Below the pieces are notes generated by a model, which ran no database searches, was not told the origin of the DNA, and worked only from the letters and a program-made list of their open reading frames with translations. DNA of 64,000 nucleotides from Quercus robur (taxonomy: Eukaryota > Streptophyta > Magnoliopsida > Fagales > Fagaceae): assembly GCF_932294415.1 (NCBI RefSeq), contig NC_065538.1, positions 49,538,343 through 49,602,342 of the forward strand, read 5' to 3'. Position numbers and translations under genes: made by a program. This document shows, in pieces, positions 1 through 64,000 of the stretch. Positions within the stretch are counted from its first letter, which is position 1. Every line of letters begins with the position of its first letter.

Positions 1-1591
1 AATTTTTCAAAAACCACAAAATTGATCAAATTAAACTATAGGGAACATCAATATAACATCATGGCACAAAAACCCATTGATCAATTACACAAGAATTGGC
101 TTGAATCATCAAAAACCCCAATAATTTTGAAGATGCCGAAAATACCCATGGGAATGCATGAAAAATGCATGAAAACAAGAAAGAAACTTGAAAAAGAAGG
201 GCAAAAGGGTCTTACCGGCTTCTAAGGACAAAAACCTTGCAAAAATCTTGAAGGAAAATGACAAAAATTTGATGATGGAGCCAAGAGCCAATGCAGAGAG
301 AGACAGAAGCTTGAAAAAGTTTGAATAGTGACTTTGAAAAAGTCCTATTCTGCTTTTTAAAAAACCTGATACACGAGTTTCGATCGATCGAAAATCAGCC
401 TTGACCGGTCGAAACAGACAGAGGCTCCCTCTCTCAAAAATTTTAAAATTTTAAAAATTTCGATCGGTCGAAAAACAGAATGGACCGATCGAATCAGGCA
501 GAGGCTCACCATATTTTTCAGGAAAAACACAATTTTTTAAAAACAAGTTGGTTTAACTCAAAGCTTTGAAATTTAAGAACAAAAATGCATGAGTATGAGA
601 TGATATGATTTTCCAAACAAGAATTTTAAGCCCAATATTCCCAAAAACAAAATTTTGCATTCTCCACAAATTTTCAAGCAACAAATTTAGTTTGCACATA
701 ATTCAAAGTGATTGCAAAAACTTGGTTGGTTAGACCATAAACACACACAATAACATGTACAATGTTTAGCAATGAGTAACTCGTGTAGTGTATGCGACTA
801 GCAAAGACATGAGATACATGTGAGGTGATATGTGAATAGCAATCAATCACAAAGTCTACAAAATTCATCACAAAGAATTTAAAAGAGACTATCACCTAAA
901 GAGTTGCATCATATAACTCCCACATCTCCTAGATCATAAGCTTGCAATCATGTAAGTTTCTTGTATTTATGCCTCATAATATACATTCCAATTTTAAGTT
1001 TATGTGAGTTTGGCATCAAGCCTAATAGTACACACCAATTAAATTTTAAGAATTAAGCACTTTTACCGAGGCTTCACCTTATGTTCTTTTTGTGCATGTG
1101 CTACACTGTCTCGAGTACAAAATCTTATGATATGCACTAAGGTGTTCATAATTGGCTAGTGAACAGTGGTGAGATGGTTATTTATGTCTTTCTCTAAAAG
1201 TTCAAGTCCAACATTTAAAGACAAGTGACTTCAAGATTAAGACATAGTAATCAAAAACCATACACATCTTTCCCACACAACATGCACTACAAATCTTCAA
1301 CTAGTAGAGTGCAATAAATAAGCTCATCAAAGCTAAACAAGGTACAAAAAACATGTTATGTGAAAATAAATTGACCAACCTTGTTCTCAAAAACCAAGAA
1401 GAATAGTGCAAAAACAAAATGTGCTTCCTTTTCCCTTTTTTTTTTTTTTTTAATAAAAAATAAAAACACCTAGAATGAAATGCATGAATGTTATGCAATG
1501 CAAATCCTAGAGACAAAAAAAAACCAACCAAAGAACAATGGTCACAAAGGGTAGAGCAATGAAGCACAAGGACCATGTCAGAAAGACTCAG
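1..1591 (-). mobile_element. Non-coding internal part of the copia element, 3' of gag
   Basis: Read on the minus strand, this follows the broken gag and shows no protease, integrase, reverse transcriptase or RNase H coding. It is AT-rich. Near the left edge it carries repeated palindromic motifs of the type TTTCGATCGATCGAAA (378-393) and TTTCGATCGGTCGAAA (458-473), which also occur in the LTR at 4171-4208. The 3' LTR is not seen and presumably lies left of the window. I assign it to the copia element by continuity and the shared motif; the exact border is unknown. Confidence 0.5.
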
Positions 1592-3467
1592 TTAGGTCGA
1601 GTCTTTTGCATCCAAAACTTTTTAGATGCACCACGAGCATTGGAGTTCTTATTCACTTGAGAATGATTACCAACTCCAGGATTGGAATAAAGGTTTAAAG
1701 CCTTTATCAAATCACCAATAAGTACCATAGGATCAAGTGCTTAAGGCACAGGTACTTTTGGTTTGTTTGCTTTCTTTGCAGCTTGCAGCTTGTAGCAATT
1801 TGGACATATGTGTCCAGTCTTTCCACAAAAGTGACAAACCCATACAGGTTTATCATGTGTCTTGTCCTTAGATAGGGTAGGCTTCTTAGGCTTAGATTCT
1901 TTCAGATCAACCCTAATCTTCCTAGATGATGAACCTTCTAAGAGTTTAGCAACCTCACTCATAGGGGGTTTGACAGTTTCACTCACTATCTCACTCACAA
2001 AAGGTTCAAAAGAAGAAGATGAAGGAACAAACTTAGTGGAATGGGGAGCGGACACACAGATGATATCAACATAACCTAAACCAGTTTTGTCAGAAGATGA
2101 CTTTTGAACACTCAGCATTTGATCAAGTTTAGAACTAGCAGATCTAGCAACAGATAAATCAAGTTCCAAAGATTTAACTTTATCAAGCAAAAGCATGTTT
2201 TCAGTTTTCACATTGTTCAAAAGATCATTAGCATCAAACAATTTAACAAGCAAAATTTTCTTTTCAAGCTCAAGAGTTCAATTTTCTTTAGGCCAAGTTC
2301 AACATTCATAGCATCCTTTGCAACAACTTTGCAAAGTTTGTTATAGGCCTCTTAAAGATCTGCATCTTCAGAGAGTTCCCCATCAGAAAGGTTCTCTTCA
2401 ACAGTTATGCTCTCATCAACTACAGCAGTAGCAGTGAAAGCAATGAAGTTTCCATCCTCATCACAATCAGAATCATGATTAGAAACTTCACCATCACTAA
2501 GGGTTACAGCCATAGCCTTACCCATAAACTTCAAATAGGTTGGACATTCAGATTTCAAGTGTCCATACCCTTGACATCCAAAACATTGAGAACCCAAAGA
2601 ATTATTGGAAGTTTGACCTACTCTTTCTCTAGGTTTATCATTGTTATTAACCTTAGTGGAATCATGCTTCCTAAAATTTCTAGGTTCAATAGTGTTTGTG
2701 CCTCTTGCCTTTCTATTGTTATTCCTGAGAAAGTTTCTAAAGTTCTTGACAAGATAGGCAATCTCTGTAACAAAGAGCTCATCATCAAATCCACCACTAT
2801 CAACATCATCAACAGACTTAAGAGCCATTGATTTGGATTTGGTAGTTTTGGGTAGATCTAACTCATAGGATTGAAGAGATCCTACAAGCTCATCAACAGG
2901 GATGGAATCCACATCCTTGCTTTCAGTAATGGCAATCACCTTGGGTCTAAAGTCTTCAGTCAAAGATCTAAGAATCTTCCTAACAATTTTAGGTTGATTA
3001 TAGATTTCACCCAAGTTAAAGGCAGAATTAACAATATCATTCAGTTTTGCATAGAATTTATCAAAAGATTCATCATCAGACATCCTAATGCATTCAAATT
3101 TAGAAGTCAATTGCTGCAATTTATTTATTTTGACAGCCTTCGTGCCTTCATACACAGTCTGGAGGATATTCCAAGCAGTATGAGCGATCTCAACATTCGA
3201 GATTCTCTTAAATTCCTCCATAGAAACAGCATTAAAAATCGCATTCATAGCCTTGCTATTAAACGAAGCTGCTTCTTTCTGAGAAGTTTGCCACTCACTA
3301 AGAGGAGTAGTGGGCTTCTCCCATCCATATTCAACGGAGTTCCACACCCTCTCATCAATGGATTTCAGGAAAGCTTTCATCCTTACTTTCCAGTAAGCAT
3401 AATTATTCCCATCAAAGTGAGGAGGAATAACTAGAGAGTGTCCGTGTTCCATGACAACAGGGGTCAA
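1592..3467 (-). pseudogene. Copia-type retrotransposon gag, broken, without pol
   Basis: This encodes a Ty1/copia Gag, the structural protein of the cytoplasmic retrotransposon particle. The first part (3467-2352, 371 codons) has the UBN2/gag-like region typical of plant copia elements and a CCHC zinc knuckle (CFGCQGYGHLKSEC, C-x2-C-x4-H-x4-C). A second part in another frame (2253-1741) carries a further CCHC knuckle (CHFCGKTGHICPNC) after a short coiled stretch. A frameshift lies between 2352 and 2253, a TAA interrupts at 1741-1743, and similarity to the gag tail continues in frame to about 1592. Intact elements continue into pol; here the frame ends and no pol domain follows, so this copy is non-autonomous. 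The start at 3467 is the first ATG after the primer-binding site. Confidence 0.85.
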
Positions 3468-3511
3468 GGATCAGCTCAGAGATCAAAGGATTAAAAACAA
3501 AAGAGCTACCC

Positions 3512-3523
3512 GCTCTGATACCA
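3512..3523 (-). promoter_or_regulatory. Primer-binding site of the copia element (initiator tRNA-Met type)
   Basis: On the minus strand this reads TGGTATCAGAGC, the motif found in most plant copia elements and complementary to the 3' end of initiator tRNA-Met. It lies two bases from the inner end of the LTR, which is the expected spacing, and gives the direction of reverse transcription (minus-strand element). Confidence 0.9.
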
Positions 3524-3525
3524 CT

Positions 3526-4377
3526 TGACAGTTTTTAGACCCCTTAAATAATTAATTCAACCTAGGTAATTTGCCAAGTTGTTACTTAGTCCAATTAAAC
3601 AAGTCTAGGTTATCACAATAATAAAGATCAAATCATGCAAAGCAACGGAAAATAAATAAGACAATGATATGATCACCCAGGAAACCAAACTGGTAAAAAC
3701 CTGGGGAAGATTTGACCTAGCTATCCTCAAGGTAAACTTGAATCCACTATCTTGAAAGAATCGAAGTTCATACAAAAGGACTTACAAGCACCCCCGCTTG
3801 ACTTCCTAATGCTACCAACCAGTAGAACTTACTGACACGACCACGTGCAAGCTCCGAATCCACGGACTCCTTCTTTCTTGGATTCCCACCAGCTACAAGC
3901 ACCCCCGCTTGTGTATTCTTTAAGCTTTAATGGCAGCAACTGTTTTGATCATCAAGGTGTAGAGAATATCTCCTCCTTGAAAACCCTAAGTTTGTGTAAA
4001 AGAAAGCTCCTCTAGATCTCACAAGAGATTTACACAAACCGCAATATGAGCAACACTAAAACGTGGCTAGGGTTTACCTTTTATACTTAGGACAAATAAG
4101 AAACCCTAAAAATGTTTTAAAACAACTAGGGCTGAGTTGGAAAATTCTGCAAAAAAGCAATCTGCCCGAGCTTCGATCGGTCGAGCCTAAGCTTCGATCG
4201 ATCGAGCCAGGCCGAAAGCCACAGTGCTTTCTGCTTTACACTCGATTCCAACTTTACATTGAGATACAACTTTGAGCTAGCTTTAAACACTTCTAAACAC
4301 ATTATTTTGATCATGGTTTGCCAACAATACAAATTAGAGTTCTAAATACATAAAGTCCTACACTTTAGAACCTAACA
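3526..4377 (-). repeat. 5' LTR of the copia element (852 bp)
   Basis: Read on the minus strand, the LTR begins TGTTAGGTTCTAAAG and ends AAACTGTCA, so it has the TG...CA termini of LTR retrotransposons and directly abuts the primer-binding site. It contains two copies of a TCGATCGRTCGA palindrome (4171-4208). The partner LTR is not in the window, so age and target duplication cannot be read. Confidence 0.8.
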
Positions 4378-5276
4378 TTAGGAACTTCCCTCCTATTTTC
4401 AAAAACAACATTTTGTCCCTAGCACTGTTAATAGCTTACATAGTGGATGGAATAATTAAAAAGAACTAGATATGAACAACTTTTTCATATGACTAACTTA
4501 AAGCATCATAAAACTAATCCTTTTGAGCTCTAGTTCTCCCTCTATTGCAATGGCTACTAAGTTTAATTATTTTAAAATAACTTAATTTTTTATTAAACAT
4601 TTTCCTTCTTTGGATGCATAAGGCATCAATATACTGCATATGTGTACATGCATTAAGCACTATATAGCTTTCTCTGGCTAGTGGCTAAAGTAAATTACAA
4701 AAGAAAAATTGGGCTGCCTCTTAATGTAGCCTTAGGTAGAATAACAAGTTTCTGAGCATAGCAGAAAAGCTTACCCCAGTTCAACCATCAGATTGATGTG
4801 ACAGTGATCCTTCCTACAAATTCATTACATTAGTTTCCTGCATCTGCTATCAATCACCAAAAAATTCTTACTTGAATTAATCAAGTCCATACAAATTCAT
4901 TACTCGAATATCAAAAATACAAAATCGACAAAAGAGTAAACAAGATTCTACAAAAAGAAAAAAGAATTCAAGCTTTGTATTTATTCAAACAAAACAATAA
5001 CAAATAAAAGGGGAAAAATATATTACCAATTATAAAATTCATAAGCTCAAGTGAGTTTTATAAACAAAATGAGTGTAAAAAATCTCTACCATGTGATGCT
5101 GAACAGAGCCATTGAAGTGCCTTGGGTCGAAACATATCAATTTTTTTGTAGTGTATAGTACTTGTCAACATGTGTAACGAACACAATGTAATATGCCCAT
5201 CTCTAAAAATTTGATTATAGGCGTCAGATTCAACCCAACAAGATTGAGATGATAACTAGGGGACCATAGAAACAAC
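4378..5276. other. Intergenic, AT-rich; nothing recognised
   Basis: No open frame with recognisable similarity, no RNA gene and no clear repeat structure were seen. Confidence 0.5.
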
Positions 5277-6084
5277 TCACATGATTATCCCATCTAGTAA
5301 GATTACTGGTGCACCACCAATCTCATCCACTTGTGATATTTTCAGAAAAGTATTAAAATAGCAAAAAAGGAAAAGAAGAAATACCTTGTTCTTTACTACT
5401 TCTGAAAAAAATTTGAATTGGTATACATCAATATCACCAAGGAGTGCTAGATCAAGACCAAATACCCACCACCTTTTAAGGAGTTGCAAAGCAAAATAAC
5501 TCTTCTTTTGAGGCATAAACCCCTCGCCCAACCAGCTTTTATGGCATATAAACCTTATAAAGGTTTAACCATCAAACCAATCTGCATTCAAAAAGAGAAT
5601 ATTATTTCACCATAGTGACAATCTAGATGGTTACAAAGTTTAAGGGCTTCTCATGAGCTAAACCAAGGTCTACAAATTTGATATTAGTTCATGTTATCAC
5701 GTAAATGCAATAATAAAAAATTCATAAATGAAAACAACAGAATTAGTTCCAAAAACTTTTCTCTTTTGTGGAGGAACAAAAGTAAATCATGAAAGGCTCA
5801 AACTCAAAATTTATACAAACCATGGCTTCTAGGAATAACAAAACACTGAGGTCCATCATATGCTTCATTTCTAACACCCCACAAGGTACCTCAGGCTTGT
5901 TTACAGCTACGTGCTCTAGCTTATACCACAGGGGGATGGAGAGCATATTTAAAAGGACAGAAGAAGCACCTTTCATATTTGAATGCTGATGGATTAGGGT
6001 ACCTATATAGAACCAGAAAATATGATATTCAGCTTTGTTTTTTCTTATATAATTAGAACTCACATAACAATATGGAATGAACAT
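5277..6084 (-). other. Unassigned short open frames, possibly decayed exons
   Basis: Two minus-strand frames (5277-5531 and 5743-6084) have protein-like composition, for example around GAPVILLDG and GDIDVYQF. The first is flanked by sequences that could be splice sites: a pyrimidine-rich tract ending CAG before AAGTAGTAAAG near 5408, and a GTATTT donor-like site near 5384. I do not recognise a family. They could be remnants of one host gene read on the minus strand, or chance frames. Confidence 0.2.
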
Positions 6085-6308
6085 ACCCTACAGGGAAGTA
6101 GGTGCCATTTAGACATACTTGAGTGTGTATGTGAATAGTCTAGCATATGATAAATAATTCTTCTCATACCCTCGCCATAGATTTTTTTTTTTTTTTTTTT
6201 TCCTTCTTTCTTTCAAACTCAACCGTTGACAATTAAACACTCAGCATCAATACAAATACAAATTAGAGTGCTATTAAGCAACCCCCCCACCCCCCCAAAA
6301 AAAACCCA

Positions 6309-6309
6309 A

Positions 6310-6354
<45 letters not shown>
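6309..6354. repeat. (AAT)n microsatellite
   Basis: About 15 uninterrupted trinucleotide units follow a short C-rich tract. Confidence 0.95.
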
Positions 6355-6753
6355 CAATAGCATATGCAAAAATATTCAATTTGAAGTAAATGCCATAAAT
6401 TGTCTACTTATATATCAAATGCTGAAAGCAAAGTTACAATATGGTGATCCAAAAATTACCAAAAGATGTGGTCTGCAATATGCTAAACAAGTAATCAATG
6501 AGTCCATTCCAAGAACTTCTAAAATAACAGGAACAGCCAACATGGAGTTGCGCTCTAAAGATAACAAACCTTAAATCCAACACACTTATAAATTGATGCC
6601 TGAGTGGTTGGCACTACAAAGTAGGCAAAGGCAATGGTGGCAAAAGGGAGTAGATATGGCAGTTAAGAGGTGGTGTACAGATATATGATAAAGGCAATAG
6701 GGCCAGAGTGGTATAGTTGATAGTATTATGGTGAGTTGAAACATGTAACAATG

Positions 6754-7017
6754 GAAGGGGTTAAGACAGGTGCATGCAATTCTAAGTAACTCAAAGATTT
6801 CACCATCAAATCCTTTGTCAATCAGAGAATTATCAATAACACTGTAAAGATCAGATGAACTACTCAAAAGGTTAGTTATCCAATCAAACAAACTCTCATT
6901 CAAACCATATGAATAACTGTTAATTTCAATGGGTTTCTTCCTTGTAATCAACTCAAGAAGCAGAATTCCAAAGTCAAAGACATGCTTTTTAAGAAAACCC
7001 AACTCCCATACCCCCAC
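6754..7017 (-). pseudogene. Fragment of an LRR receptor-like kinase (BIR type)
   Basis: About 88 codons match the C-terminal lobe of plant receptor-like kinases. A degenerate subdomain IX (VFDFGILLLELITRKKP, where intact kinases have D-V-Y-S-F-G) is followed by an ESLFDWITNL segment and IDNSLI...GEIFELLRIACTC. This order is typical of the BIR/pseudokinase LRR group at the plasma membrane. Glycine loop, catalytic loop and LRR domain are all absent, and similarity stops abruptly after CLNPF. It is therefore a fragment, not a working gene. The family call (BIR-like) is from memory of the motif spacing. Confidence 0.65.
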
Positions 7018-10000
7018 TGTCTACAAAAGACCCGTTGCTTGAGTCACAGACATTTTGTATTGAGAAAATCCAAAAAGCAGTTTTTCATTACCGACAAGAA
7101 TCGAAATCAACAGGAACTTGCAATTCAATTCAAACAAAATCAGAATCCAGAAAAAACCTATTAGTCTAAACCATATGAAAGCACAAAAAATCTCTGACCT
7201 GAATATGTTTAAAAAAATCTTCTTGTTGTTCCACATAGCCTTCTCTTAACATTCAAATCTAGCAATCACTTTCCTGAGAAAATCTTCAAACCCATTTCTG
7301 AATTTCCAAGAAAAGTGTTTTTTTTTTTTTTTTTTCATTTTTTAGAGAACCACTTTCTATTTAAGGATAACTTAGAGCATTTCGGAAGAGAAAGAGAGAG
7401 AGAGAGAGAGGGATCAGATTTTTTGGGGAAAATCTTTGAACCTGTTTCTTGAATTGAACGGTGAAGATTTGAGAGTTTGGAAATGAATCTGTATGTTTTT
7501 GGTAAGGAAAACCACTTTCTTGAGGGAAAATTTCCTGCTTTTGAAGATGGGTTGTCTGGGAAAGTCCGTGAAAGTGAGAGAATTTTTTGAGAGAGAAAAG
7601 TGAAGGAAAGTGTACAAAGGTGAGGGAAAGTGAGAGAGAGAGAAATTGAAAAGACTATGAGTTTTATAATTACTAGCCGTTAGCATCTTGGCATGGTTGC
7701 ATGCGTGAGTTTCTTTGATATAAACCCAAAATGACATCTCAAACGAAAATGCTTAATTACTAGCCGTTACTGAATTTTCTTTCATAAAAAAATATTGATT
7801 TTCAATTTTTTTTTTTTTTTTTTTTTTTGTGCATAAAATTTGTCAAATATAGTCTATCAAATTTTTCTTGCTTTCAAAATACCAATTGATGAAAGTACTG
7901 TTACAAAAATTTCTCTCTTAAAATTTCCTCAATATTTAAAGATTATTTTTGGTAAATAATGAAAATATTTCATTAAATAATTTCTGTTCTTATGTTTAAA
8001 AAAAAAAAATAATAAAAAAAAAAAACTAGACTGACCAACCACCAGAGCCGACCATTTTCCTCTTTTTCTCTCATTTGGATTTATAATTTATTTATTATTG
8101 CAATATATGGTGTTCATAGAGTATTACTAAACTCAAAAGGATTCTATTAGATACCTAGAAAAAAAAACGTTAGGTTCTTAGCACTGTAGTGTATAAAATG
8201 TCTATTCTTCTAAAATTGAATAAATATTTAAATTTATAATATTCATTCTGAACCATAAAATTAATTCATTTCAAATAAAGAATATTCCTGATGAACAAAT
8301 CACTTAATGCTAAGAAGTAAAAAATTACCATAACATTTTTTAAGCTTTGATTCATTTATTATAAGTTGTTAATAATATATGTTCAATTAAAAACTTTCAC
8401 ATGGGAAGTAATTCTTGTAAGTGAAATAGTTATTGCATGGAAGTAGTAAAGACATTTAAAGAGAATTTTATCAATCTAGTTTATTAACTCTGGTTTAACA
8501 ATTTACATTTAATCCCAACATAATTCGATTCAGTATGCCCACCAATGGATAGTAGTGTTCATGGCAACGCTATTTAGTGACCTTTACTTCAACATTTTCA
8601 CCTTCATGGACAGTAATGGTTGCAATATTTTTCACCCATTCACTGTTAGAAGTGGTTTTGTGTGGCACAGACGTATTTTGATCTAGTAAGGAACTTTTCT
8701 TTCACTCAAAATCTGAAAGCAAAACTATAATACTCAAGGAACTTTTCTTTTTTGATCTAGTAATGCTTAAGGAACTTACCAATATTGGTTGAGATGAGAG
8801 ATATATGATAAAGTTTCTGAATTACCTTAACATTAAATTGAAACTGCCAAGTAGTTATGGCCCATAATCCATGGCGTACAAGATGTTGGGCCAAGCATAT
8901 GCAAGGCCTACGCCAAAAGACTAGCAGTTAAGTACACTAGTTTGGATTATGCCTACATTTCTATTAAGAGAAATGGGCTATCAGAGAAGCTCAATACTTT
9001 GATCAAGTAGGCCTTGAGCTTTTCACTTATCCACTTAACACAGGTCCAGCATTAAGTATGAATTGGGTTTCATAGCCCATTTTTCTTCTCTATATGAATC
9101 AATTTCCACAATCAATAAGCAATTATTTACACAAAATGGGCCGATTCATAGAGAAGTACTCAAAGGCCGAAAACTAACCCATTTTTAGTTTTCTTAAAAA
9201 AAAAAAAAAAAAGTTCAAATGTTGGTCTCAAAAGCAACTGAAATTATATTTACTAGATGTTTTTCTTCTCCTTTTTTATGACTTAAAGTTGCATTATTCA
9301 TATAATTATGTAGTCGATTATATGAGCAATAATATAATTATCAAGTCAGATTCACACTTTCACTTCCTTAGCCAAGCCGAGATTAAGGTTAGAATTCTCA
9401 AAGACTATGTTTCTATGCATCCATAAGCTCTAGATTACAATAGTAAATAGGATGTTCTAAGGATTCAATGAAGCTTGGCAACCAGAGTTGCAGAAACTCT
9501 TTACTTTAAGCCAACTGCAAGTGTCAAGATAGAAAAAATTGCTTATCATAGTGAGATGAGTCTATATTCAGTATTCAATTCATGCCTCTTTTTTTTTTTT
9601 TTTTTTCCTCTTGCCACATGGCAACTTCGCATTTGATCATCAACATCCACTTAGAATCACAGCAACATAGCACAAGACGTTGACCCTTCTCTTCTTTGTG
9701 AATGTTTGGGACCAGGTAAAGCATGTGGCCAATAAACCAACTTTGTGAACATCATTTCTGAGTTTTTTTTTTTCTTGGTGAGAGATTTTCAACGGTCATT
9801 GTGTTTGAATGGATTTTCCTTTAATGAATGATTTCTTCTTAAAATTGAAAATAATGGGAAGGGGATTTCGGAATGGGTTCACTATCAATATCAGATGGGA
9901 GAATCATATAATTTATTTTGAATTTCTTAATCGGCCTTCGGTTTAAAATGATTGAGTTTGGAAACAAAAGCTTTTGATGAAGAAAGTGATTAAAACAAAA

Positions 10001-10189
10001 AGATTGTTTATGCTTGTTTTTCTATTGGTACTACGTTGGCATATTTAGAAACATAAGTTTCTGCTTACAAAACTATTGTTTAATGCAACTCATACTCCAG
10101 TACACTCTAAAATTACCTGAATACCCTCAAAACTTAAAAATGACCGAAAAATTAACCAACCATTCACTCCTCATTTCCTAGTTTACTAG
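7018..10189. other. Intergenic, AT-rich, with simple repeats
   Basis: I see poly(T)/poly(A) tracts (7319-7335, 7808-7828, 9591-9606) and a GA-rich tract (7387-7411). There is no coding region I can support; the 7414-7737 frame lies in GA/CT-rich low-complexity sequence. Confidence 0.5.
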
Positions 10190-10566
10190 CCTTTGATTTT
10201 ATTCTCTTCCATTGAATTGATTTACATTTTCCTATAAAAAAATAATAATAAAAAAAAGAGAGAGAGAGAGAGAGAGAAATATTATGGCAACAACATTTTC
10301 ACAACAAATCTTAATTGGCAAGTTATTTGTTGTTATAGGTGGATAAAAAAGTAATTTAAGTTGTGGTTTCAAATTAGAACTAATAACAACTCTTCACCTA
10401 TGATTTAATTTTTTTTTATGGGATTTAATCTTAATTAGCAATTTGTTATTTGTTGTTATGGGTGGGCAAAAAAGTAATTTAAATTGTGGTTTCAAATTAA
10501 AACCAATAACAACTTTTTATCTATAATTTGTTGTAAAAATTTTGTATACGTAGTACTTCTCTAAAA

Positions 10567-10599
<33 letters not shown>

Positions 10600-11007
10600 C
10601 CACTCATACTAAGCATATGACTTACATGTTCTTTCTCAAAAATAAAAAATAAAAACTTGCTCACATGTTAAAACTTTAGGATACCCAACTCAAATGAATT
10701 GGTCTAATGAATACCAAATTTAACGTGATCCATGAAGCCCAGGACGGCCCATAAATGTCCTCCTAGGTTTAATAACAAAAAATGTCCATGCAACATATCT
10801 TCCCAACCATTGAAAAATTTCAATGATTTTCAATTTCGTGACAACTGCTTTCACTTCTTTCTTTTCTTATTGTAGATATACTTTTCTTCATTTCTTCCCG
10901 GATCATTCGCATAGAAAAGTAGATTTTAAAAGGAAAATGATGTTTTGGATAACAATAAAAGTTGTTCTGTTCCAACGATTTGCTAAATGTTGAGCTAATG
11001 AAAAGAA
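10190..11007. repeat. Duplicated segment, arm A
   Basis: This stretch aligns by eye with 26210-26760 in the same orientation. Shared landmarks in order are: TTTTATTCTCTTCCATTGAA / TTTTGTTCTCTTCTACTGAA, a GA tract, ATGACTTACATGTT / ATGACTTATTACTA, CCCAACTCAAATGAAT / GGCCAACTCAAATGAAT, AATGTCCATGCAACATATCT / AATGTCCATACAACATATCT, TAGAAAAGTAGA, and TGAGCTAATGAA followed by GCCAAAGCCCTC. Arm A differs by a MITE (10288-10545) and a LINE inserted at its right end. Confidence 0.75.
10288..10545. mobile_element. MITE with internal tandem duplication
   Basis: The ends are imperfect inverted repeats (ACAACATTTTCACAACAAAT at the left, ATTTGTTGTAAAAATTTTGT at the right). The interior holds two diverged copies of a roughly 120-bp unit containing AAAAAAGTAATTTAA and TGTGGTTTCAAATTA. 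It belongs to the same family as the element at 35013-35155. It is absent from duplicated arm B, so it inserted after the duplication or was lost from B. Superfamily uncertain. Confidence 0.65.
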
Positions 11008-11023
11008 AGCCAAAGCCCTCTTT

Positions 11024-14000
11024 TTTTTTTTTTTTTTTTTTGATAGGAAATACTTAGCTTCATTGCACTGACGAAAAGAGATTACATTTGTCTTGAGCAC
11101 ATGCATGCTCAATTAGGCTAGGACATTCCTCTAGCCATGCAACATAATCACCAACATATTGAGCATGTTGGGCTAGTAAGTGGGCAGGGACATTTCCCTG
11201 CCTTTTGATGTGGGACACCTTCCACTGCCTAAAAACAGAGACCTGGTTTAAGCAACCAGAGAGAACGTTAGCCACTGATGAAGGAGGGGAAGCTAAGCCT
11301 AAAAGAGCATTGCACACTTCCAAAGAGTCTCCCTCAAATTCCACCTCTCTGACCCCCACGACTCTGGCGAAGAGAATACCAACTTCCCAAGCTTTAGCTT
11401 CGGCCTCTGTTGCACCTAGAGGGAAGTTCCACCGTTTGCTGAGGGCAGCGATCACCTCGCCTTCTTCATCTCTAATGACCACCCCTGCCCCAGCTTGTTT
11501 CCTGTTTGAGAAGACCGCCCCGTCAATGTTTACTTTGTAGAAACCGTGGCTTGGGGGATGCCAGGAAACCGGGTTGGCAGGAACCACCGAATGCTCTGTT
11601 TTTGGAACGTTTGCGACACGGTACTCCTCAACCAGCACCAAGGCATTCCTAAGGATGGTTCGACCAGCCTTTCCCTTGCCACCCATTCGGAGGTCATTCC
11701 GGTTCTTCCATATGCCCCAGCAGACCGAAATGAATTGTTCCAACAGCTCAGGCCGATGAAGCTCGCGTCGGTGTAGGCACTCAACAACATCAAGGAAGTT
11801 ACCATTCGCAGAGAAGTCGAAGGGAAGAGCAAACTTGCTGCAATCCCAAACTTCCTTAGCATGTTGGCAGAGCCAAAGAAGATGGCCGGTGGTCTCCTCA
11901 TCTTTCCCACAAAGATCGCACACACCGTCCGGAGTTATCTTCCTCTTTGCCAAGTTTACCTTTGAAGCGAGGATGTTTCGGCTCGCTTTCCATGCAAAAT
12001 GCTTAATTTTCTGTGGGATATTCAAGCTCCAAATTGTCTTCCATAACTTCCTCCTAGCCACACCGTTTGAGCAGTCAGCAAGCCCCGTTGTCTTAAGCTC
12101 CTCAAGCGCCAAAATGTATGCGCTTTTCACCGTGAACTTCCCATTCTTAGTGGCTGCCCAGACCAACCGGTCACTGGAGATGGAAGAACTCAGGGGGATG
12201 CCCAAGATCGTGTCCCTATCCTCCGGAATGAACCATTGGTCGAGCTTGTCGATATCCCATTCATTGGTTGCTCTGTTTATGAGCTCACAAACCAGAGCAT
12301 CCTTTGAGTTTTGTAACACAGGGGAAATGACTTTGTATGAACACGGCCTAGGAACCCATTTATCCCTCCACACCTTGATTTTGTTTCCGGACCCCACCTG
12401 CCATCTCATCCCTTTCCCGATTACACCTTGAGCCGCCATCAAGCTTCTCCAAGCATAAGACGGACTCCGGCCCAAAGTTGCCTCGACAAAACTACAATGC
12501 GGGAAGTATTTTGCCTTGTATACCCGGCAGAACAGGGAAGAAGAGTTGGTTTGCAGCCGCCAACCCTGCTTAGCCAGCAAAGCCAAGTTGAAGCTCCGCA
12601 GGTCCCGAAAGCCCAGCCCTCCCCTGTCCTTTGGCATGCACATTTTATCCCAGCTCAGCCATGCAATTTTCTTCTCATTCTTTACCTGACCCCACCAGAA
12701 TTGTCTTATCATTCCTGTCAGTTCCTCGCATAGTTTCTTAGGGAGCAGAAAACAGCTCATTGTATACGAGGGCACTGCTTGGGCTACCGACTTAATTAGG
12801 ACTTCCTTACCAGCATGTGTTAAGAGCTTCTCCTTCCAACCCGACACTTTGTTAGCCACCCGCTGCTTGAGATGGGCGAAGGTGTTATTTCTTGACCTTC
12901 CCACAAGAGATGGCAGCCCGAGGTAGGCTTCGTGGGGCTTGATGACTTGAGCACCGAACAAGAGTTTCACCCTTTCCCTTATTGCATTATCAGTGTTCGG
13001 ACTAAAGTACAAGGAGGTTTTGTTGCTATTTAATTGTTGGCCGGAGGAGAGTTCATAGACCTTTAGAATTCGTTGGATTTCCTTTGCTTCGCTCACCGTG
13101 GCTCTTCCGAACACCAAACTATCATCCGCAAAGAAAAGGTGTGACACCCTTGGACCCCGGATTGAAGCAGCCACCCCTTTGATAGTTTTCCGATTGGAGG
13201 CTTGATGAAGTAAGGCCGATAAGCCTTCAGCACAGATGAGGAAGAGGTAGGGTGATAGTGGATCACCCTGCCTAAGACCACGGGTTGGTTGGATGTGGCC
13301 GCATGGAAGCCCATTTACACGAACTGCATATTTTACCGAGGTCACACACCGCATCACAAGACTAATCCATTTGTCGTGGAACCCAAGTTTCTGCATGATT
13401 TGTTGTAGGCAACCCCATTCGATGCGGTCATAAGCTTTGCTCATATCGAGCTTGATCGCCATCTCCCCACAGTTACCTTTCTTTTTCTTGCTAATATGAC
13501 TCATCAGCTCGTGTGCCACTAGAACATTGTCGGTGATGAGACGCCCAGCCACAAATGCACTTTGGTTTTCCCCTATAACTTCCTGCAGAACCAATTTCAT
13601 TCTATTCGCCACAGCTTTTGAGTCTATTTTATAAGCCACATTGCAGAGAGATATTGGTCTATAATCAGTTACCTTTTCAGGGTTCCTTGTCTTTGGGATA
13701 AGAACAATGTGAGTATCATGGAACTTAGGAGGGGCAATACCATGGTTTAAGAAATTCAGAGCAGTAGTAATAACAATGGACTTGACCGTGGGCCAAAATT
13801 GCTGAAAAAATAAGGGAGGCATACCGTCGGGGCCTGGAGCAGTGAGGGGGTGCATTTGTTTTAGGGCCTTTTCTACCTCCCCTGCGTGGAAGTCTTTAGT
13901 GAGGGAAGCATTCCTCCCTTCTGAGACCTTGGACGTTATAGCATCTAAAAGCTCACGCTCCACCCTTGGTTGAGAGGATGAGAAAAGTTGATCAAAATAA

Positions 14001-14099
14001 TCAACAAAGATTTTTCCGACCTGCTCCAAGTCCTCATGCCACAAGTTATTTGCATCCAGAATCCTGCTGATGGTATTTCTGCGGAGTCTATTTGAGGCT
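11024..14099 (-). mobile_element. 5'-truncated L1-type LINE with perfect 16-bp target duplication
   Basis: The element lies between two copies of AGCCAAAGCCCTCTTT (11008-11023 and 14100-14115). Its 3' poly(A) tail is the T run at 11024-11040. The 5' end is cut inside ORF2, so ORF1 and the endonuclease are missing. Perfect target duplication and an unbroken reading frame indicate a fairly recent insertion by target-primed reverse transcription. Confidence 0.93.
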
Positions 14100-14149
14100 A
14101 GCCAAAGCCCTCTTTGTAGAAAATGAAAACTATGCATTTTGCATGACAT
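11060..14149 (-). CDS. LINE ORF2 fragment: reverse transcriptase, zf-RVT, RNase H
   Basis: This uninterrupted 1029-codon frame encodes the RT-to-C-terminus part of a plant L1-type ORF2 protein, which copies LINE RNA into the genome. Order: RT domain (about residues 95-400) with the first catalytic Asp in LDMSKAYD (234-241) and the FADD box (340-343); a zf-RVT region around residues 730-800 ending CDLCGKDEETTGHLLWLC; and an RNase H domain (about 895-1010, starting KVNIDGAVF). The N-terminal endonuclease is absent through 5' truncation. The first 17 codons (14149-14099) read from host flank and the target duplication, so this start is accidental; the frame is really open from the truncation. 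It cannot mobilise alone but may keep RT/RNase H residues. Confidence 0.92.
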   Translation of the reverse strand: MSCKMHSFHFLQRGLWLASNRLRRNTISRILDANNLWHEDLEQVGKIFVDYFDQLFSSSQPRVERELLDAITSKVSEGRNASLTKDFHAGEVEKALKQMHPLTAPGPDGMPPLFFQQFWPTVKSIVITTALNFLNHGIAPPKFHDTHIVLIPKTRNPEKVTDYRPISLCNVAYKIDSKAVANRMKLVLQEVIGENQSAFVAGRLITDNVLVAHELMSHISKKKKGNCGEMAIKLDMSKAYDRIEWGCLQQIMQKLGFHDKWISLVMRCVTSVKYAVRVNGLPCGHIQPTRGLRQGDPLSPYLFLICAEGLSALLHQASNRKTIKGVAASIRGPRVSHLFFADDSLVFGRATVSEAKEIQRILKVYELSSGQQLNSNKTSLYFSPNTDNAIRERVKLLFGAQVIKPHEAYLGLPSLVGRSRNNTFAHLKQRVANKVSGWKEKLLTHAGKEVLIKSVAQAVPSYTMSCFLLPKKLCEELTGMIRQFWWGQVKNEKKIAWLSWDKMCMPKDRGGLGFRDLRSFNLALLAKQGWRLQTNSSSLFCRVYKAKYFPHCSFVEATLGRSPSYAWRSLMAAQGVIGKGMRWQVGSGNKIKVWRDKWVPRPCSYKVISPVLQNSKDALVCELINRATNEWDIDKLDQWFIPEDRDTILGIPLSSSISSDRLVWAATKNGKFTVKSAYILALEELKTTGLADCSNGVARRKLWKTIWSLNIPQKIKHFAWKASRNILASKVNLAKRKITPDGVCDLCGKDEETTGHLLWLCQHAKEVWDCSKFALPFDFSANGNFLDVVECLHRRELHRPELLEQFISVCWGIWKNRNDLRMGGKGKAGRTILRNALVLVEEYRVANVPKTEHSVVPANPVSWHPPSHGFYKVNIDGAVFSNRKQAGAGVVIRDEEGEVIAALSKRWNFPLGATEAEAKAWEVGILFARVVGVREVEFEGDSLEVCNALLGLASPPSSVANVLSGCLNQVSVFRQWKVSHIKRQGNVPAHLLAQHAQYVGDYVAWLEECPSLIEHACAQDKCNLFSSVQ

Positions 14150-15915
14150 CTCATCAGCAATAGTTTTGGATTTTAAATAAATAAAAGTTTATTATATATA
14201 AAATTAAATTATAATATTTAATGATAAATATAAAGTTTTACTTAAACGCTACCATAACACTTCAAGTAACAATATTACTACAAGCACAAAAAATTTCACA
14301 ATTTTTTTTATGACATTCTAGGAAGCACATATACGGATACGAAATACCAGTACAACATGAAAACACGAATAATTTATGAAAAATTATAACATAACATGGC
14401 GGGTACAACAAGGGTATAGCACCTTAAATGAAGTATATGTGCTTCCTAGATGACACTTGAGGTGATAGAGTGTGTTTAGTGCAACTTCACTTTCACATAA
14501 AACCATTACTGATATCTCTTTTATTATAGGAAAATGTTAACGTGTGTCTTAAATGCATTGTTGTAAAAAAATATTTATAGGAGAAAAAGAAAACTGATTT
14601 TTTAAATAGATTTTTCTATTTTTCATGAAAAAACTGTATCAAAATTTTCCTAAAATAATCTATTAACAAATGCCTTAAAGGAACCCGTTAAACAAACCCT
14701 TTAAACATATACTTCATCCATCCTTACTAAGTCATCTTTTCTATGTTGGGATGTCCTAATATATAGTCTTACTTGAAAAGTATGTAAGCTAATTACCTTA
14801 CTGAACCTTTACTTTAATTAGAAAGTCAATACTCCTCTTTCAGTAAAGTTTAAATTAAGAAGTGTAATTTTGAAAAGTTGTATCTTTTTATTTAAAAATC
14901 AATGCATTAAATGATGTTAATTTAAAAGGTTGAATTTACTAAATAACCCAACAAAATTGAAAGGAGTCAGTACTAATTATATCCTTTTTTTTTTTTTTAA
15001 GAAAAGTACTAATTATAACATACCACCCTTAGAAAAACAAATGACTAAATTTATTATGGACATAGACTTATTATAAATTATATGAGCATCTTTTATTTTT
15101 ACGGCGGTCAAAATTCAAATTTGACCAAACTCCACCTCTAATGCGGTAACGCCTGAATCCTTGCCACCATCTTGAATGATTCACCAAAAATGGAACAATT
15201 TTCATTTCCAAAAATGGCAAGTCGTTGTTTTAAAGTTAAAAATGTGGAGTGTTCTTTGAAAAATAAAAGGATGGCAAAAACTCCTCATCCTGCTTGATCC
15301 TCTTTACCCTGCTCTGCCTTGCATGGATTTTCTTGACCCAAAGAAGTGACGAACAGTGAAGGGTTTGGCTTACCTCGCCTCATCTTGCCTTGCCCCTTTC
15401 TTGAATGTTTTTTCTTTGTTATATATTTAAATTATTTATACATAATTTTATTCTTTGTTATACATATGTTATTTATAATTTTTTTTTTTTATATACTCTA
15501 TTATCATCCCAAAAACACTTAATTTATCTCCTTTTTTTTCACTCTCATGACTATCCTGCTCTCTCATTTCATCTATGCCTTAATAATGTCAAAAGTACCT
15601 CGTTAGGGATAGAAAAATACCTCTAGTTCGCCCTAGCCCCAACTTTCCAGTTCCTGCCATATGCAAGTTTCCTTGCCTCAAAGAGGTGCTGGGACGCCCC
15701 TAACCCACTCCATGCCTTGCCACATTGCTATCCCCTAAAATAAAGTTTTATTTTCCTCTATCAAAACAAAATTGGCATTTTATATACAAAGGTTGTCATT
15801 TTTTTTTTTCTCTAAATTATTAAGAGAAAGTGAAGGGGCATAATAAAATTTCACAACATTTTCATGATACTTTTATTTTGAGTTATAGCGGGTTCGTGTG
15901 TGTGTGCATATATGT
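14116..15915. other. Intergenic, AT-rich; one 17-bp inverted repeat
   Basis: There is a perfect 17-bp inverted repeat (14318-14334 and 14433-14449, arm CTAGGAAGCACATATAC) spanning 132 bp. Between about 15290 and 15720 are CTTGCC/CCTGC-rich low-complexity stretches. No gene was recognised. Confidence 0.55.
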
Positions 15916-16090
15916 TGTGATACCCCAATTTGATTAATTATGTGATGTGTATGGGTGTGTGATAAGTCTCACATTGGGTATTTACTGAGTAGATCTGGAC
16001 TTTATTAACAACTTTAAGGAGCCTCAATTGTGACTAGTCCTTTTGAGGTATAACGTAGATGTAGTTAACGCTTTTCCTTGAGTCGCTACA
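15916..16090 (+). repeat. Candidate LTR (175 bp) of a degenerate LTR element
   Basis: It begins TGTGATACCCCAATTTG and ends GTCGCTACA, giving TG...CA termini. It is followed after two bases by TGGTATTAGAGCTT (16093-16106), one change from the initiator-tRNA-Met primer-binding motif TGGTATCAGAGC. No matching 3' LTR was found, so it may be a short LTR or the end of a deleted longer one. Confidence 0.5.
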
Positions 16091-16092
16091 TA

Positions 16093-16106
16093 TGGTATTA
16101 GAGCTT
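16093..16106 (+). promoter_or_regulatory. Degenerate primer-binding site
   Basis: TGGTATTAGAGCTT differs by one transition from the common plant primer-binding motif and sits directly behind the candidate LTR. This sets the element's orientation as plus. Confidence 0.5.
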
Positions 16107-18235
16107 AGGTTATGATCTTGCAGACTCTATACTAGGATTTGATTTGGAATAAGGTTTGTGTAGTAGGGATTACAATTATAATCATTGTTTATGAAGGTTA
16201 TTAGGTTATAGTTAGTGTTCTTTTGATAACTTGATGAGAAGTGTAAGTGAGGTTCCATCATATGATGATTTGTTAGGTCATATTTGAAGGATTTGATATT
16301 TATGTCTATGTGGTTATGCATACATGACTTATAAATACAAAAGGGAGGATTTTAATTGATATACTTCTATGATCTCATACTAGTATAAAGTGGGTGTATT
16401 TTATTCTTGAAAATTTTGTAATTGATCAGATTGGTTATTAAAACTTCTTCTTCTTGTTAAAAGGAAAAGAGAGTGGGAAAAGAACAAGCAAAGGAAATCT
16501 TCCTGCTGTTTTGTGACTGATCTTTTGAAAACTCATTTGATAGTTTTGCCTAATATAGTCGACCTACCTAAGGTTAGTTTGATTTGTAGCAGATTCTCAT
16601 AGGTTTAATTGTTGAATGATAGTTTACTATATGCCCTATTCAGAATTTGGAGAGCTTTTAGCGAATTGGAAATTGCAGGACTTTATTTAGGGGTTAAGGT
16701 TTGATGTTAGAGCGACAATTCCTTGATTTTAGTTTATATGGAGTTAGGAAAATGATGGAAAGTTCGTGGTGTGAAGGGAAAATCAATTTGTGATTATTGT
16801 AGTTCACATTATATTATATGTTATTATATAAATTTTGAGGGTGTTAAAAGAATTTAGTAATATATCGATGGACTTCCTTAGATTCTAAGGTTAAGGACTG
16901 ACCTTCTTTTGGATCATTGTTCTTGTTAGGGTTGACCTACATGGACTACCATAGCCTAGTTTATGTGTGAGGTAGTCCTTAAATGTTTTTGAGACATGTT
17001 CTGTTACTTAGAAGGTTGAGGTCCTCAATTTCTTTCTATGGACTTGGAGGATTGTTTAATATCTTGGGGAAATAAGTTTTGATGCCAGAGTTAATGGATT
17101 GGCTCAACAGAAAATGAAGTGGATAGAACACAAGTGCATGGTAGTATTGAATTGGACTAGTGAACCATATTTTTGTTTGGATATTGAAGGAGTTGGGATG
17201 GCAAGAGAGTTTATTTTGAAAGGCTATTACAATTTGAATTATAGTCAATTGTTGTACCTTTTGTTTTATATTAGCAGATTGTTAGTGATTATAAATTGCA
17301 GTGTACTCTTAAGTTCTAGACTGTTGGGACTATTATCTGCAAGGTAAAAAAAAAAAAAAAAAAAAAAGGGAAGGGGGGTGGGGAGGTTGAGATACTTCAT
17401 GGACTATTCCCTTCTAGCCGATGTATACTTAGAGATTTGGTTTCATAATAGGCAATGTAATTATAAGGAACCCACCACTTCAATGAGTTCCAGTCCAAGT
17501 ATCATTTGGAGATTAAAGGTGAATAAATGTTGCTTATTGGAGAAGATAATTTATGATTAAGATAGATGTTCTATGACAGACCCTTATGTCAACGCTCAAT
17601 AGATTATTTATGGAGACTTTGGAATTTCTATTTTACAAAACTCGAGGACGAAAAGATATACACATATTGTAAATGAGTTTTGAACTTATGAAAGAATGGA
17701 ACTTCGGATGCACTGCTTAATTTTGAGGTATAGAATTAAATGGATGCCAACATTCAATGGTCTATAGTGAATCTCAAAATTGTAGATTTCCCTTGTTGTA
17801 ATTTTTGGAGACTACTTAGGCCTTGGAATATTATTGAAATTAATAATTGATGGAAAATCAGTTATTGGGGTTAACCTAAACGAATGGGCCTTGGAACTTT
17901 TATTCATATTGAAGGGAACTTAGAGAGCTATTTAGACTAGAGATATGTATATCTTTAAAGAATCTTATATTTTTCGTAATATGGTTGTTCTTAAACAATG
18001 GCTAATTGAGTAAGAGATTTTATAGTGGTATTTTATTATGTAGCGGAAACATCATGGCTCCATTTGCTATGGAAATTTTTATTTTACAAATCTTGGGAAG
18101 GAAAAGTCTAAGCATATGTTGTGAAATAGTTTTGAACTATGGTGATGAGTGATAAATTTGTATAGATCAATACAATTGTGGCTTTAGAGTAGTGCAGTGG
18201 AAGCATGATAATTCATTCAGCTTGTGACGAATTCA
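16107..18235 (+). mobile_element. Decayed internal region of an LTR element, no coding left
   Basis: This lies between the primer-binding site (16093) and a purine-rich tract plus LTR-like start (22411-22422), interrupted by the LINE at 18251-22391. Just left of the LINE, GACGAATTCAAATGACTGAA resembles the region before the 3' LTR of plant gypsy chromoviruses. No gag or pol similarity can be read, so it is heavily decayed or was always non-coding. That both ends belong to one element is inference. Confidence 0.35.
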
Positions 18236-18429
18236 AATGACTGAATTCTTTTTTTTTTTTTTTGAGCAAAAGACGATAGAGATTTATTAATATAATTGGG
18301 GGTACATGTATATACTAGATAAAACACATCTAGTATTTGTGGGGAACATCAACATCAGTAAAAAACAAAACCGGTGATGTCCTAAGAAGAAAAAACCTGT
18401 TTGCATACAGAAATGGATATCAGTTTTTC

Positions 18430-21400
18430 CTAGACCCGTTGCGCTGCATTTAGGCGTTGGTATTCCTCCAGTAAACCCATTGCACTGTCAAACATAGCTT
18501 TTGGATGTGCCTGGACATGCTCAAAATAGAACCTATTCCTAGCATTCCAGATACTCCACGTCGTTATTGCCCACCTCTCCAAGTCACGTTGATCAAGCTT
18601 CCGCTGCAACAATCTGAACAGAAGAAAGAAATCCTCTGTTTCGTTGCTGCATTTCTGAAGTGTACCTCTGAACAGAGACCATACGTTCCTCGCAAACGGG
18701 CATTCCCACAACACATGACAAATTGTCTCGCAATGGTGACAGCAAAGCTCGCATTTTTCGTCAACTCGGACCCGTTTCTTGTGGAGGTTCTCCCTTGTGG
18801 GTAGACATCCTGAACAGGCCCTCCATAGGAAATTTCGAACTTTTGGTGGCACATTTAACTTCCATATCTTCCTCCAGGTGGACCCGTGGGCTTGTCCTAA
18901 TGAGTGCTCAGCTTGGTTAGGATGTAGTAATCGGAGAGCAACCTGGTAAGCCGAACCAACCGTGAATTTTTGTGCTCTGTTTTCTTTCCAAATCAGCTTA
19001 TCCTGGGAATTTAGGTTATTGAGGGGCAGCGCTAGGATGGTGTTACAGGTTCTGCTATCAAAAATAGCTGATAATTTTCCCCTGTCCCACTGCCGTGAGT
19101 CATTATCTATCAACTCAGCCACTTTCCTTCCTTGTGGGGGTGTACTCAAGAAACCAGGTGAGTGAGGCAGCCAAGAGCTAGATGCCACGGAGATACTCCT
19201 GCCATTTCCAATTGTCCAACGTGACCCAGCATGGATGATGTCCCTAGCAGCCAATAAAGATCGCCACACAAATGATGGATTATGGCCCAACTCAGCTTCC
19301 AAGAAAGAGGTATTTGGAAAATACCGTGCCTTGTAAACCCTATAGAACAATGATCCATTGTTGTGGATTAAGCGCCATGCTTGCTTGGTGAGCATTGCAA
19401 GGTTAAAAGCATGGAGGTCTCTAAAACCCATTCCTCCCTTCTTCTTTGATGTGCATAACTTACCCCAATTTATCCAATGGATTTTCCTCTCCTCCCTGTT
19501 TTGACCCCACCAATATCTAGCCACCAAAGAGTTGATACTATCGCATATTGATTTAGGAAGCTTGAATAAACTCATTGAATATGTAGGGATAGCTTGTGCC
19601 ACTGTTTTGATGAGAATTTCACGTCCCGCCTTTGAAATAAATTTCTCCTTCCACCCTAGGACTCTCTTTGTGATTTTCTCTTGGAGCTCCTTGAAGGTCC
19701 CCACCTTTGATTTCCCATTAGGCATTGGGAGGCCCAAATACTTCTCACATTCTGACATTATTCTAGCCCCCAACATTTGCTGGATGTCATTTCTCACCTC
19801 TCGCCTTGTATTCTTGCTAAAGAATAATGTTGTTTTTTGCCTATTTTTTGCTTGACCGGATGCCGCTTCATATTTGCCCAAAAGATCTAGCAGTCTTTGA
19901 CATTCTTCAACCGTGGCTTGGCAAAATAACATAGTATCATCGGCAAATAAAAGGTGAGATATACGTACCCCCTGTTGGCTAGATAGGACACCCTTGAGTG
20001 CTCGGCTCTCTTCAGCTTTCCTCAATAAAGCTGACAACCCTTCGGCGCATAACAGATACAAATATGGTGATAGCGGGTCCCCTTGTTTTATTCCCCTTGT
20101 GGGGGTAATAAAACCCTTTGGTTCCCCATTGATAAGGACGGAATAGGATGCTGTAGTGACTGTCTCCATAGCCATATTTACCCATCTGTGATCTAGGCCA
20201 AGCTTTAACATTATACTTCGCAAAAAACCCCATTCCACCCAGTCATAAGCCTTGCTAATATCCAGCTTTACTGCCATTTGTCCCACCTTGCCTCTCCGTT
20301 TATTCCTCATCCGGTGCAATAATTCATAAGCCACAGTGGTGTTGTCAGTGATCAACCGATTTGGAACAAAAGCACTTTGAGCCTCCGAGATAACATATGG
20401 CAGCACATGCTTTAATCTGTTTGCCATCACCTTAGATAAAATTCTAGATACAACATTAGTCAAGCTAATGGGCCTATAGTCGGCCATCAACAAAGGGTCA
20501 TTCTTTTTTGGAATAAGAACTATATGAGTGAAATTCATTTTACGCAACATATGCCCTGAATTTAATACTGAAAGAATAGCTGCAGTTACATCACTCCCCA
20601 CAATATTCCAAAATTTTTGAAAGAAAAAAGGGGACATACCATCAGGGCCAGGGGATTTTGATGGGTGCATTTGGAAAAGGGTTTGTCTGACTTCTTCAGC
20701 TGTGTACCGCTGTAATAGGGAAGTGTTCATCTCCGATGTAAACCTCTTGTCCACCCCATCCAGTACGCTCTCCATATTCATGGGGTTTTCTGAAGTGAAG
20801 AGATTCTGGAAATAGCTTTCAGCAACCTGTGTAATCTGATCCTCAGATGTTTTCCAGCTACCATCTACATCCTGGATACCTGATATGTGATTTTTACAGC
20901 GCCGCTGGCTAGCCCGTTGGTGGAAAAATTTAGTATTTTTATCTCCTGCAGGTAACCAAATGGACCTAGACCTTTGTCGCCAAAAAAGTTCGTCCTGGTG
21001 TAGAATGGTGTTAATTTCCGATTTCAATGTTCTAATTCTTTGCATATGTTCGGCCTTGTTCTCCCTTGATAGCTCTTCAAGTGTTGCTTTTTTCTCTTCT
21101 AGTTTTGTTTTAGAATTCCCCAAAGTAATTCTGCTCCAATCCACCAAAGCATGCCGGCATTGCTTGATTTTTTCAAAAAGTGTAAACATTGGGCTCCCAT
21201 TTCGGACAGGTAGCCCCCAAGCCTCACGGATCACCCCCTCACAATCTGGATGAGCAACCCACTTCTCTTCAAATCGCCTTGGCAGCCTCCTATTCCTCCT
21301 AAGATTGGGTGATTCAGCCGTTGTTATCAAAATAGGCACATGATCTGAATAAGACACCTGAAGGTGGCTAACCTTGACATGGGGAAAAAGGGCTTTCCAC

Positions 21401-22008
21401 TCAATGTTTGCACACGCCCTATCTAACCTCTCTTGCACCAAATTCTAGCCCATCCTTCCATTATCCCAGGTGAAGATATTACCTCGGTAACCCAAATCTG
21501 TTAATCCACAAAACAAGAGTGCCTCCCTAAAGTCTAGCATTGGCCTTAGAGGCCTAGGGAGTCGGCCTTGTTTTTCCTCCAAGCTTAAAATTTCGTTGAA
21601 ATCCCCACAACATAACCACGGATGTGAACTCCTAGCATGAAGATGCTTGAGCAACTGCCACGACTCCTGTTTTCTTTGTTCTTCAGGCCACTCATAGAAT
21701 CCGGTAAATCTCCAAAACGAATTTTCACCCTTAATCAACGCATCAATATGATGTGGTGAGTAAGTTTGTACATGCAGCTCGACATCTTCCTTCCATAACA
21801 GAGCCAATCCACCTCTTCTATGAAAACTTGGGACAGCCAACATACCTCGGTAGGGTAAATCGACTTGTACCTTTCTCATCTCTTCCACAGATTGTTTTGT
21901 CTCCATCAGAAACAAAACACTAGGAGCTTTTTCCCTCACTAGATTTGAGAGAACGTCAACTGCCGTTTGGTTCCCAAGCCCACGACAGTTCCAGCTTAGG
22001 AGATTCAT
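18430..22008 (-). pseudogene. LINE ORF2 with one in-frame stop: endonuclease and reverse transcriptase
   Basis: ORF2 starts at the ATG at 22008 and would be about 1,190 codons. The N-terminal APE-type endonuclease shows NCRGLGN, METK, GDFNE and, after the stop, SDHVP, which are the usual catalytic stations. A single TAG at 21445-21447 interrupts the frame at the endonuclease's last third; the frame resumes at once, so the nick is one substitution. The RT domain has LDISKAYD and FADD, followed by a zf-RVT region (CELCCHHCETICHVLWECPF). Unlike the LINE at 11060, it ends at LLEEYQRLNAAQRV without an RNase H domain, and a 3' UTR follows. The two are therefore different L1 lineages. Confidence 0.9.
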
Positions 22009-22373
22009 TGGACTCGGCGGGGCTGCTTCTCAGCCTCCGCCGTTGGAAAAATGGTATCATGGTTGTCTCCCACAATTCTGCTCCGCTTACTATTCTTGCA
22101 ACTTCCTTCCACTAAGCTCTCATCGTTGGCTGATACAGTGTCCTTGTGCGTTCTCTTTGATCCCACGGCACTTGGAACCACAGAAGAAACAGAGGTGGAG
22201 GAGGTAGGGTTTCGGGCTATTCTTTTCCACGTTTGCCCTACTTGTTTTTGATGTAACTCACGTGCTGCCTCACGTGGTTGTTTAGTGTATGTGCACTGCT
22301 TCAAAACCTCAGAATCGTAACCCACAGGGACACTAATCAGATTGTCCGTTATACATGGCTGTACCGTCATCAC
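22005..22373 (-). pseudogene. C-terminal end of LINE ORF1
   Basis: This 122-codon frame is the tail of ORF1, the RNA-binding protein of plant LINEs. It is basic and Ser-rich, with no zinc knuckle in the part that remains. Its stop codon overlaps the ORF2 start in an ATGA arrangement (22008-22005), which suggests ORF2 translation by termination and re-start. The 5' truncation near 22391 removed the rest. Assignment rests on position and composition rather than on a motif. Confidence 0.7.
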
Positions 22374-22410
22374 CGGATTAGTTTCTGGAGTAATGACTGA
22401 ATTCTTATAA

Positions 22411-22923
22411 GTGGGGGAGATTGTAATACCCGGAAAAAAAAAAAAAAATCTTTTGTGAGGTCAATTTTATAATTTCTAATTATAAGGGAGTTTTTAGAAA
22501 ATAAGGTTGAAACCTTAACTATATATAAGTTTATTAAATCAACGTATAGAGAGAGATATTTTGAGAGAGGAGATTACTCAAAAGACTGAAGTAGAGAAGA
22601 ATTGACTACACCCTTAAGGTAAGAGCTTAAGAAATCTTGTTCTTTTGTCAAATTTAGACTTTATGTGGTATTAGAATATTTTCTTAGGTGGTTATTTTGA
22701 CAATAGTGAAACTATTTAAATATTCAAAAGTTTTAAGGATGCAAACGAAGAAAAGCTTAGATTTATATTTTTGTAAACTGACCAGCATACTTGCAGATTT
22801 TTCTAAGTTTAGTAATAAGCGTATATTGAAGCTACAGATTTAAGCAAGTAAGGGGTCAAGTTTCTACACAATGTTTGTGTCAGGAAACTGTACCAAATGG
22901 ATGGATTTGGAGAAAAACGATAC
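22411..22923 (+). repeat. Polypurine tract and start of a gypsy-type 3' LTR
   Basis: GTGGGGGAGA (22411-22420) followed by TGTAATACCCGG (22422) is the usual junction between the polypurine tract and 3' LTR in plant gypsy chromoviruses. The LTR seems to continue, cut by the element at 22924-24203, possibly to near 25900. Its right end cannot be fixed. Assignment to the same element as 15916 is uncertain. Confidence 0.45.
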
Positions 22924-24203
22924 GAGCACTAGCATTGAGAAATGCTATGCTATACTATTATACCATCCCAAAAAGCCACTTTATTACTTATACCATCCCA
23001 TTTTACAATACCTCCCACATCCTAAAATTCTATTCTTATTAAAATATTATTCTTTAATCTTTTTTATTATTTCTTTTTAACCAATATTTTTTTTCAGTAC
23101 CACTTTCCTAGGCTTTCCAACCGTTTTTTTTTTTTTTTTTTCCTCAGCCTCCCTCAACCTCTAGCATTGGTTCATCTCACAGAACCCCACACACACAGAC
23201 CCATCAACAAAGCCACACACAGCCACACACACAATCCATCAAACCAGAGCCAACAACGGCCACCACACCCACCACCCAAGCCACCGATCAGAAACCACAC
23301 GGCCGATTTGAAACCCACCGGAGCAAACCCATTCAAAAAACCACAACCAAAAACACCGGACCCAAGCCTAAAACAACCAAAAACCAGCCCCAAAAACACC
23401 GGTCACAGCCAAAAACCACAACCACCACACCCACGCCGTCACCCACGACCCAAACACCGGACCCACAACCCACCCACGACCCAACCAAGACCCAAACCCC
23501 GGACCCAACCACGACCCACAACCCCTTTAAGCACAAAAACCACAACAACAACCAAAAACCACAACCAAAAACACCTGACCCACGCCAAAAACAACCAAAA
23601 ACCACAACCAAAAACACCGGTCACAGCCAAAAACCCACTCCGATCTTCGATCTCCGTGACCCACGCCATGACCCACTCCGATCTCTGTGACCGACAACTC
23701 ACCTCAGCCATACCCACCACTTCTTTTAAGCCCCGGTCATAGCCAAAAAAAAAAAAAAAAATAGATGAGAAAGAGATGGATGATGTTTGGGTTTGAAAGA
23801 GGAAAGAGCAGATGAGCGGTGACCGGTGCTTGAAGAGCAGATGAGCCGATGAGAAAGAGAGAATGAAGAGAACGGAGCGGTGATCGGTGCTTGAAGAGCA
23901 GATGAGCCGATGAGAAAGAGAGAATGAAGAGAACGGAGAGAGCAGATGAGAAAGAGAGAATGAAGAGAGAGAAGATTACAGAATTTATGGGAGGAGAGAG
24001 AAATTATGGGTTGATTAAAATATATTTTTTTTTTTTTTACAATTGTGCTACAGTACAATTCTAAAGATAGAATTGTACTGTAGCACAATTGTATAATTTT
24101 TTACAATTCCTGTGTTTAGCATCCTTTGATGCAGCACATTTTGAACCATAAAATGCTAAAAAGGACCTAAATATAACATTAGCATTTTTCAATGCTAGTG
24201 CTC
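22924..24203. mobile_element. Non-autonomous DNA element with 24-bp inverted repeats
   Basis: The ends are GAGCACTAGCATTGAGAAAT and, reversed, GAGCACTAGCATTGAAAAAT; they match over 24 bp with one mismatch. The interior (about 23170-23720) is a C/A-rich low-complexity stretch full of ACCCA and CACCGG motifs. It is followed by an imperfect tandem duplication (about 23820-23960) and a short hairpin around ACAATTGTGCTACAGTACAA at 24039-24090. No transposase is present. I could not identify a clear target duplication. The proline-rich frames on either strand are composition artefacts. Confidence 0.75.
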
Positions 24204-24233
24204 TTATAGGTTTAGGTTTGAGCTTTGACAAGT

Positions 24234-24269
<36 letters not shown>

Positions 24270-24370
24270 GTAATGTAAGTGTTGTACTTGAAGGATGGCC
24301 CACGTCCTTGTCTTCCTAGTGTGATATAGCAGTAGGAGCTATAGCCTTATCTTTTAAGGCATTGATGGTG

Positions 24371-24422
<52 letters not shown>

Positions 24423-24967
24423 GATAGGTGGAATTTTGGTGTAAGATAAGCAGACAAATATGAGATATTTTTAATAGTCTTTCTTTTGGTCGGGTACCAT
24501 TATAAGTCTTTCTTGAATGATTTGATTATTGAGTAAATAGTGCTTATAAATTTGTTAGGTGAGATCTAAAGATTTTAGAGAAAGTATTAGAAAGAAGTTC
24601 TTTGTGATGAGTTAGTTGAGGTAAGTAACCTTATCCTAATTGGTTTTATTTTGCATATTTTAATTATTGAAAATTGTTTACAGTTGTTACAATTTTATTT
24701 CTATTGTATTACTGATTTCAAGTAAAGAATTATCACAAATATATCTGATTAGTAAATATATGATGTATTTTATTAAATTCTTTTTTAGCTATATTGATTT
24801 AAAGTAAAGAATTATAGAAATATCACAAATAGATTTAAATAATGAATATATGATTATATATATATATATATATATAAATATATATGTATTTGAATAAGAT
24901 ATATTTTTTGTTAGATACCATGATTTCATATATACGATTATGAACAATCTGACTATGAATTTATTCT
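24204..24967. other. AT-rich stretch with poly(A) and long (AT)n
   Basis: It contains an A run at 24235-24266, an (AT)n microsatellite at about 24376-24421 and a (TA)n at about 24853-24884. It is probably part of the long degenerate LTR. No gene. Confidence 0.6.
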
Positions 24968-25129
24968 GATGCCCAGCCAATGGGGATTATTTATTGGTAC
25001 TCTGATACCCAAACCAATGGGAGTTATTCATTGGTACTCTGATATCCAGCCAATGGGAGTTATTTATTGGTACTCTGATACCAAACCAATGGGGGTTATT
25101 CATTGGTATTCTAGTACCCAGTCACAGGG
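24968..25129. repeat. 36-bp tandem repeat, four copies plus a partial fifth
   Basis: Units start with GATACCCARCCAATGGG and end with TTATTTATTGGTACTCT; unit lengths are 36, 37, 36 and 36 bp, and the last is incomplete. There is no spacer between units, so it is not CRISPR-like. It probably belongs to the LTR of the gypsy remnant. Confidence 0.9.
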
Positions 25130-25174
25130 ATATAGCGCAACCATAGTCATAAGATTGTTAAAAATATGAATTAT

Positions 25175-25335
25175 GTTTGAATATTTGAACTATTTTAAGT
25201 TCTTAAAACTACATATGTGATTTTGGAAAGGTTTGAGTATTTGAACTATTTTAAGTCCTTAAAACTACATATGTGATTTTGGAAATGTTTGAGTATTTGA
25301 ACTAATTTGAGTCATTAAAATTGCTTATGTATTTT
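25175..25335. repeat. 56-bp tandem repeat, nearly three copies
   Basis: Units start at 25175, 25231 and 25287 with GTTTGARTATTTGAACTA. The first two are nearly identical; the third is more diverged and shortened. Confidence 0.9.
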
Positions 25336-25588
25336 TTTTCTTTTTTTTGGAACATATTGTAAGTAATAGCTTTGATATATGGAAAACTGACTACTTTCTA
25401 AACCATCTATGATATATTTGTCAAATTAAAGTATGTGATCTATTTGCAACTTATTATTTTAAGACTATGAAACTTCTTTAGTTATTTTTGAAAACCCATA
25501 GTGTATTATAACTTTTGAAGACTTGTATTACATCTTATTACTTTATAGATCTATTGCTTAATAGAACTTATTAGGACTTTGGTTACTT

Positions 25589-25880
25589 ATTAAGTTGTCA
25601 ACTCACTCCATTTTTCCCCTCCAGTTTCAGATTGTGAAGAATAGCAAGTTTTGGGAGTTTTGATTTTGTGTTGTGAGCAGGAAAGAAGTTTAGTGATTTT
25701 GGGATTGGATGGTCTTCTAATAGTTTGGAAGACCATCCAATCCCAAAATTATTGAGTTGTCAACTCACTCCCTTTTTCCCTTCCAGTTTCAGATTGTGAA
25801 GAATAGTAAGTTTTGGGGGTTTTGATGTTATGTTATGAGCAGGAAAGAAGCTTAGTGATTTTAGGATTGGATGGTCTTCC
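25589..25880. repeat. Tandem duplication (about 162-bp period) with a perfect hairpin between copies
   Basis: Copy 1 is 25589-25717 and copy 2 is 25751-25879, both running from ATTRAGTTGTCAACTCACTC to GGATTGGATGGTCTTC. Between them, the last 22 bases of copy 1 (25696-25717) are repeated in perfect inverse orientation at 25728-25749 with a 10-base loop. Confidence 0.9.
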
Positions 25881-26209
25881 AAACTATTGACCCTACAAAA
25901 GATTTACTTAAATACCCATCCTTTTAATCTTTTTTTTTTTTTTCGTGTATTACATATATATATATATATATATATATTTGGATATATGGTGAATTGACAA
26001 TGTAACTTTTTGTGAGATTTCATTGTGTAATAACTCATCAATTATTAATGCCTAGATTTAGTTGCTACAAAGAATCTTTTAGTCATTTTTTTCCATTCAA
26101 ATCTTTGTTTTTTCCATTCAAATCTCTGTGTTTGATAAAAAATCTGGGGAAAGAACAAAGAAGTGCTACCCCGCAGTGGGCTAAATTATATAATGTCTAT
26201 GGACCTATT
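25881..26209. other. AT-rich spacer with (TA)n
   Basis: A T run (25930-25943) and a (TA)n tract (25954-25976) are present; no gene. Confidence 0.6.
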
Positions 26210-26790
26210 TAGGCCGCTCTCTTAGCCTTCGATTTTGTTCTCTTCTACTGAAATGATTTACTTTAGAAAAACAAAACGAGAGAGAGACAGAGACTATGCC
26301 ATCACATGACAAACATAAAACTCTAGCTAGACTGACAAAATAAGCAAATGACTTATTACTATAACATGCTAGAACTCTAGGATGGCCAACTCAAATGAAT
26401 CTGTCAATTGAATCGATCTAATGTAGTAATCCACATCTACTAATCAACATCAGGAAAGGGAAAATTAATGCTAGGAAGACCCACAAAAATCACCTTAATA
26501 GCCTAAAACAAAAAAAAAATGTCCATACAACATATCTTCACGTCTCAAAACTCTCAATGATTTCAGGTTTGTGATAAATGATAACCCCTTTCACTTCTCT
26601 CTTATCGTTAGACTTTTCTTCATTTCTTCCCTGTTCATTCGAATATAGAAAAGTAGACTTTTAAAAGGAAAATGATGTATAGATAACAGTAATTCATTCT
26701 GTTCCCACGATTTGATGAATGCTGAGCTAATGAATTGAAAGCCAAAGCCCTCTCAGTTGAAAATTATGTATTGGTGGTCCACCTAAACAT
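26210..26790. repeat. Duplicated segment, arm B (LINE empty site)
   Basis: This is homologous to 10190-11007 (see that entry). At 26740-26755 it has AAAGCCAAAGCCCTCTCAG, the same sequence the LINE used as target at 11008-11023 in arm A, but without a LINE. It therefore preserves the pre-insertion state. Confidence 0.75.
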
Positions 26791-29700
26791 TAGAGAATAC
26801 ACGCATTAAAACAAAACCAAATTAAATAAATGTATCGTCTACATTGACGTGACCAAATTGATCGTTGTAGAAGGCAGAGCTGGCGAAAAGGTATCCATAG
26901 AAAAAGACGTGTGTATATTGTAAAGCAAATTTGGACAGATCATGAAGTCAAAATTACAGACTTTTTTAAGTTTTAACACCTACTACCATAGTACCATATA
27001 TGTTGCCTACTTGCCTTGCCATGGATCTCCACCTGTTCATTTTGTTGAAATTTTTTGCTTATGTTTTTTTTCTCAGCTGACTTTGGATTCTGTCTACATT
27101 TGGCTTGTGGGATTTGAATATGGTTGCCACGGAAATGGGAAATTTCACGAGTTCTACCTCCACCATATTTGGCTTGTAGGATTTGATTTGGAATGTGAAA
27201 GATGATTGGAAATTGAATTCCACGATGTGTACTATCCTACTAGTAGGTTAATCTTAGACTATATGGGTAGTTTTAAAACAGATTAAGACGGCGGGAAGGC
27301 TTTAGTTTATGGATTTGGACTTTAAATTATGAAGACATGCCTTGTAAGTTATGATTTCCGATTCTTCACCCAAATCTTTAATATGCTTTTTTTTCATTAA
27401 ATTTGAAATTCCCCATTTGGCAATCAATAACTTCAACAATCATCTACTACTGCCCTGCTTATCAAAAAAATCATCTACTACTGCCCCTATACTCTCAATT
27501 GCTGTCTGCATTACACAGTAACCTGACAGGGAAAATCCCAGATTCGAATACAAAAGAATTGCTCACAACATAGGCAGTGAATGTGTTATGTGTATCCCAC
27601 TTCTTAGTTGCCTTAAGTTTTACAATTCCATAATCAGATGTTAATAGAGAAAGTCTCCAAACACAAAATTTGACAACGGCTGATATGGCAAATTGTTTTT
27701 TCTTTTTTTTTTTTGGGTGGGGGGGGGGGGGGGGGGGGGGGGGTAAATGCTAAATATTGATTTCGATAATAAACCCAAATAAGAATCAGTAAAATTTTGC
27801 CAACTTAGCCGAATAAAATAAAATAAAAAAACATTTGCCACCCTGCATCATTTTGAGGTTGACATAATTAACAACCTATAATACAAAAAAGGGGTTCCCC
27901 CACTTACTAACAAAAGTAAGGTTCTGTTATATGAGGCATTCTCAGTCATTAGAGGATAATACCAAAACAGAAGCTGCAAAAAAGACAAACTGTGTCTCCA
28001 ATAAAAGCAGAACAGTCCTGAACGGAACTAAAAATTTAAAAATAGGGAACCACATGCCAGTCCCCAGAAGAGACCTGAATGGAACTTAAAATTTAATAAC
28101 CAGTAAGCACATGCTATGGGGCATTGCCCCCATATAGATAGCCACGACTAAACTGCTCATCTATGTTATAATGTGTCCATCAATGTCCTATATTTGGAAA
28201 GATAAAAACTAAAATATTGCCAAACTTCTGTGCATTGTAATCTTTCCAGAATTTCTGATTCATGTTTTGTATGCAACCCTCGTGCCAATAAGGGGCCTAC
28301 ATTCAATGATGAAAAAGCACTAGCTAATTGCTTGGCCAAACTGCAACATCATCAAATCAACATTCGCTCAATCCGGTACAAATTTATTTGGTATCATCAA
28401 GAAAATTTTAATATTGAAAATTCAATAACACAACAGTAGTTACAGTGCCATGCATGATGTATCAACCTTACTGAAAAAATATCCACTCAATCCTGCTCCA
28501 GGTTCAGTTGGTATCAATATCATGAACAAACTATCACAGCAATATCAATATCACAGATATCCGAGCATGCCACTAACACATACATGGCCAAACCTGGTGT
28601 CTGATTGTCACACGCTTTTTCGTTTAGCTTTTAATACCTCACTTTTTTTTCGATTACAAGTATACTCTAGCTACTTTTACGGGTTCTCATATGGACCACC
28701 ATTGACATCATTTTTTTTACCTACTACAAACAATTTGCCACATCAGCTGTTGTGAAATTTTGTGTCTATTAACTTTCACTACGTTGATGCCAAATGGATG
28801 CTGAAGATGTGTGAGGTAGCAAACATAATGAAATTGATTGGATTTCTATTTTAGAAAAAATTAAATTTACTTGCTTCAAGGATATACATGTCAATATGTC
28901 ATTCATTTCCTTTTAGCAATCCTAAGGAGATTTGTATACCAAGCACTCTTGACATTCCCTGTTCCTTTGTTTGCTTAATCAAACATCCCACCCAATTACT
29001 CAAATTGAAAAGATATACCTCTCCAATTTAAACTATATTCACCATAGTCCATACTCAACTTTCAAAGAAAAGAAACACAAAACAAAACAAGAACACAGAC
29101 AAGCTCTCTCATTTCAGTGACTCTAGGCATAGATCCAGGGCAGGCAGTAGTCCATGGCTTCATGTCACTCATCTCCATTGAGAAAAAGTAATCTATCTCC
29201 AGATAACCAGCCAGATTCAGACAATCAGGGTAAATCTTGCAAAATACTTTGTGATGGCATGCGCTATTTATCAGTTAGATAGAGTTTTGGCATGCATATT
29301 AGCAATGTAGAATTAATAGACAGACAGGAGATGTGACATGAATAATTCTGATCGATGATTACTTGGCTATATAAATCCTACTAGATTTGCCCACATCTCC
29401 TTATGTACTCTCCAGGGTGTCTATCATGTGCACCAACATTTCACCAAAATTAGGTAATAAATCAACTTCCCTCTTTCATTTACACCAAACAATGCCCCAG
29501 CATGATTGCATTGCAATTCATCCTGCACATCTAAAGAAATCAGGGTTTCCATCACAACTCATTTAGGTTGTATTTGAGTACCCAACAATAGAAGGTGGAA
29601 AGCAAAACTATTCTTATCAAGAAAAGCAAGCATAAAGTGATATCAGAAGTAACAATGAACAAAATATGATTCCCATTAAAAGTAGCTTTAGACCAGGATC

Positions 29701-30681
29701 CCTGCATATATACTGCCCTCCATCATCTAAGTTTCCCAAGCACATTTCACTACCTCAGTTGTTCAACTTAACATCAACAACTTCATCCAATAGCTTTTAC
29801 ATAAAATCAAACTCTACTGCTATAGTGGTGTCCTTTGACTAATCCAAATTGAACTGTCCACTAGTTCTTCTCTATTTGAACTCATTACAAATTCCTAATC
29901 ATTGGAATAATTTCTCACATTAGCAAATGTGATATCCCACTAGACTACATACGAAGAAATGCAATTTTCATGAAAGCTGTTCTTGAATCCATTAAGTGCA
30001 GGATTCCATCTCATACTTCTAATTCTGTATCAAAATACAGTCACTTCTCCATAACCCCCTTTTACTTTATCAACCATTCAGATGAGGACTGCCCTTTCCC
30101 AAATTCAAACTAATCAGCAAGTGCATTATCTACATTCAGAATGTGAAAAATGCCATTAACCTTCTAACATCCTCCCACAAAATCTCTTAACCTAGTAACA
30201 TTTGACAAATTGCAGATAGATGCCAAAAATAACAGATATAGCACATTCCCCATATGAAATTCAGTAGCAAATTTACTTAAAAATTGAAGGATTTTAATTC
30301 CCCACTTGCCACCATAGTAGAATGAACTTAAATAACAGTCCCAAACTAGTTGCAGTTTGTAATTCCACAAAATGTACCATTAGTACTAACTAGTAATACA
30401 CATTCAGCAACCCAAGAAGATGGAAAGTAGAAAAACTGTACTCCATTCTTTATAAATTTATCTAGGATTTCCCGATACAACAATAAAATACGAAATTAGA
30501 TGAATCTAAAGTTCCTAAGTAACACAACAGAACATTCAAAGACAAGGAAAACATATATCATATACTACATTTTAGTAAAAGAAAAAAGGTGAGACAGAAA
30601 GAGAAAAAAGAAAAGCATACCCTTTTCCCTTCCTTTCTCAATCTCTCTCTCTCTCTTTTTACTATCTCTTTCACTCCCAAT
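26791..30681. other. Gene-free stretch with a long G run
   Basis: No coding region is supported. There is a 25-base G homopolymer at 27719-27743 on the plus strand. A small imperfect repeat, ATTTGGCTTGTRGGATTTG, occurs at about 27100 and 27169. Frames near 28230-28755 look like chance. The last few hundred bases before 30682 are presumably the 3' UTR/downstream region of the CIPK gene, which is read on the minus strand. Confidence 0.5.
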
Positions 30682-32169
30682 CTATTCAGTATCCGAAGGA
30701 GGATATGAAGGTGGGTATGAAGAAGTATCCGAAGCTGCAAACGAAGCCGAAGAAGAAAACGAAGAACCACCAGCACGAGCACCAGCAGCAGCTGCTTCAG
30801 CTTCTTCTAGCATCAAATTCTGCAACCCGGGTCTCAATTCGTTGTTACAGAAATCATCATACTCTCCTTTATCCCCTCCTTTCTTCTTCACTTCTAGCAC
30901 CACCAAACTCGGCGTCAATTCGAAAATCTCAGCCGCAATCGTCAATGGCCCCTTAATTCCTTCCCTTGACCCCTCCAAGCTCACCCTGCAATCCTTCTTC
31001 CTCACTGTAAAGCTGACCAGCTTCGCTATCTCCTCCAATTTCGATATAATTTTCGATACAGGTGCACCAGATACAAACCTCGACTCATCCCCACCTTCTT
31101 CAAACAACCCAGATAAATCAAACCCGCGTGAGAACGATATTATATCAAAAGCATTCAAGCTCGCCGGCCTCGGCAACGTGCCCACCCTCTTCGACCTCCT
31201 AGCAGCCTCAAACCCCGATTCTGATTCCGTCTCGGATAGAGACGAAACCGAATCATTATCATCTTCCTCCTCCTCTTCCTTCTCATCCACCACATTACAC
31301 ACCCTATCATCCTCTATATAAAACTTGATGTGCTTAAACCCCTTCTTAAACCACCGATTCTCCATGATTTCCGGAATCGTAAACCGGGTCTCAGGGTTTG
31401 TATCAAGAAGCCGAGTTAATAGCCGAGTCAACTCAGGCGAAAACCACCTCGGACACCGAAACTCACCCTTGTAAATCTTCTTATACATAGACATAATGTT
31501 CTGGTCATGAAAAGGCAAATACCCAGCCATCAAAACGAAGAGTACAACCCCACAAGACCAAATATCAACCTTACCAGCCTCGTAGCCCTTTCGACCCAAA
31601 ACCTCGGGAGCCACATAAGCAGGTGTACCACAAAACGTGTGAAACAGCCCGTCTTGTCGAATCTGATCGGACACGGCACTGAGTCCGAAATCCGAAACTT
31701 TCAGATCTCCATTGTCGTCGAGCAAGAGATTCTCGGGTTTAAGGTCGCGGTGATAAACCCCACGCGAGTGGCAAAAAGCGACGGCCGAGATCAATTGTTG
31801 GAAGTACTTGCGAGCTATGTCCTCTTTGAGCCGACCTTTGGCAACCTTGTTGAACAGCTCGCCGCCTCGCACGTATTCCATGACGAAGTAGATTTTGGAT
31901 TTCGTGGCCATGACTTCGAAGAGTTGCACGATGTTCGGGTGTCGGACACGGCGGAGGATCGAGATCTCGCGCTTGATGTGAGCGATCAGACCCCCTTTCA
32001 GGATTTTCTCCTTGTCGATTACCTTGATGGCCACGCTTTCGTTGGTTTTCACGTTCCGAGCGTGGTAGACTTTCGCGAAGGTACCGTGGCCTAGGAGTTT
32101 TCCGACCTCGTACCGCCCTAACAGAAGGGCTTGCGCTTCTTTCTTGGTTGTGTTTTTGTTGTTTGCCAT
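30682..32169 (-). CDS. CBL-interacting protein kinase, CIPK12/18/19 group
   Basis: This encodes a 495-residue SnRK3-type Ser/Thr kinase that is activated by calcineurin B-like calcium sensors and phosphorylates transporters and channels, usually at membranes. The kinase domain spans residues 19-273: glycine loop GHGTFAKV, Lys49, catalytic Asp142 in [11 protein letters not shown] at 160-162, activation loop with [14 protein letters not shown]. An acidic linker (297-308) precedes the CBL-binding NAF motif ([18 protein letters not shown] from 339) and the phosphatase-interaction segment (about 387-417). All key residues are present. It is intronless, like the intron-poor CIPK clade, and ends in PPSDTE, a tail I recall from CIPK12-type proteins. 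The frame is open upstream to 32307 but there is no in-frame ATG there; 32167-32169 is the first one. Exact orthology needs a tree. Confidence 0.96.
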
Positions 32170-32454
32170 TCTTCTTTCTTTTTTTCTTTTTTTGAAATGA
32201 AAATGAGAACCTTTTCTTTTAGAAATGGAATGAAAGGGTTTTTGTGGTGGTGTTGGTGGTGATGGTGGACCTAGTTTTTGTCGTGCTTTGTGTTTGTGAT
32301 GATGCACGCCTCCATTGGCTTGGAAACTGCCTATAGGCTATATAGGTCTAGCTAAAATAAATGGGTTTCTTATTTTCTTATTTGGTTTTTTTTGTGTAAA
32401 GAATTGAGAGATCAATCATGAAATGAGTCGGAGGGGTTTGTGGGTTGAGAGATT

Positions 32455-32464
32455 CCTTTTATAT
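32455..32464 (-). promoter_or_regulatory. Candidate TATA box of the CIPK gene
   Basis: On the minus strand this reads ATATAAAAGG, a good plant TATA box, about 290 bases before the start codon. It would give a 5' leader of roughly 255 bases, whose part next to the ATG is CT/A-rich. Inferred from sequence and position only. Confidence 0.5.
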
Positions 32465-32576
32465 GGGGTATATGCTATTGAATTTTTTTCTCTTATTTTT
32501 TTTTATAAATATAAATAAGTGAGAGTTTGGTATGTGTGGTCACGTTCTTCCCCTATTATGGCATGAAACTGTCTCA

Positions 32577-32915
32577 GTAACAGTGGGATTTACTACTACT
32601 ACTTAAACTCATAATTCTTGAACTTACCGGTGTAACTAATCGCAAAGATTTTCTACCACTAAGCGACTTACTCGGGAGTTAAGAGTTGTATGCTATTGAT
32701 ACTCGCTAATTATTAGTAATTAAGACTCTCGCACGTGGTCAACTTGCTGAGTAATAGTAAGATTTGCTATTACTTGAATTCATAATTTCCGAACTTACTA
32801 TTGTAATTAATCACAAAGATTTTCTACCAGCGACGTGTTCGGGAGGTGAGGGTTGTATACTATATTGCTATTGCTATTGATACTATTTGCTAATTACCAG
32901 TAGTTGACTGCCACA
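32577..32915. repeat. Diverged tandem duplication (about 174 bp) upstream of CIPK
   Basis: Copies begin at 32577 (GTAACAGTGGGATTT) and 32751 (GTAATAGTAAGATTT) and share AATCRCAAAGATTTTCTACCA and TGCTATTGATACT. It lies about 110-460 bases upstream of the candidate TATA box of the CIPK gene. Confidence 0.8.
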
Positions 32916-34403
32916 ATGTGCCAAGCTATCTTTTTATTATTTTTTATTTTTTAAGTTTCTGCAATTTCTGATTCAGTCAATGTTAAGTGTTAAGTCTGTT
33001 TCTTCCTCGTCCTTTCCACGTAAGTTCATTGCAAGTTTACGAAAACATTTCGTGGACCATGACTTCCTGTGCAAATCACCATCTCGTTACCATTTTAAAG
33101 TTTTTTTATTTTTTTAATGACGAATAGATTATTTGAAAAAATAAAATATGTATCACTCACTGGTTTTGGAAAGTTGAAAAGTTTGACAAATTCATTTGCT
33201 AAAATAAATCGTGGCCTAAATCATTAGTGCTTAAATCAAAGATACGAGAATAGTGGGTTATAGGAAAGCTACTGACTGAATCATTAATGCTTAAATCATT
33301 TCAATTGGAATTGGTACACTGTCATAGTGAGATATTTTCAGCTAGATGGAATTCTTTACCATATTTTTTTTAATAAATAAAACAAAGCTTTTGAAATAAT
33401 AAGGCAGGTTTCATGATAATAGCACTTCATTAGTATTGCATTGAATTTCCTTTGAAAAACACTATCACTGTGCTTTAGTTGTCTCATTTGAAAGGAATAA
33501 AATTCACCTCAAAACCATGGGTAATTCTCATCATCAAATCTTTAAACTATTTCTGCCTTATGAATACATTTATTAGCTTTTACTGAAATGTTTTTTTTTT
33601 TTAAAGTGTGTTAAAATATATTTCTACTATGAAAAAATAAGAAAAAGGTAAAGTTTTAAATAGTTGTATATAAATTTTTTCTTTTTTTAAAGCTTATAAT
33701 CCAATACCAAACAAACACAAATGGTTGAAGAGAAATTTTCTAGAAGTCTTAACAATTGTTGAGATTCTAACCATTCAAATTAGTGGATTGAATTTTTTTT
33801 TTATATTATCAAATTTTAAATAAATGTTATTTATTCAAATTATTGACAGTACGGTAAAATCTAAATCATTCACTTAGTCATAAATGATTAGGATTTTGAA
33901 GGATTTTCCCTTTAATTAATGATTAGGAATCGTAGTCAAAATTGGGGCATATCGGTAATATATGAATTTTTAACGGCTCTCTCTCTACCTCATTTATGAG
34001 TCACAAAGAAGAAATGTCTCAAATATAGAGATGTCCCATGACCATGAGGACCAAGAGAGACACAGCATATTTTTGCTAATAGCTAGAGAGACAGCATATT
34101 TTCTTTTTCTGTTTTTGAGAAAAGACACAGCATATTTTCTTACCAAACTGTCACCATTTTTATTTCATGTCTTAGCTAGCACTAGCATGAACATTTTTCA
34201 GTCTTATATTTGACACAATTAATGTTGCTGACATGTATTCGTGCATTACACGTAGTATTAACTCATTTGCATAATTGCATTACAAATCAAATCAAATCAT
34301 TAGTGTTCCCACAGAGTAACTTTAAAAATACCCCACACCAAACAAATGATCACCGTTGATCTTGCATAATCAGACATTTGAATAAAAAATCCATCTTCGA
34401 TTT
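32916..34403. other. Intergenic, AT-rich; nothing recognised
   Basis: No coding, RNA or structured repeat seen apart from homopolymer tracts. Confidence 0.5.
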
Positions 34404-34420
34404 GAAGCCACTAAAGATTT

Positions 34421-34441
34421 TTTTTTTTTTTTTTTTGATGG
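34421..34441 (-). mobile_element. Poly(A) micro-insertion with 17-bp target duplication
   Basis: A 21-base insert, reading CCATC followed by A's on the minus strand, lies between two perfect copies of GAAGCCACTAAAGATTT (34404-34420 and 34442-34458). This is the footprint of LINE-type retrotransposition that copied almost nothing but the tail. Confidence 0.8.
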
Positions 34442-34827
34442 GAAGCCACTAAAGATTTATTATAGCAAGGAAAAAATCATTGAATGCACTCATATATAGT
34501 ATATATTTGATGGGTCATTTTTTATTTTTCGAGGGCGGTGTACGAAGTGGTGGGCGGCGTATTGGAAATTATGAATCACAAGAAGCAAAGCTTCATGGTG
34601 TCACCCTTGGGAGAAGCAATTCAAAATTCAAATTAATTGTCGGTGCAGCACGCAAAATTGAAGGCTGTAGAGACTTGAAGTAGACGTATAAAATACCTGT
34701 AGAAGAATTTTCACGAGATAAAAATTAGTATTAGCAGCAACAAAAAAATAAAAAGACTACGTTAAATTAAAACCATAATAACACGCTAACTTCGGTGTAT
34801 TTTACTATTTTGTTGATTTCATGATTT

Positions 34828-34961
34828 TTTTTTTTTTTTTTTTTTTGAGAAAAAGGTGAGATCATAATATTAAATTAAATCAGATTGGAATACACTTTCC
34901 AACTCTGCATGTAGTTTTTCTACCCAAACATTGAAATCTGCAAATGAAACTGCTTTTGTTG
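34828..34961 (-). mobile_element. Short 3' end of a LINE or SINE-like element
   Basis: A T run followed by GAGAAAAAGGTGAG (minus strand: ...TCTC then poly(A)) marks the 3' end. About 110 bp of element follows. Flanking copies GATTTCATGATTT (34815-34827) and GATTTCATGAATTT (34962-34975) look like an imperfect target duplication. Confidence 0.65.
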
Positions 34962-35012
34962 GATTTCATGAATTTAATTGTTGTAGTATTTTATTATTTT
35001 AAAAATGTTATG

Positions 35013-35155
35013 TCCACAATATTTTCATAATAAATTATATGTGACAACTTGTTACTTGCTGTTATTAGTGGACAAGAAAATAATTTCAATAGTGAATTCA
35101 AATTAGAAACTTGTAATAACTTGCCAATTAAGATTTATTATGAAAATATTGTAAG
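35013..35155. mobile_element. MITE with 20-bp perfect inverted repeats and 9-bp target duplication
   Basis: The inverted repeats ACAATATTTTCATAATAAAT (35016-35035) and its exact complement (35133-35152) are perfect. AATGTTATG occurs on both sides (35004-35012 and 35156-35164), a 9-bp duplication suggestive of Mutator-like elements; outermost three bases of the repeats then mismatch. Same family as 10288-10545. Confidence 0.8.
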
Positions 35156-36286
35156 AATGTTATGCACTTAACCTTTCTTTTATAATTATAGACAGTAGGA
35201 TAGGATATATATTTGATTAATTTAAACGTTAAAAGTATCAAAGAATATGAGATAAGGTACATTTTAAAAACTAATTGAAAAGTCATAGCAAGGTAATTAA
35301 GATTAGGAAGAGAAAATGGAAGAAGTTAATTAAAAAGTGTATTTAAATTGACAGAGCATTTTTAAAAATAAAAATAAAAATAAAAAACTGATGTCGGTAG
35401 AGCATAATATGAGTGTGATGTGTTGTTGATTACAAATTGGGAAATGAGAAATCAAAAGGATTAAAGAGTTGGCCACATGCTTCCGTGTAAAGGAAACAAA
35501 GAAAAGAAGGTGCGTAAGGTTGAGAGAGATATTTTACAAGAAAACCTTTGGATTAACGAGTTTTATGTTGTTTGCAAATTGCAAGATAAAGAAAGATTAG
35601 GTTTGGACGCAATAGTTTCTAACATTTGAAGTTGAGCAACATCAGTCACCCAAAAAGGAAAAATTGAGAAGTAAAAAATGCCCTCATGGAAGATGAAAAT
35701 CAGAAAATTGAGTATACAAGTTTTACATTAGCTGCAATATAAACATTGCTTGCAAAGATAAAGTAAAATGAGGTCTTAGACAGAATAGGTAATAACATGA
35801 TTTATCATGTGTGATTAGCATTATGTTTGTTTCACTTCAAGTATTTGGTGTGATATGTAAAAATTTTCAAACACAAACCACACCAAAACCAACAGCTAAG
35901 CCATCAAAGGCAGCAGTCAAGCAGCCAATGCTAGCAGTCTGGCCATCGAATTGTCAGCTTTAGTCACCATATGAGAGGGGGAGTCACTATGTGTATATTT
36001 TACCAAGTTTTTAAAAGTAAAATATTTTACAACATTTTATAAAAGATTTTATGGTTAATAAAAAACATATTCAAATTTGACCCAAATTTATAATGAAACA
36101 AACACGGTAAAATGCTAAAAATGTTTTCTATAAAACATTTTATAATAGAACAAATGAAGCCTAACGTGAAAAGTGAATGCTATCCCATCAATGAGATTAA
36201 TGTGTATGTAATCCAATAAAATTAGAATGTTTAGAGGAAGGAAATTTCCAAATTTTGCTGGGAGTCATTCTTACAAATTATATTTA
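35156..36286. other. Intergenic, AT-rich; nothing recognised
   Basis: No coding region or RNA gene seen. Confidence 0.5.
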
Positions 36287-36735
36287 GGTAGCGTTTGGAT
36301 CTGGCGTTCCCTTCTGCATTTGTGTTTTGCGTTTTCCTCTTTTCTTTTCTTTTTTTTTTTCTTTTTTTGCTGCACGCATTTCAAACTTTCTCCCGACATA
36401 GTTCACTGTTGAGTACTGTTCACGCACTGTTGAGCACTGTTCATAAGACCCACAACCACTTTATTCAAAAAAAATATATATATATATATATTAAAAATGG
36501 GTCCCACGGCACTATTCACAGATTTAAAAATTATTTTACTGCGCGCATTTCAAACTTTCTCCCAACATAGTGCACTGTTGAGTACTGTTGAGCACTATTC
36601 ACAAGACCCACAACCACTTTATTTAGAAAAAATATATATTAAAAATGGGTCCCACGGCACTATTCACAGATTTAAAAATTATTTTGTCACAGTGTTTTCA
36701 GTTTTCAGTAAAATAAGTTGTATCCAAACGGACCC
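36287..36735. mobile_element. PIF/Harbinger-type MITE with internal duplication
   Basis: The ends are GGTAGCGTTTGGAT and, reversed, GGGTCCGTTTGGAT, flanked by TTA on both sides (36284-36286 and 36736-36738), the target site of Tourist/PIF-type elements. Inside are two copies of a roughly 145-170-bp unit (from about 36375 and 36544) containing CATTTCAAACTTTCTCCC and GGGTCCCACGGCACTATTCA. Confidence 0.8.
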
Positions 36736-36738
36736 TTA

Positions 36739-37722
36739 ATATATAGATAATCAACAGAGATCAACAATTGATGGTAAAATGTATCTCATACGAACCTTGT
36801 TCACTAAGTTATCTTTTATGTTTTAGTTATATTATTACTGGTTGTTAATTTGTCCAATGCACACAAAAAATTCCGCAAAAACCATTTATATATAATGAAT
36901 ATTTAATTAATAAGTAGTAATAAATCAAAATTAAAACAAGAGAATTTTTAGAAAAAACTATAGCTTAATCAACATTTGATTAGGGAAAATAAATTAAATT
37001 AAATAAATATTTTTATATTAGAGACTTCTACCAATTAAGCTAACTGAAACCACCTATGTTTACTGTTTTTAGTATAAATAAATAAATAATAAATAAACTA
37101 TGAAAATATTAGTAATGACTTGAAAAATTCAGAGCTTTCATAAAGTCATTTCATGTGCAAGACATTTTTAAAAAAATCATATGAAAATTTTAATACTTCT
37201 GTCTTACTATTTAAGTTTAAATTTTAAATATTTTCATTTTACAGCTTAATTTTTTTGACGGAATACTATTTAATATTATATCAGTAGATTATTGATGGAA
37301 AATATATCCACCAAGGATTTTTTTTAAACCCTTTTTCAAAAAATTTGGCTCCTCTTTATACTAAATATAGAAAATTTAACTTTAATTTTGCTTTTGTATG
37401 AGATAAATTCACATGTTGCTGATTTAACTTTTTTAAGGTAGCTGAAATTTTCAAATGCCACATTTTTTTTTTTTTGAGAAAATCATTTCTTTTTTGTTTA
37501 TTCTTTATATATATATATAGTTCGAATTTGGTAAGGATGTGGTGTAAAACCTATCCAATAAGAGATTACCATATCAACATTTTACTTAAAATTCAATATA
37601 TCCTACCATACCTAATAACATCTCAATAAACTCCTAATTTTGTTGGATTTATATATGGGTATTAAAATTGATTAGATGTGATTGTGCTTACTCTTAAATA
37701 TGTAATAAAATAATGTGGCATG
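36739..37722. other. Intergenic, AT-rich; nothing recognised
   Basis: Contains a T run with GAGAAAATC at 37464-37483 (possible truncated retro-insertion end) and a short (TA)n. No gene. Confidence 0.5.
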
Positions 37723-37727
37723 TTGAT

Positions 37728-38529
37728 TGTAGGGTGGAAAGCCTAGGAGTACATATCTACATATGTATTGGGCCAGGGGCCCAATCTGAGGACAGTTCGT
37801 AGTCTGAGGACAGGTAGACGCTGTCATAAGGATCCATGTCAGTAGGTAAAGAGGTGAGGTCTGATCATGATCACCCGGGAGGGCGGTCCGAGGAGGAATG
37901 CTACCTCGGCTATGCAAAGCCAAGGTCAAAAGGTGTAGTTGCCATCAAGAGCAACGTTTCAGACCATTCCATGGATGAGGATGAGTATCAGAAAGGAACA
38001 AGACAGAGGAAAGCTATGAAATATCTAAGGGAAAGCTACTACCACCGCATTGAATGCTCTGCAGCTAACTCTTTGGCCGCATTAATGAGGAAGTGATACC
38101 TAAACAATAATTTTAAGCCTTACAGCTACTAGCCAAAGGAAGGTGCTGATGGGACAAGGATCAACACCAACAATCTGATCTGCACGTGGAGGGTAGGGAT
38201 GAGAGGGAAAGATAGTATAAAATAAAAGAGATACCCTAAGAGAAAGGGATCGGAATTAAGAAAGAAATAATGTATCAATTAGAACTATATTTGTAACCAG
38301 CTTCAAGTAATATATACAAGAACCAATCTCCTCGAACTGTGTCGAGGACGATTTTCTTTAGGTAAAACTAGTCTTCTTTTACTTTATTGTCATCTAGATC
38401 CATTATAGTTGCTATCCGACTCATTAGAACCTAGTTTTCCAATCCACTCTCTACAAATTCATTGTATTGAGCTCTTTGGGCCTAAATCCTTTTACCATTT
38501 GCGCTTAGGACTTAAATTGCGTCCTTACA
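37728..38529 (+). repeat. Solo LTR of a Tat-like gypsy element (802 bp)
   Basis: It begins TGTAGGGTGG and ends CGTCCTTACA. It is flanked by perfect TTGAT copies (37723-37727 and 38530-38534) with no internal region, so it arose by recombination between two LTRs. It is related to the LTRs at 47194 and 57168: shared stretches include CATTGAATGC, GCCGCATTAATG and TTCATTGTATTG. A TATA-like TATAAAATAA sits at 38216. Small open frames inside are not genes. Confidence 0.92.
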
Positions 38530-38534
38530 TTGAT

Positions 38535-40586
38535 ATTGAAGGGGTAAAATATGAGTTTTACATCACGTCCTTAGAGAATTTAATCTCATATATTAATATA
38601 TATATATATATATATATTTATTTATTTAATTGTTTATTCTTATTTTTCTTGTAATCTAAAAGCAAAATATCACTTGTATCCTTACAAATTGTGTGTCCTA
38701 TTATTATTGCTGTTTGATTCTTAAAAAGTGATAAGAAAATAAAAGAATTAAAAGATTCAATCTATGGGATGTATTTTTTATAAAATAAAAAAGAATTTAA
38801 GACTTTTTTTTTTTTTGAGAAAGAATTTTTTTGGGGCCAATCTTGCAATATGTTCTGCTCATATTGGAAGCTAGTCAAGCCATCAAATGCCTCCATATAT
38901 AATCTTGTAGATTAACCAAACCCAAAGTATTTAATATGAACAATCTACCAACCAATTCATCTATCCTTAATATTGGGCTATCCTGATTTTCTAAAATCAT
39001 AAAATTATCAATTAAAAAAAATTCTTTTATTTTTTTAATGAACGAAATCGAAATTATCATTGTACTGTATTAATTACATAAGTGAGGTAAGGCATGCATT
39101 CATATGTATATGCATTTGATTGGGACATAATCTGGTTTAGGAGCATATGATCTTTCATCTGGGCGGGATTCTCATAGAAAGAGAAGCTTGATGAACATGA
39201 CATGTGAGTTTGGATGGATATGTTGTGTTCTTGATGTCCTTGATGCTCTCCAATAATTCTTTGATGCTGCCATGTCTATGTTTCTACCTTGGATGTGATA
39301 TAATGCCATGTATGATAGATGCATGCTAGGGTTTGGATATGTTGAGATGCATGATAAAGGTATGTTAGGGTTTGGGATGAAATGTCATGTTGTATGCTAG
39401 ATGCATGTTAGCGTGTGTGTGAATATAGAATGATAAATGTTGAACTTGCCTTTAATGAGATTAAGACGTAAGACACAATGAGTGGAAGTCGACTCACGAG
39501 TCAGGTGGGGTTGGGTGCCTAACACCTTCTCATCCCTATACCTAAACTCTGGACATGTGCTCTGATAGTAAGATTAGACCTTCCACAAAAGGGCACTATA
39601 TTTATGGTTTCTAGGCCTAATCTAGATGGCAACTCCATGTTTTTCAGTAGCTTGATTCCCTAGATGGGAACACTTGGGTATTGAAATGATATAGGCCCCA
39701 CAATGCAAAAAGGAAGTAAGTACTTGAAATCATGCCAACAAAAAAGAACTGCACTAACTTAGAGGAAGGATCAGATTAGTCCTTTAGCTGGTTCCTGAAG
39801 TTTAGAACTTATTAGCATGTTTCCTCCTATAGTTTCAATAGCTTGATTCATTGGATGCGAACACTTGGGTGTTAAAATGATATGGGCCCCTCAATGCAAA
39901 AAGGAAGTAAGTACTTGAAATCGTACCAACAAAAAAGAACTGCACTGACTTAGAAGAAGGATCAGATCAGTCCTCTAGCTGGTTCCTGAAGTTTAGAACT
40001 TATTAGCATGTTTCCTTTGTTTATGTCTTTGTAGCATGTTTGATTGTTCAATATATAGAAGTTATGTACTTGTTCTTCAATACTGGCTCCAGAATTATGC
40101 TTCATGCTATATTGGAGCTAATCTGCAGAATAAAAAGTGTAACATTATGTATTAGCATGTATTTATTTGTTATCCTTATCTTTTAGTCAAGTACGTTAAA
40201 GGGAAATGGAAGAGGGAGGCAGGGAATTATTAAAGGCACAATGTGATATGCTTTTACAGGATGTAAAGATTTGTGATTCTGTTCATAGATAAACATTTAA
40301 TGTGCATTGGCTTAAAAGAAAATCTAGGGAGTCAAGTTTTTCAATGCCTTTAGACAATGTTTAATTTACCAGCTAAAGAAAAAAAAAAAAAAAAGAAAGA
40401 GAAAATGGAGGCTCACATTCTTACTGATGATTTTTGGTTTGTGAAGTTCAACCTATCTTCTATCAAGTAAGAAATCTTTGATGGTTCTAGGATAGTTCAT
40501 GTACTTGTATGCTTGTCTTATACTTTATAGCATGTTAATACAAGGCTTACAATGTTTGAAATAAAATATTATTTTGCTAAAATGAT
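38535..40586. other. Intergenic with a 191-bp tandem duplication
   Basis: Two copies start at 39649 and 39840 with AGCTTGATT and end near GCATGTTTCCT; they share AATGCAAAAAGGAAGTAAGT and AGCTGGTTCCTGAAGTTTAG and look about 90-95 percent alike. No coding frame crosses them. The rest is AT-rich with no recognised feature. Confidence 0.8.
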
Positions 40587-41749
40587 ATTTTATGAGGCGA
40601 AAATACACTTTTGGTCCCTACATTTTGAGTCAATTCCCATTTTAGTCCCAAAATTAATTTCGTTACTAATATAGTCCCTAAAAAAATGATTGTTTTTAAA
40701 ATGGTCCCTGCTGTCAACCTGCTAATGAAAACCTTCTACGTGGCAAACGAAGTGCCCTTCTTGCTGACATGGCGCTACGTGGCCATTAAAATATTATTAA
40801 AAATAATTATTTGGCATTTTTAAATTTCACATCAACATTTTAATTAATAAAAAATTAAAAAAATAAAAAGCCCAGAAAATAAAAGCTAGGTCAGAAAATA
40901 AATAAAATTTTAAAATAAACATTAATCTAATTAATTTTTTGTTCTTACTTTTCATTTTTTTTTTTCTGTAAGAACATACATCCTCAAGCCTAGAAAAGTT
41001 CAAAAACAGAAAAATTCACATCTGGGTGGATTTTGGAATCCTTTGATCTTAATTAATTACTATTTCTTAATCTAAATGAAGAACACACAAGTAAGAAGAG
41101 AAAACAAAATCAAAAGCACCAGTACTATAACATTCATAAATTCAAACACATAGACAGTTGTAGTCTCAAACTCAAACACACACAGCGGTATTAAAATCTG
41201 AGCCTGAGATGATAGCAAAAAACCAAATTGAGCAAAAAAAAAAAAAAAAAATAGACAACAAACGTTGGAACCGAAATCACAATGTTATTAAACTCTCCAT
41301 CTCTCTATTAACATAAACCCAAAAAGTGAACACATAGCAAAAACCAAGATAATGAACACAAAGCTGGGTCCTTTAACAAGTTATACATCACCAAACCCAT
41401 ATACAACAATCCATAGTTCTTCAATCACCAAAATCACTTTGAAACCCAGAACCCGGCTGCCGCCAACCATACCGTGACAACAACCAAATCAATACAAGCT
41501 GCCGTTCACCAACACCTCCCTCTCTAATTCTCTCGCTTCCGTGATTCACCCAGCTACCAACCACCTACCTGTGTTTCACAACACCCACCAACAATTGATC
41601 TGTGTTTCACAACACCCTACAACAACCGATCGCAACCCACAAATCCAAACCACTCCACAACCACCACAAATCTGGGGTTTCACAACAACACACAATACCC
41701 ACCACCAACCGATACATAACCCACGAATCCAACTGACCCACCATCCAAA

Positions 41750-43688
41750 CCAGGGGCGGAGGGAGGGGGGGGGGGGTGAGGGGGGGCACCTGACCCCCCT
41801 GAACTTTCAAATTTTTTTAACTAATATGACCTGAAATACCATCTTTGCCCCCCCTACACAAAAGACAAAAAAAAAAAAAAAAAATCTCAATTAAGTAAAT
41901 TCACGTTACCTTTCCAACTTTCCTAGTAGCAGTTGACTTCTACTCCTAATGGTGGTACAATTCTATATATAAAATCAATGGGCCCCACTTAGTAAACTTG
42001 ATAGTTGATGAATTCACGTGATATGTCTACTAAAGAACAAATGGCAATTGCTTTGCGCTATGTGGACAAATTGGGACATGTGAATGAGCGCTTTTTAGGC
42101 ATTACACATGTTAATAATACATCAGCAGTGACACTAAAGAGTGCAATTGAGGAAGTATTTAATAAACATAGCTTAAGCATTAGTAGATTGCGGGGACAAG
42201 GCCACGACGGGGCAAGCAACATGCGAGGTGAGTTAAATGGACTAAAAACTCTTATTTTGAAAGATAATCCTTCTGCCTATTATGTCAATTGCTTTGCACA
42301 TCAGTTTCAACTAAAATTAGTTGCAGTAGCAAAAAATCACATCCAAATTGCAACCTTTTTTAACTTGGTTGCAAAGGTATTCAATATTGTTGGAACATCA
42401 TGTAAACGTCGTGATATTCTTCGCAAAAAACATAATGCTGAAGTTATAGAAGCACTAAAAAATAATGAAATTTCAACTGGTCATGGCTTGAATCAAGAAA
42501 TGAGTCTAAAAAGACCTGGAGATACACGTTGGAGTTCTCATTATGGTGCACTTGTAAATCTTATTCACATGTTTTCTTCTGTAATTGATGTGATTGAAAC
42601 TATTATAGAAGATGGTTTAGATTCTGATCAGAGAGCAGAAGCAAATATCTTAATTGGTTTACTCCAGACATTTGAATTCGTGTTTGATTTACATTTGATG
42701 AAAGGTGTGTTTGGCATAAGTAATGAGTTGTCACAGGCATTACAACGAAAAGATCAAGATATTGTGAATGCTATGAAGTTGGTTGACATTTCAAAGCAAC
42801 GTTTACAAGCCATGAGAGATGATGGGTGGAACACTTTGCTAGAGGAGGTTTCTACATTTTGTGCAAAAAATAATATTGATGTTCCTGATATGGATGATTT
42901 ATATCAACCTCGGCCACGACGAAAAGCTCAAAACATGAAAAATTCACATCATTATCAAGTGGAGCTTTTTTATACTGTTATAGATATGCAACTTCAGGAA
43001 CTTAATAGTCGTTTTGAAAATTCTAAATTATTACTTTGTGTTGCGTGTTTGAACCCAGATAACTTATTTTCAGCATTCAACAAGGAGAAATTGATTCGGC
43101 TTGCTCAGTTTTATCCAAGTGATTTTTCAACAGTTCAAGTTTCTTTCTTGGATAACCAACTTGAGACATACATCCATGACATGTGGTCCACTGAAGAGTT
43201 TTCAACACTTAAAGGAATTGGACAGCTTGCTGAAAAGATGGTAGAAATGAAAAAGAATGTTTCATATCCATTGGTTTACTCATTAGTGACTTTGGCATTG
43301 ATCTTACCAGTTGCAACAGCTACTGTTGAAAGAGCTTTTTCAGCAATGAACATAATTAAAAATCGATTACGCAATCGAATAGGAGATCAGTGGATGAATG
43401 ATTGCTTAGTCACATATATTGAGAAAGATATATTCAAAACTATTGAATGTGAAGAAATCATGCAGCGGTTTCAAAATATGAAAAATCGTCGAGGCCAATT
43501 GAGTAAAATAAGCTAGGTGTGAAAAAATAAATTAAAGTTTACATTTTCTGTTAGATTCTGTATGACAATTACATTGTCATATAGTTGTTTACTTATTTTG
43601 TTATTAATATTGATTAATTTTTTACTTCCAATCTTGTCTTTTAATCTTGCCCCCCCCCCCTGATCTAAATTCCTGGCTCCGCCACTGG
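41750..43688 (+). mobile_element. hAT element nested in the Mutator-like element
   Basis: The ends are CCAGGGGCGGAG (left) and, reversed, CCAGTGGCGGAG (right), typical of plant hAT elements with ZMYM/TTF-type transposases. Flanks CATCCAAA and ATTCCAAA suggest an imperfect 8-bp target duplication. Subterminal G-rich (41754-41788) and C-rich (43651-43660) runs are present at the two ends. Confidence 0.85.
42005..43516 (+). CDS. hAT-type transposase, N-terminally shortened
   Basis: This 503-codon uninterrupted frame is the central and C-terminal part of a plant hAT transposase of the TTF-type zinc-finger/DUF4371 (ZMYM1-like) group, which binds element ends in the nucleus and cuts the DNA. Visible are GHVNERFLGITHV, an RNase-H-fold segment with GQGHDGASNMRG, CFAHQFQLKLVAVAKNH, and the C-terminal dimerisation domain ending in LPVATATVERAFSAM. 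The family normally begins with a zinc finger and the first half of DUF4371 some 250-300 residues upstream; only about 250 bp separates this ATG from the element end, so that part was deleted. It could act as a partial protein but is unlikely to bind ends. Confidence 0.9.
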   Translation: MMNSRDMSTKEQMAIALRYVDKLGHVNERFLGITHVNNTSAVTLKSAIEEVFNKHSLSISRLRGQGHDGASNMRGELNGLKTLILKDNPSAYYVNCFAHQFQLKLVAVAKNHIQIATFFNLVAKVFNIVGTSCKRRDILRKKHNAEVIEALKNNEISTGHGLNQEMSLKRPGDTRWSSHYGALVNLIHMFSSVIDVIETIIEDGLDSDQRAEANILIGLLQTFEFVFDLHLMKGVFGISNELSQALQRKDQDIVNAMKLVDISKQRLQAMRDDGWNTLLEEVSTFCAKNNIDVPDMDDLYQPRPRRKAQNMKNSHHYQVELFYTVIDMQLQELNSRFENSKLLLCVACLNPDNLFSAFNKEKLIRLAQFYPSDFSTVQVSFLDNQLETYIHDMWSTEEFSTLKGIGQLAEKMVEMKKNVSYPLVYSLVTLALILPVATATVERAFSAMNIIKNRLRNRIGDQWMNDCLVTYIEKDIFKTIECEEIMQRFQNMKNRRGQLSKIS

Positions 43689-46600
43689 ATTCCAAACTGA
43701 TCCCGCTGCCTTCACTCATCCATAAAAGCTCCATGGTCGAGCTTTTAGAACCCGATTTAGACCAATCCCATTCCAGAGCACTCAATCGGCTGGGAGAGAA
43801 AGATCAAAGAGAGGGAGAGTGAGAATCAACAAATTCCTAGAGCTTAAAGTGGTTGTTCATGGAGGGCTCTGGGTGGAAGGAAGAGAGAGAGTCCGAGTGA
43901 AGAAAGGGGAAAAAGAAGAACAGGTTTGGGGAAGAACTTGATATTCCAAAAATTCTCAATTGAAAAAAAATGTTTTAAACAATTAATATATGAAAAATAA
44001 TTTAATTAGAATGAAAAGTTAAAAAAAAAAAAATTTTTGAAAAGTAAAAGGAAAAATAATTTAATTAGATTAATGTTTATTTTATTTTTTTTTTAATTAT
44101 GACTTGGCTTTTCTTAAAATTAATTTTTTTAATTAAAATGCTAATATGGTATTTAAAAATGCCAAATAATTATTTTTAATAATATTTTAATGGTCACATT
44201 AGCTCCATGTCAGCAAGCAAGGCACTTCGTCTGCCACGTAGGAGGTTTCTGTTAGTGGGTTGACGGTAGGAACCATTTTAAAAACAATTTTCTTTTTTTA
44301 GGGACTACGTTAGTAACGAAATCAATTTTGGGACCAAAATGAGAATTGACCCAAAATATAGGAACCAAAAGTGCATTTTCACCATTTTATAATCCATATA
44401 AAGTTGTGACTTATGGTCTAAGCAAAAACACATTGTTTGGAGAAACATGGCGGGGCTGACTTATATGTCTAAAGTCATTTATATGCAATTACATGAGTAA
44501 AAAGGACAATAAAAAATTTTAGGGCAAATTACAATTTATCCACCTATAATTTAACCGAAATTTAAGTTGTTTACCTATGGATTAAAAGCTGGCACTTTAA
44601 CCACATAAGGTTCACTCCGTTAAGCTTCTGTAACCCACCTCTGTACTTTCACAGTAAAAAACACAAAAAATATAACAAAAACATAAAAATCTAAATCTAA
44701 AAGGATATATCTTAAAATGTGAAACTTTGTCCTAAGATCACTCTTACCAAATACAACTTTCTTGAAACCATTGTCAACTCACTGCTTACCATAAAGAATC
44801 ACTGCAAAACATAGGAGTACTTACAATGCAAAGAGATTTTTTTACTAGATTGTAAGGAATACAATGGGGAACATTGCTTTTTCTTGTCATTAATCATTTG
44901 CTAAGAATTTTGTGTATACCGGTTTGTAGTGCACTTCGAAATTTACATCTCTAGGTAAGAGAAATTGGATAATCTTTATGGATAACACAATTAAATTGAA
45001 TATATGATTTTACATTTGTCTATTAACAACATTTTTAAAGTTGAAGCGGTACATAGCATAATCTTGTTCCTGCTGCATCAATTCCTCAAGATGCTCCTAA
45101 CACTATGAGTATCCCTACTGAAATCATGACACCAAAAGACTAAAACCAGGCATTTTTCTCCAACACTAAGTTATCCTGCCACCCATGAGAAGAAATATTT
45201 GAAGCCATCTTTCAAATAACAAAAAAAGGACTAGCCACATACATCTCACTAAAATCAAAGCCCACCATCATTGAAACCCAAGGAAAAAAATAATAAAATA
45301 AAATAAAATAAAATCCTCAACCTCCTTTAAGTCAAGGACAATGGCTGAGAAAGGAAATAGAGAGTTAAGGAGATACATAAAACTTTTTGAGCCAAGCACC
45401 ATTTAAAAAAAAAAAAAAAAAAAAAAAAAACAGCAACAGCAACAACAACAACAACAACAAATTTTGATTTTGTGTTCTTGTTATAGCTCTTGAAGCTTCC
45501 AAATTTTTTTACAAAAACCACTTTTTGATCTTGTTTCTTTTAATTTTGTTATGTTTTTTGTGTTTCTAATGATAGTGGGTTATGGAAACTTAACGGAATG
45601 AATCTTAGGTAGGTAAAGTGCACACCACAAAAAATGCAGGCTATAGCCACGTTTACAAAAACATGGATATAGCTAACCTATAGCCACGTTTATAAGTGGT
45701 TTTAACCACGTTTTTTGAATAGGGCCTATAGCTAACCTGTAGCTGTGTTTTTTAAACGCAGCTATAGGTCCAACCAAATAAAATTTTTTTTTTTTAAAAG
45801 GAGGGCCTTTTTTTGTAGGACCTTTTAATGGGTAAGATTAAGAGAAACTAAAAATTTATACAACTAGTTGGATGGGGATAGCACAAGTCAACATCACAAA
45901 AAAGGAAAAAAAAAAAAGAATAATATATATTAACATCAATAAAATTAAAATCTCATATTTGTAAGGATCTCTCAATTTTTAAGATTTTTTACACTTACAT
46001 AATTGATCAACTATATCATGCAACTACCCGGTTCCTATATCATCAAATTAAAACTTTGTATATTTTATTTCTTTTTTTGTTGGGATAAATCCCAAAGAAA
46101 TTTTTTTCAATCCCTTAACTGAATTGGAAGTTTCATGGCAAGTTTTTGGTATTTTCAATTTAATTCTAGAGTTTACTGTGGCCATCATCAGGATTTTCCT
46201 TCAAAGAATAACAATTAAAAAAAAAAAAAAAAAAACAAACAAACACTATTCTATTATTCTCCTCCCAACATTTTTTTTTTTTTTTAATGAAGCCCAACAT
46301 TTGTATTTAGTTCAAGGTAAACATGCATAAAAGTAGAATATATGTACAGTACTATAGGCCGTACAATGTTTGCAGATAAAATTTAGTTTTATTGATGTGA
46401 AGGCATGTGAGGTGTATTTATGATTTGCTTCTTTTTTTAATTAATTAAAAAGAATGCCTTTGTACATTGTATAGGAAAACCTAATTGCACTCAGGATAAG
46501 GTTGGAAAAATTATAATTTTTATGAACTTATATTTACGTGCCAAAATTTTATACTAAAAAAAACTGGTGTGGACAACTTTTTTTTTTCCTTAACTTCTAA

Positions 46601-46771
46601 GAAACCATGCATTCACCTAGGCGGATAATTCTTTTTTTCAGACCGTCAAAAGTCAAAACCAAGCAGCCGCTATACACAAAATGAACGATGGAGGAATTGT
46701 AATTTGTATTTGTACTCAAAAGTTCAACTACAAATAATCCAATGCTAATTAGCGGTTAGAAGATTAATAGT

Positions 46772-47130
46772 GATTATTCAATATTTAATAATATAGTGAT
46801 ATATTCATATGGTGTTTCTTATTTTTATGTAATAATTATTTTTACTAATGTAAGTCGTTTTATTTAGAGAATACTTAATAATTTTTTCTAATTTGGTGAT
46901 ATTAATTAGTCTCTTTTACAAGGAGAATTATAATTTAATAGAGATTATTCAATATTTTAAGAATATAGTGATATATTCATATGACATTTCTTATTTTTAT
47001 GTAATAATTATTTTTACTAATGTAAAATAAGAGAGCACAAATTCGTTTTATTTAGAGAATACTTAATAATTTTTCATAATTTGGTGATATTAATTAGTCT
47101 CTTTTATGAGGAGAATTATAATTTAAATCT
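46772..47130. repeat. 171-bp tandem duplication inside the CACTA element
   Basis: Units begin at 46772 and 46943 with GATTATTCAATATTT and share TATAGTGATATATTCATATG, TTTATTTAGAGAATACTTAA and TGGTGATATTAATTAGTCTC. The second copy is a few bases longer (an AAATAAGAGAGCACAAATT insertion). Confidence 0.9.
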
Positions 47131-47193
47131 CTCCTTTAGTTTGTTGTAACAATAGAATTATCAAGATAAAAAAAATAAAAAATAAAAATCTAC

Positions 47194-47938
47194 TGTGGGG
47201 ACTATGGCCCAAAGTAACGAGTTGGACCTTGGGCCCATCCGAGGACGCCAGCTTGTCCGAGGAGACAACATGGCTTAAGCGATCCATGTTAAGCCTATCA
47301 CGGGAAACAAAGAAAAAAGGTCCGAGGAGGAATTCCTCCTCGGACACTGAAAATTTGGAGCGGAGGTACGTCCAAGCCACTGAAGCCCATCCCCTAAATA
47401 CGTGAAAAGGAAGGAAACACAAAATATCTACGCAAAATCTACCACCACCACCACATTGAATGCACTACAGCTACTTTCCTAGCCGCATTAATGCGGAGAA
47501 GACCCCTGAACAATGTTACCTTGGCTACCACAATTCACAAAGGACTGAAAGAGGTGTCTAATGGGATGGGTGCTCAAGTGGAGGCTTGGATGATCAATAA
47601 GTGTAAAGCCTAGATAATAAGAAAGGGCCTATATAATGTATAGAAGCCCCCATAAGGAAGGGGACGGAAAAAGGAAGGTAGGATACTGTAGCATGCAAAG
47701 AAACCCTAATGTACTGGTCTGTATACATAAATTAAGTTTTGAGTCTCCTCGGACTGTGAGATCTTTCAATGTAATGGCTTTTGTTCTTGTCCATGTGTAC
47801 CTTTATCCCATGCAAGCCTTTGTTTAACTTATCTAAACCTAGTTCTTTGACCCATACTCTACAAAATTCATTGTATTGGGCTTTTTTGGATCAAGACTTC
47901 ACAAGATAGGGGTTTGGGCTCCAAACTGTGTCCTTAGA
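47194..47938 (+). repeat. 5' LTR of the Tat-type gypsy element
   Basis: This 745-bp LTR starts TGTGGGGACTATGGCCC. With the 3' LTR (57168-57909) I counted roughly 45 differences by eye (about 6 percent), mostly transitions. A TATA-like TATATAATG lies at 47630. TCTAC (47189-47193) is the left target duplication. Confidence 0.95.
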
Positions 47939-47939
47939 A

Positions 47940-47957
47940 TTGGCACCGTCTGTGGGA
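47940..47957 (+). promoter_or_regulatory. Primer-binding site of the gypsy element
   Basis: TTGGCACCGTCTGTGGGA begins two bases after the LTR and resembles the TTGGCGCCGTCTGTGGG motif common in Tat-lineage elements, with one G-to-A change. I do not assign the tRNA. Confidence 0.75.
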
Positions 47958-47992
47958 AAGAACTTGAGTGTTAGTAAGTACGACGGTTAAGC

Positions 47993-49960
47993 ATGGCAGG
48001 ATCAAGTCCACACCAAGAAAGTCCACACCAAGAAAATCCATGCCAAGCTGACCCTCAGCAGACAGAACCTATTGGGCCTCAGCGGCAAAATAATCCTCCT
48101 AACCCTGGGCCAAATCTAGGCAACGAAAGGAACCGAGAAGGAAGCGTACATACTACTCAGACGAGCCAAAGCCACTCCCAAGTAGGTAGTCGCATATCCC
48201 AAAGGCAAAACAACTATCAGGCCATGCAGCGAGAGATAGACAACCTGAAAAAGAAGTTGCGTTGTGCACAGCAAAGGCAGTCCCTTTCCAACTCAGACAT
48301 ATCCTCTAATAAGAAAGTGGATGTCAGTTACAGGTGAAGATCAAGAACTCCCCCAAGTGAAACCTTTTCCTACGAAAAGGAGCAGCGCCCTGAACGGAGG
48401 CATAGGATCCCATCTAGTAAGGGTTTGGGTAATGATGCCATGAACAAAGCACTAGATCAGATCTCCATATCACCCTTCGCGCATAGGATAGAAGGGGCTA
48501 AACTACCACGACGTTTCCATCAACCTACGTTTACCATTTACAACGGCCGAGCAGACCCTGTAGAGCATGTGAGCCAATTTAACCAAAGAATGGCTATCCA
48601 TTTTCGAAATGAGGCTCTAATGTACAAAGTTTTTCCGTCCAGCCTAGGACCCGTGGCGATGAGATGGTTCAACAGCTTGAAGACGAACTCCATAGATTCC
48701 TATAAATAGCTCACTCAAGTTTTCTGCTCTCGCTTTATTACGAATAGCAGAGTCCCTCGGCCCCTAAGTTCGTTATTATCCTTATCTATGCACGAAGGGG
48801 AAACCTTAAAGGCGTATTCGGACAGGTATTAGGAGATGTATAACGAGATGGATGAAAACCACGATGACGTCGCCATCAGCACGTTCAAAAGTGGTCTCCC
48901 CACCGAGCACGGTTTAAGGAAGTCTCTAACTGGTAAACCCATCACCAATGTTTGCCAACTGATGGACAGGATTGACAAATACAAAAGGGTGGAAGAGGAC
49001 CAGCTACAAGGGAAAGGAAAGGAGAAGATTATCCCCCCCAAAGGGAATGATTACAGGTCAGAACGATATAACAGTAACCAGCCGAGAAGGGATTTTTCGA
49101 GACAGGCTGGACAAACCAACATGCAAGCGATTAATGCCGTATTCAGAGAGCCGGTGCAACAGGTTCTAGAGAAAGTCAAAAATGAACCTTTCTTCAAATG
49201 GGCGAGTAAAATGGCCGAAGACTCCTCAAAACGTAACCAGAACCTGTATTGTCATTATCATCAAGACCACGGGCATACCACCGAGGATTGCAGGAATCTA
49301 TGGAATCACCTAGATCAGTTAGTCCGAGAAGGAAAATTACGCCACCTTTTACACCCCTTTAGCGGTCATCTGGGTCAGGCATTTCAAGAGCCTCGAAAAG
49401 ATGTATCTTTGAGACCTCTCATGGGGACGATACACGTCATCCTCGCCACTCCAGGGAGGACCGGCTCTTTTCCCTCCGGGGTGCTGTTTGTGGCTCGGCT
49501 CCCCACCGAGGATGGTGAAAAGGAGTCCAAAAGATCTAAAAAGGGAAACTCGCCTGTGTTGGGGTTCTCGGACAAGGATAAGATAGGAACTATCCAACCT
49601 CATGACGATGCTTTGGTAGTTACATTAAGGATCGGAGGGTTCGACATGAAGAGAGTACTGATGGACTCGGGCAGTGCTATGGAAGTGATGTACCCTGACC
49701 TGTATAGGGGGCTGAACCTAAAGCTTGAGGACTTAACAGCTTATGACTCTCCTCTTATAAGTTTCGAAGGGAAGACTGTCATACCAAAAGGGCAGATCAG
49801 ATTGCCCATACAGACCAGATCAGAGGTGGTGGAGGTGGATTTTATTGTGGTCGACGCCTACTCACCCTACACGGCCATAGTAGCCAAACCTTGGCTCCAT
49901 ACCCTAGGAGCCGTTTCTTCTACACTTCACCATAAGGTAAAATACCCGTCGGGGGGCTAA
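47993..49960 (+). pseudogene. Gypsy gag-protease, interrupted
   Basis: This encodes the capsid polyprotein and aspartic protease of a Ty3/gypsy Tat-lineage element. Three open blocks (47993-48337, 48425-48709, 48836-49960) stay readable across in-frame stops near 48338, 48707 and 48828. The gag core is at about 48480-49000 (FTIYNGRADPVEHV, MRWFNSL). A CCHC-like knuckle (CHYHQDHGHTTEDC) follows near 49250. The protease has its active-site triad in VLMDSGSAMEV (Asp at 49664). The first ATG at 47993 is about 35 bases after the primer-binding site. The stops show that this copy cannot make its own capsid. Confidence 0.92.
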
Positions 49961-52900
49961 GTGGAAGAGATTGGTGGAGATCAAGCCATAGCTAGGCAAT
50001 GCATGGTAGCCGCCATCTCACGCCGGTCCGGCGCAGAATCCTCGGCGTCTGTGAAAAAGGACTTATAGCAATCAACCACCTCGGCAGCACAAGTCGGTGA
50101 ATTAGCCGAGGAGATAAAATGTGAAAATTTAAAAAGGGTTGCCATTGACAATAATCTAGAAAGATTTTTCCAAGTCAGCTCGGAATTACCTCTCCAAGAA
50201 AAAGGGGAACTGATCGGGTTTCTGAGAAGGAATGTTGATGTATTTGCATGGGATGCCTACAATGCCCCGAGAGTTGACCCTAATCTCATTTGTCACTACC
50301 TAAACTTTAACCTATCTTCTATTCCAAAGAAGCAGCCACCCCGGCGCCCGTTGAAAGAGCATGCCGACGCTGTTAGGGATGAAGTGATGAAGTTGAAAAA
50401 GGCAGGGGCTATCAAAGAAGTCTTTTACCCCAAGTGGTTGGCAAATACAGTGGTGGTAAGAAAGAAGACGGGGAAGTGGCGAGTCTGCGTAAACTTCACA
50501 GACTTAAACAAGGCGTGCCCAAAGGACCCGTTCCCGTTGCCTCAAATAAACCGATTGGTAGATGCGACTGTAGGCCACCCCCGAATGAGCTTCCTGGATG
50601 CCTTCCAGGGTTATCATCAAATACCACTGGCTCTAGAAGATCAGGAGAAGACAGCGTTCATGACACCCATCGGAAACTACCACTATAAGGTGATGCCTTT
50701 TGGTTTAAAGAATGCAGGGTCAACCTACCAAAGGATGATGACCAGAATGTTCGAACCACAACTAGGCAAGGCTATTAAAGTCTACATAGACAATATGGTA
50801 GTAAAAAGTAAAGTGGTGTCCGAGCACGTGAGAGACCTTGAAGTCATTTTTGGCATCTTGAGAGAGCACAAGCTGCGCCTCAATGCTTCTAAGTGTTCAT
50901 TTGGCATCGGGTCTGGTAAATTTCTGGGCTATATGGTAACTCACAGGGGAATAGAGGTAAGCTCAGACCAGATCAAAGCGATTAATAGCCTACAAGCTCC
51001 TCAGAACCCAAAAGAAGTACAGAAAATCATTGGAATGATCGTAGCATTAAATCAGTTCATTTCCCAATCTGCAGACTGATGCCGACCTTTCTATCTCTTG
51101 ATGAACAAGTGGAAAGGATTTGAATGGTCCGAGGATTGTGCCCTAGCCTTCTAACAACTTAAAAAATACCTGTCACGGCCACCTATCATGTCTAGTCCGG
51201 AGGCCGACGAAGTTCTGTTCGCATACATAGCAGTGGCCTCTCAAGCTGTAAGCTTGGTATTAATACGGGTTGATAATGGCATATAGCGACCAGTATACTA
51301 TGTAAGTAAATCGTTACATGAAGCTGAAGTGCGCTACTTACCACTGGAAAAGGCAATTCTTGCAGTAGTGCATGCCACGCGAAAACTTCCCCACTACTTT
51401 CAGGCACACACAGTCATTGTCCTGACTCAACTTCCCCTCCGGTCGGTGCTCCGAAGCGTCGATTACACAGGAAGAATCGCCATGTGTAGTACGCTTCTAG
51501 GGGCTTTCGATATTAAGTACATGCCTCGGACCTCTGTCAAGGGCCAAGTCCTCGCGAATCTAGTCGCTGAATTTGCTGAACCCTCTGTAGAGGCAGTAGC
51601 GGAGGAGGAAAACATGGATGGAAAATCGGTTGGCACAATCTCTACACAAGGAGTCTCGCGACGGAAGGTCTACGTTGATAGCGCGTCAAACCAGAAAGGA
51701 TCTGGGGTAGGGCTAGTTCTAATATCGCCCGAGAGGATTACCATTGAAAAGTCATTAAGACTTGGGTTCTCGACTACAAACAATGAAGCCGAGTATGAGG
51801 CTTTGCTGCAAGGAATGGTCATGGTGTAAAAAATGGGCGGAAAAGCAATAGAAGCGTTCTCGGACTCCAGACTGGTTGTAGGCCAGGTGAGGAGCGAGTT
51901 GGAGGCTAGAGATACGAGAATGCAGGAGTACCTTGGTCAAGTCAAACGTCTGCAATTAGACTTCGAATTTTTTAACTTGACGCATGTCTCTAGGAGTGGG
52001 AACACACATGTGGATTCGTTGGCCGCTCTTGCCACATCTTCGGCGCAGGATCTACCACGAATGATCCTTGTTGAGGATTTATGCAAGACAGATACAATCA
52101 AAAAGGATACAGTTTGAATCCATCAAGTCAGAATGAATCCGAGATGGATGGACCCCATAGTGAGTTTCCTCAAAGATGATGTATTGCCCGAAGAAAAATT
52201 GGAGGTCGAGAAGATACGAAAGAAGGCTCCTAGGTTTTGGTTGTCAGAGGACCACAAGCTATACAAGCGCTCCTACTTTGGACCATATTTATTATGCGTA
52301 CACCCAAAGGCATCAGAGTCATTGCTTGAAGAACTGCATGAGGGAATTTGTGGGAGTCACACGGGAGGAAGATCGCTAGCACACAGAGCACTCACCTAAG
52401 GGTACTGGTGGCCGAGCATGCAAAAAGAGGCCCAAGAATATGCAAAGAAATGCGATCAATGCCAGAGATTCGCCCCAAATATCCACCAACCAGGGGGAGT
52501 CCTTAACCCCCTCTCTAGTCCTTAGCCCTTCGCCCAATGGGGTCTGGATATTGTCAGCCCTTTCCCAAAAGCAGTAGGGAACAAGCGATACTTAATAGTC
52601 GGCACGGATTACTTCACCAAATGGGTTGAGGCTGAGCCTTTAGCTAACATCAGGGACGTGGATGCAAAGAAGTTCATTTGGAAAAACATCATTACACGCT
52701 TTGGAACTCTTCGCACCCTTATCTCGGACAACAACCTCCAATTTGATAGTAAAAATTTCAGGAAATATTGCTGTGACTTTAGAATCACAAACCGATATTT
52801 CACTCCAGCCTATCCCCAAGGAAACGGGCAAGCCGAAGCTGTGAATAAGGTCATAGTGAACGGGCTGAAAAAGAGACTGGATGATGCAAAGGGAAGATGG

Positions 52901-53371
52901 GTGGAAGAACTACCACACGTCCTATGGACCTACCGAACCATGCTGCGATTGTCAAAGGGAGAAACTCCTTTTTCGATGACTTATGGGGCTAAGGCTGTGC
53001 TCCCCCTAGAAACTAGCTTCCCACCGTTGAAATCCAGCACTTTTACTCCAAGAAATAATGACGAGTTACTAGGGAGAAGTCTAGATTTAGCCAAGGAGAA
53101 AAGAGAAAAAGTGATGATCCAATTGGCCTATTTCCACCAAAAGTTAAAGCAGGGGTACGATACTAATGTAAAATTAAGGCCACTAGGGCCAGGCGACCTC
53201 GTGATGAGAAAAATTTTTGGCAGCGCCAAGAACCCTTCCTGGGGTAAGCTGGGACCCAACTGGGAAGGACCATATCGCATCACCTTAGTGGCAGGAATAG
53301 GTGCTTATTATCTGGAAGACCTAGATGAGAAAATTGTACCTCGCCCGTGGAATGTAAATAATCTGAGATGA
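49961..53371 (+). pseudogene. Gypsy pol: RT, RNase H, archaeal-type RNase H, integrase (broken)
   Basis: The reading continues from protease into reverse transcriptase (50351-51079; VNFTDLNKACPKD, FLDAFQGYHQI, MPFGLKNAGSTYQ). The catalytic YxDD box reads YIDN (50783-50794), so the second aspartate is lost. A gypsy RNase H follows (about 51290-51590), then a second, archaeal-type RNase H (KVYVDSASNQKGSG, NNEAEYEALLQG; 51660-52070); this pair marks the Tat lineage. The integrase has the HHCC finger (HEGICGSH, CDQC) split by TAA at 52397-52399 and by TAG at 52523-52525, then the catalytic Asp in GLDIVS, Asp in LISDN and Glu in GNGQAEAVNK. Several stops plus YIDN make it non-functional. Confidence 0.93.
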
Positions 53372-53452
53372 TATTATTATTAATGAAAACAGCTATGCCT
53401 GTATTGTGTCCCGTGATCATCGCGTATTTGTTGGCTCACTTCCATCTACACT

Positions 53453-53770
53453 AGTTTTAAACAGAACCTAAGTCCTGCATGGCTCCTCGGACCACAGGCT
53501 AAAGGGAAATTAACAACTTATGGCATCTATACAAGTTTTAAACAGAACCTAGGTCCTGCATGGCTCCTCGGACCACGGGCTTAGGGGAAATTAACAACTT
53601 ATGGCATCTATACGAGTTTTAAACAGAACCTAGGTCCTGCATGGCTCCTCGAACCACAGACTTAGGGGAAATTAACAACTTATGGCATCCACACAAGTTT
53701 TAAATAGAACCTAAGTCTTGCATGGTTCCTTGGACCACAGGCTTAGGGGAAATTAACAACTTAGGACTTC
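53453..53770. repeat. About 81-bp tandem repeat, four copies, between integrase and the antisense gene
   Basis: Units start at about 53453, 53532, 53614 and 53696 with AGTTTTAAACAGAACCTAGG and end with AACTTATGGCATCTA. This places an array exactly between the two convergent genes of the element. Confidence 0.88.
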
Positions 53771-54095
53771 TATGCAGTTCTAAGGTATGTTCATAGTCTT
53801 GCATGATAGCATTTATCGTTTAAAGTTCATTACACAATTCTGTTTCTTCTCATTTGCTTATATTGGTAAGGTTGTTGCAAACATCAACTAAAGAAACAGT
53901 CACATTGACTCGGAACAATATAATAAAATTCCATCAACATCAATCATAAAGACAAAAAATGAGAGGAAGAGCATTTGTATTGATAAACCAAGAATAATAC
54001 AATGAGAGGTCTTTGCAAAAGAACAAAATGCAATACAACTTCTGTCCGAAATAAAAAATATATATATACAGTAATAATAATAAGAACCCTAGGAG

Positions 54096-56700
54096 CTAAG
54101 ACTCAGCAGGAGGATCTTCTTTTTGCTCTGGCTGAGGAGATGGAACATCCTTGACTTGGGGACCTGCCCCATGATCCTCAGCCTCAGTGATTGCTTCCTT
54201 AGCAAGATCCTTGGCCTTGGAGGAGGTTTTCTTTCCCTTACCCTTGCCTTTACCCTTCTCTTCCTCCACATCCTCAACCCGGACGGCGACCTGACCAGAG
54301 CCCCCGGTAATTTCAGCTAGGGGGTGGCATCAGGAACAGCCGTGGGCTGCTTAGAAGCTTCAGTGGTATCGGCAGGGATCTCCCGGATCTCTAGAGGGAA
54401 GAAGACCTTCTCGAGCAATCTCAAGGCAGAGTCTGCAGGGATCCCTGCAGCATTAAGAGCCTGAGCCCATGAAATGCTGCCGTAATCCCTGCATACCTCT
54501 GGCAGCTCCTCGGAAAGCCTTGCCTCAGTCTCCTCCACTCCGAGCTGGTAAGCAGCCCTTTTTTCAGCCTCAGCTGCTTCCTTGACTAGTTGAGCTTCTT
54601 CCTTGGCAAGCCGGGCCTCTTCTTTGGCTTTCTGCAACGCGGCCTTGAGATCCAGTACGGCTTGCTTTTCAGTAGCAAGGTTGGTCTCAGTCACGTACAG
54701 TTTCTGGCGTTGATCGTCAGCTTGTTTTTCAGCAGTCTTCAAGCCAGCCTCAGCACTCTTACAGCCTGACTCAGCCTCCTTGAGCTTCTCAGATAGCTCG
54801 TAATGATCCAGCTTGAGGGCTCCTAGAGCCTTCTCCACCTTAGCACGAGAGAGGGCTTCAACATCAGCTAACTTACGATTGTCGCGGCACCACTCCTTGG
54901 CCACAAATACTTGTTGAGTGATCTGCCCAAGAAGTGACAAGATAACAAGTTAAAATATGACATGATCCAATGATCTTACCGATGAGAGGATGAATTGCCT
55001 TACCATCGCAAGCTCTCTCTTCAGGGATAAGAAGAGTTTAGACTGTGAAAATCGCCTGTAAGCCTCTATGTCCCTGGGAAGGAGAACGGGTTACTCTAGG
55101 GCTTCAGCAATGTACCCCTCTCGGCCCCTATTATACTCTCGAATTGAAGCATTATAGGGAATGGCTACTCCGTCCACTTCGAGTCGGGGGCTCCAAGTGC
55201 GCGGAGGCACACACACTTCAGCCCGCTCCATCTCCTCTTGGCTCTCCACAAATGGAGCCCTTTTGTCCCGATGCTCCTGAGTTGTTTTTTGTTGTTTACT
55301 GCCCTGGCGAGGACCCACCTTGCCTTCCTCGAGGGACTCAACCGACCTTTTCTTCTTCAGGTTGGGATTAACTTTCAAGCCGAGATCAGCAGGGATTTGC
55401 GGAGTAGTAGGAGGAAGGACAGAGGTCTGGGACTTGGCAGGCGCCTTCGATGATTGCCCCTTGCCTCGGGCAGCCATTAGCTCTCGCAAAATTTTTCCTT
55501 TGTTGGAGGCCATGTTGTCCACTTCCTCGTCCGAAGAGTTGTCCGAGCAGGCAATAATAAGAGGGGCGCCGATCACGGAGTTTCTATCCGGTTTTCCCTT
55601 AACGTCTGAAAGCTCGATCAGGGGAGCTCTTAGAATATCCTCCTCAAAAGTAGAACTCGTCTATCTCCTCCTCAAGAGAAAGACAGGATGGTTTAGTATC
55701 TTCTTCAACACGTGCTGCAACTTTGGAATTATCTTGTGGAAGTGGTTGTGCAGCTGGCTGAGGATTCTGAATACCAGGCAAAACAACCGGTCTAAGATCG
55801 TCTCGAGCCAAAAACCTCGGCTTCGACACGTCAATCCTTGCCAACCTTGGACTATTGGCTCTTATGGAATGGCTGATGTCTAGGAAAGCGCGGGACAAGG
55901 GCTCATAACCCAAAATCAGATGAGCCGTACGTAGTTGTCTGTCCTCGTTAACGTAGATCTCTGACCTCAAAAGATAGTTTAAGGCCTGAACGTTTACGTG
56001 GCTCAGTCGAGAAGCGATGTGTGCTCTATCTGCAAAACAGCCGAGAAGGAAATTGTAGTTAAGTTACAAAAATTTTGAATCTTCAATCAAAGGAAAGAAA
56101 AACTAAAGGGTTAAACCCCCTTCCCAGGGGATTGATCCTAAAGGCACCACACCTGGATCTCCTGCCCGAGTTGGACAATGAAGACCATCGCTCCACTCTC
56201 CCGAGGCAATAAGAAAGTCATCTTTCATACGCTTATTGGATTTAGGAAGACAGGAGATTAGCCTAATGATCTCGGACTGAGATTTAAGGTAGTATCCCGC
56301 TTTGTCGAGATGGTAGCACTCGTACAGGTGAACTACGTCATGCCATGTAAGGCCCAAACCCATCCGCTCGTTCAGAACATCTATGCTGCCTAAGACCCTA
56401 AACAGGTTGGGAATGCACTGGTGCGGTGTCAACCTATGGTTACGCAAATAATCCCGAGTAATCCTACGCATGAGAAGCGTCATTCCTCCTTCTATAAAAG
56501 CAATCATGGGAATGATGACTTATCCCACGTCCCTATCGGTCAGCACTCGGTTTGGAGGATAGTACTCCAAAACCACCCCCTACGGGATGCGGTACTTTGC
56601 CCTAAAGGCCTCTATGGCGGCCGGAGTATCTACTAAACACTTGAATCTACCCATCTAGTCGAACCGGTGGGCTGAGGAGGAAGGCCGAGGTGAAAATTGG
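54096..56700 (-). pseudogene. Antisense, intron-containing gene inside the gypsy element
   Basis: On the strand opposite gag-pol, open blocks (about 56654-56103, 55970-55644, 55576-55091, 54940-54317) read as one protein. The N-terminal part (RFKCLVDTP, HQCIPNLFRVLG, GLGLTWHDVVHLYECY) resembles plant transposon-associated proteins of unknown function. The later part is a long Ala/Glu/Lys coiled coil, then a Lys/Gly-rich tail. A clean intron is at 54923-55003 (GTAAGG donor, TTGGGCAG acceptor, phase 0); another acceptor (GTTTTGCAG) lies at about 56031. Stops (for example TAG next to 56654, TAA near 55090) and a one-base shift in a C run near 54320 break it; the last frame ends with TAG at 54096-54098. 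Function unknown. Confidence 0.75.
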
Positions 56701-56902
56701 GGTTACGAAGAGGAAGTAGAACTTACAAGTATCCTTACAACAATCTCTGAAGCTCTCAGAGATTTCCTTAGGGAAAGGTTTCTCACTGAAGTAGTCACGG
56801 AAATTCGAAGGCCTGGAACGTTAATGAAGAACTAGGCGCTGGGATTCTCTGGCGAACTTGAGTATTAGTAGAAAAGAAAAGCAGAAAGAGCTTCCCCAAG
56901 GC

Positions 56903-56910
56903 CTTATATA
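56903..56910 (-). promoter_or_regulatory. TATA box of the antisense gene
   Basis: On the minus strand this reads TATATAAG, inside the element, about 250 bases before the first coding block of the antisense gene. Transcription would start near 56875. The downstream leader is CT-rich. It suggests that the antisense gene has its own promoter, separate from the LTRs. Confidence 0.6.
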
Positions 56911-57167
56911 GCAAAGGAGGAAAGGGAAGGTCACTCCTGCCCAAAATTCTAGGAAGAATGCCAGCCGTTAGATTTGCGTTTCGCCACTGGATGGGGGAGA
57001 CATAAAGCCGCCTAGAGTAATAAGTCGCACCTCGTAATTTGTAATGCGTCAGAAGCAACTGTCCCCACACGTGCAAACCGAAAACTAATTGATCTTATCC
57101 CTTAAAAAAGTCAAAACCCCGCTTTTCTCCTCTGAAGGAGATAAAAACCGGAGTTTTGAGGGGTTAT

Positions 57168-57909
57168 TATGGGGACTATGGCCCAAAGTAACGAGTTGGG
57201 CCTTTGGCCCGTCCAAGGACTCCAGCCTGTCCGAGGAGACAACATGGCTTAGGTGATCCATATTAAGCCTATCACGGGAAACAAAGAAAAAAGGTTCGAG
57301 GAGGAATTCCTCCTCGGACACTGAAAATCCGGAGCGGAGGTACGTCCAAGCCACTGAAGCCCATCCCCTAAATACGTGAAAAGGAAGGAAACACAAAATA
57401 TCTAAGTAAAAGCTGCCACCACCACATTGAATGCACTACAGCTACTTTCCCGGCTGCATTAATGTGGAGAAGACCCCTGAACAGTGTTACCTTGGCTACC
57501 ACAACTCACAAAGGACTGAAAGAGGTGTCTGATGAGATGGATTCTCAAGTGGAGGCTTGGATGATCAACAAGTGTAAAGCCTAGATAATAAGAAAAAGTC
57601 TATATAATGTATAGAAGCCCCCTTAAGGAAGGGGATAGAAAAAGGAAGGTAGGATACTGTAGCATGCAAAGAAACCCTAATGTATTGGTCTGTATACATA
57701 AATTAAGTTTTGAGTCTCCTCGAACCGTGAGATCTTTCAACGTAATGACTTTTGTTCTTGTTCATGTGTACCTTTATCCCATGCAAGCCTCTGTTTAACT
57801 TATCTAAACCTAGTTCTTTGACCCATACTCTACAAAATTCATTGTGTTGGGCTTTTTTGGATCAAGACTTCACAAGATAGGGGTTTGGGCTCCAAACTGT
57901 GTCCCCACA
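57168..57909 (+). repeat. 3' LTR of the Tat-type gypsy element
   Basis: This 742-bp LTR matches 47194-47938. Its first dinucleotide is TA rather than TG, while its end is CA. TCTAC (57910-57914) is the right target duplication, identical to the left one at 47189-47193. A TATA-like TATATAATG is at 57601. Confidence 0.95.
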
Positions 57910-57914
57910 TCTAC

Positions 57915-58910
57915 CAAAATATTTTGAGGAAAAAAACACACTTTAAATTACTTATTATTATCTCTTTTTTCTTTTTTCTTTTCTTTTTTTGGTTTGAGGG
58001 GTGTCTTTGTCAACAATTTTTTTTTGAAGTTTTTTTTTTTTTAATTTATAATTTATTTATTTATGTATTACTTTTTGAAACATCACCATCATCTCTAACA
58101 TTAAGGCATTGACGGCTCAATTCAAGTGCGTCATATTCTAGCACACTCGCAGACAAGGGAACATGGTAGAACATAGCCTTGCAAGAACAGCATGTAATTT
58201 TCCTCCTTTTTGTACTTGGATGGAGGAAGTCCCTCTGTCTTCTTTTGTTGTGTATTCTACAGAAACTATCAATAATACGTGAGCCCCTTGCTTTTTAGGG
58301 GTGGCTTCTCAAAAAAAAAAAAAAAAAAAAATTGTTAAGTAGCAATTTTAGTCAATTCCCTACTTGTCTGTCACATCCTAACGAGCAACAACCAAAGTGT
58401 TTTTGCAACCAAAATTGTCCTCATAAATTTCAAGCCCTACCCCCATCTACCAAATTGCCAACTTCAACACTTCAGTGCTCTACTTTTCAAAGCATTTCCC
58501 CCCAAATCTTATTCAATTTCAAAAATTTATGTCAATTTGTTAAAAAAATTTCAAGCACTATTCTTTCTTCGAAATTATTTTCCAGTAAAGATTTTTATTT
58601 TATTTTTAGGTCTTACTGGTGTGGTGTCCAACTTCATTCCCATTTGGGAATATATATGGGGAATTGTGTAAACTAACTTTATGCCGACTAAATTGCCAAT
58701 TTCAAACCCACAACCTATAGGGTATCATTCAAAAGGCAAACGTGGGGCCTTGTTTTTTGCAACAATCCAAAATTTTATATATATTTTTTATTTTTTACCT
58801 GTCAAACTAATTTTTAATAATTATTGTTAATAACTTATGTAGGTCTTCTTCTCACCCTTTTTTTTTTTTGGAAATTTCCTTAGCAGGTAGTGTGTATTTA
58901 GGATAGCTTA
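57915..58910 (+). mobile_element. CACTA interior with a poly(A)-tailed retro-insert
   Basis: It is AT-rich with T runs. At about 58090-58332 a stretch ends in GGGTGGCTTCTC and a 22-base A run, the signature of a LINE or SINE 3' end on the plus strand. No coding was recognised; its 5' border and target duplication are unclear. Confidence 0.4.
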
Positions 58911-59063
58911 GGGGCTGTTTGGCCAAGGTTTTTTCATCACTCAATTTCCATCACTCATCACTCATCACTCAATTTTTCACACCCGTTTGGCATCATCACC
59001 CAATTTCGATCACTCAATATTTTTCACACTATTTGTGGGCCCATACCTGTTAGCCGGTGTAGC

Positions 59064-59094
<31 letters not shown>

Positions 59095-59174
59095 AGTACC
59101 CAAACTCACCGAAGCTAAAAAAAAAAATAATAAAAAAAAAAATAAAAAACTAGAACTAAAGAACAAACCAGTGG

Positions 59175-59220
<46 letters not shown>

Positions 59221-59530
59221 CAGAACTGAAGACCGAACAAGTGAAAAAAAAAAAAAAAAGTTCAAAAGGTGGTCAAAAGTTGCGGCTGTGGGTCCCTCCA
59301 TGTGTGTTTATTTACGAAAATGTCATTGAATTATGAGTTATGGAAACTGAAAACAGCCTTTAGTTGTTTTCAATTTCCATAACTCATAACTCAAAAATCA
59401 GAGAATTGAGTGATGGAAACAGAGTTATCGTTTGCCAAACAACCTTTTTGCTATGGGTCCCACCATTTTTGAGTTATGAGTTATGGAAACTGAGAATTGA
59501 GTTATGGAAACTTGCAATCCAAACAGCCCC
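58911..59530. mobile_element. PIF/Harbinger-type MITE (620 bp)
   Basis: The ends GGGGCTGTTTGG are identical at both sides in inverted orientation, flanked by TTA (58908-58910 and 59531-59533). The interior holds CATCACTCA repeats at the left, GAGTTATGGAAACTGA repeats at the right, and a long A-rich core (59065-59260). It is non-coding. Confidence 0.88.
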
Positions 59531-59533
59531 TTA

Positions 59534-61308
59534 TTTTCATGACTATTTCATCTTATTAAAAAGTTATAATAAGTCTAGAAATAAACATTATATATAATTT
59601 TTTTTGTAGTTGTTGACATGCTTGTAGCGATTGATGCATAATAAAATCATGTAAATGGTTAGTTTAGGTGTAATTGGTGTTGTTCCAATTGCTAATTGTC
59701 AACTAATTAACAAGTTATGAAAGTGTTCTATTCTTCAAAATACTCTGAAAATAAGTTTAATTTTTTTAAAATAACTTTATCTTGTCAAAGACTTATAAAA
59801 AATAAATAAATAAATAAATAACCTAGTCAAAGACTCAAATGAACTAAATAAACGTATTTTTTTAAAAACAATTAAGCCAAACATAAATTAGGAATACGTA
59901 ATTTGAGAAAAATTTATGTTCTTGACTTATTTATCCTAATAAGTTATAATTAGTCTAAGGATAAATACATTTTATAATTTTCTTTTCAAAACTGTTTGGC
60001 ATGTTTTATTGATTGATTGATCCAAAACTTTGAACCAAACATAATTTGTACTACTTTATTTAGTTTGAGAAAATAGTGTTATAACTTATAATTTAATATA
60101 TTGGAAATAAAATTTAGAGTTATGTGTGTTTTTTGAGGAACAATGCTATATTGTAGAAGACTTAAATTTGTAGCTCTCTTTTTCCCTCCCTTTTGCTAAT
60201 TATCCATATCAAGTCAATGAATCACCTTGCATAGACTATTATGTTCTAGGAGTTCACCACTCTTATATTAGAAGCTTTAATGTTGCCTATATTGATTCTT
60301 AGGATAAAACTTCAAATGGAAGTTTAAGAACTAGGGTAAAAGTGTTTGTGAACATGTGCAAAGAGAGAAGTCTGTAATTGCCAGGTAAGAACAATAGCTG
60401 AAGAGTTACAAAAAGGAAAACGTTTATTGATTATGCAAATATAGATATTAGCTTAGCAGAGGTGCATGCATCTTAACATTCACTTGATTAGGACCTGCTA
60501 CAAATTAGTATTGTTCTTTAATTTGTTCTCTGTAGCATGCAATTAATTCCTTTATTTCTAGATTCCTTCACATCATACTTTCTAGAATTAGCTAATGACA
60601 TTTGATCCAGTACAAAATAAATGTTAAATTGTATGAATAACCATAGTAAGGAAGTCTATATTGCACAAGGTAAATGTTCTTTCTGATGACTACCTTATTA
60701 GCTGCAAATTAGTACAGCTATTATATTGTTAAGTTAAACCAAATTTTCTTTGGCTGAAATTGTTAAATTACCTAAAGATTATAATATATGCTAATTATAA
60801 ATGGCCATTATAGTTTGCTGTTGCATTCATTAATTTCATTAATGATTAAATGATCAAAGATTATAATATATTATGTGCAAAAAAAAAGATTATAATATAT
60901 TACAAATTATTGAAGGCGGCTTTAACTTTCACTCATATATGTTTAAGGTCTATTACCATTCTACAACAATCCCTTATTTGTATTTTTGAAATTAATCCTT
61001 CCCCAAGTCAATTGTTGGATTAATTACTTATCATAAAAACTTTGTCATTTAGCATTTGATATCAATACTGTGCTTGCAACATGGTTTTATTTTTATTTTT
61101 TTTGGGTTTGGTTTATTTAAAAGATATGTAACTAAAATCTTTCTTAAATATTTAGTGATTTGTCATTCACAATACAATGTCCAAATAAATTGAAAGCTAA
61201 TATCAAGAATCAAGTTAGGGGGGAAAGGATATTTATTGCTTTGTTGCTACTTGCTGGTTCTTTTAGTTTTCAAAATCTGTGGTGAATGTGAGAGCATGAT
61301 TATTTCAG
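59534..61308. other. CACTA interior, AT-rich; nothing recognised
   Basis: There is a short direct repeat AAAGATTATAATATATTA at about 60857 and 60886. No coding region could be supported. Confidence 0.5.
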
Positions 61309-61388
61309 GTGGGGATTTCATCTGGTGTAGCAGTTGTTGCTGCAATAAAGGTGGTAAAAGAAGCCTCAATGATAGAAAATTCATTGTT
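61309..61388 (+). pseudogene. Captured exon of a cysteine synthase (OAS-thiol-lyase) type gene
   Basis: After TTATTTCAG, an 80-base stretch reads VGISSGVAVVAAIKVV in one frame and KRSLNDRKFIVV in the next, and ends at GTAAGT. Plant O-acetylserine (thiol) lyases have VGISSGAAAAAAIKVAKRP then GKLIVV here, as one exon with the same borders. The match therefore includes both splice sites, with one frameshift inside. No neighbouring exons were found. It sits in the CACTA element and is probably a captured gene piece rather than a gene. Family assignment is from memory of the motif. Confidence 0.6.
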
Positions 61389-62564
61389 GTAAGTCTTATT
61401 CCTTTCTTCAAATTAATATGGAATCTCTATTGCATGTTTTTGTACTATGATAGTTAGCTTAAGTTATTTTAATCAAGCTTCACTTCAAAATTACTTTAAA
61501 TATAAGATGACTTCTTTTTATATTCCTACTGATGGTAACATAGATTTTCAAAATGTTTTTGATCTACTCTTGGAAATTTCTAAAACTGAAAAGTTAAACC
61601 CAGATACAATTAATCCTAACCACAAAGAATAGATGATCATTGTACAAATACATATAGCCGTTTCTTAAAAGTATGAATTTTGGGTGGATGTAGGTAATAT
61701 GTTGAATATTATAATCCACCTTTAATATTCTTATGTATTGAAAATTATCATAAATAGAGGGGTTATATGTTTATAGTAAACTTTGGTACTTGGTCTTACT
61801 ACAATTTGATGGTGGGCATGATATTCTGTTTTTGTTTCATACTTCTAGTTGTGCTATATTGATCCTGAAGTTTCCAATGAAGAGGAGATGGAACTGCTGA
61901 AGAGATCAGATAGCGCACAATTATAAAGTAATTTATTCTTCTTTAGTGCATCTTTTAGGTACTATTTATCTATTTCATTATGTTACTTACCTCATTCAAT
62001 GCCTTTTTTAGTTGTAATGTATGACAAACAATATTCCAAAGTTATTATATGAAGACCAAAAGAAAATTATAGTTGTATGGTTTTTTGTAGTTTTGTTATA
62101 AGTGATCTGCAAGTTATTGTATGGTATTTTTTGTTTTATTTTATTAGGTTGGGTACTTTAAACTTTTGTTTTAATGGTAGACAATTGCAAACAATGTGTT
62201 TTGCTGTTGTAGCTTTATTGTTGCTGGTGTGTGAATTATCAAAACAATGAGTGTGGTTGCTATTAAGTTGGCAAGTTTTGAAATGCAATACATCTTTTAA
62301 CTTGTTCGAGAATATGTGTCCTTAAGATATATTTATATGTATTTATGTGTTTTTTTAAAAAAAAATTTTATGTGTTTATATATCCAATATTTTTTGGGGG
62401 AATGTTTGTTTTGCTAAGAATCCATATTCTTGGTTGTAGTTATGTTGAGATTAGAACTTTTACCATTGACCTCTGATTGTATTTCATACATAAATACATA
62501 TATATATCCAATGCATTTGCCATCTAACTAGGAAAATAAAAAAATAAAAATAAAAAAAGACTAA
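61389..62564 (+). other. CACTA interior with unassigned short open frames
   Basis: A 61-codon frame (61447-61632; contains SFYIPTDGNIDFQNVFDLLL) and a short block at about 61851-61925 after a TTCTAG acceptor-like site (YIDPEVSNEEEMELLKRS) look protein-like. I do not recognise either. They could be other captured exons. Confidence 0.25.
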
Positions 62565-62834
62565 AGCCGCATTTTAAAAACGTGGCTATAGCCAAATTCA
62601 AAAAAAAAAAAAAAAGGGTTATAGCTGCGTTTTTAAGATGTGGCTGTAGCTGTCCTTATGTCCTATAGCCGTGTTTTTAGAAACGCGGCTATTAGTCCTG
62701 GCCTATAGCTGCATTTGTAAAAACGCAGCTATAGTACCTTTTTTTGGTAGTGTGCCAACTTTTAAACCACAGATAGACAACTTAAATTTCAACCAAACCA
62801 TAAGTTAGTAAGTTGTAATTTGCCCAAAAATTTA

Positions 62835-64000
62835 TTATACGAGAGAATGTAAATTAGAATGCACAACTAGCAAGTAAGAATGTAAGATCTTATCATTGTT
62901 GCTGGCCGTCAATTTCGTAGTTTTGAATTAATAAAATCATAAGCGTATTTGTTTAAGCTTATAAGCTGATGTACTTGTGTTTTTATCCAATTTATTTAAC
63001 AATCTAAATAAGCTAATGAAAAAAAGAAGCTACCAACTTAAAAAAATAATAATAATAATAATACTTGGAATGGCATGAAACAATAATGTTATACGATCAT
63101 TAACATGTTTAAATTAATTAAAAGGGATCAGAGGCTGTTGAACTAACACAGAGGGAGTAAAAAATAACATTTGTACATGTGAACCAGTAGATCACGAGGA
63201 AACAGGTGACCAAAAAAGAAAGAACTTGGGGTGCTGTTGTTTTTGTGTTTCATTTTTAAACTGATTGTTTTCATTTTTTGTTTTCCTAGGCAGCTACATT
63301 GGGTCAATTTTTGAAAAAAAAAAAAAAAAAACTTTTAAAATTGTCCTTCCTATCCTAGTTCCAATTCATTTTCTTCTAACAAAATAAAAAATAGTTCTAA
63401 TTCATTTCACAACTGTAGACACCCAATTGAAGTTTGAACTTGCCGTCAAAATACATTTGGCCCAATCTCATAGATTTTATGTTTAAACTCTAAACCTTAT
63501 TGTTTTCCCTAATATATCCGGTTCTGTTTGTTAATATTATTGTAGAACTAATATTTGAGCATCTGGATTCTTAAAAAAAAAAATGAGCATGTTTTTCCTA
63601 CATTTTTTTTTATCATGAAATATTTTATAATCAATTAATCAATTTAGATGACTGACTACTAAATAGTCACATGATAAAATAAAATAAAAAATACGTGCAA
63701 ATAGTTATAATGGTATGAGCTATCAAGTCATGAGATACTAACACATTGGAGGGAATTTATCCAATTCATAAAATTTAGAAGGGAAAAGATCCACTCTACA
63801 CATTGGAGGGAATTTATCCAATTCATAAAATTTAGAAGGGAAAAGATCCACTCTCATTTGACCTTTTCGAATTCTGCCTGTAACTCACTATAGCTCAAGG
63901 AACAAATTGCACTCCTTTGTATACGTCAGGGGTCCATTGATGAGAAAGGACTGGGAAAATCTTAAATCTTCATTTTTTTTTTTTAAAGTCAAATACGACA
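62835..64000. other. Intergenic with a perfect 57-bp tandem duplication
   Basis: 63741-63797 and 63798-63854 are identical 57-bp copies starting ACACATTGGAGGG. The rest is AT-rich with (AAT)n at about 63044-63062. No gene. Confidence 0.85.

Follow-up and report, generated by a model that had tools for sequence, protein, structure and literature searches.

The locus and its host element

The window, a stretch of 64,000 nucleotides of the Quercus robur genome, harbours a decayed gypsy element of 10.7 kb (47194-57909) with an LTR at each end. The 5' LTR (47194-47938) and the 3' LTR (57168-57909) are both on the plus strand, the 3' end of the former being set by eye. They are identical in 694 of 738 aligned columns (K2P 0.0616), and the target-site duplicate TCTAC flanks the element at 47189-47193 and 57910-57914. 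Directly left of the insertion site, at 46784-47126, there are two short near-duplications, of 70 and 87 bp with 94% identity.

A gag-pol region occupies a single frame on the plus strand (47978-53371), which carries 12 premature stops in 1798 codons. The order of its Pfam domains is RT, RNase H, a second RNase H (RVT_3) and integrase; the RVT_3 match (51830-52117, E 1.5e-7) lies between RT/RNase H and the integrase. A second RNase H placed between RNase H and integrase is described as characteristic of the Tat subclades Ogre and Retand in angiosperms (PMC6317226). Between the integrase and the 3' end of the antisense gene described below there are 4.0 copies of an 81-bp tandem repeat (53443-53763, unstranded), with a decayed extension that reaches 53847. 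The region from pol to the 3' LTR (53372-57167) measures 3.8 kb and contains an antisense frame, which places it within the range of 2,933-6,566 bp with antisense ORFs taken as characteristic of Tat/Retand elements; tandem repeats in this region, present in about half of the clusters, are represented by the 81-bp array. Judged by the second RNase H, the layout between pol and the 3' LTR and the repeats, the element is of the Tat/Retand type of Ty3/gypsy.

Elsewhere in the window, two long ORFs on the minus strand (11060-14188 and 18430-22029) look by eye like LINE-type reverse transcriptases, a 551-aa open frame (30682-32337, minus strand) like a CBL-interacting protein kinase and a 503-aa open frame (42005-43516, plus strand) like a hAT-type transposase. 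A 191-bp tandem duplication with 91% matches is located at 39642-40016.

The antisense gene

On the minus strand, between the integrase and the 3' LTR, a gene of three exons runs from 56654 to 54096. Exon 1 (56153-56654) begins with an ATG at 56654, contains a Transposase_28-like domain and is followed by a phase-1 intron (56030-56152). Exon 2 (55004-56029) is separated by a phase-0 intron (54923-55003) from exon 3 (54096-54922), in which a long coiled coil precedes a lysine-rich tail and the terminal stop at 54098-54096. The copy in the window is dead. There are in-frame stops at 56582 and 56522 in exon 1 and at 55093 in exon 2, with frame breaks near 55660 in exon 2 and near 54325 in exon 3. 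The initial annotation had placed antisense blocks downstream of the integrase, and these are where it put them; the coordinates and phase that it gave for the intron at 54923-55003 also stand. It named that intron only, and missed both the second one at 56030-56152 and the decay of the copy.

Read by blocks, the antisense frame has three stops in 782 codons; in 300 dinucleotide shuffles the mean was 36.6 and the minimum 24. Its codon usage scores 0.048 per codon under a model of gag-pol, compared with a shuffle maximum of 0.009. The later blocks account for this signal; neither exon 1 nor the beginning of exon 2 resembles gag-pol. The intron segments are rich in AT (61-62%) and in T (38-41%), and the exon blocks have 46-53% AT and 18-27% T. 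A sense ORF of 200 aa (55281-55883) overlaps the gene.

Relatives and past selection

The genome (786 Mb in 42 contigs) was searched with the antisense region. Scoring 40 of 1867 candidates led to 44 places. Ten fragments were left out, and the 33 near-full-length places other than the window itself, a set biased toward its nearest kin, were aligned with it, giving 34 copies. In the viral_contigs set, exon-1, integrase and RT pieces and the primer-binding-site pattern detected no relatives. The single match in the genome_contigs set was a chance one, in an ORF that resembles by eye a bacterial aminotransferase.

None of the 34 aligned copies has a fully open antisense frame. The ATG column is kept in 28 of them, and the terminal stop column is occupied by a stop codon in 33. 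Over all copies the antisense frame has 0.51 stops per 100 codons, compared with 4.3-4.5 in the sense-strand frames of the region. Premature stops occur just as often in the antisense gene, with 135 in 26249 codons, as in the integrase, with 30 in 5374.

Conservation in relatives and a dN/dS ratio below 1 had been proposed as checks in the initial annotation, and both were borne out: the frame pattern and the splice sites are kept among the 33 relatives, and the median dN/dS of the antisense frame over 561 pairs is 0.21, far below 1, with values of 0.18 to 0.31 by block. Registers shifted by one or two bases give 0.83 and 1.13. The ratio is higher in close pairs (0.54 for the 24 pairs with dS <0.15) than in deep ones (0.20 for 466 pairs), as would be expected if selection stopped at insertion. 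The integrase could be aligned in 22 of the 34 copies, the 12 others comprising five without a match in the stretch fetched and seven in which the match was too short; in the same 22 copies dN/dS is 0.19 for the integrase and 0.22 for the antisense gene.

Variants present in at least three copies amount to 0.350, 0.280 and 0.666 per site at codon positions 1, 2 and 3, respectively, with the caveat that repeated C-to-T mutation at methylated positions can imitate shared variants or add to them. The corresponding values for private variants are 0.335, 0.289 and 0.339, and the two distributions over codon positions differ with a chi-square P of 2e-11. Shared variants per site number 0.388 in intron 1, 0.649 in intron 2 and 0.557 in the leader. 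Intron 1 read as codons gives a dN/dS of 0.59, and both this value and the low number of shared variants in intron 1 count against a simple picture. These comparisons indicate that the antisense gene has been under past purifying selection about as strong as that on the integrase, and that the frame is almost certainly a protein gene and not a run of chance ORFs.

Introns

With approximate scoring matrices, the donor of intron 2 (55003) ranks first among 151 GT sites on the minus strand and its acceptor (54923) 11th among 271 AG sites. Donors and acceptors with equal or higher scores are present on the control strand too, so splice scores alone prove little. An alternative donor for intron 2 at 54979 was considered and 55003 preferred, since the former has GT in only 25 of 34 copies.

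In the alignment, intron 1 has its GT in 34 of 34 copies and its AG in 32, and intron 2 has GT in 33 and AG in 31. For the other GT and AG dinucleotides in the region, average retention is 23.3 and 25.2 of the 33 relatives, and 21 of 129 GT and 84 of 252 AG match the conservation of the intron sites (32 and 31). The dinucleotides at the intron boundaries are thus only moderately more conserved than the regional background, a modest argument when taken alone. Stronger evidence comes from in-frame stops within the introns: intron 2 has one at 54952 in all 34 copies and intron 1 one at 56105 in 33 of 34, and no stop column in the exons is common to more than six of 34 copies. The commonest donor of intron 1 in the family of the window is CAG|GTGCGG, found in 21 of 34 copies.

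Length variation was considered relative to the window. The length of intron 1 leaves remainders of 0, 1 and 2 on division by three in 15, 11 and seven relatives, and in exon 1 a single remainder holds for 27 of 33. One remainder likewise dominates in exon 2 (22 relatives) and exon 3 (25); this majority remainder differs from that of the window, as the frame breaks of the window copy would lead one to expect. Intron 2 shows one remainder in 30 of 33 relatives and hardly changes in length, so that its length is uninformative. Both introns are multiples of three in the window, and a single copy is therefore readable as coding stretches with stops. Taken over the family, the gene very probably has two spliced introns.

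Across copies, intron 1 (56030-56152) is less variable than either intron 2 or the third positions of codons. In the leader, a further intron is possible at 56655-56726 on the minus strand, from a GTAAGT at 56726, whose GT is present in 30 of 34 copies, to an AG directly before the ATG, present in 32 of 34. A leader intron ending at 56672 was rejected, as the AG occurs in four of 34 copies.

The encoded protein and its distant homologues

The Pfam cut-off for Transposase_28 (TRP28, PF04195) is 26.2 bits. Exon 1 of the window reaches 14.5 bits at best, with E values of 0.042 for a 73-aa piece and 0.23 for 138 aa, and a Pfam scan of the 168-aa exon 1 with its stops marked X returned no Transposase_28 match. 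Of 14 relatives in which exon 1 is free of stops ten were scanned, and Transposase_28 was the best family in all ten (E 0.00036 to 0.02, 15.5-21.1 bits), each below the cut-off. Scores in this range mark exon 1 as a divergent relative of the family, not to be filed as a member. The conserved positions of Transposase_28 listed by Vicient are G21, P25, L34, P46, N47 and F55 (PMC11963269); in an ungapped comparison with the register set by eye, the window has four of the six and most of the 14 relatives have five.

More distant loci of the same genome connect exon 1 with the family proper. Of 4149 candidates, 150 were scored for Transposase_28 and all 150 stand above the cut-off, as against none in 14 control genomes. 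Four distant loci (L076-L079), chosen for other match shapes or from the commonest group, score 44.9-51.7 bits and so exceed the cut-off; exon 1 is homologous to them, matching each at 24-28% identity, with E values of 4e-10 to 4e-6 when compared with one locus at a time. A phase-1 donor of the form GTGCG follows exon 1 in all four, and a phase-0 intron stands directly before the coiled-coil exon in three, one acceptor being read by eye; the fourth has a stop codon where this intron would stand. In the three distant loci checked, the gene is antisense to an integrase that is 47-51% identical to that of the window. By eye, L076-L079 have at least one further intron between the exon-1 and coiled-coil introns, which the family of the window does not have.

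The structure predicted for exon 1 is poor (mean pLDDT 42.8), and a PDB search by sequence gave nothing better than E 0.98. Exon 3, predicted without an alignment, forms one helix of 145 residues, with a pLDDT of at least 90 for 91 of 197 residues. Lysine-rich stretches were noticed by eye in the protein. Matches of the coiled-coil block to Gag_p17 and Exonuc_VII fall below their cut-offs and were set aside.

Probable promoter and repeated motif

A TATA box, TATATAAG, stands ahead of the gene on the minus strand at 56903-56910, where the initial annotation had placed it, and occurs once in the element when both strands are counted. It is internal, about 258 bases from the boundary of the 3' LTR. 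When the 512 bases upstream were shuffled by dinucleotide 1000 times, the same string arose in three shuffles and the looser TATAWA in about 10%. A TATAWA at the right distance, 254-305 nt ahead of the ATG column, is kept in 31 of 33 relatives. From this conservation we consider that the antisense gene probably has its own promoter.

The 5' LTR contains four copies of a short motif, CTCCTCGGAC, which lie to either side of the sense TATA box (47630); two of these copies form a 26-base palindrome at 47320-47345. When up to one mismatch is allowed, the 9-base core of the motif is found in all four units of the 81-bp array, and five times each in the 5' LTR, in the 3' LTR and in the 47 kb to the left; the average for shuffled LTRs is 0.07. 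A repeated 9-mer that is also present in the array unit arose in three of 1000 dinucleotide shuffles of the LTR. Across the 33 relatives, LTR stretches contain 5.27 sites per kb, arrays 9.19 and the gene 0.86, with one locus lacking an LTR match and one an array match. The motif also exceeds shuffles in gag-pol (7 versus 0.97). Conservation at its sites does not exceed that of the remaining LTR, the same level being reached by 940 of 2000 random placements, and a comparison matched for CpG (0.140, n=10, versus 0.258, n=22) is at most suggestive. That CTCCTCGGAC is a target of the antisense protein is possible, as an idea and not as evidence. Motifs of the TCCTCGGAC type are spread over 47237-47755, 53484-53735 and 57211-57726, that is, both LTRs and each 81-bp repeat unit.

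Interpretation

Our preferred explanation, which we think has a better than even prospect of being correct, is a three-exon antisense accessory gene of a Tat/Retand-type gypsy element with its own internal TATA box. The frame, the two introns as genomic features, the past purifying selection, the antisense orientation and the conservation of the TATA box belong to the sequence itself; the expression of the gene would run as follows. Pol II would transcribe it from the internal TATA box toward the integrase, and splicing would remove the introns from the antisense transcript only, while the sense genomic RNA would carry them unspliced. Since the introns lie antisense to the genomic RNA and are not spliced from it, reverse transcription would keep them in each copy. 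The protein may dimerise through its coiled coil and enter the nucleus, where the Transposase_28-like domain would bind DNA and the protein would regulate the expression or silencing of its own element. That the product is a nuclear DNA-binding regulator of the element is a tentative proposal, held with slightly less than even confidence by analogy with gene23 of Grande (PMC7264820) and from the predicted DNA binding of the domain (PMC11963269).

A different function for the same protein would be to help replication or the nuclear entry of the integration complex without regulating expression. This has been considered in the literature (PMC7264820) and a nuclear coiled-coil protein would fit it, but a promoter of its own would separate the antisense protein from the gag-pol product, and we regard such a role as unlikely. 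The antisense RNA might instead be what matters, as a source of dsRNA or siRNA that tunes the element, with the protein incidental. The transcript would overlap the sense genomic RNA, and a role for RNA has been proposed beside the protein hypothesis (PMC7264820); such a role would not, however, lead one to expect constraint on amino acids (dN/dS 0.21, with private variants flat across codon positions) or the conservation of intron phases in distant loci. As a replacement for the protein it is improbable, and it could act in addition.

We think it highly improbable that the locus holds several separate small antisense ORFs with spacers between them rather than one spliced gene. The conserved splice dinucleotides, an intron 1 whose length is free of steps of three next to an exon 1 that keeps its phase in 27 of 33 relatives, and the same phase-1 and phase-0 boundaries with recognisable splice sites in distant loci all argue for splicing, although both window introns are multiples of three and the published survey counts 104 antisense ORFs, of which 57 have Transposase_28, and lists Smc-type ORFs separately (PMC11963269). 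An open antisense frame could also be a by-product of constraint on a sense-strand protein, such as the overlapping 200-aa sense ORF at 55281-55883. With 4.3-4.5 stops per 100 codons in the sense frames against 0.51 in the antisense frame, and dN/dS of 0.83 and 1.13 in the shifted registers, we give this view next to no credence.

The three-exon accessory gene can be extended to a bolder proposal, which we consider quite unlikely. An ancient Retand antisense gene would have a fixed layout, with a Transposase_28-like exon, a phase-1 intron, a linker, a phase-0 intron and a coiled coil, and its dimeric product would recognise CTCCTCGGAC. The copies of this motif around the LTR promoter and in the neighbouring array units would be the targets of the protein, forming a self-targeting regulatory or anti-silencing circuit like that of VANC. 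If this were true, antisense placement would be what lets a retroelement keep introns.

Comparison with known systems

Antisense ORFs with Transposase_28, for which DNA binding is predicted, are a characteristic of Retand, being present in all but two of 63 clusters analysed, in eudicots and monocots (PMC11963269). The initial annotation had linked the gene to grass elements, and this was too narrow in view of that survey. The gene in the window is like the ORFs of the survey in its antisense orientation, its position between pol and the 3' LTR, its N-terminal Transposase_28-like domain, the coiled-coil or Smc-type ORF alongside and the tandem repeats near pol (PMC11963269). It differs in that the domain in the family of the window is below the Pfam cut-off, and in that its blocks form one gene with two introns, whereas the survey lists ORFs and the word intron is absent from its text (PMC11963269). 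In maize Grande, gene23 is an antisense accessory gene with its own upstream promoter and a product reported to be nuclear, and the authors call for spliced antisense transcripts to be examined (PMC7264820). The present gene resembles it as an antisense accessory gene with its own upstream promoter, here predicted from the TATA box.

Antisense Transposase_28 ORFs in Retand and a promoter of their own in Grande are thus already known. What appears to be new is the conserved two-intron layout; one that joins Transposase_28 to a coiled coil was not found in the literature searched, and an earlier report elsewhere is possible. Our observations suggest that Transposase_28 and Smc-type ORFs that are listed separately can be exons of one product. 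Experiments on the role of the Retand antisense ORFs now have a defined protein and predicted splice junctions to test. The locus would also be a clear example of introns that pass through reverse transcription because they lie antisense to the genomic RNA.

The proposed protein would work like HBZ of HTLV-1, an antisense nuclear regulator encoded near the 3' LTR of a retroelement, with no homology claimed. HBZ involves splicing and has a leucine zipper. It is named in the Retand survey (PMC11963269). The HTLV antisense promoter is located in the 3' LTR (PMC7264820), in contrast to the internal TATA box of the gene in the window.

A further possible analogy is with the VANC anti-silencing proteins of VANDAL transposons, which are encoded by the element and whose targets are often tandem repeats within it (PMC5735166). 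A VANC-like factor would bind a motif of its own element and reduce the methylation there. In both cases an element-encoded protein would have the repeats of its own element as targets, which here are candidates; VANDAL, the host of VANC, is a DNA transposon, unlike the element in the window.
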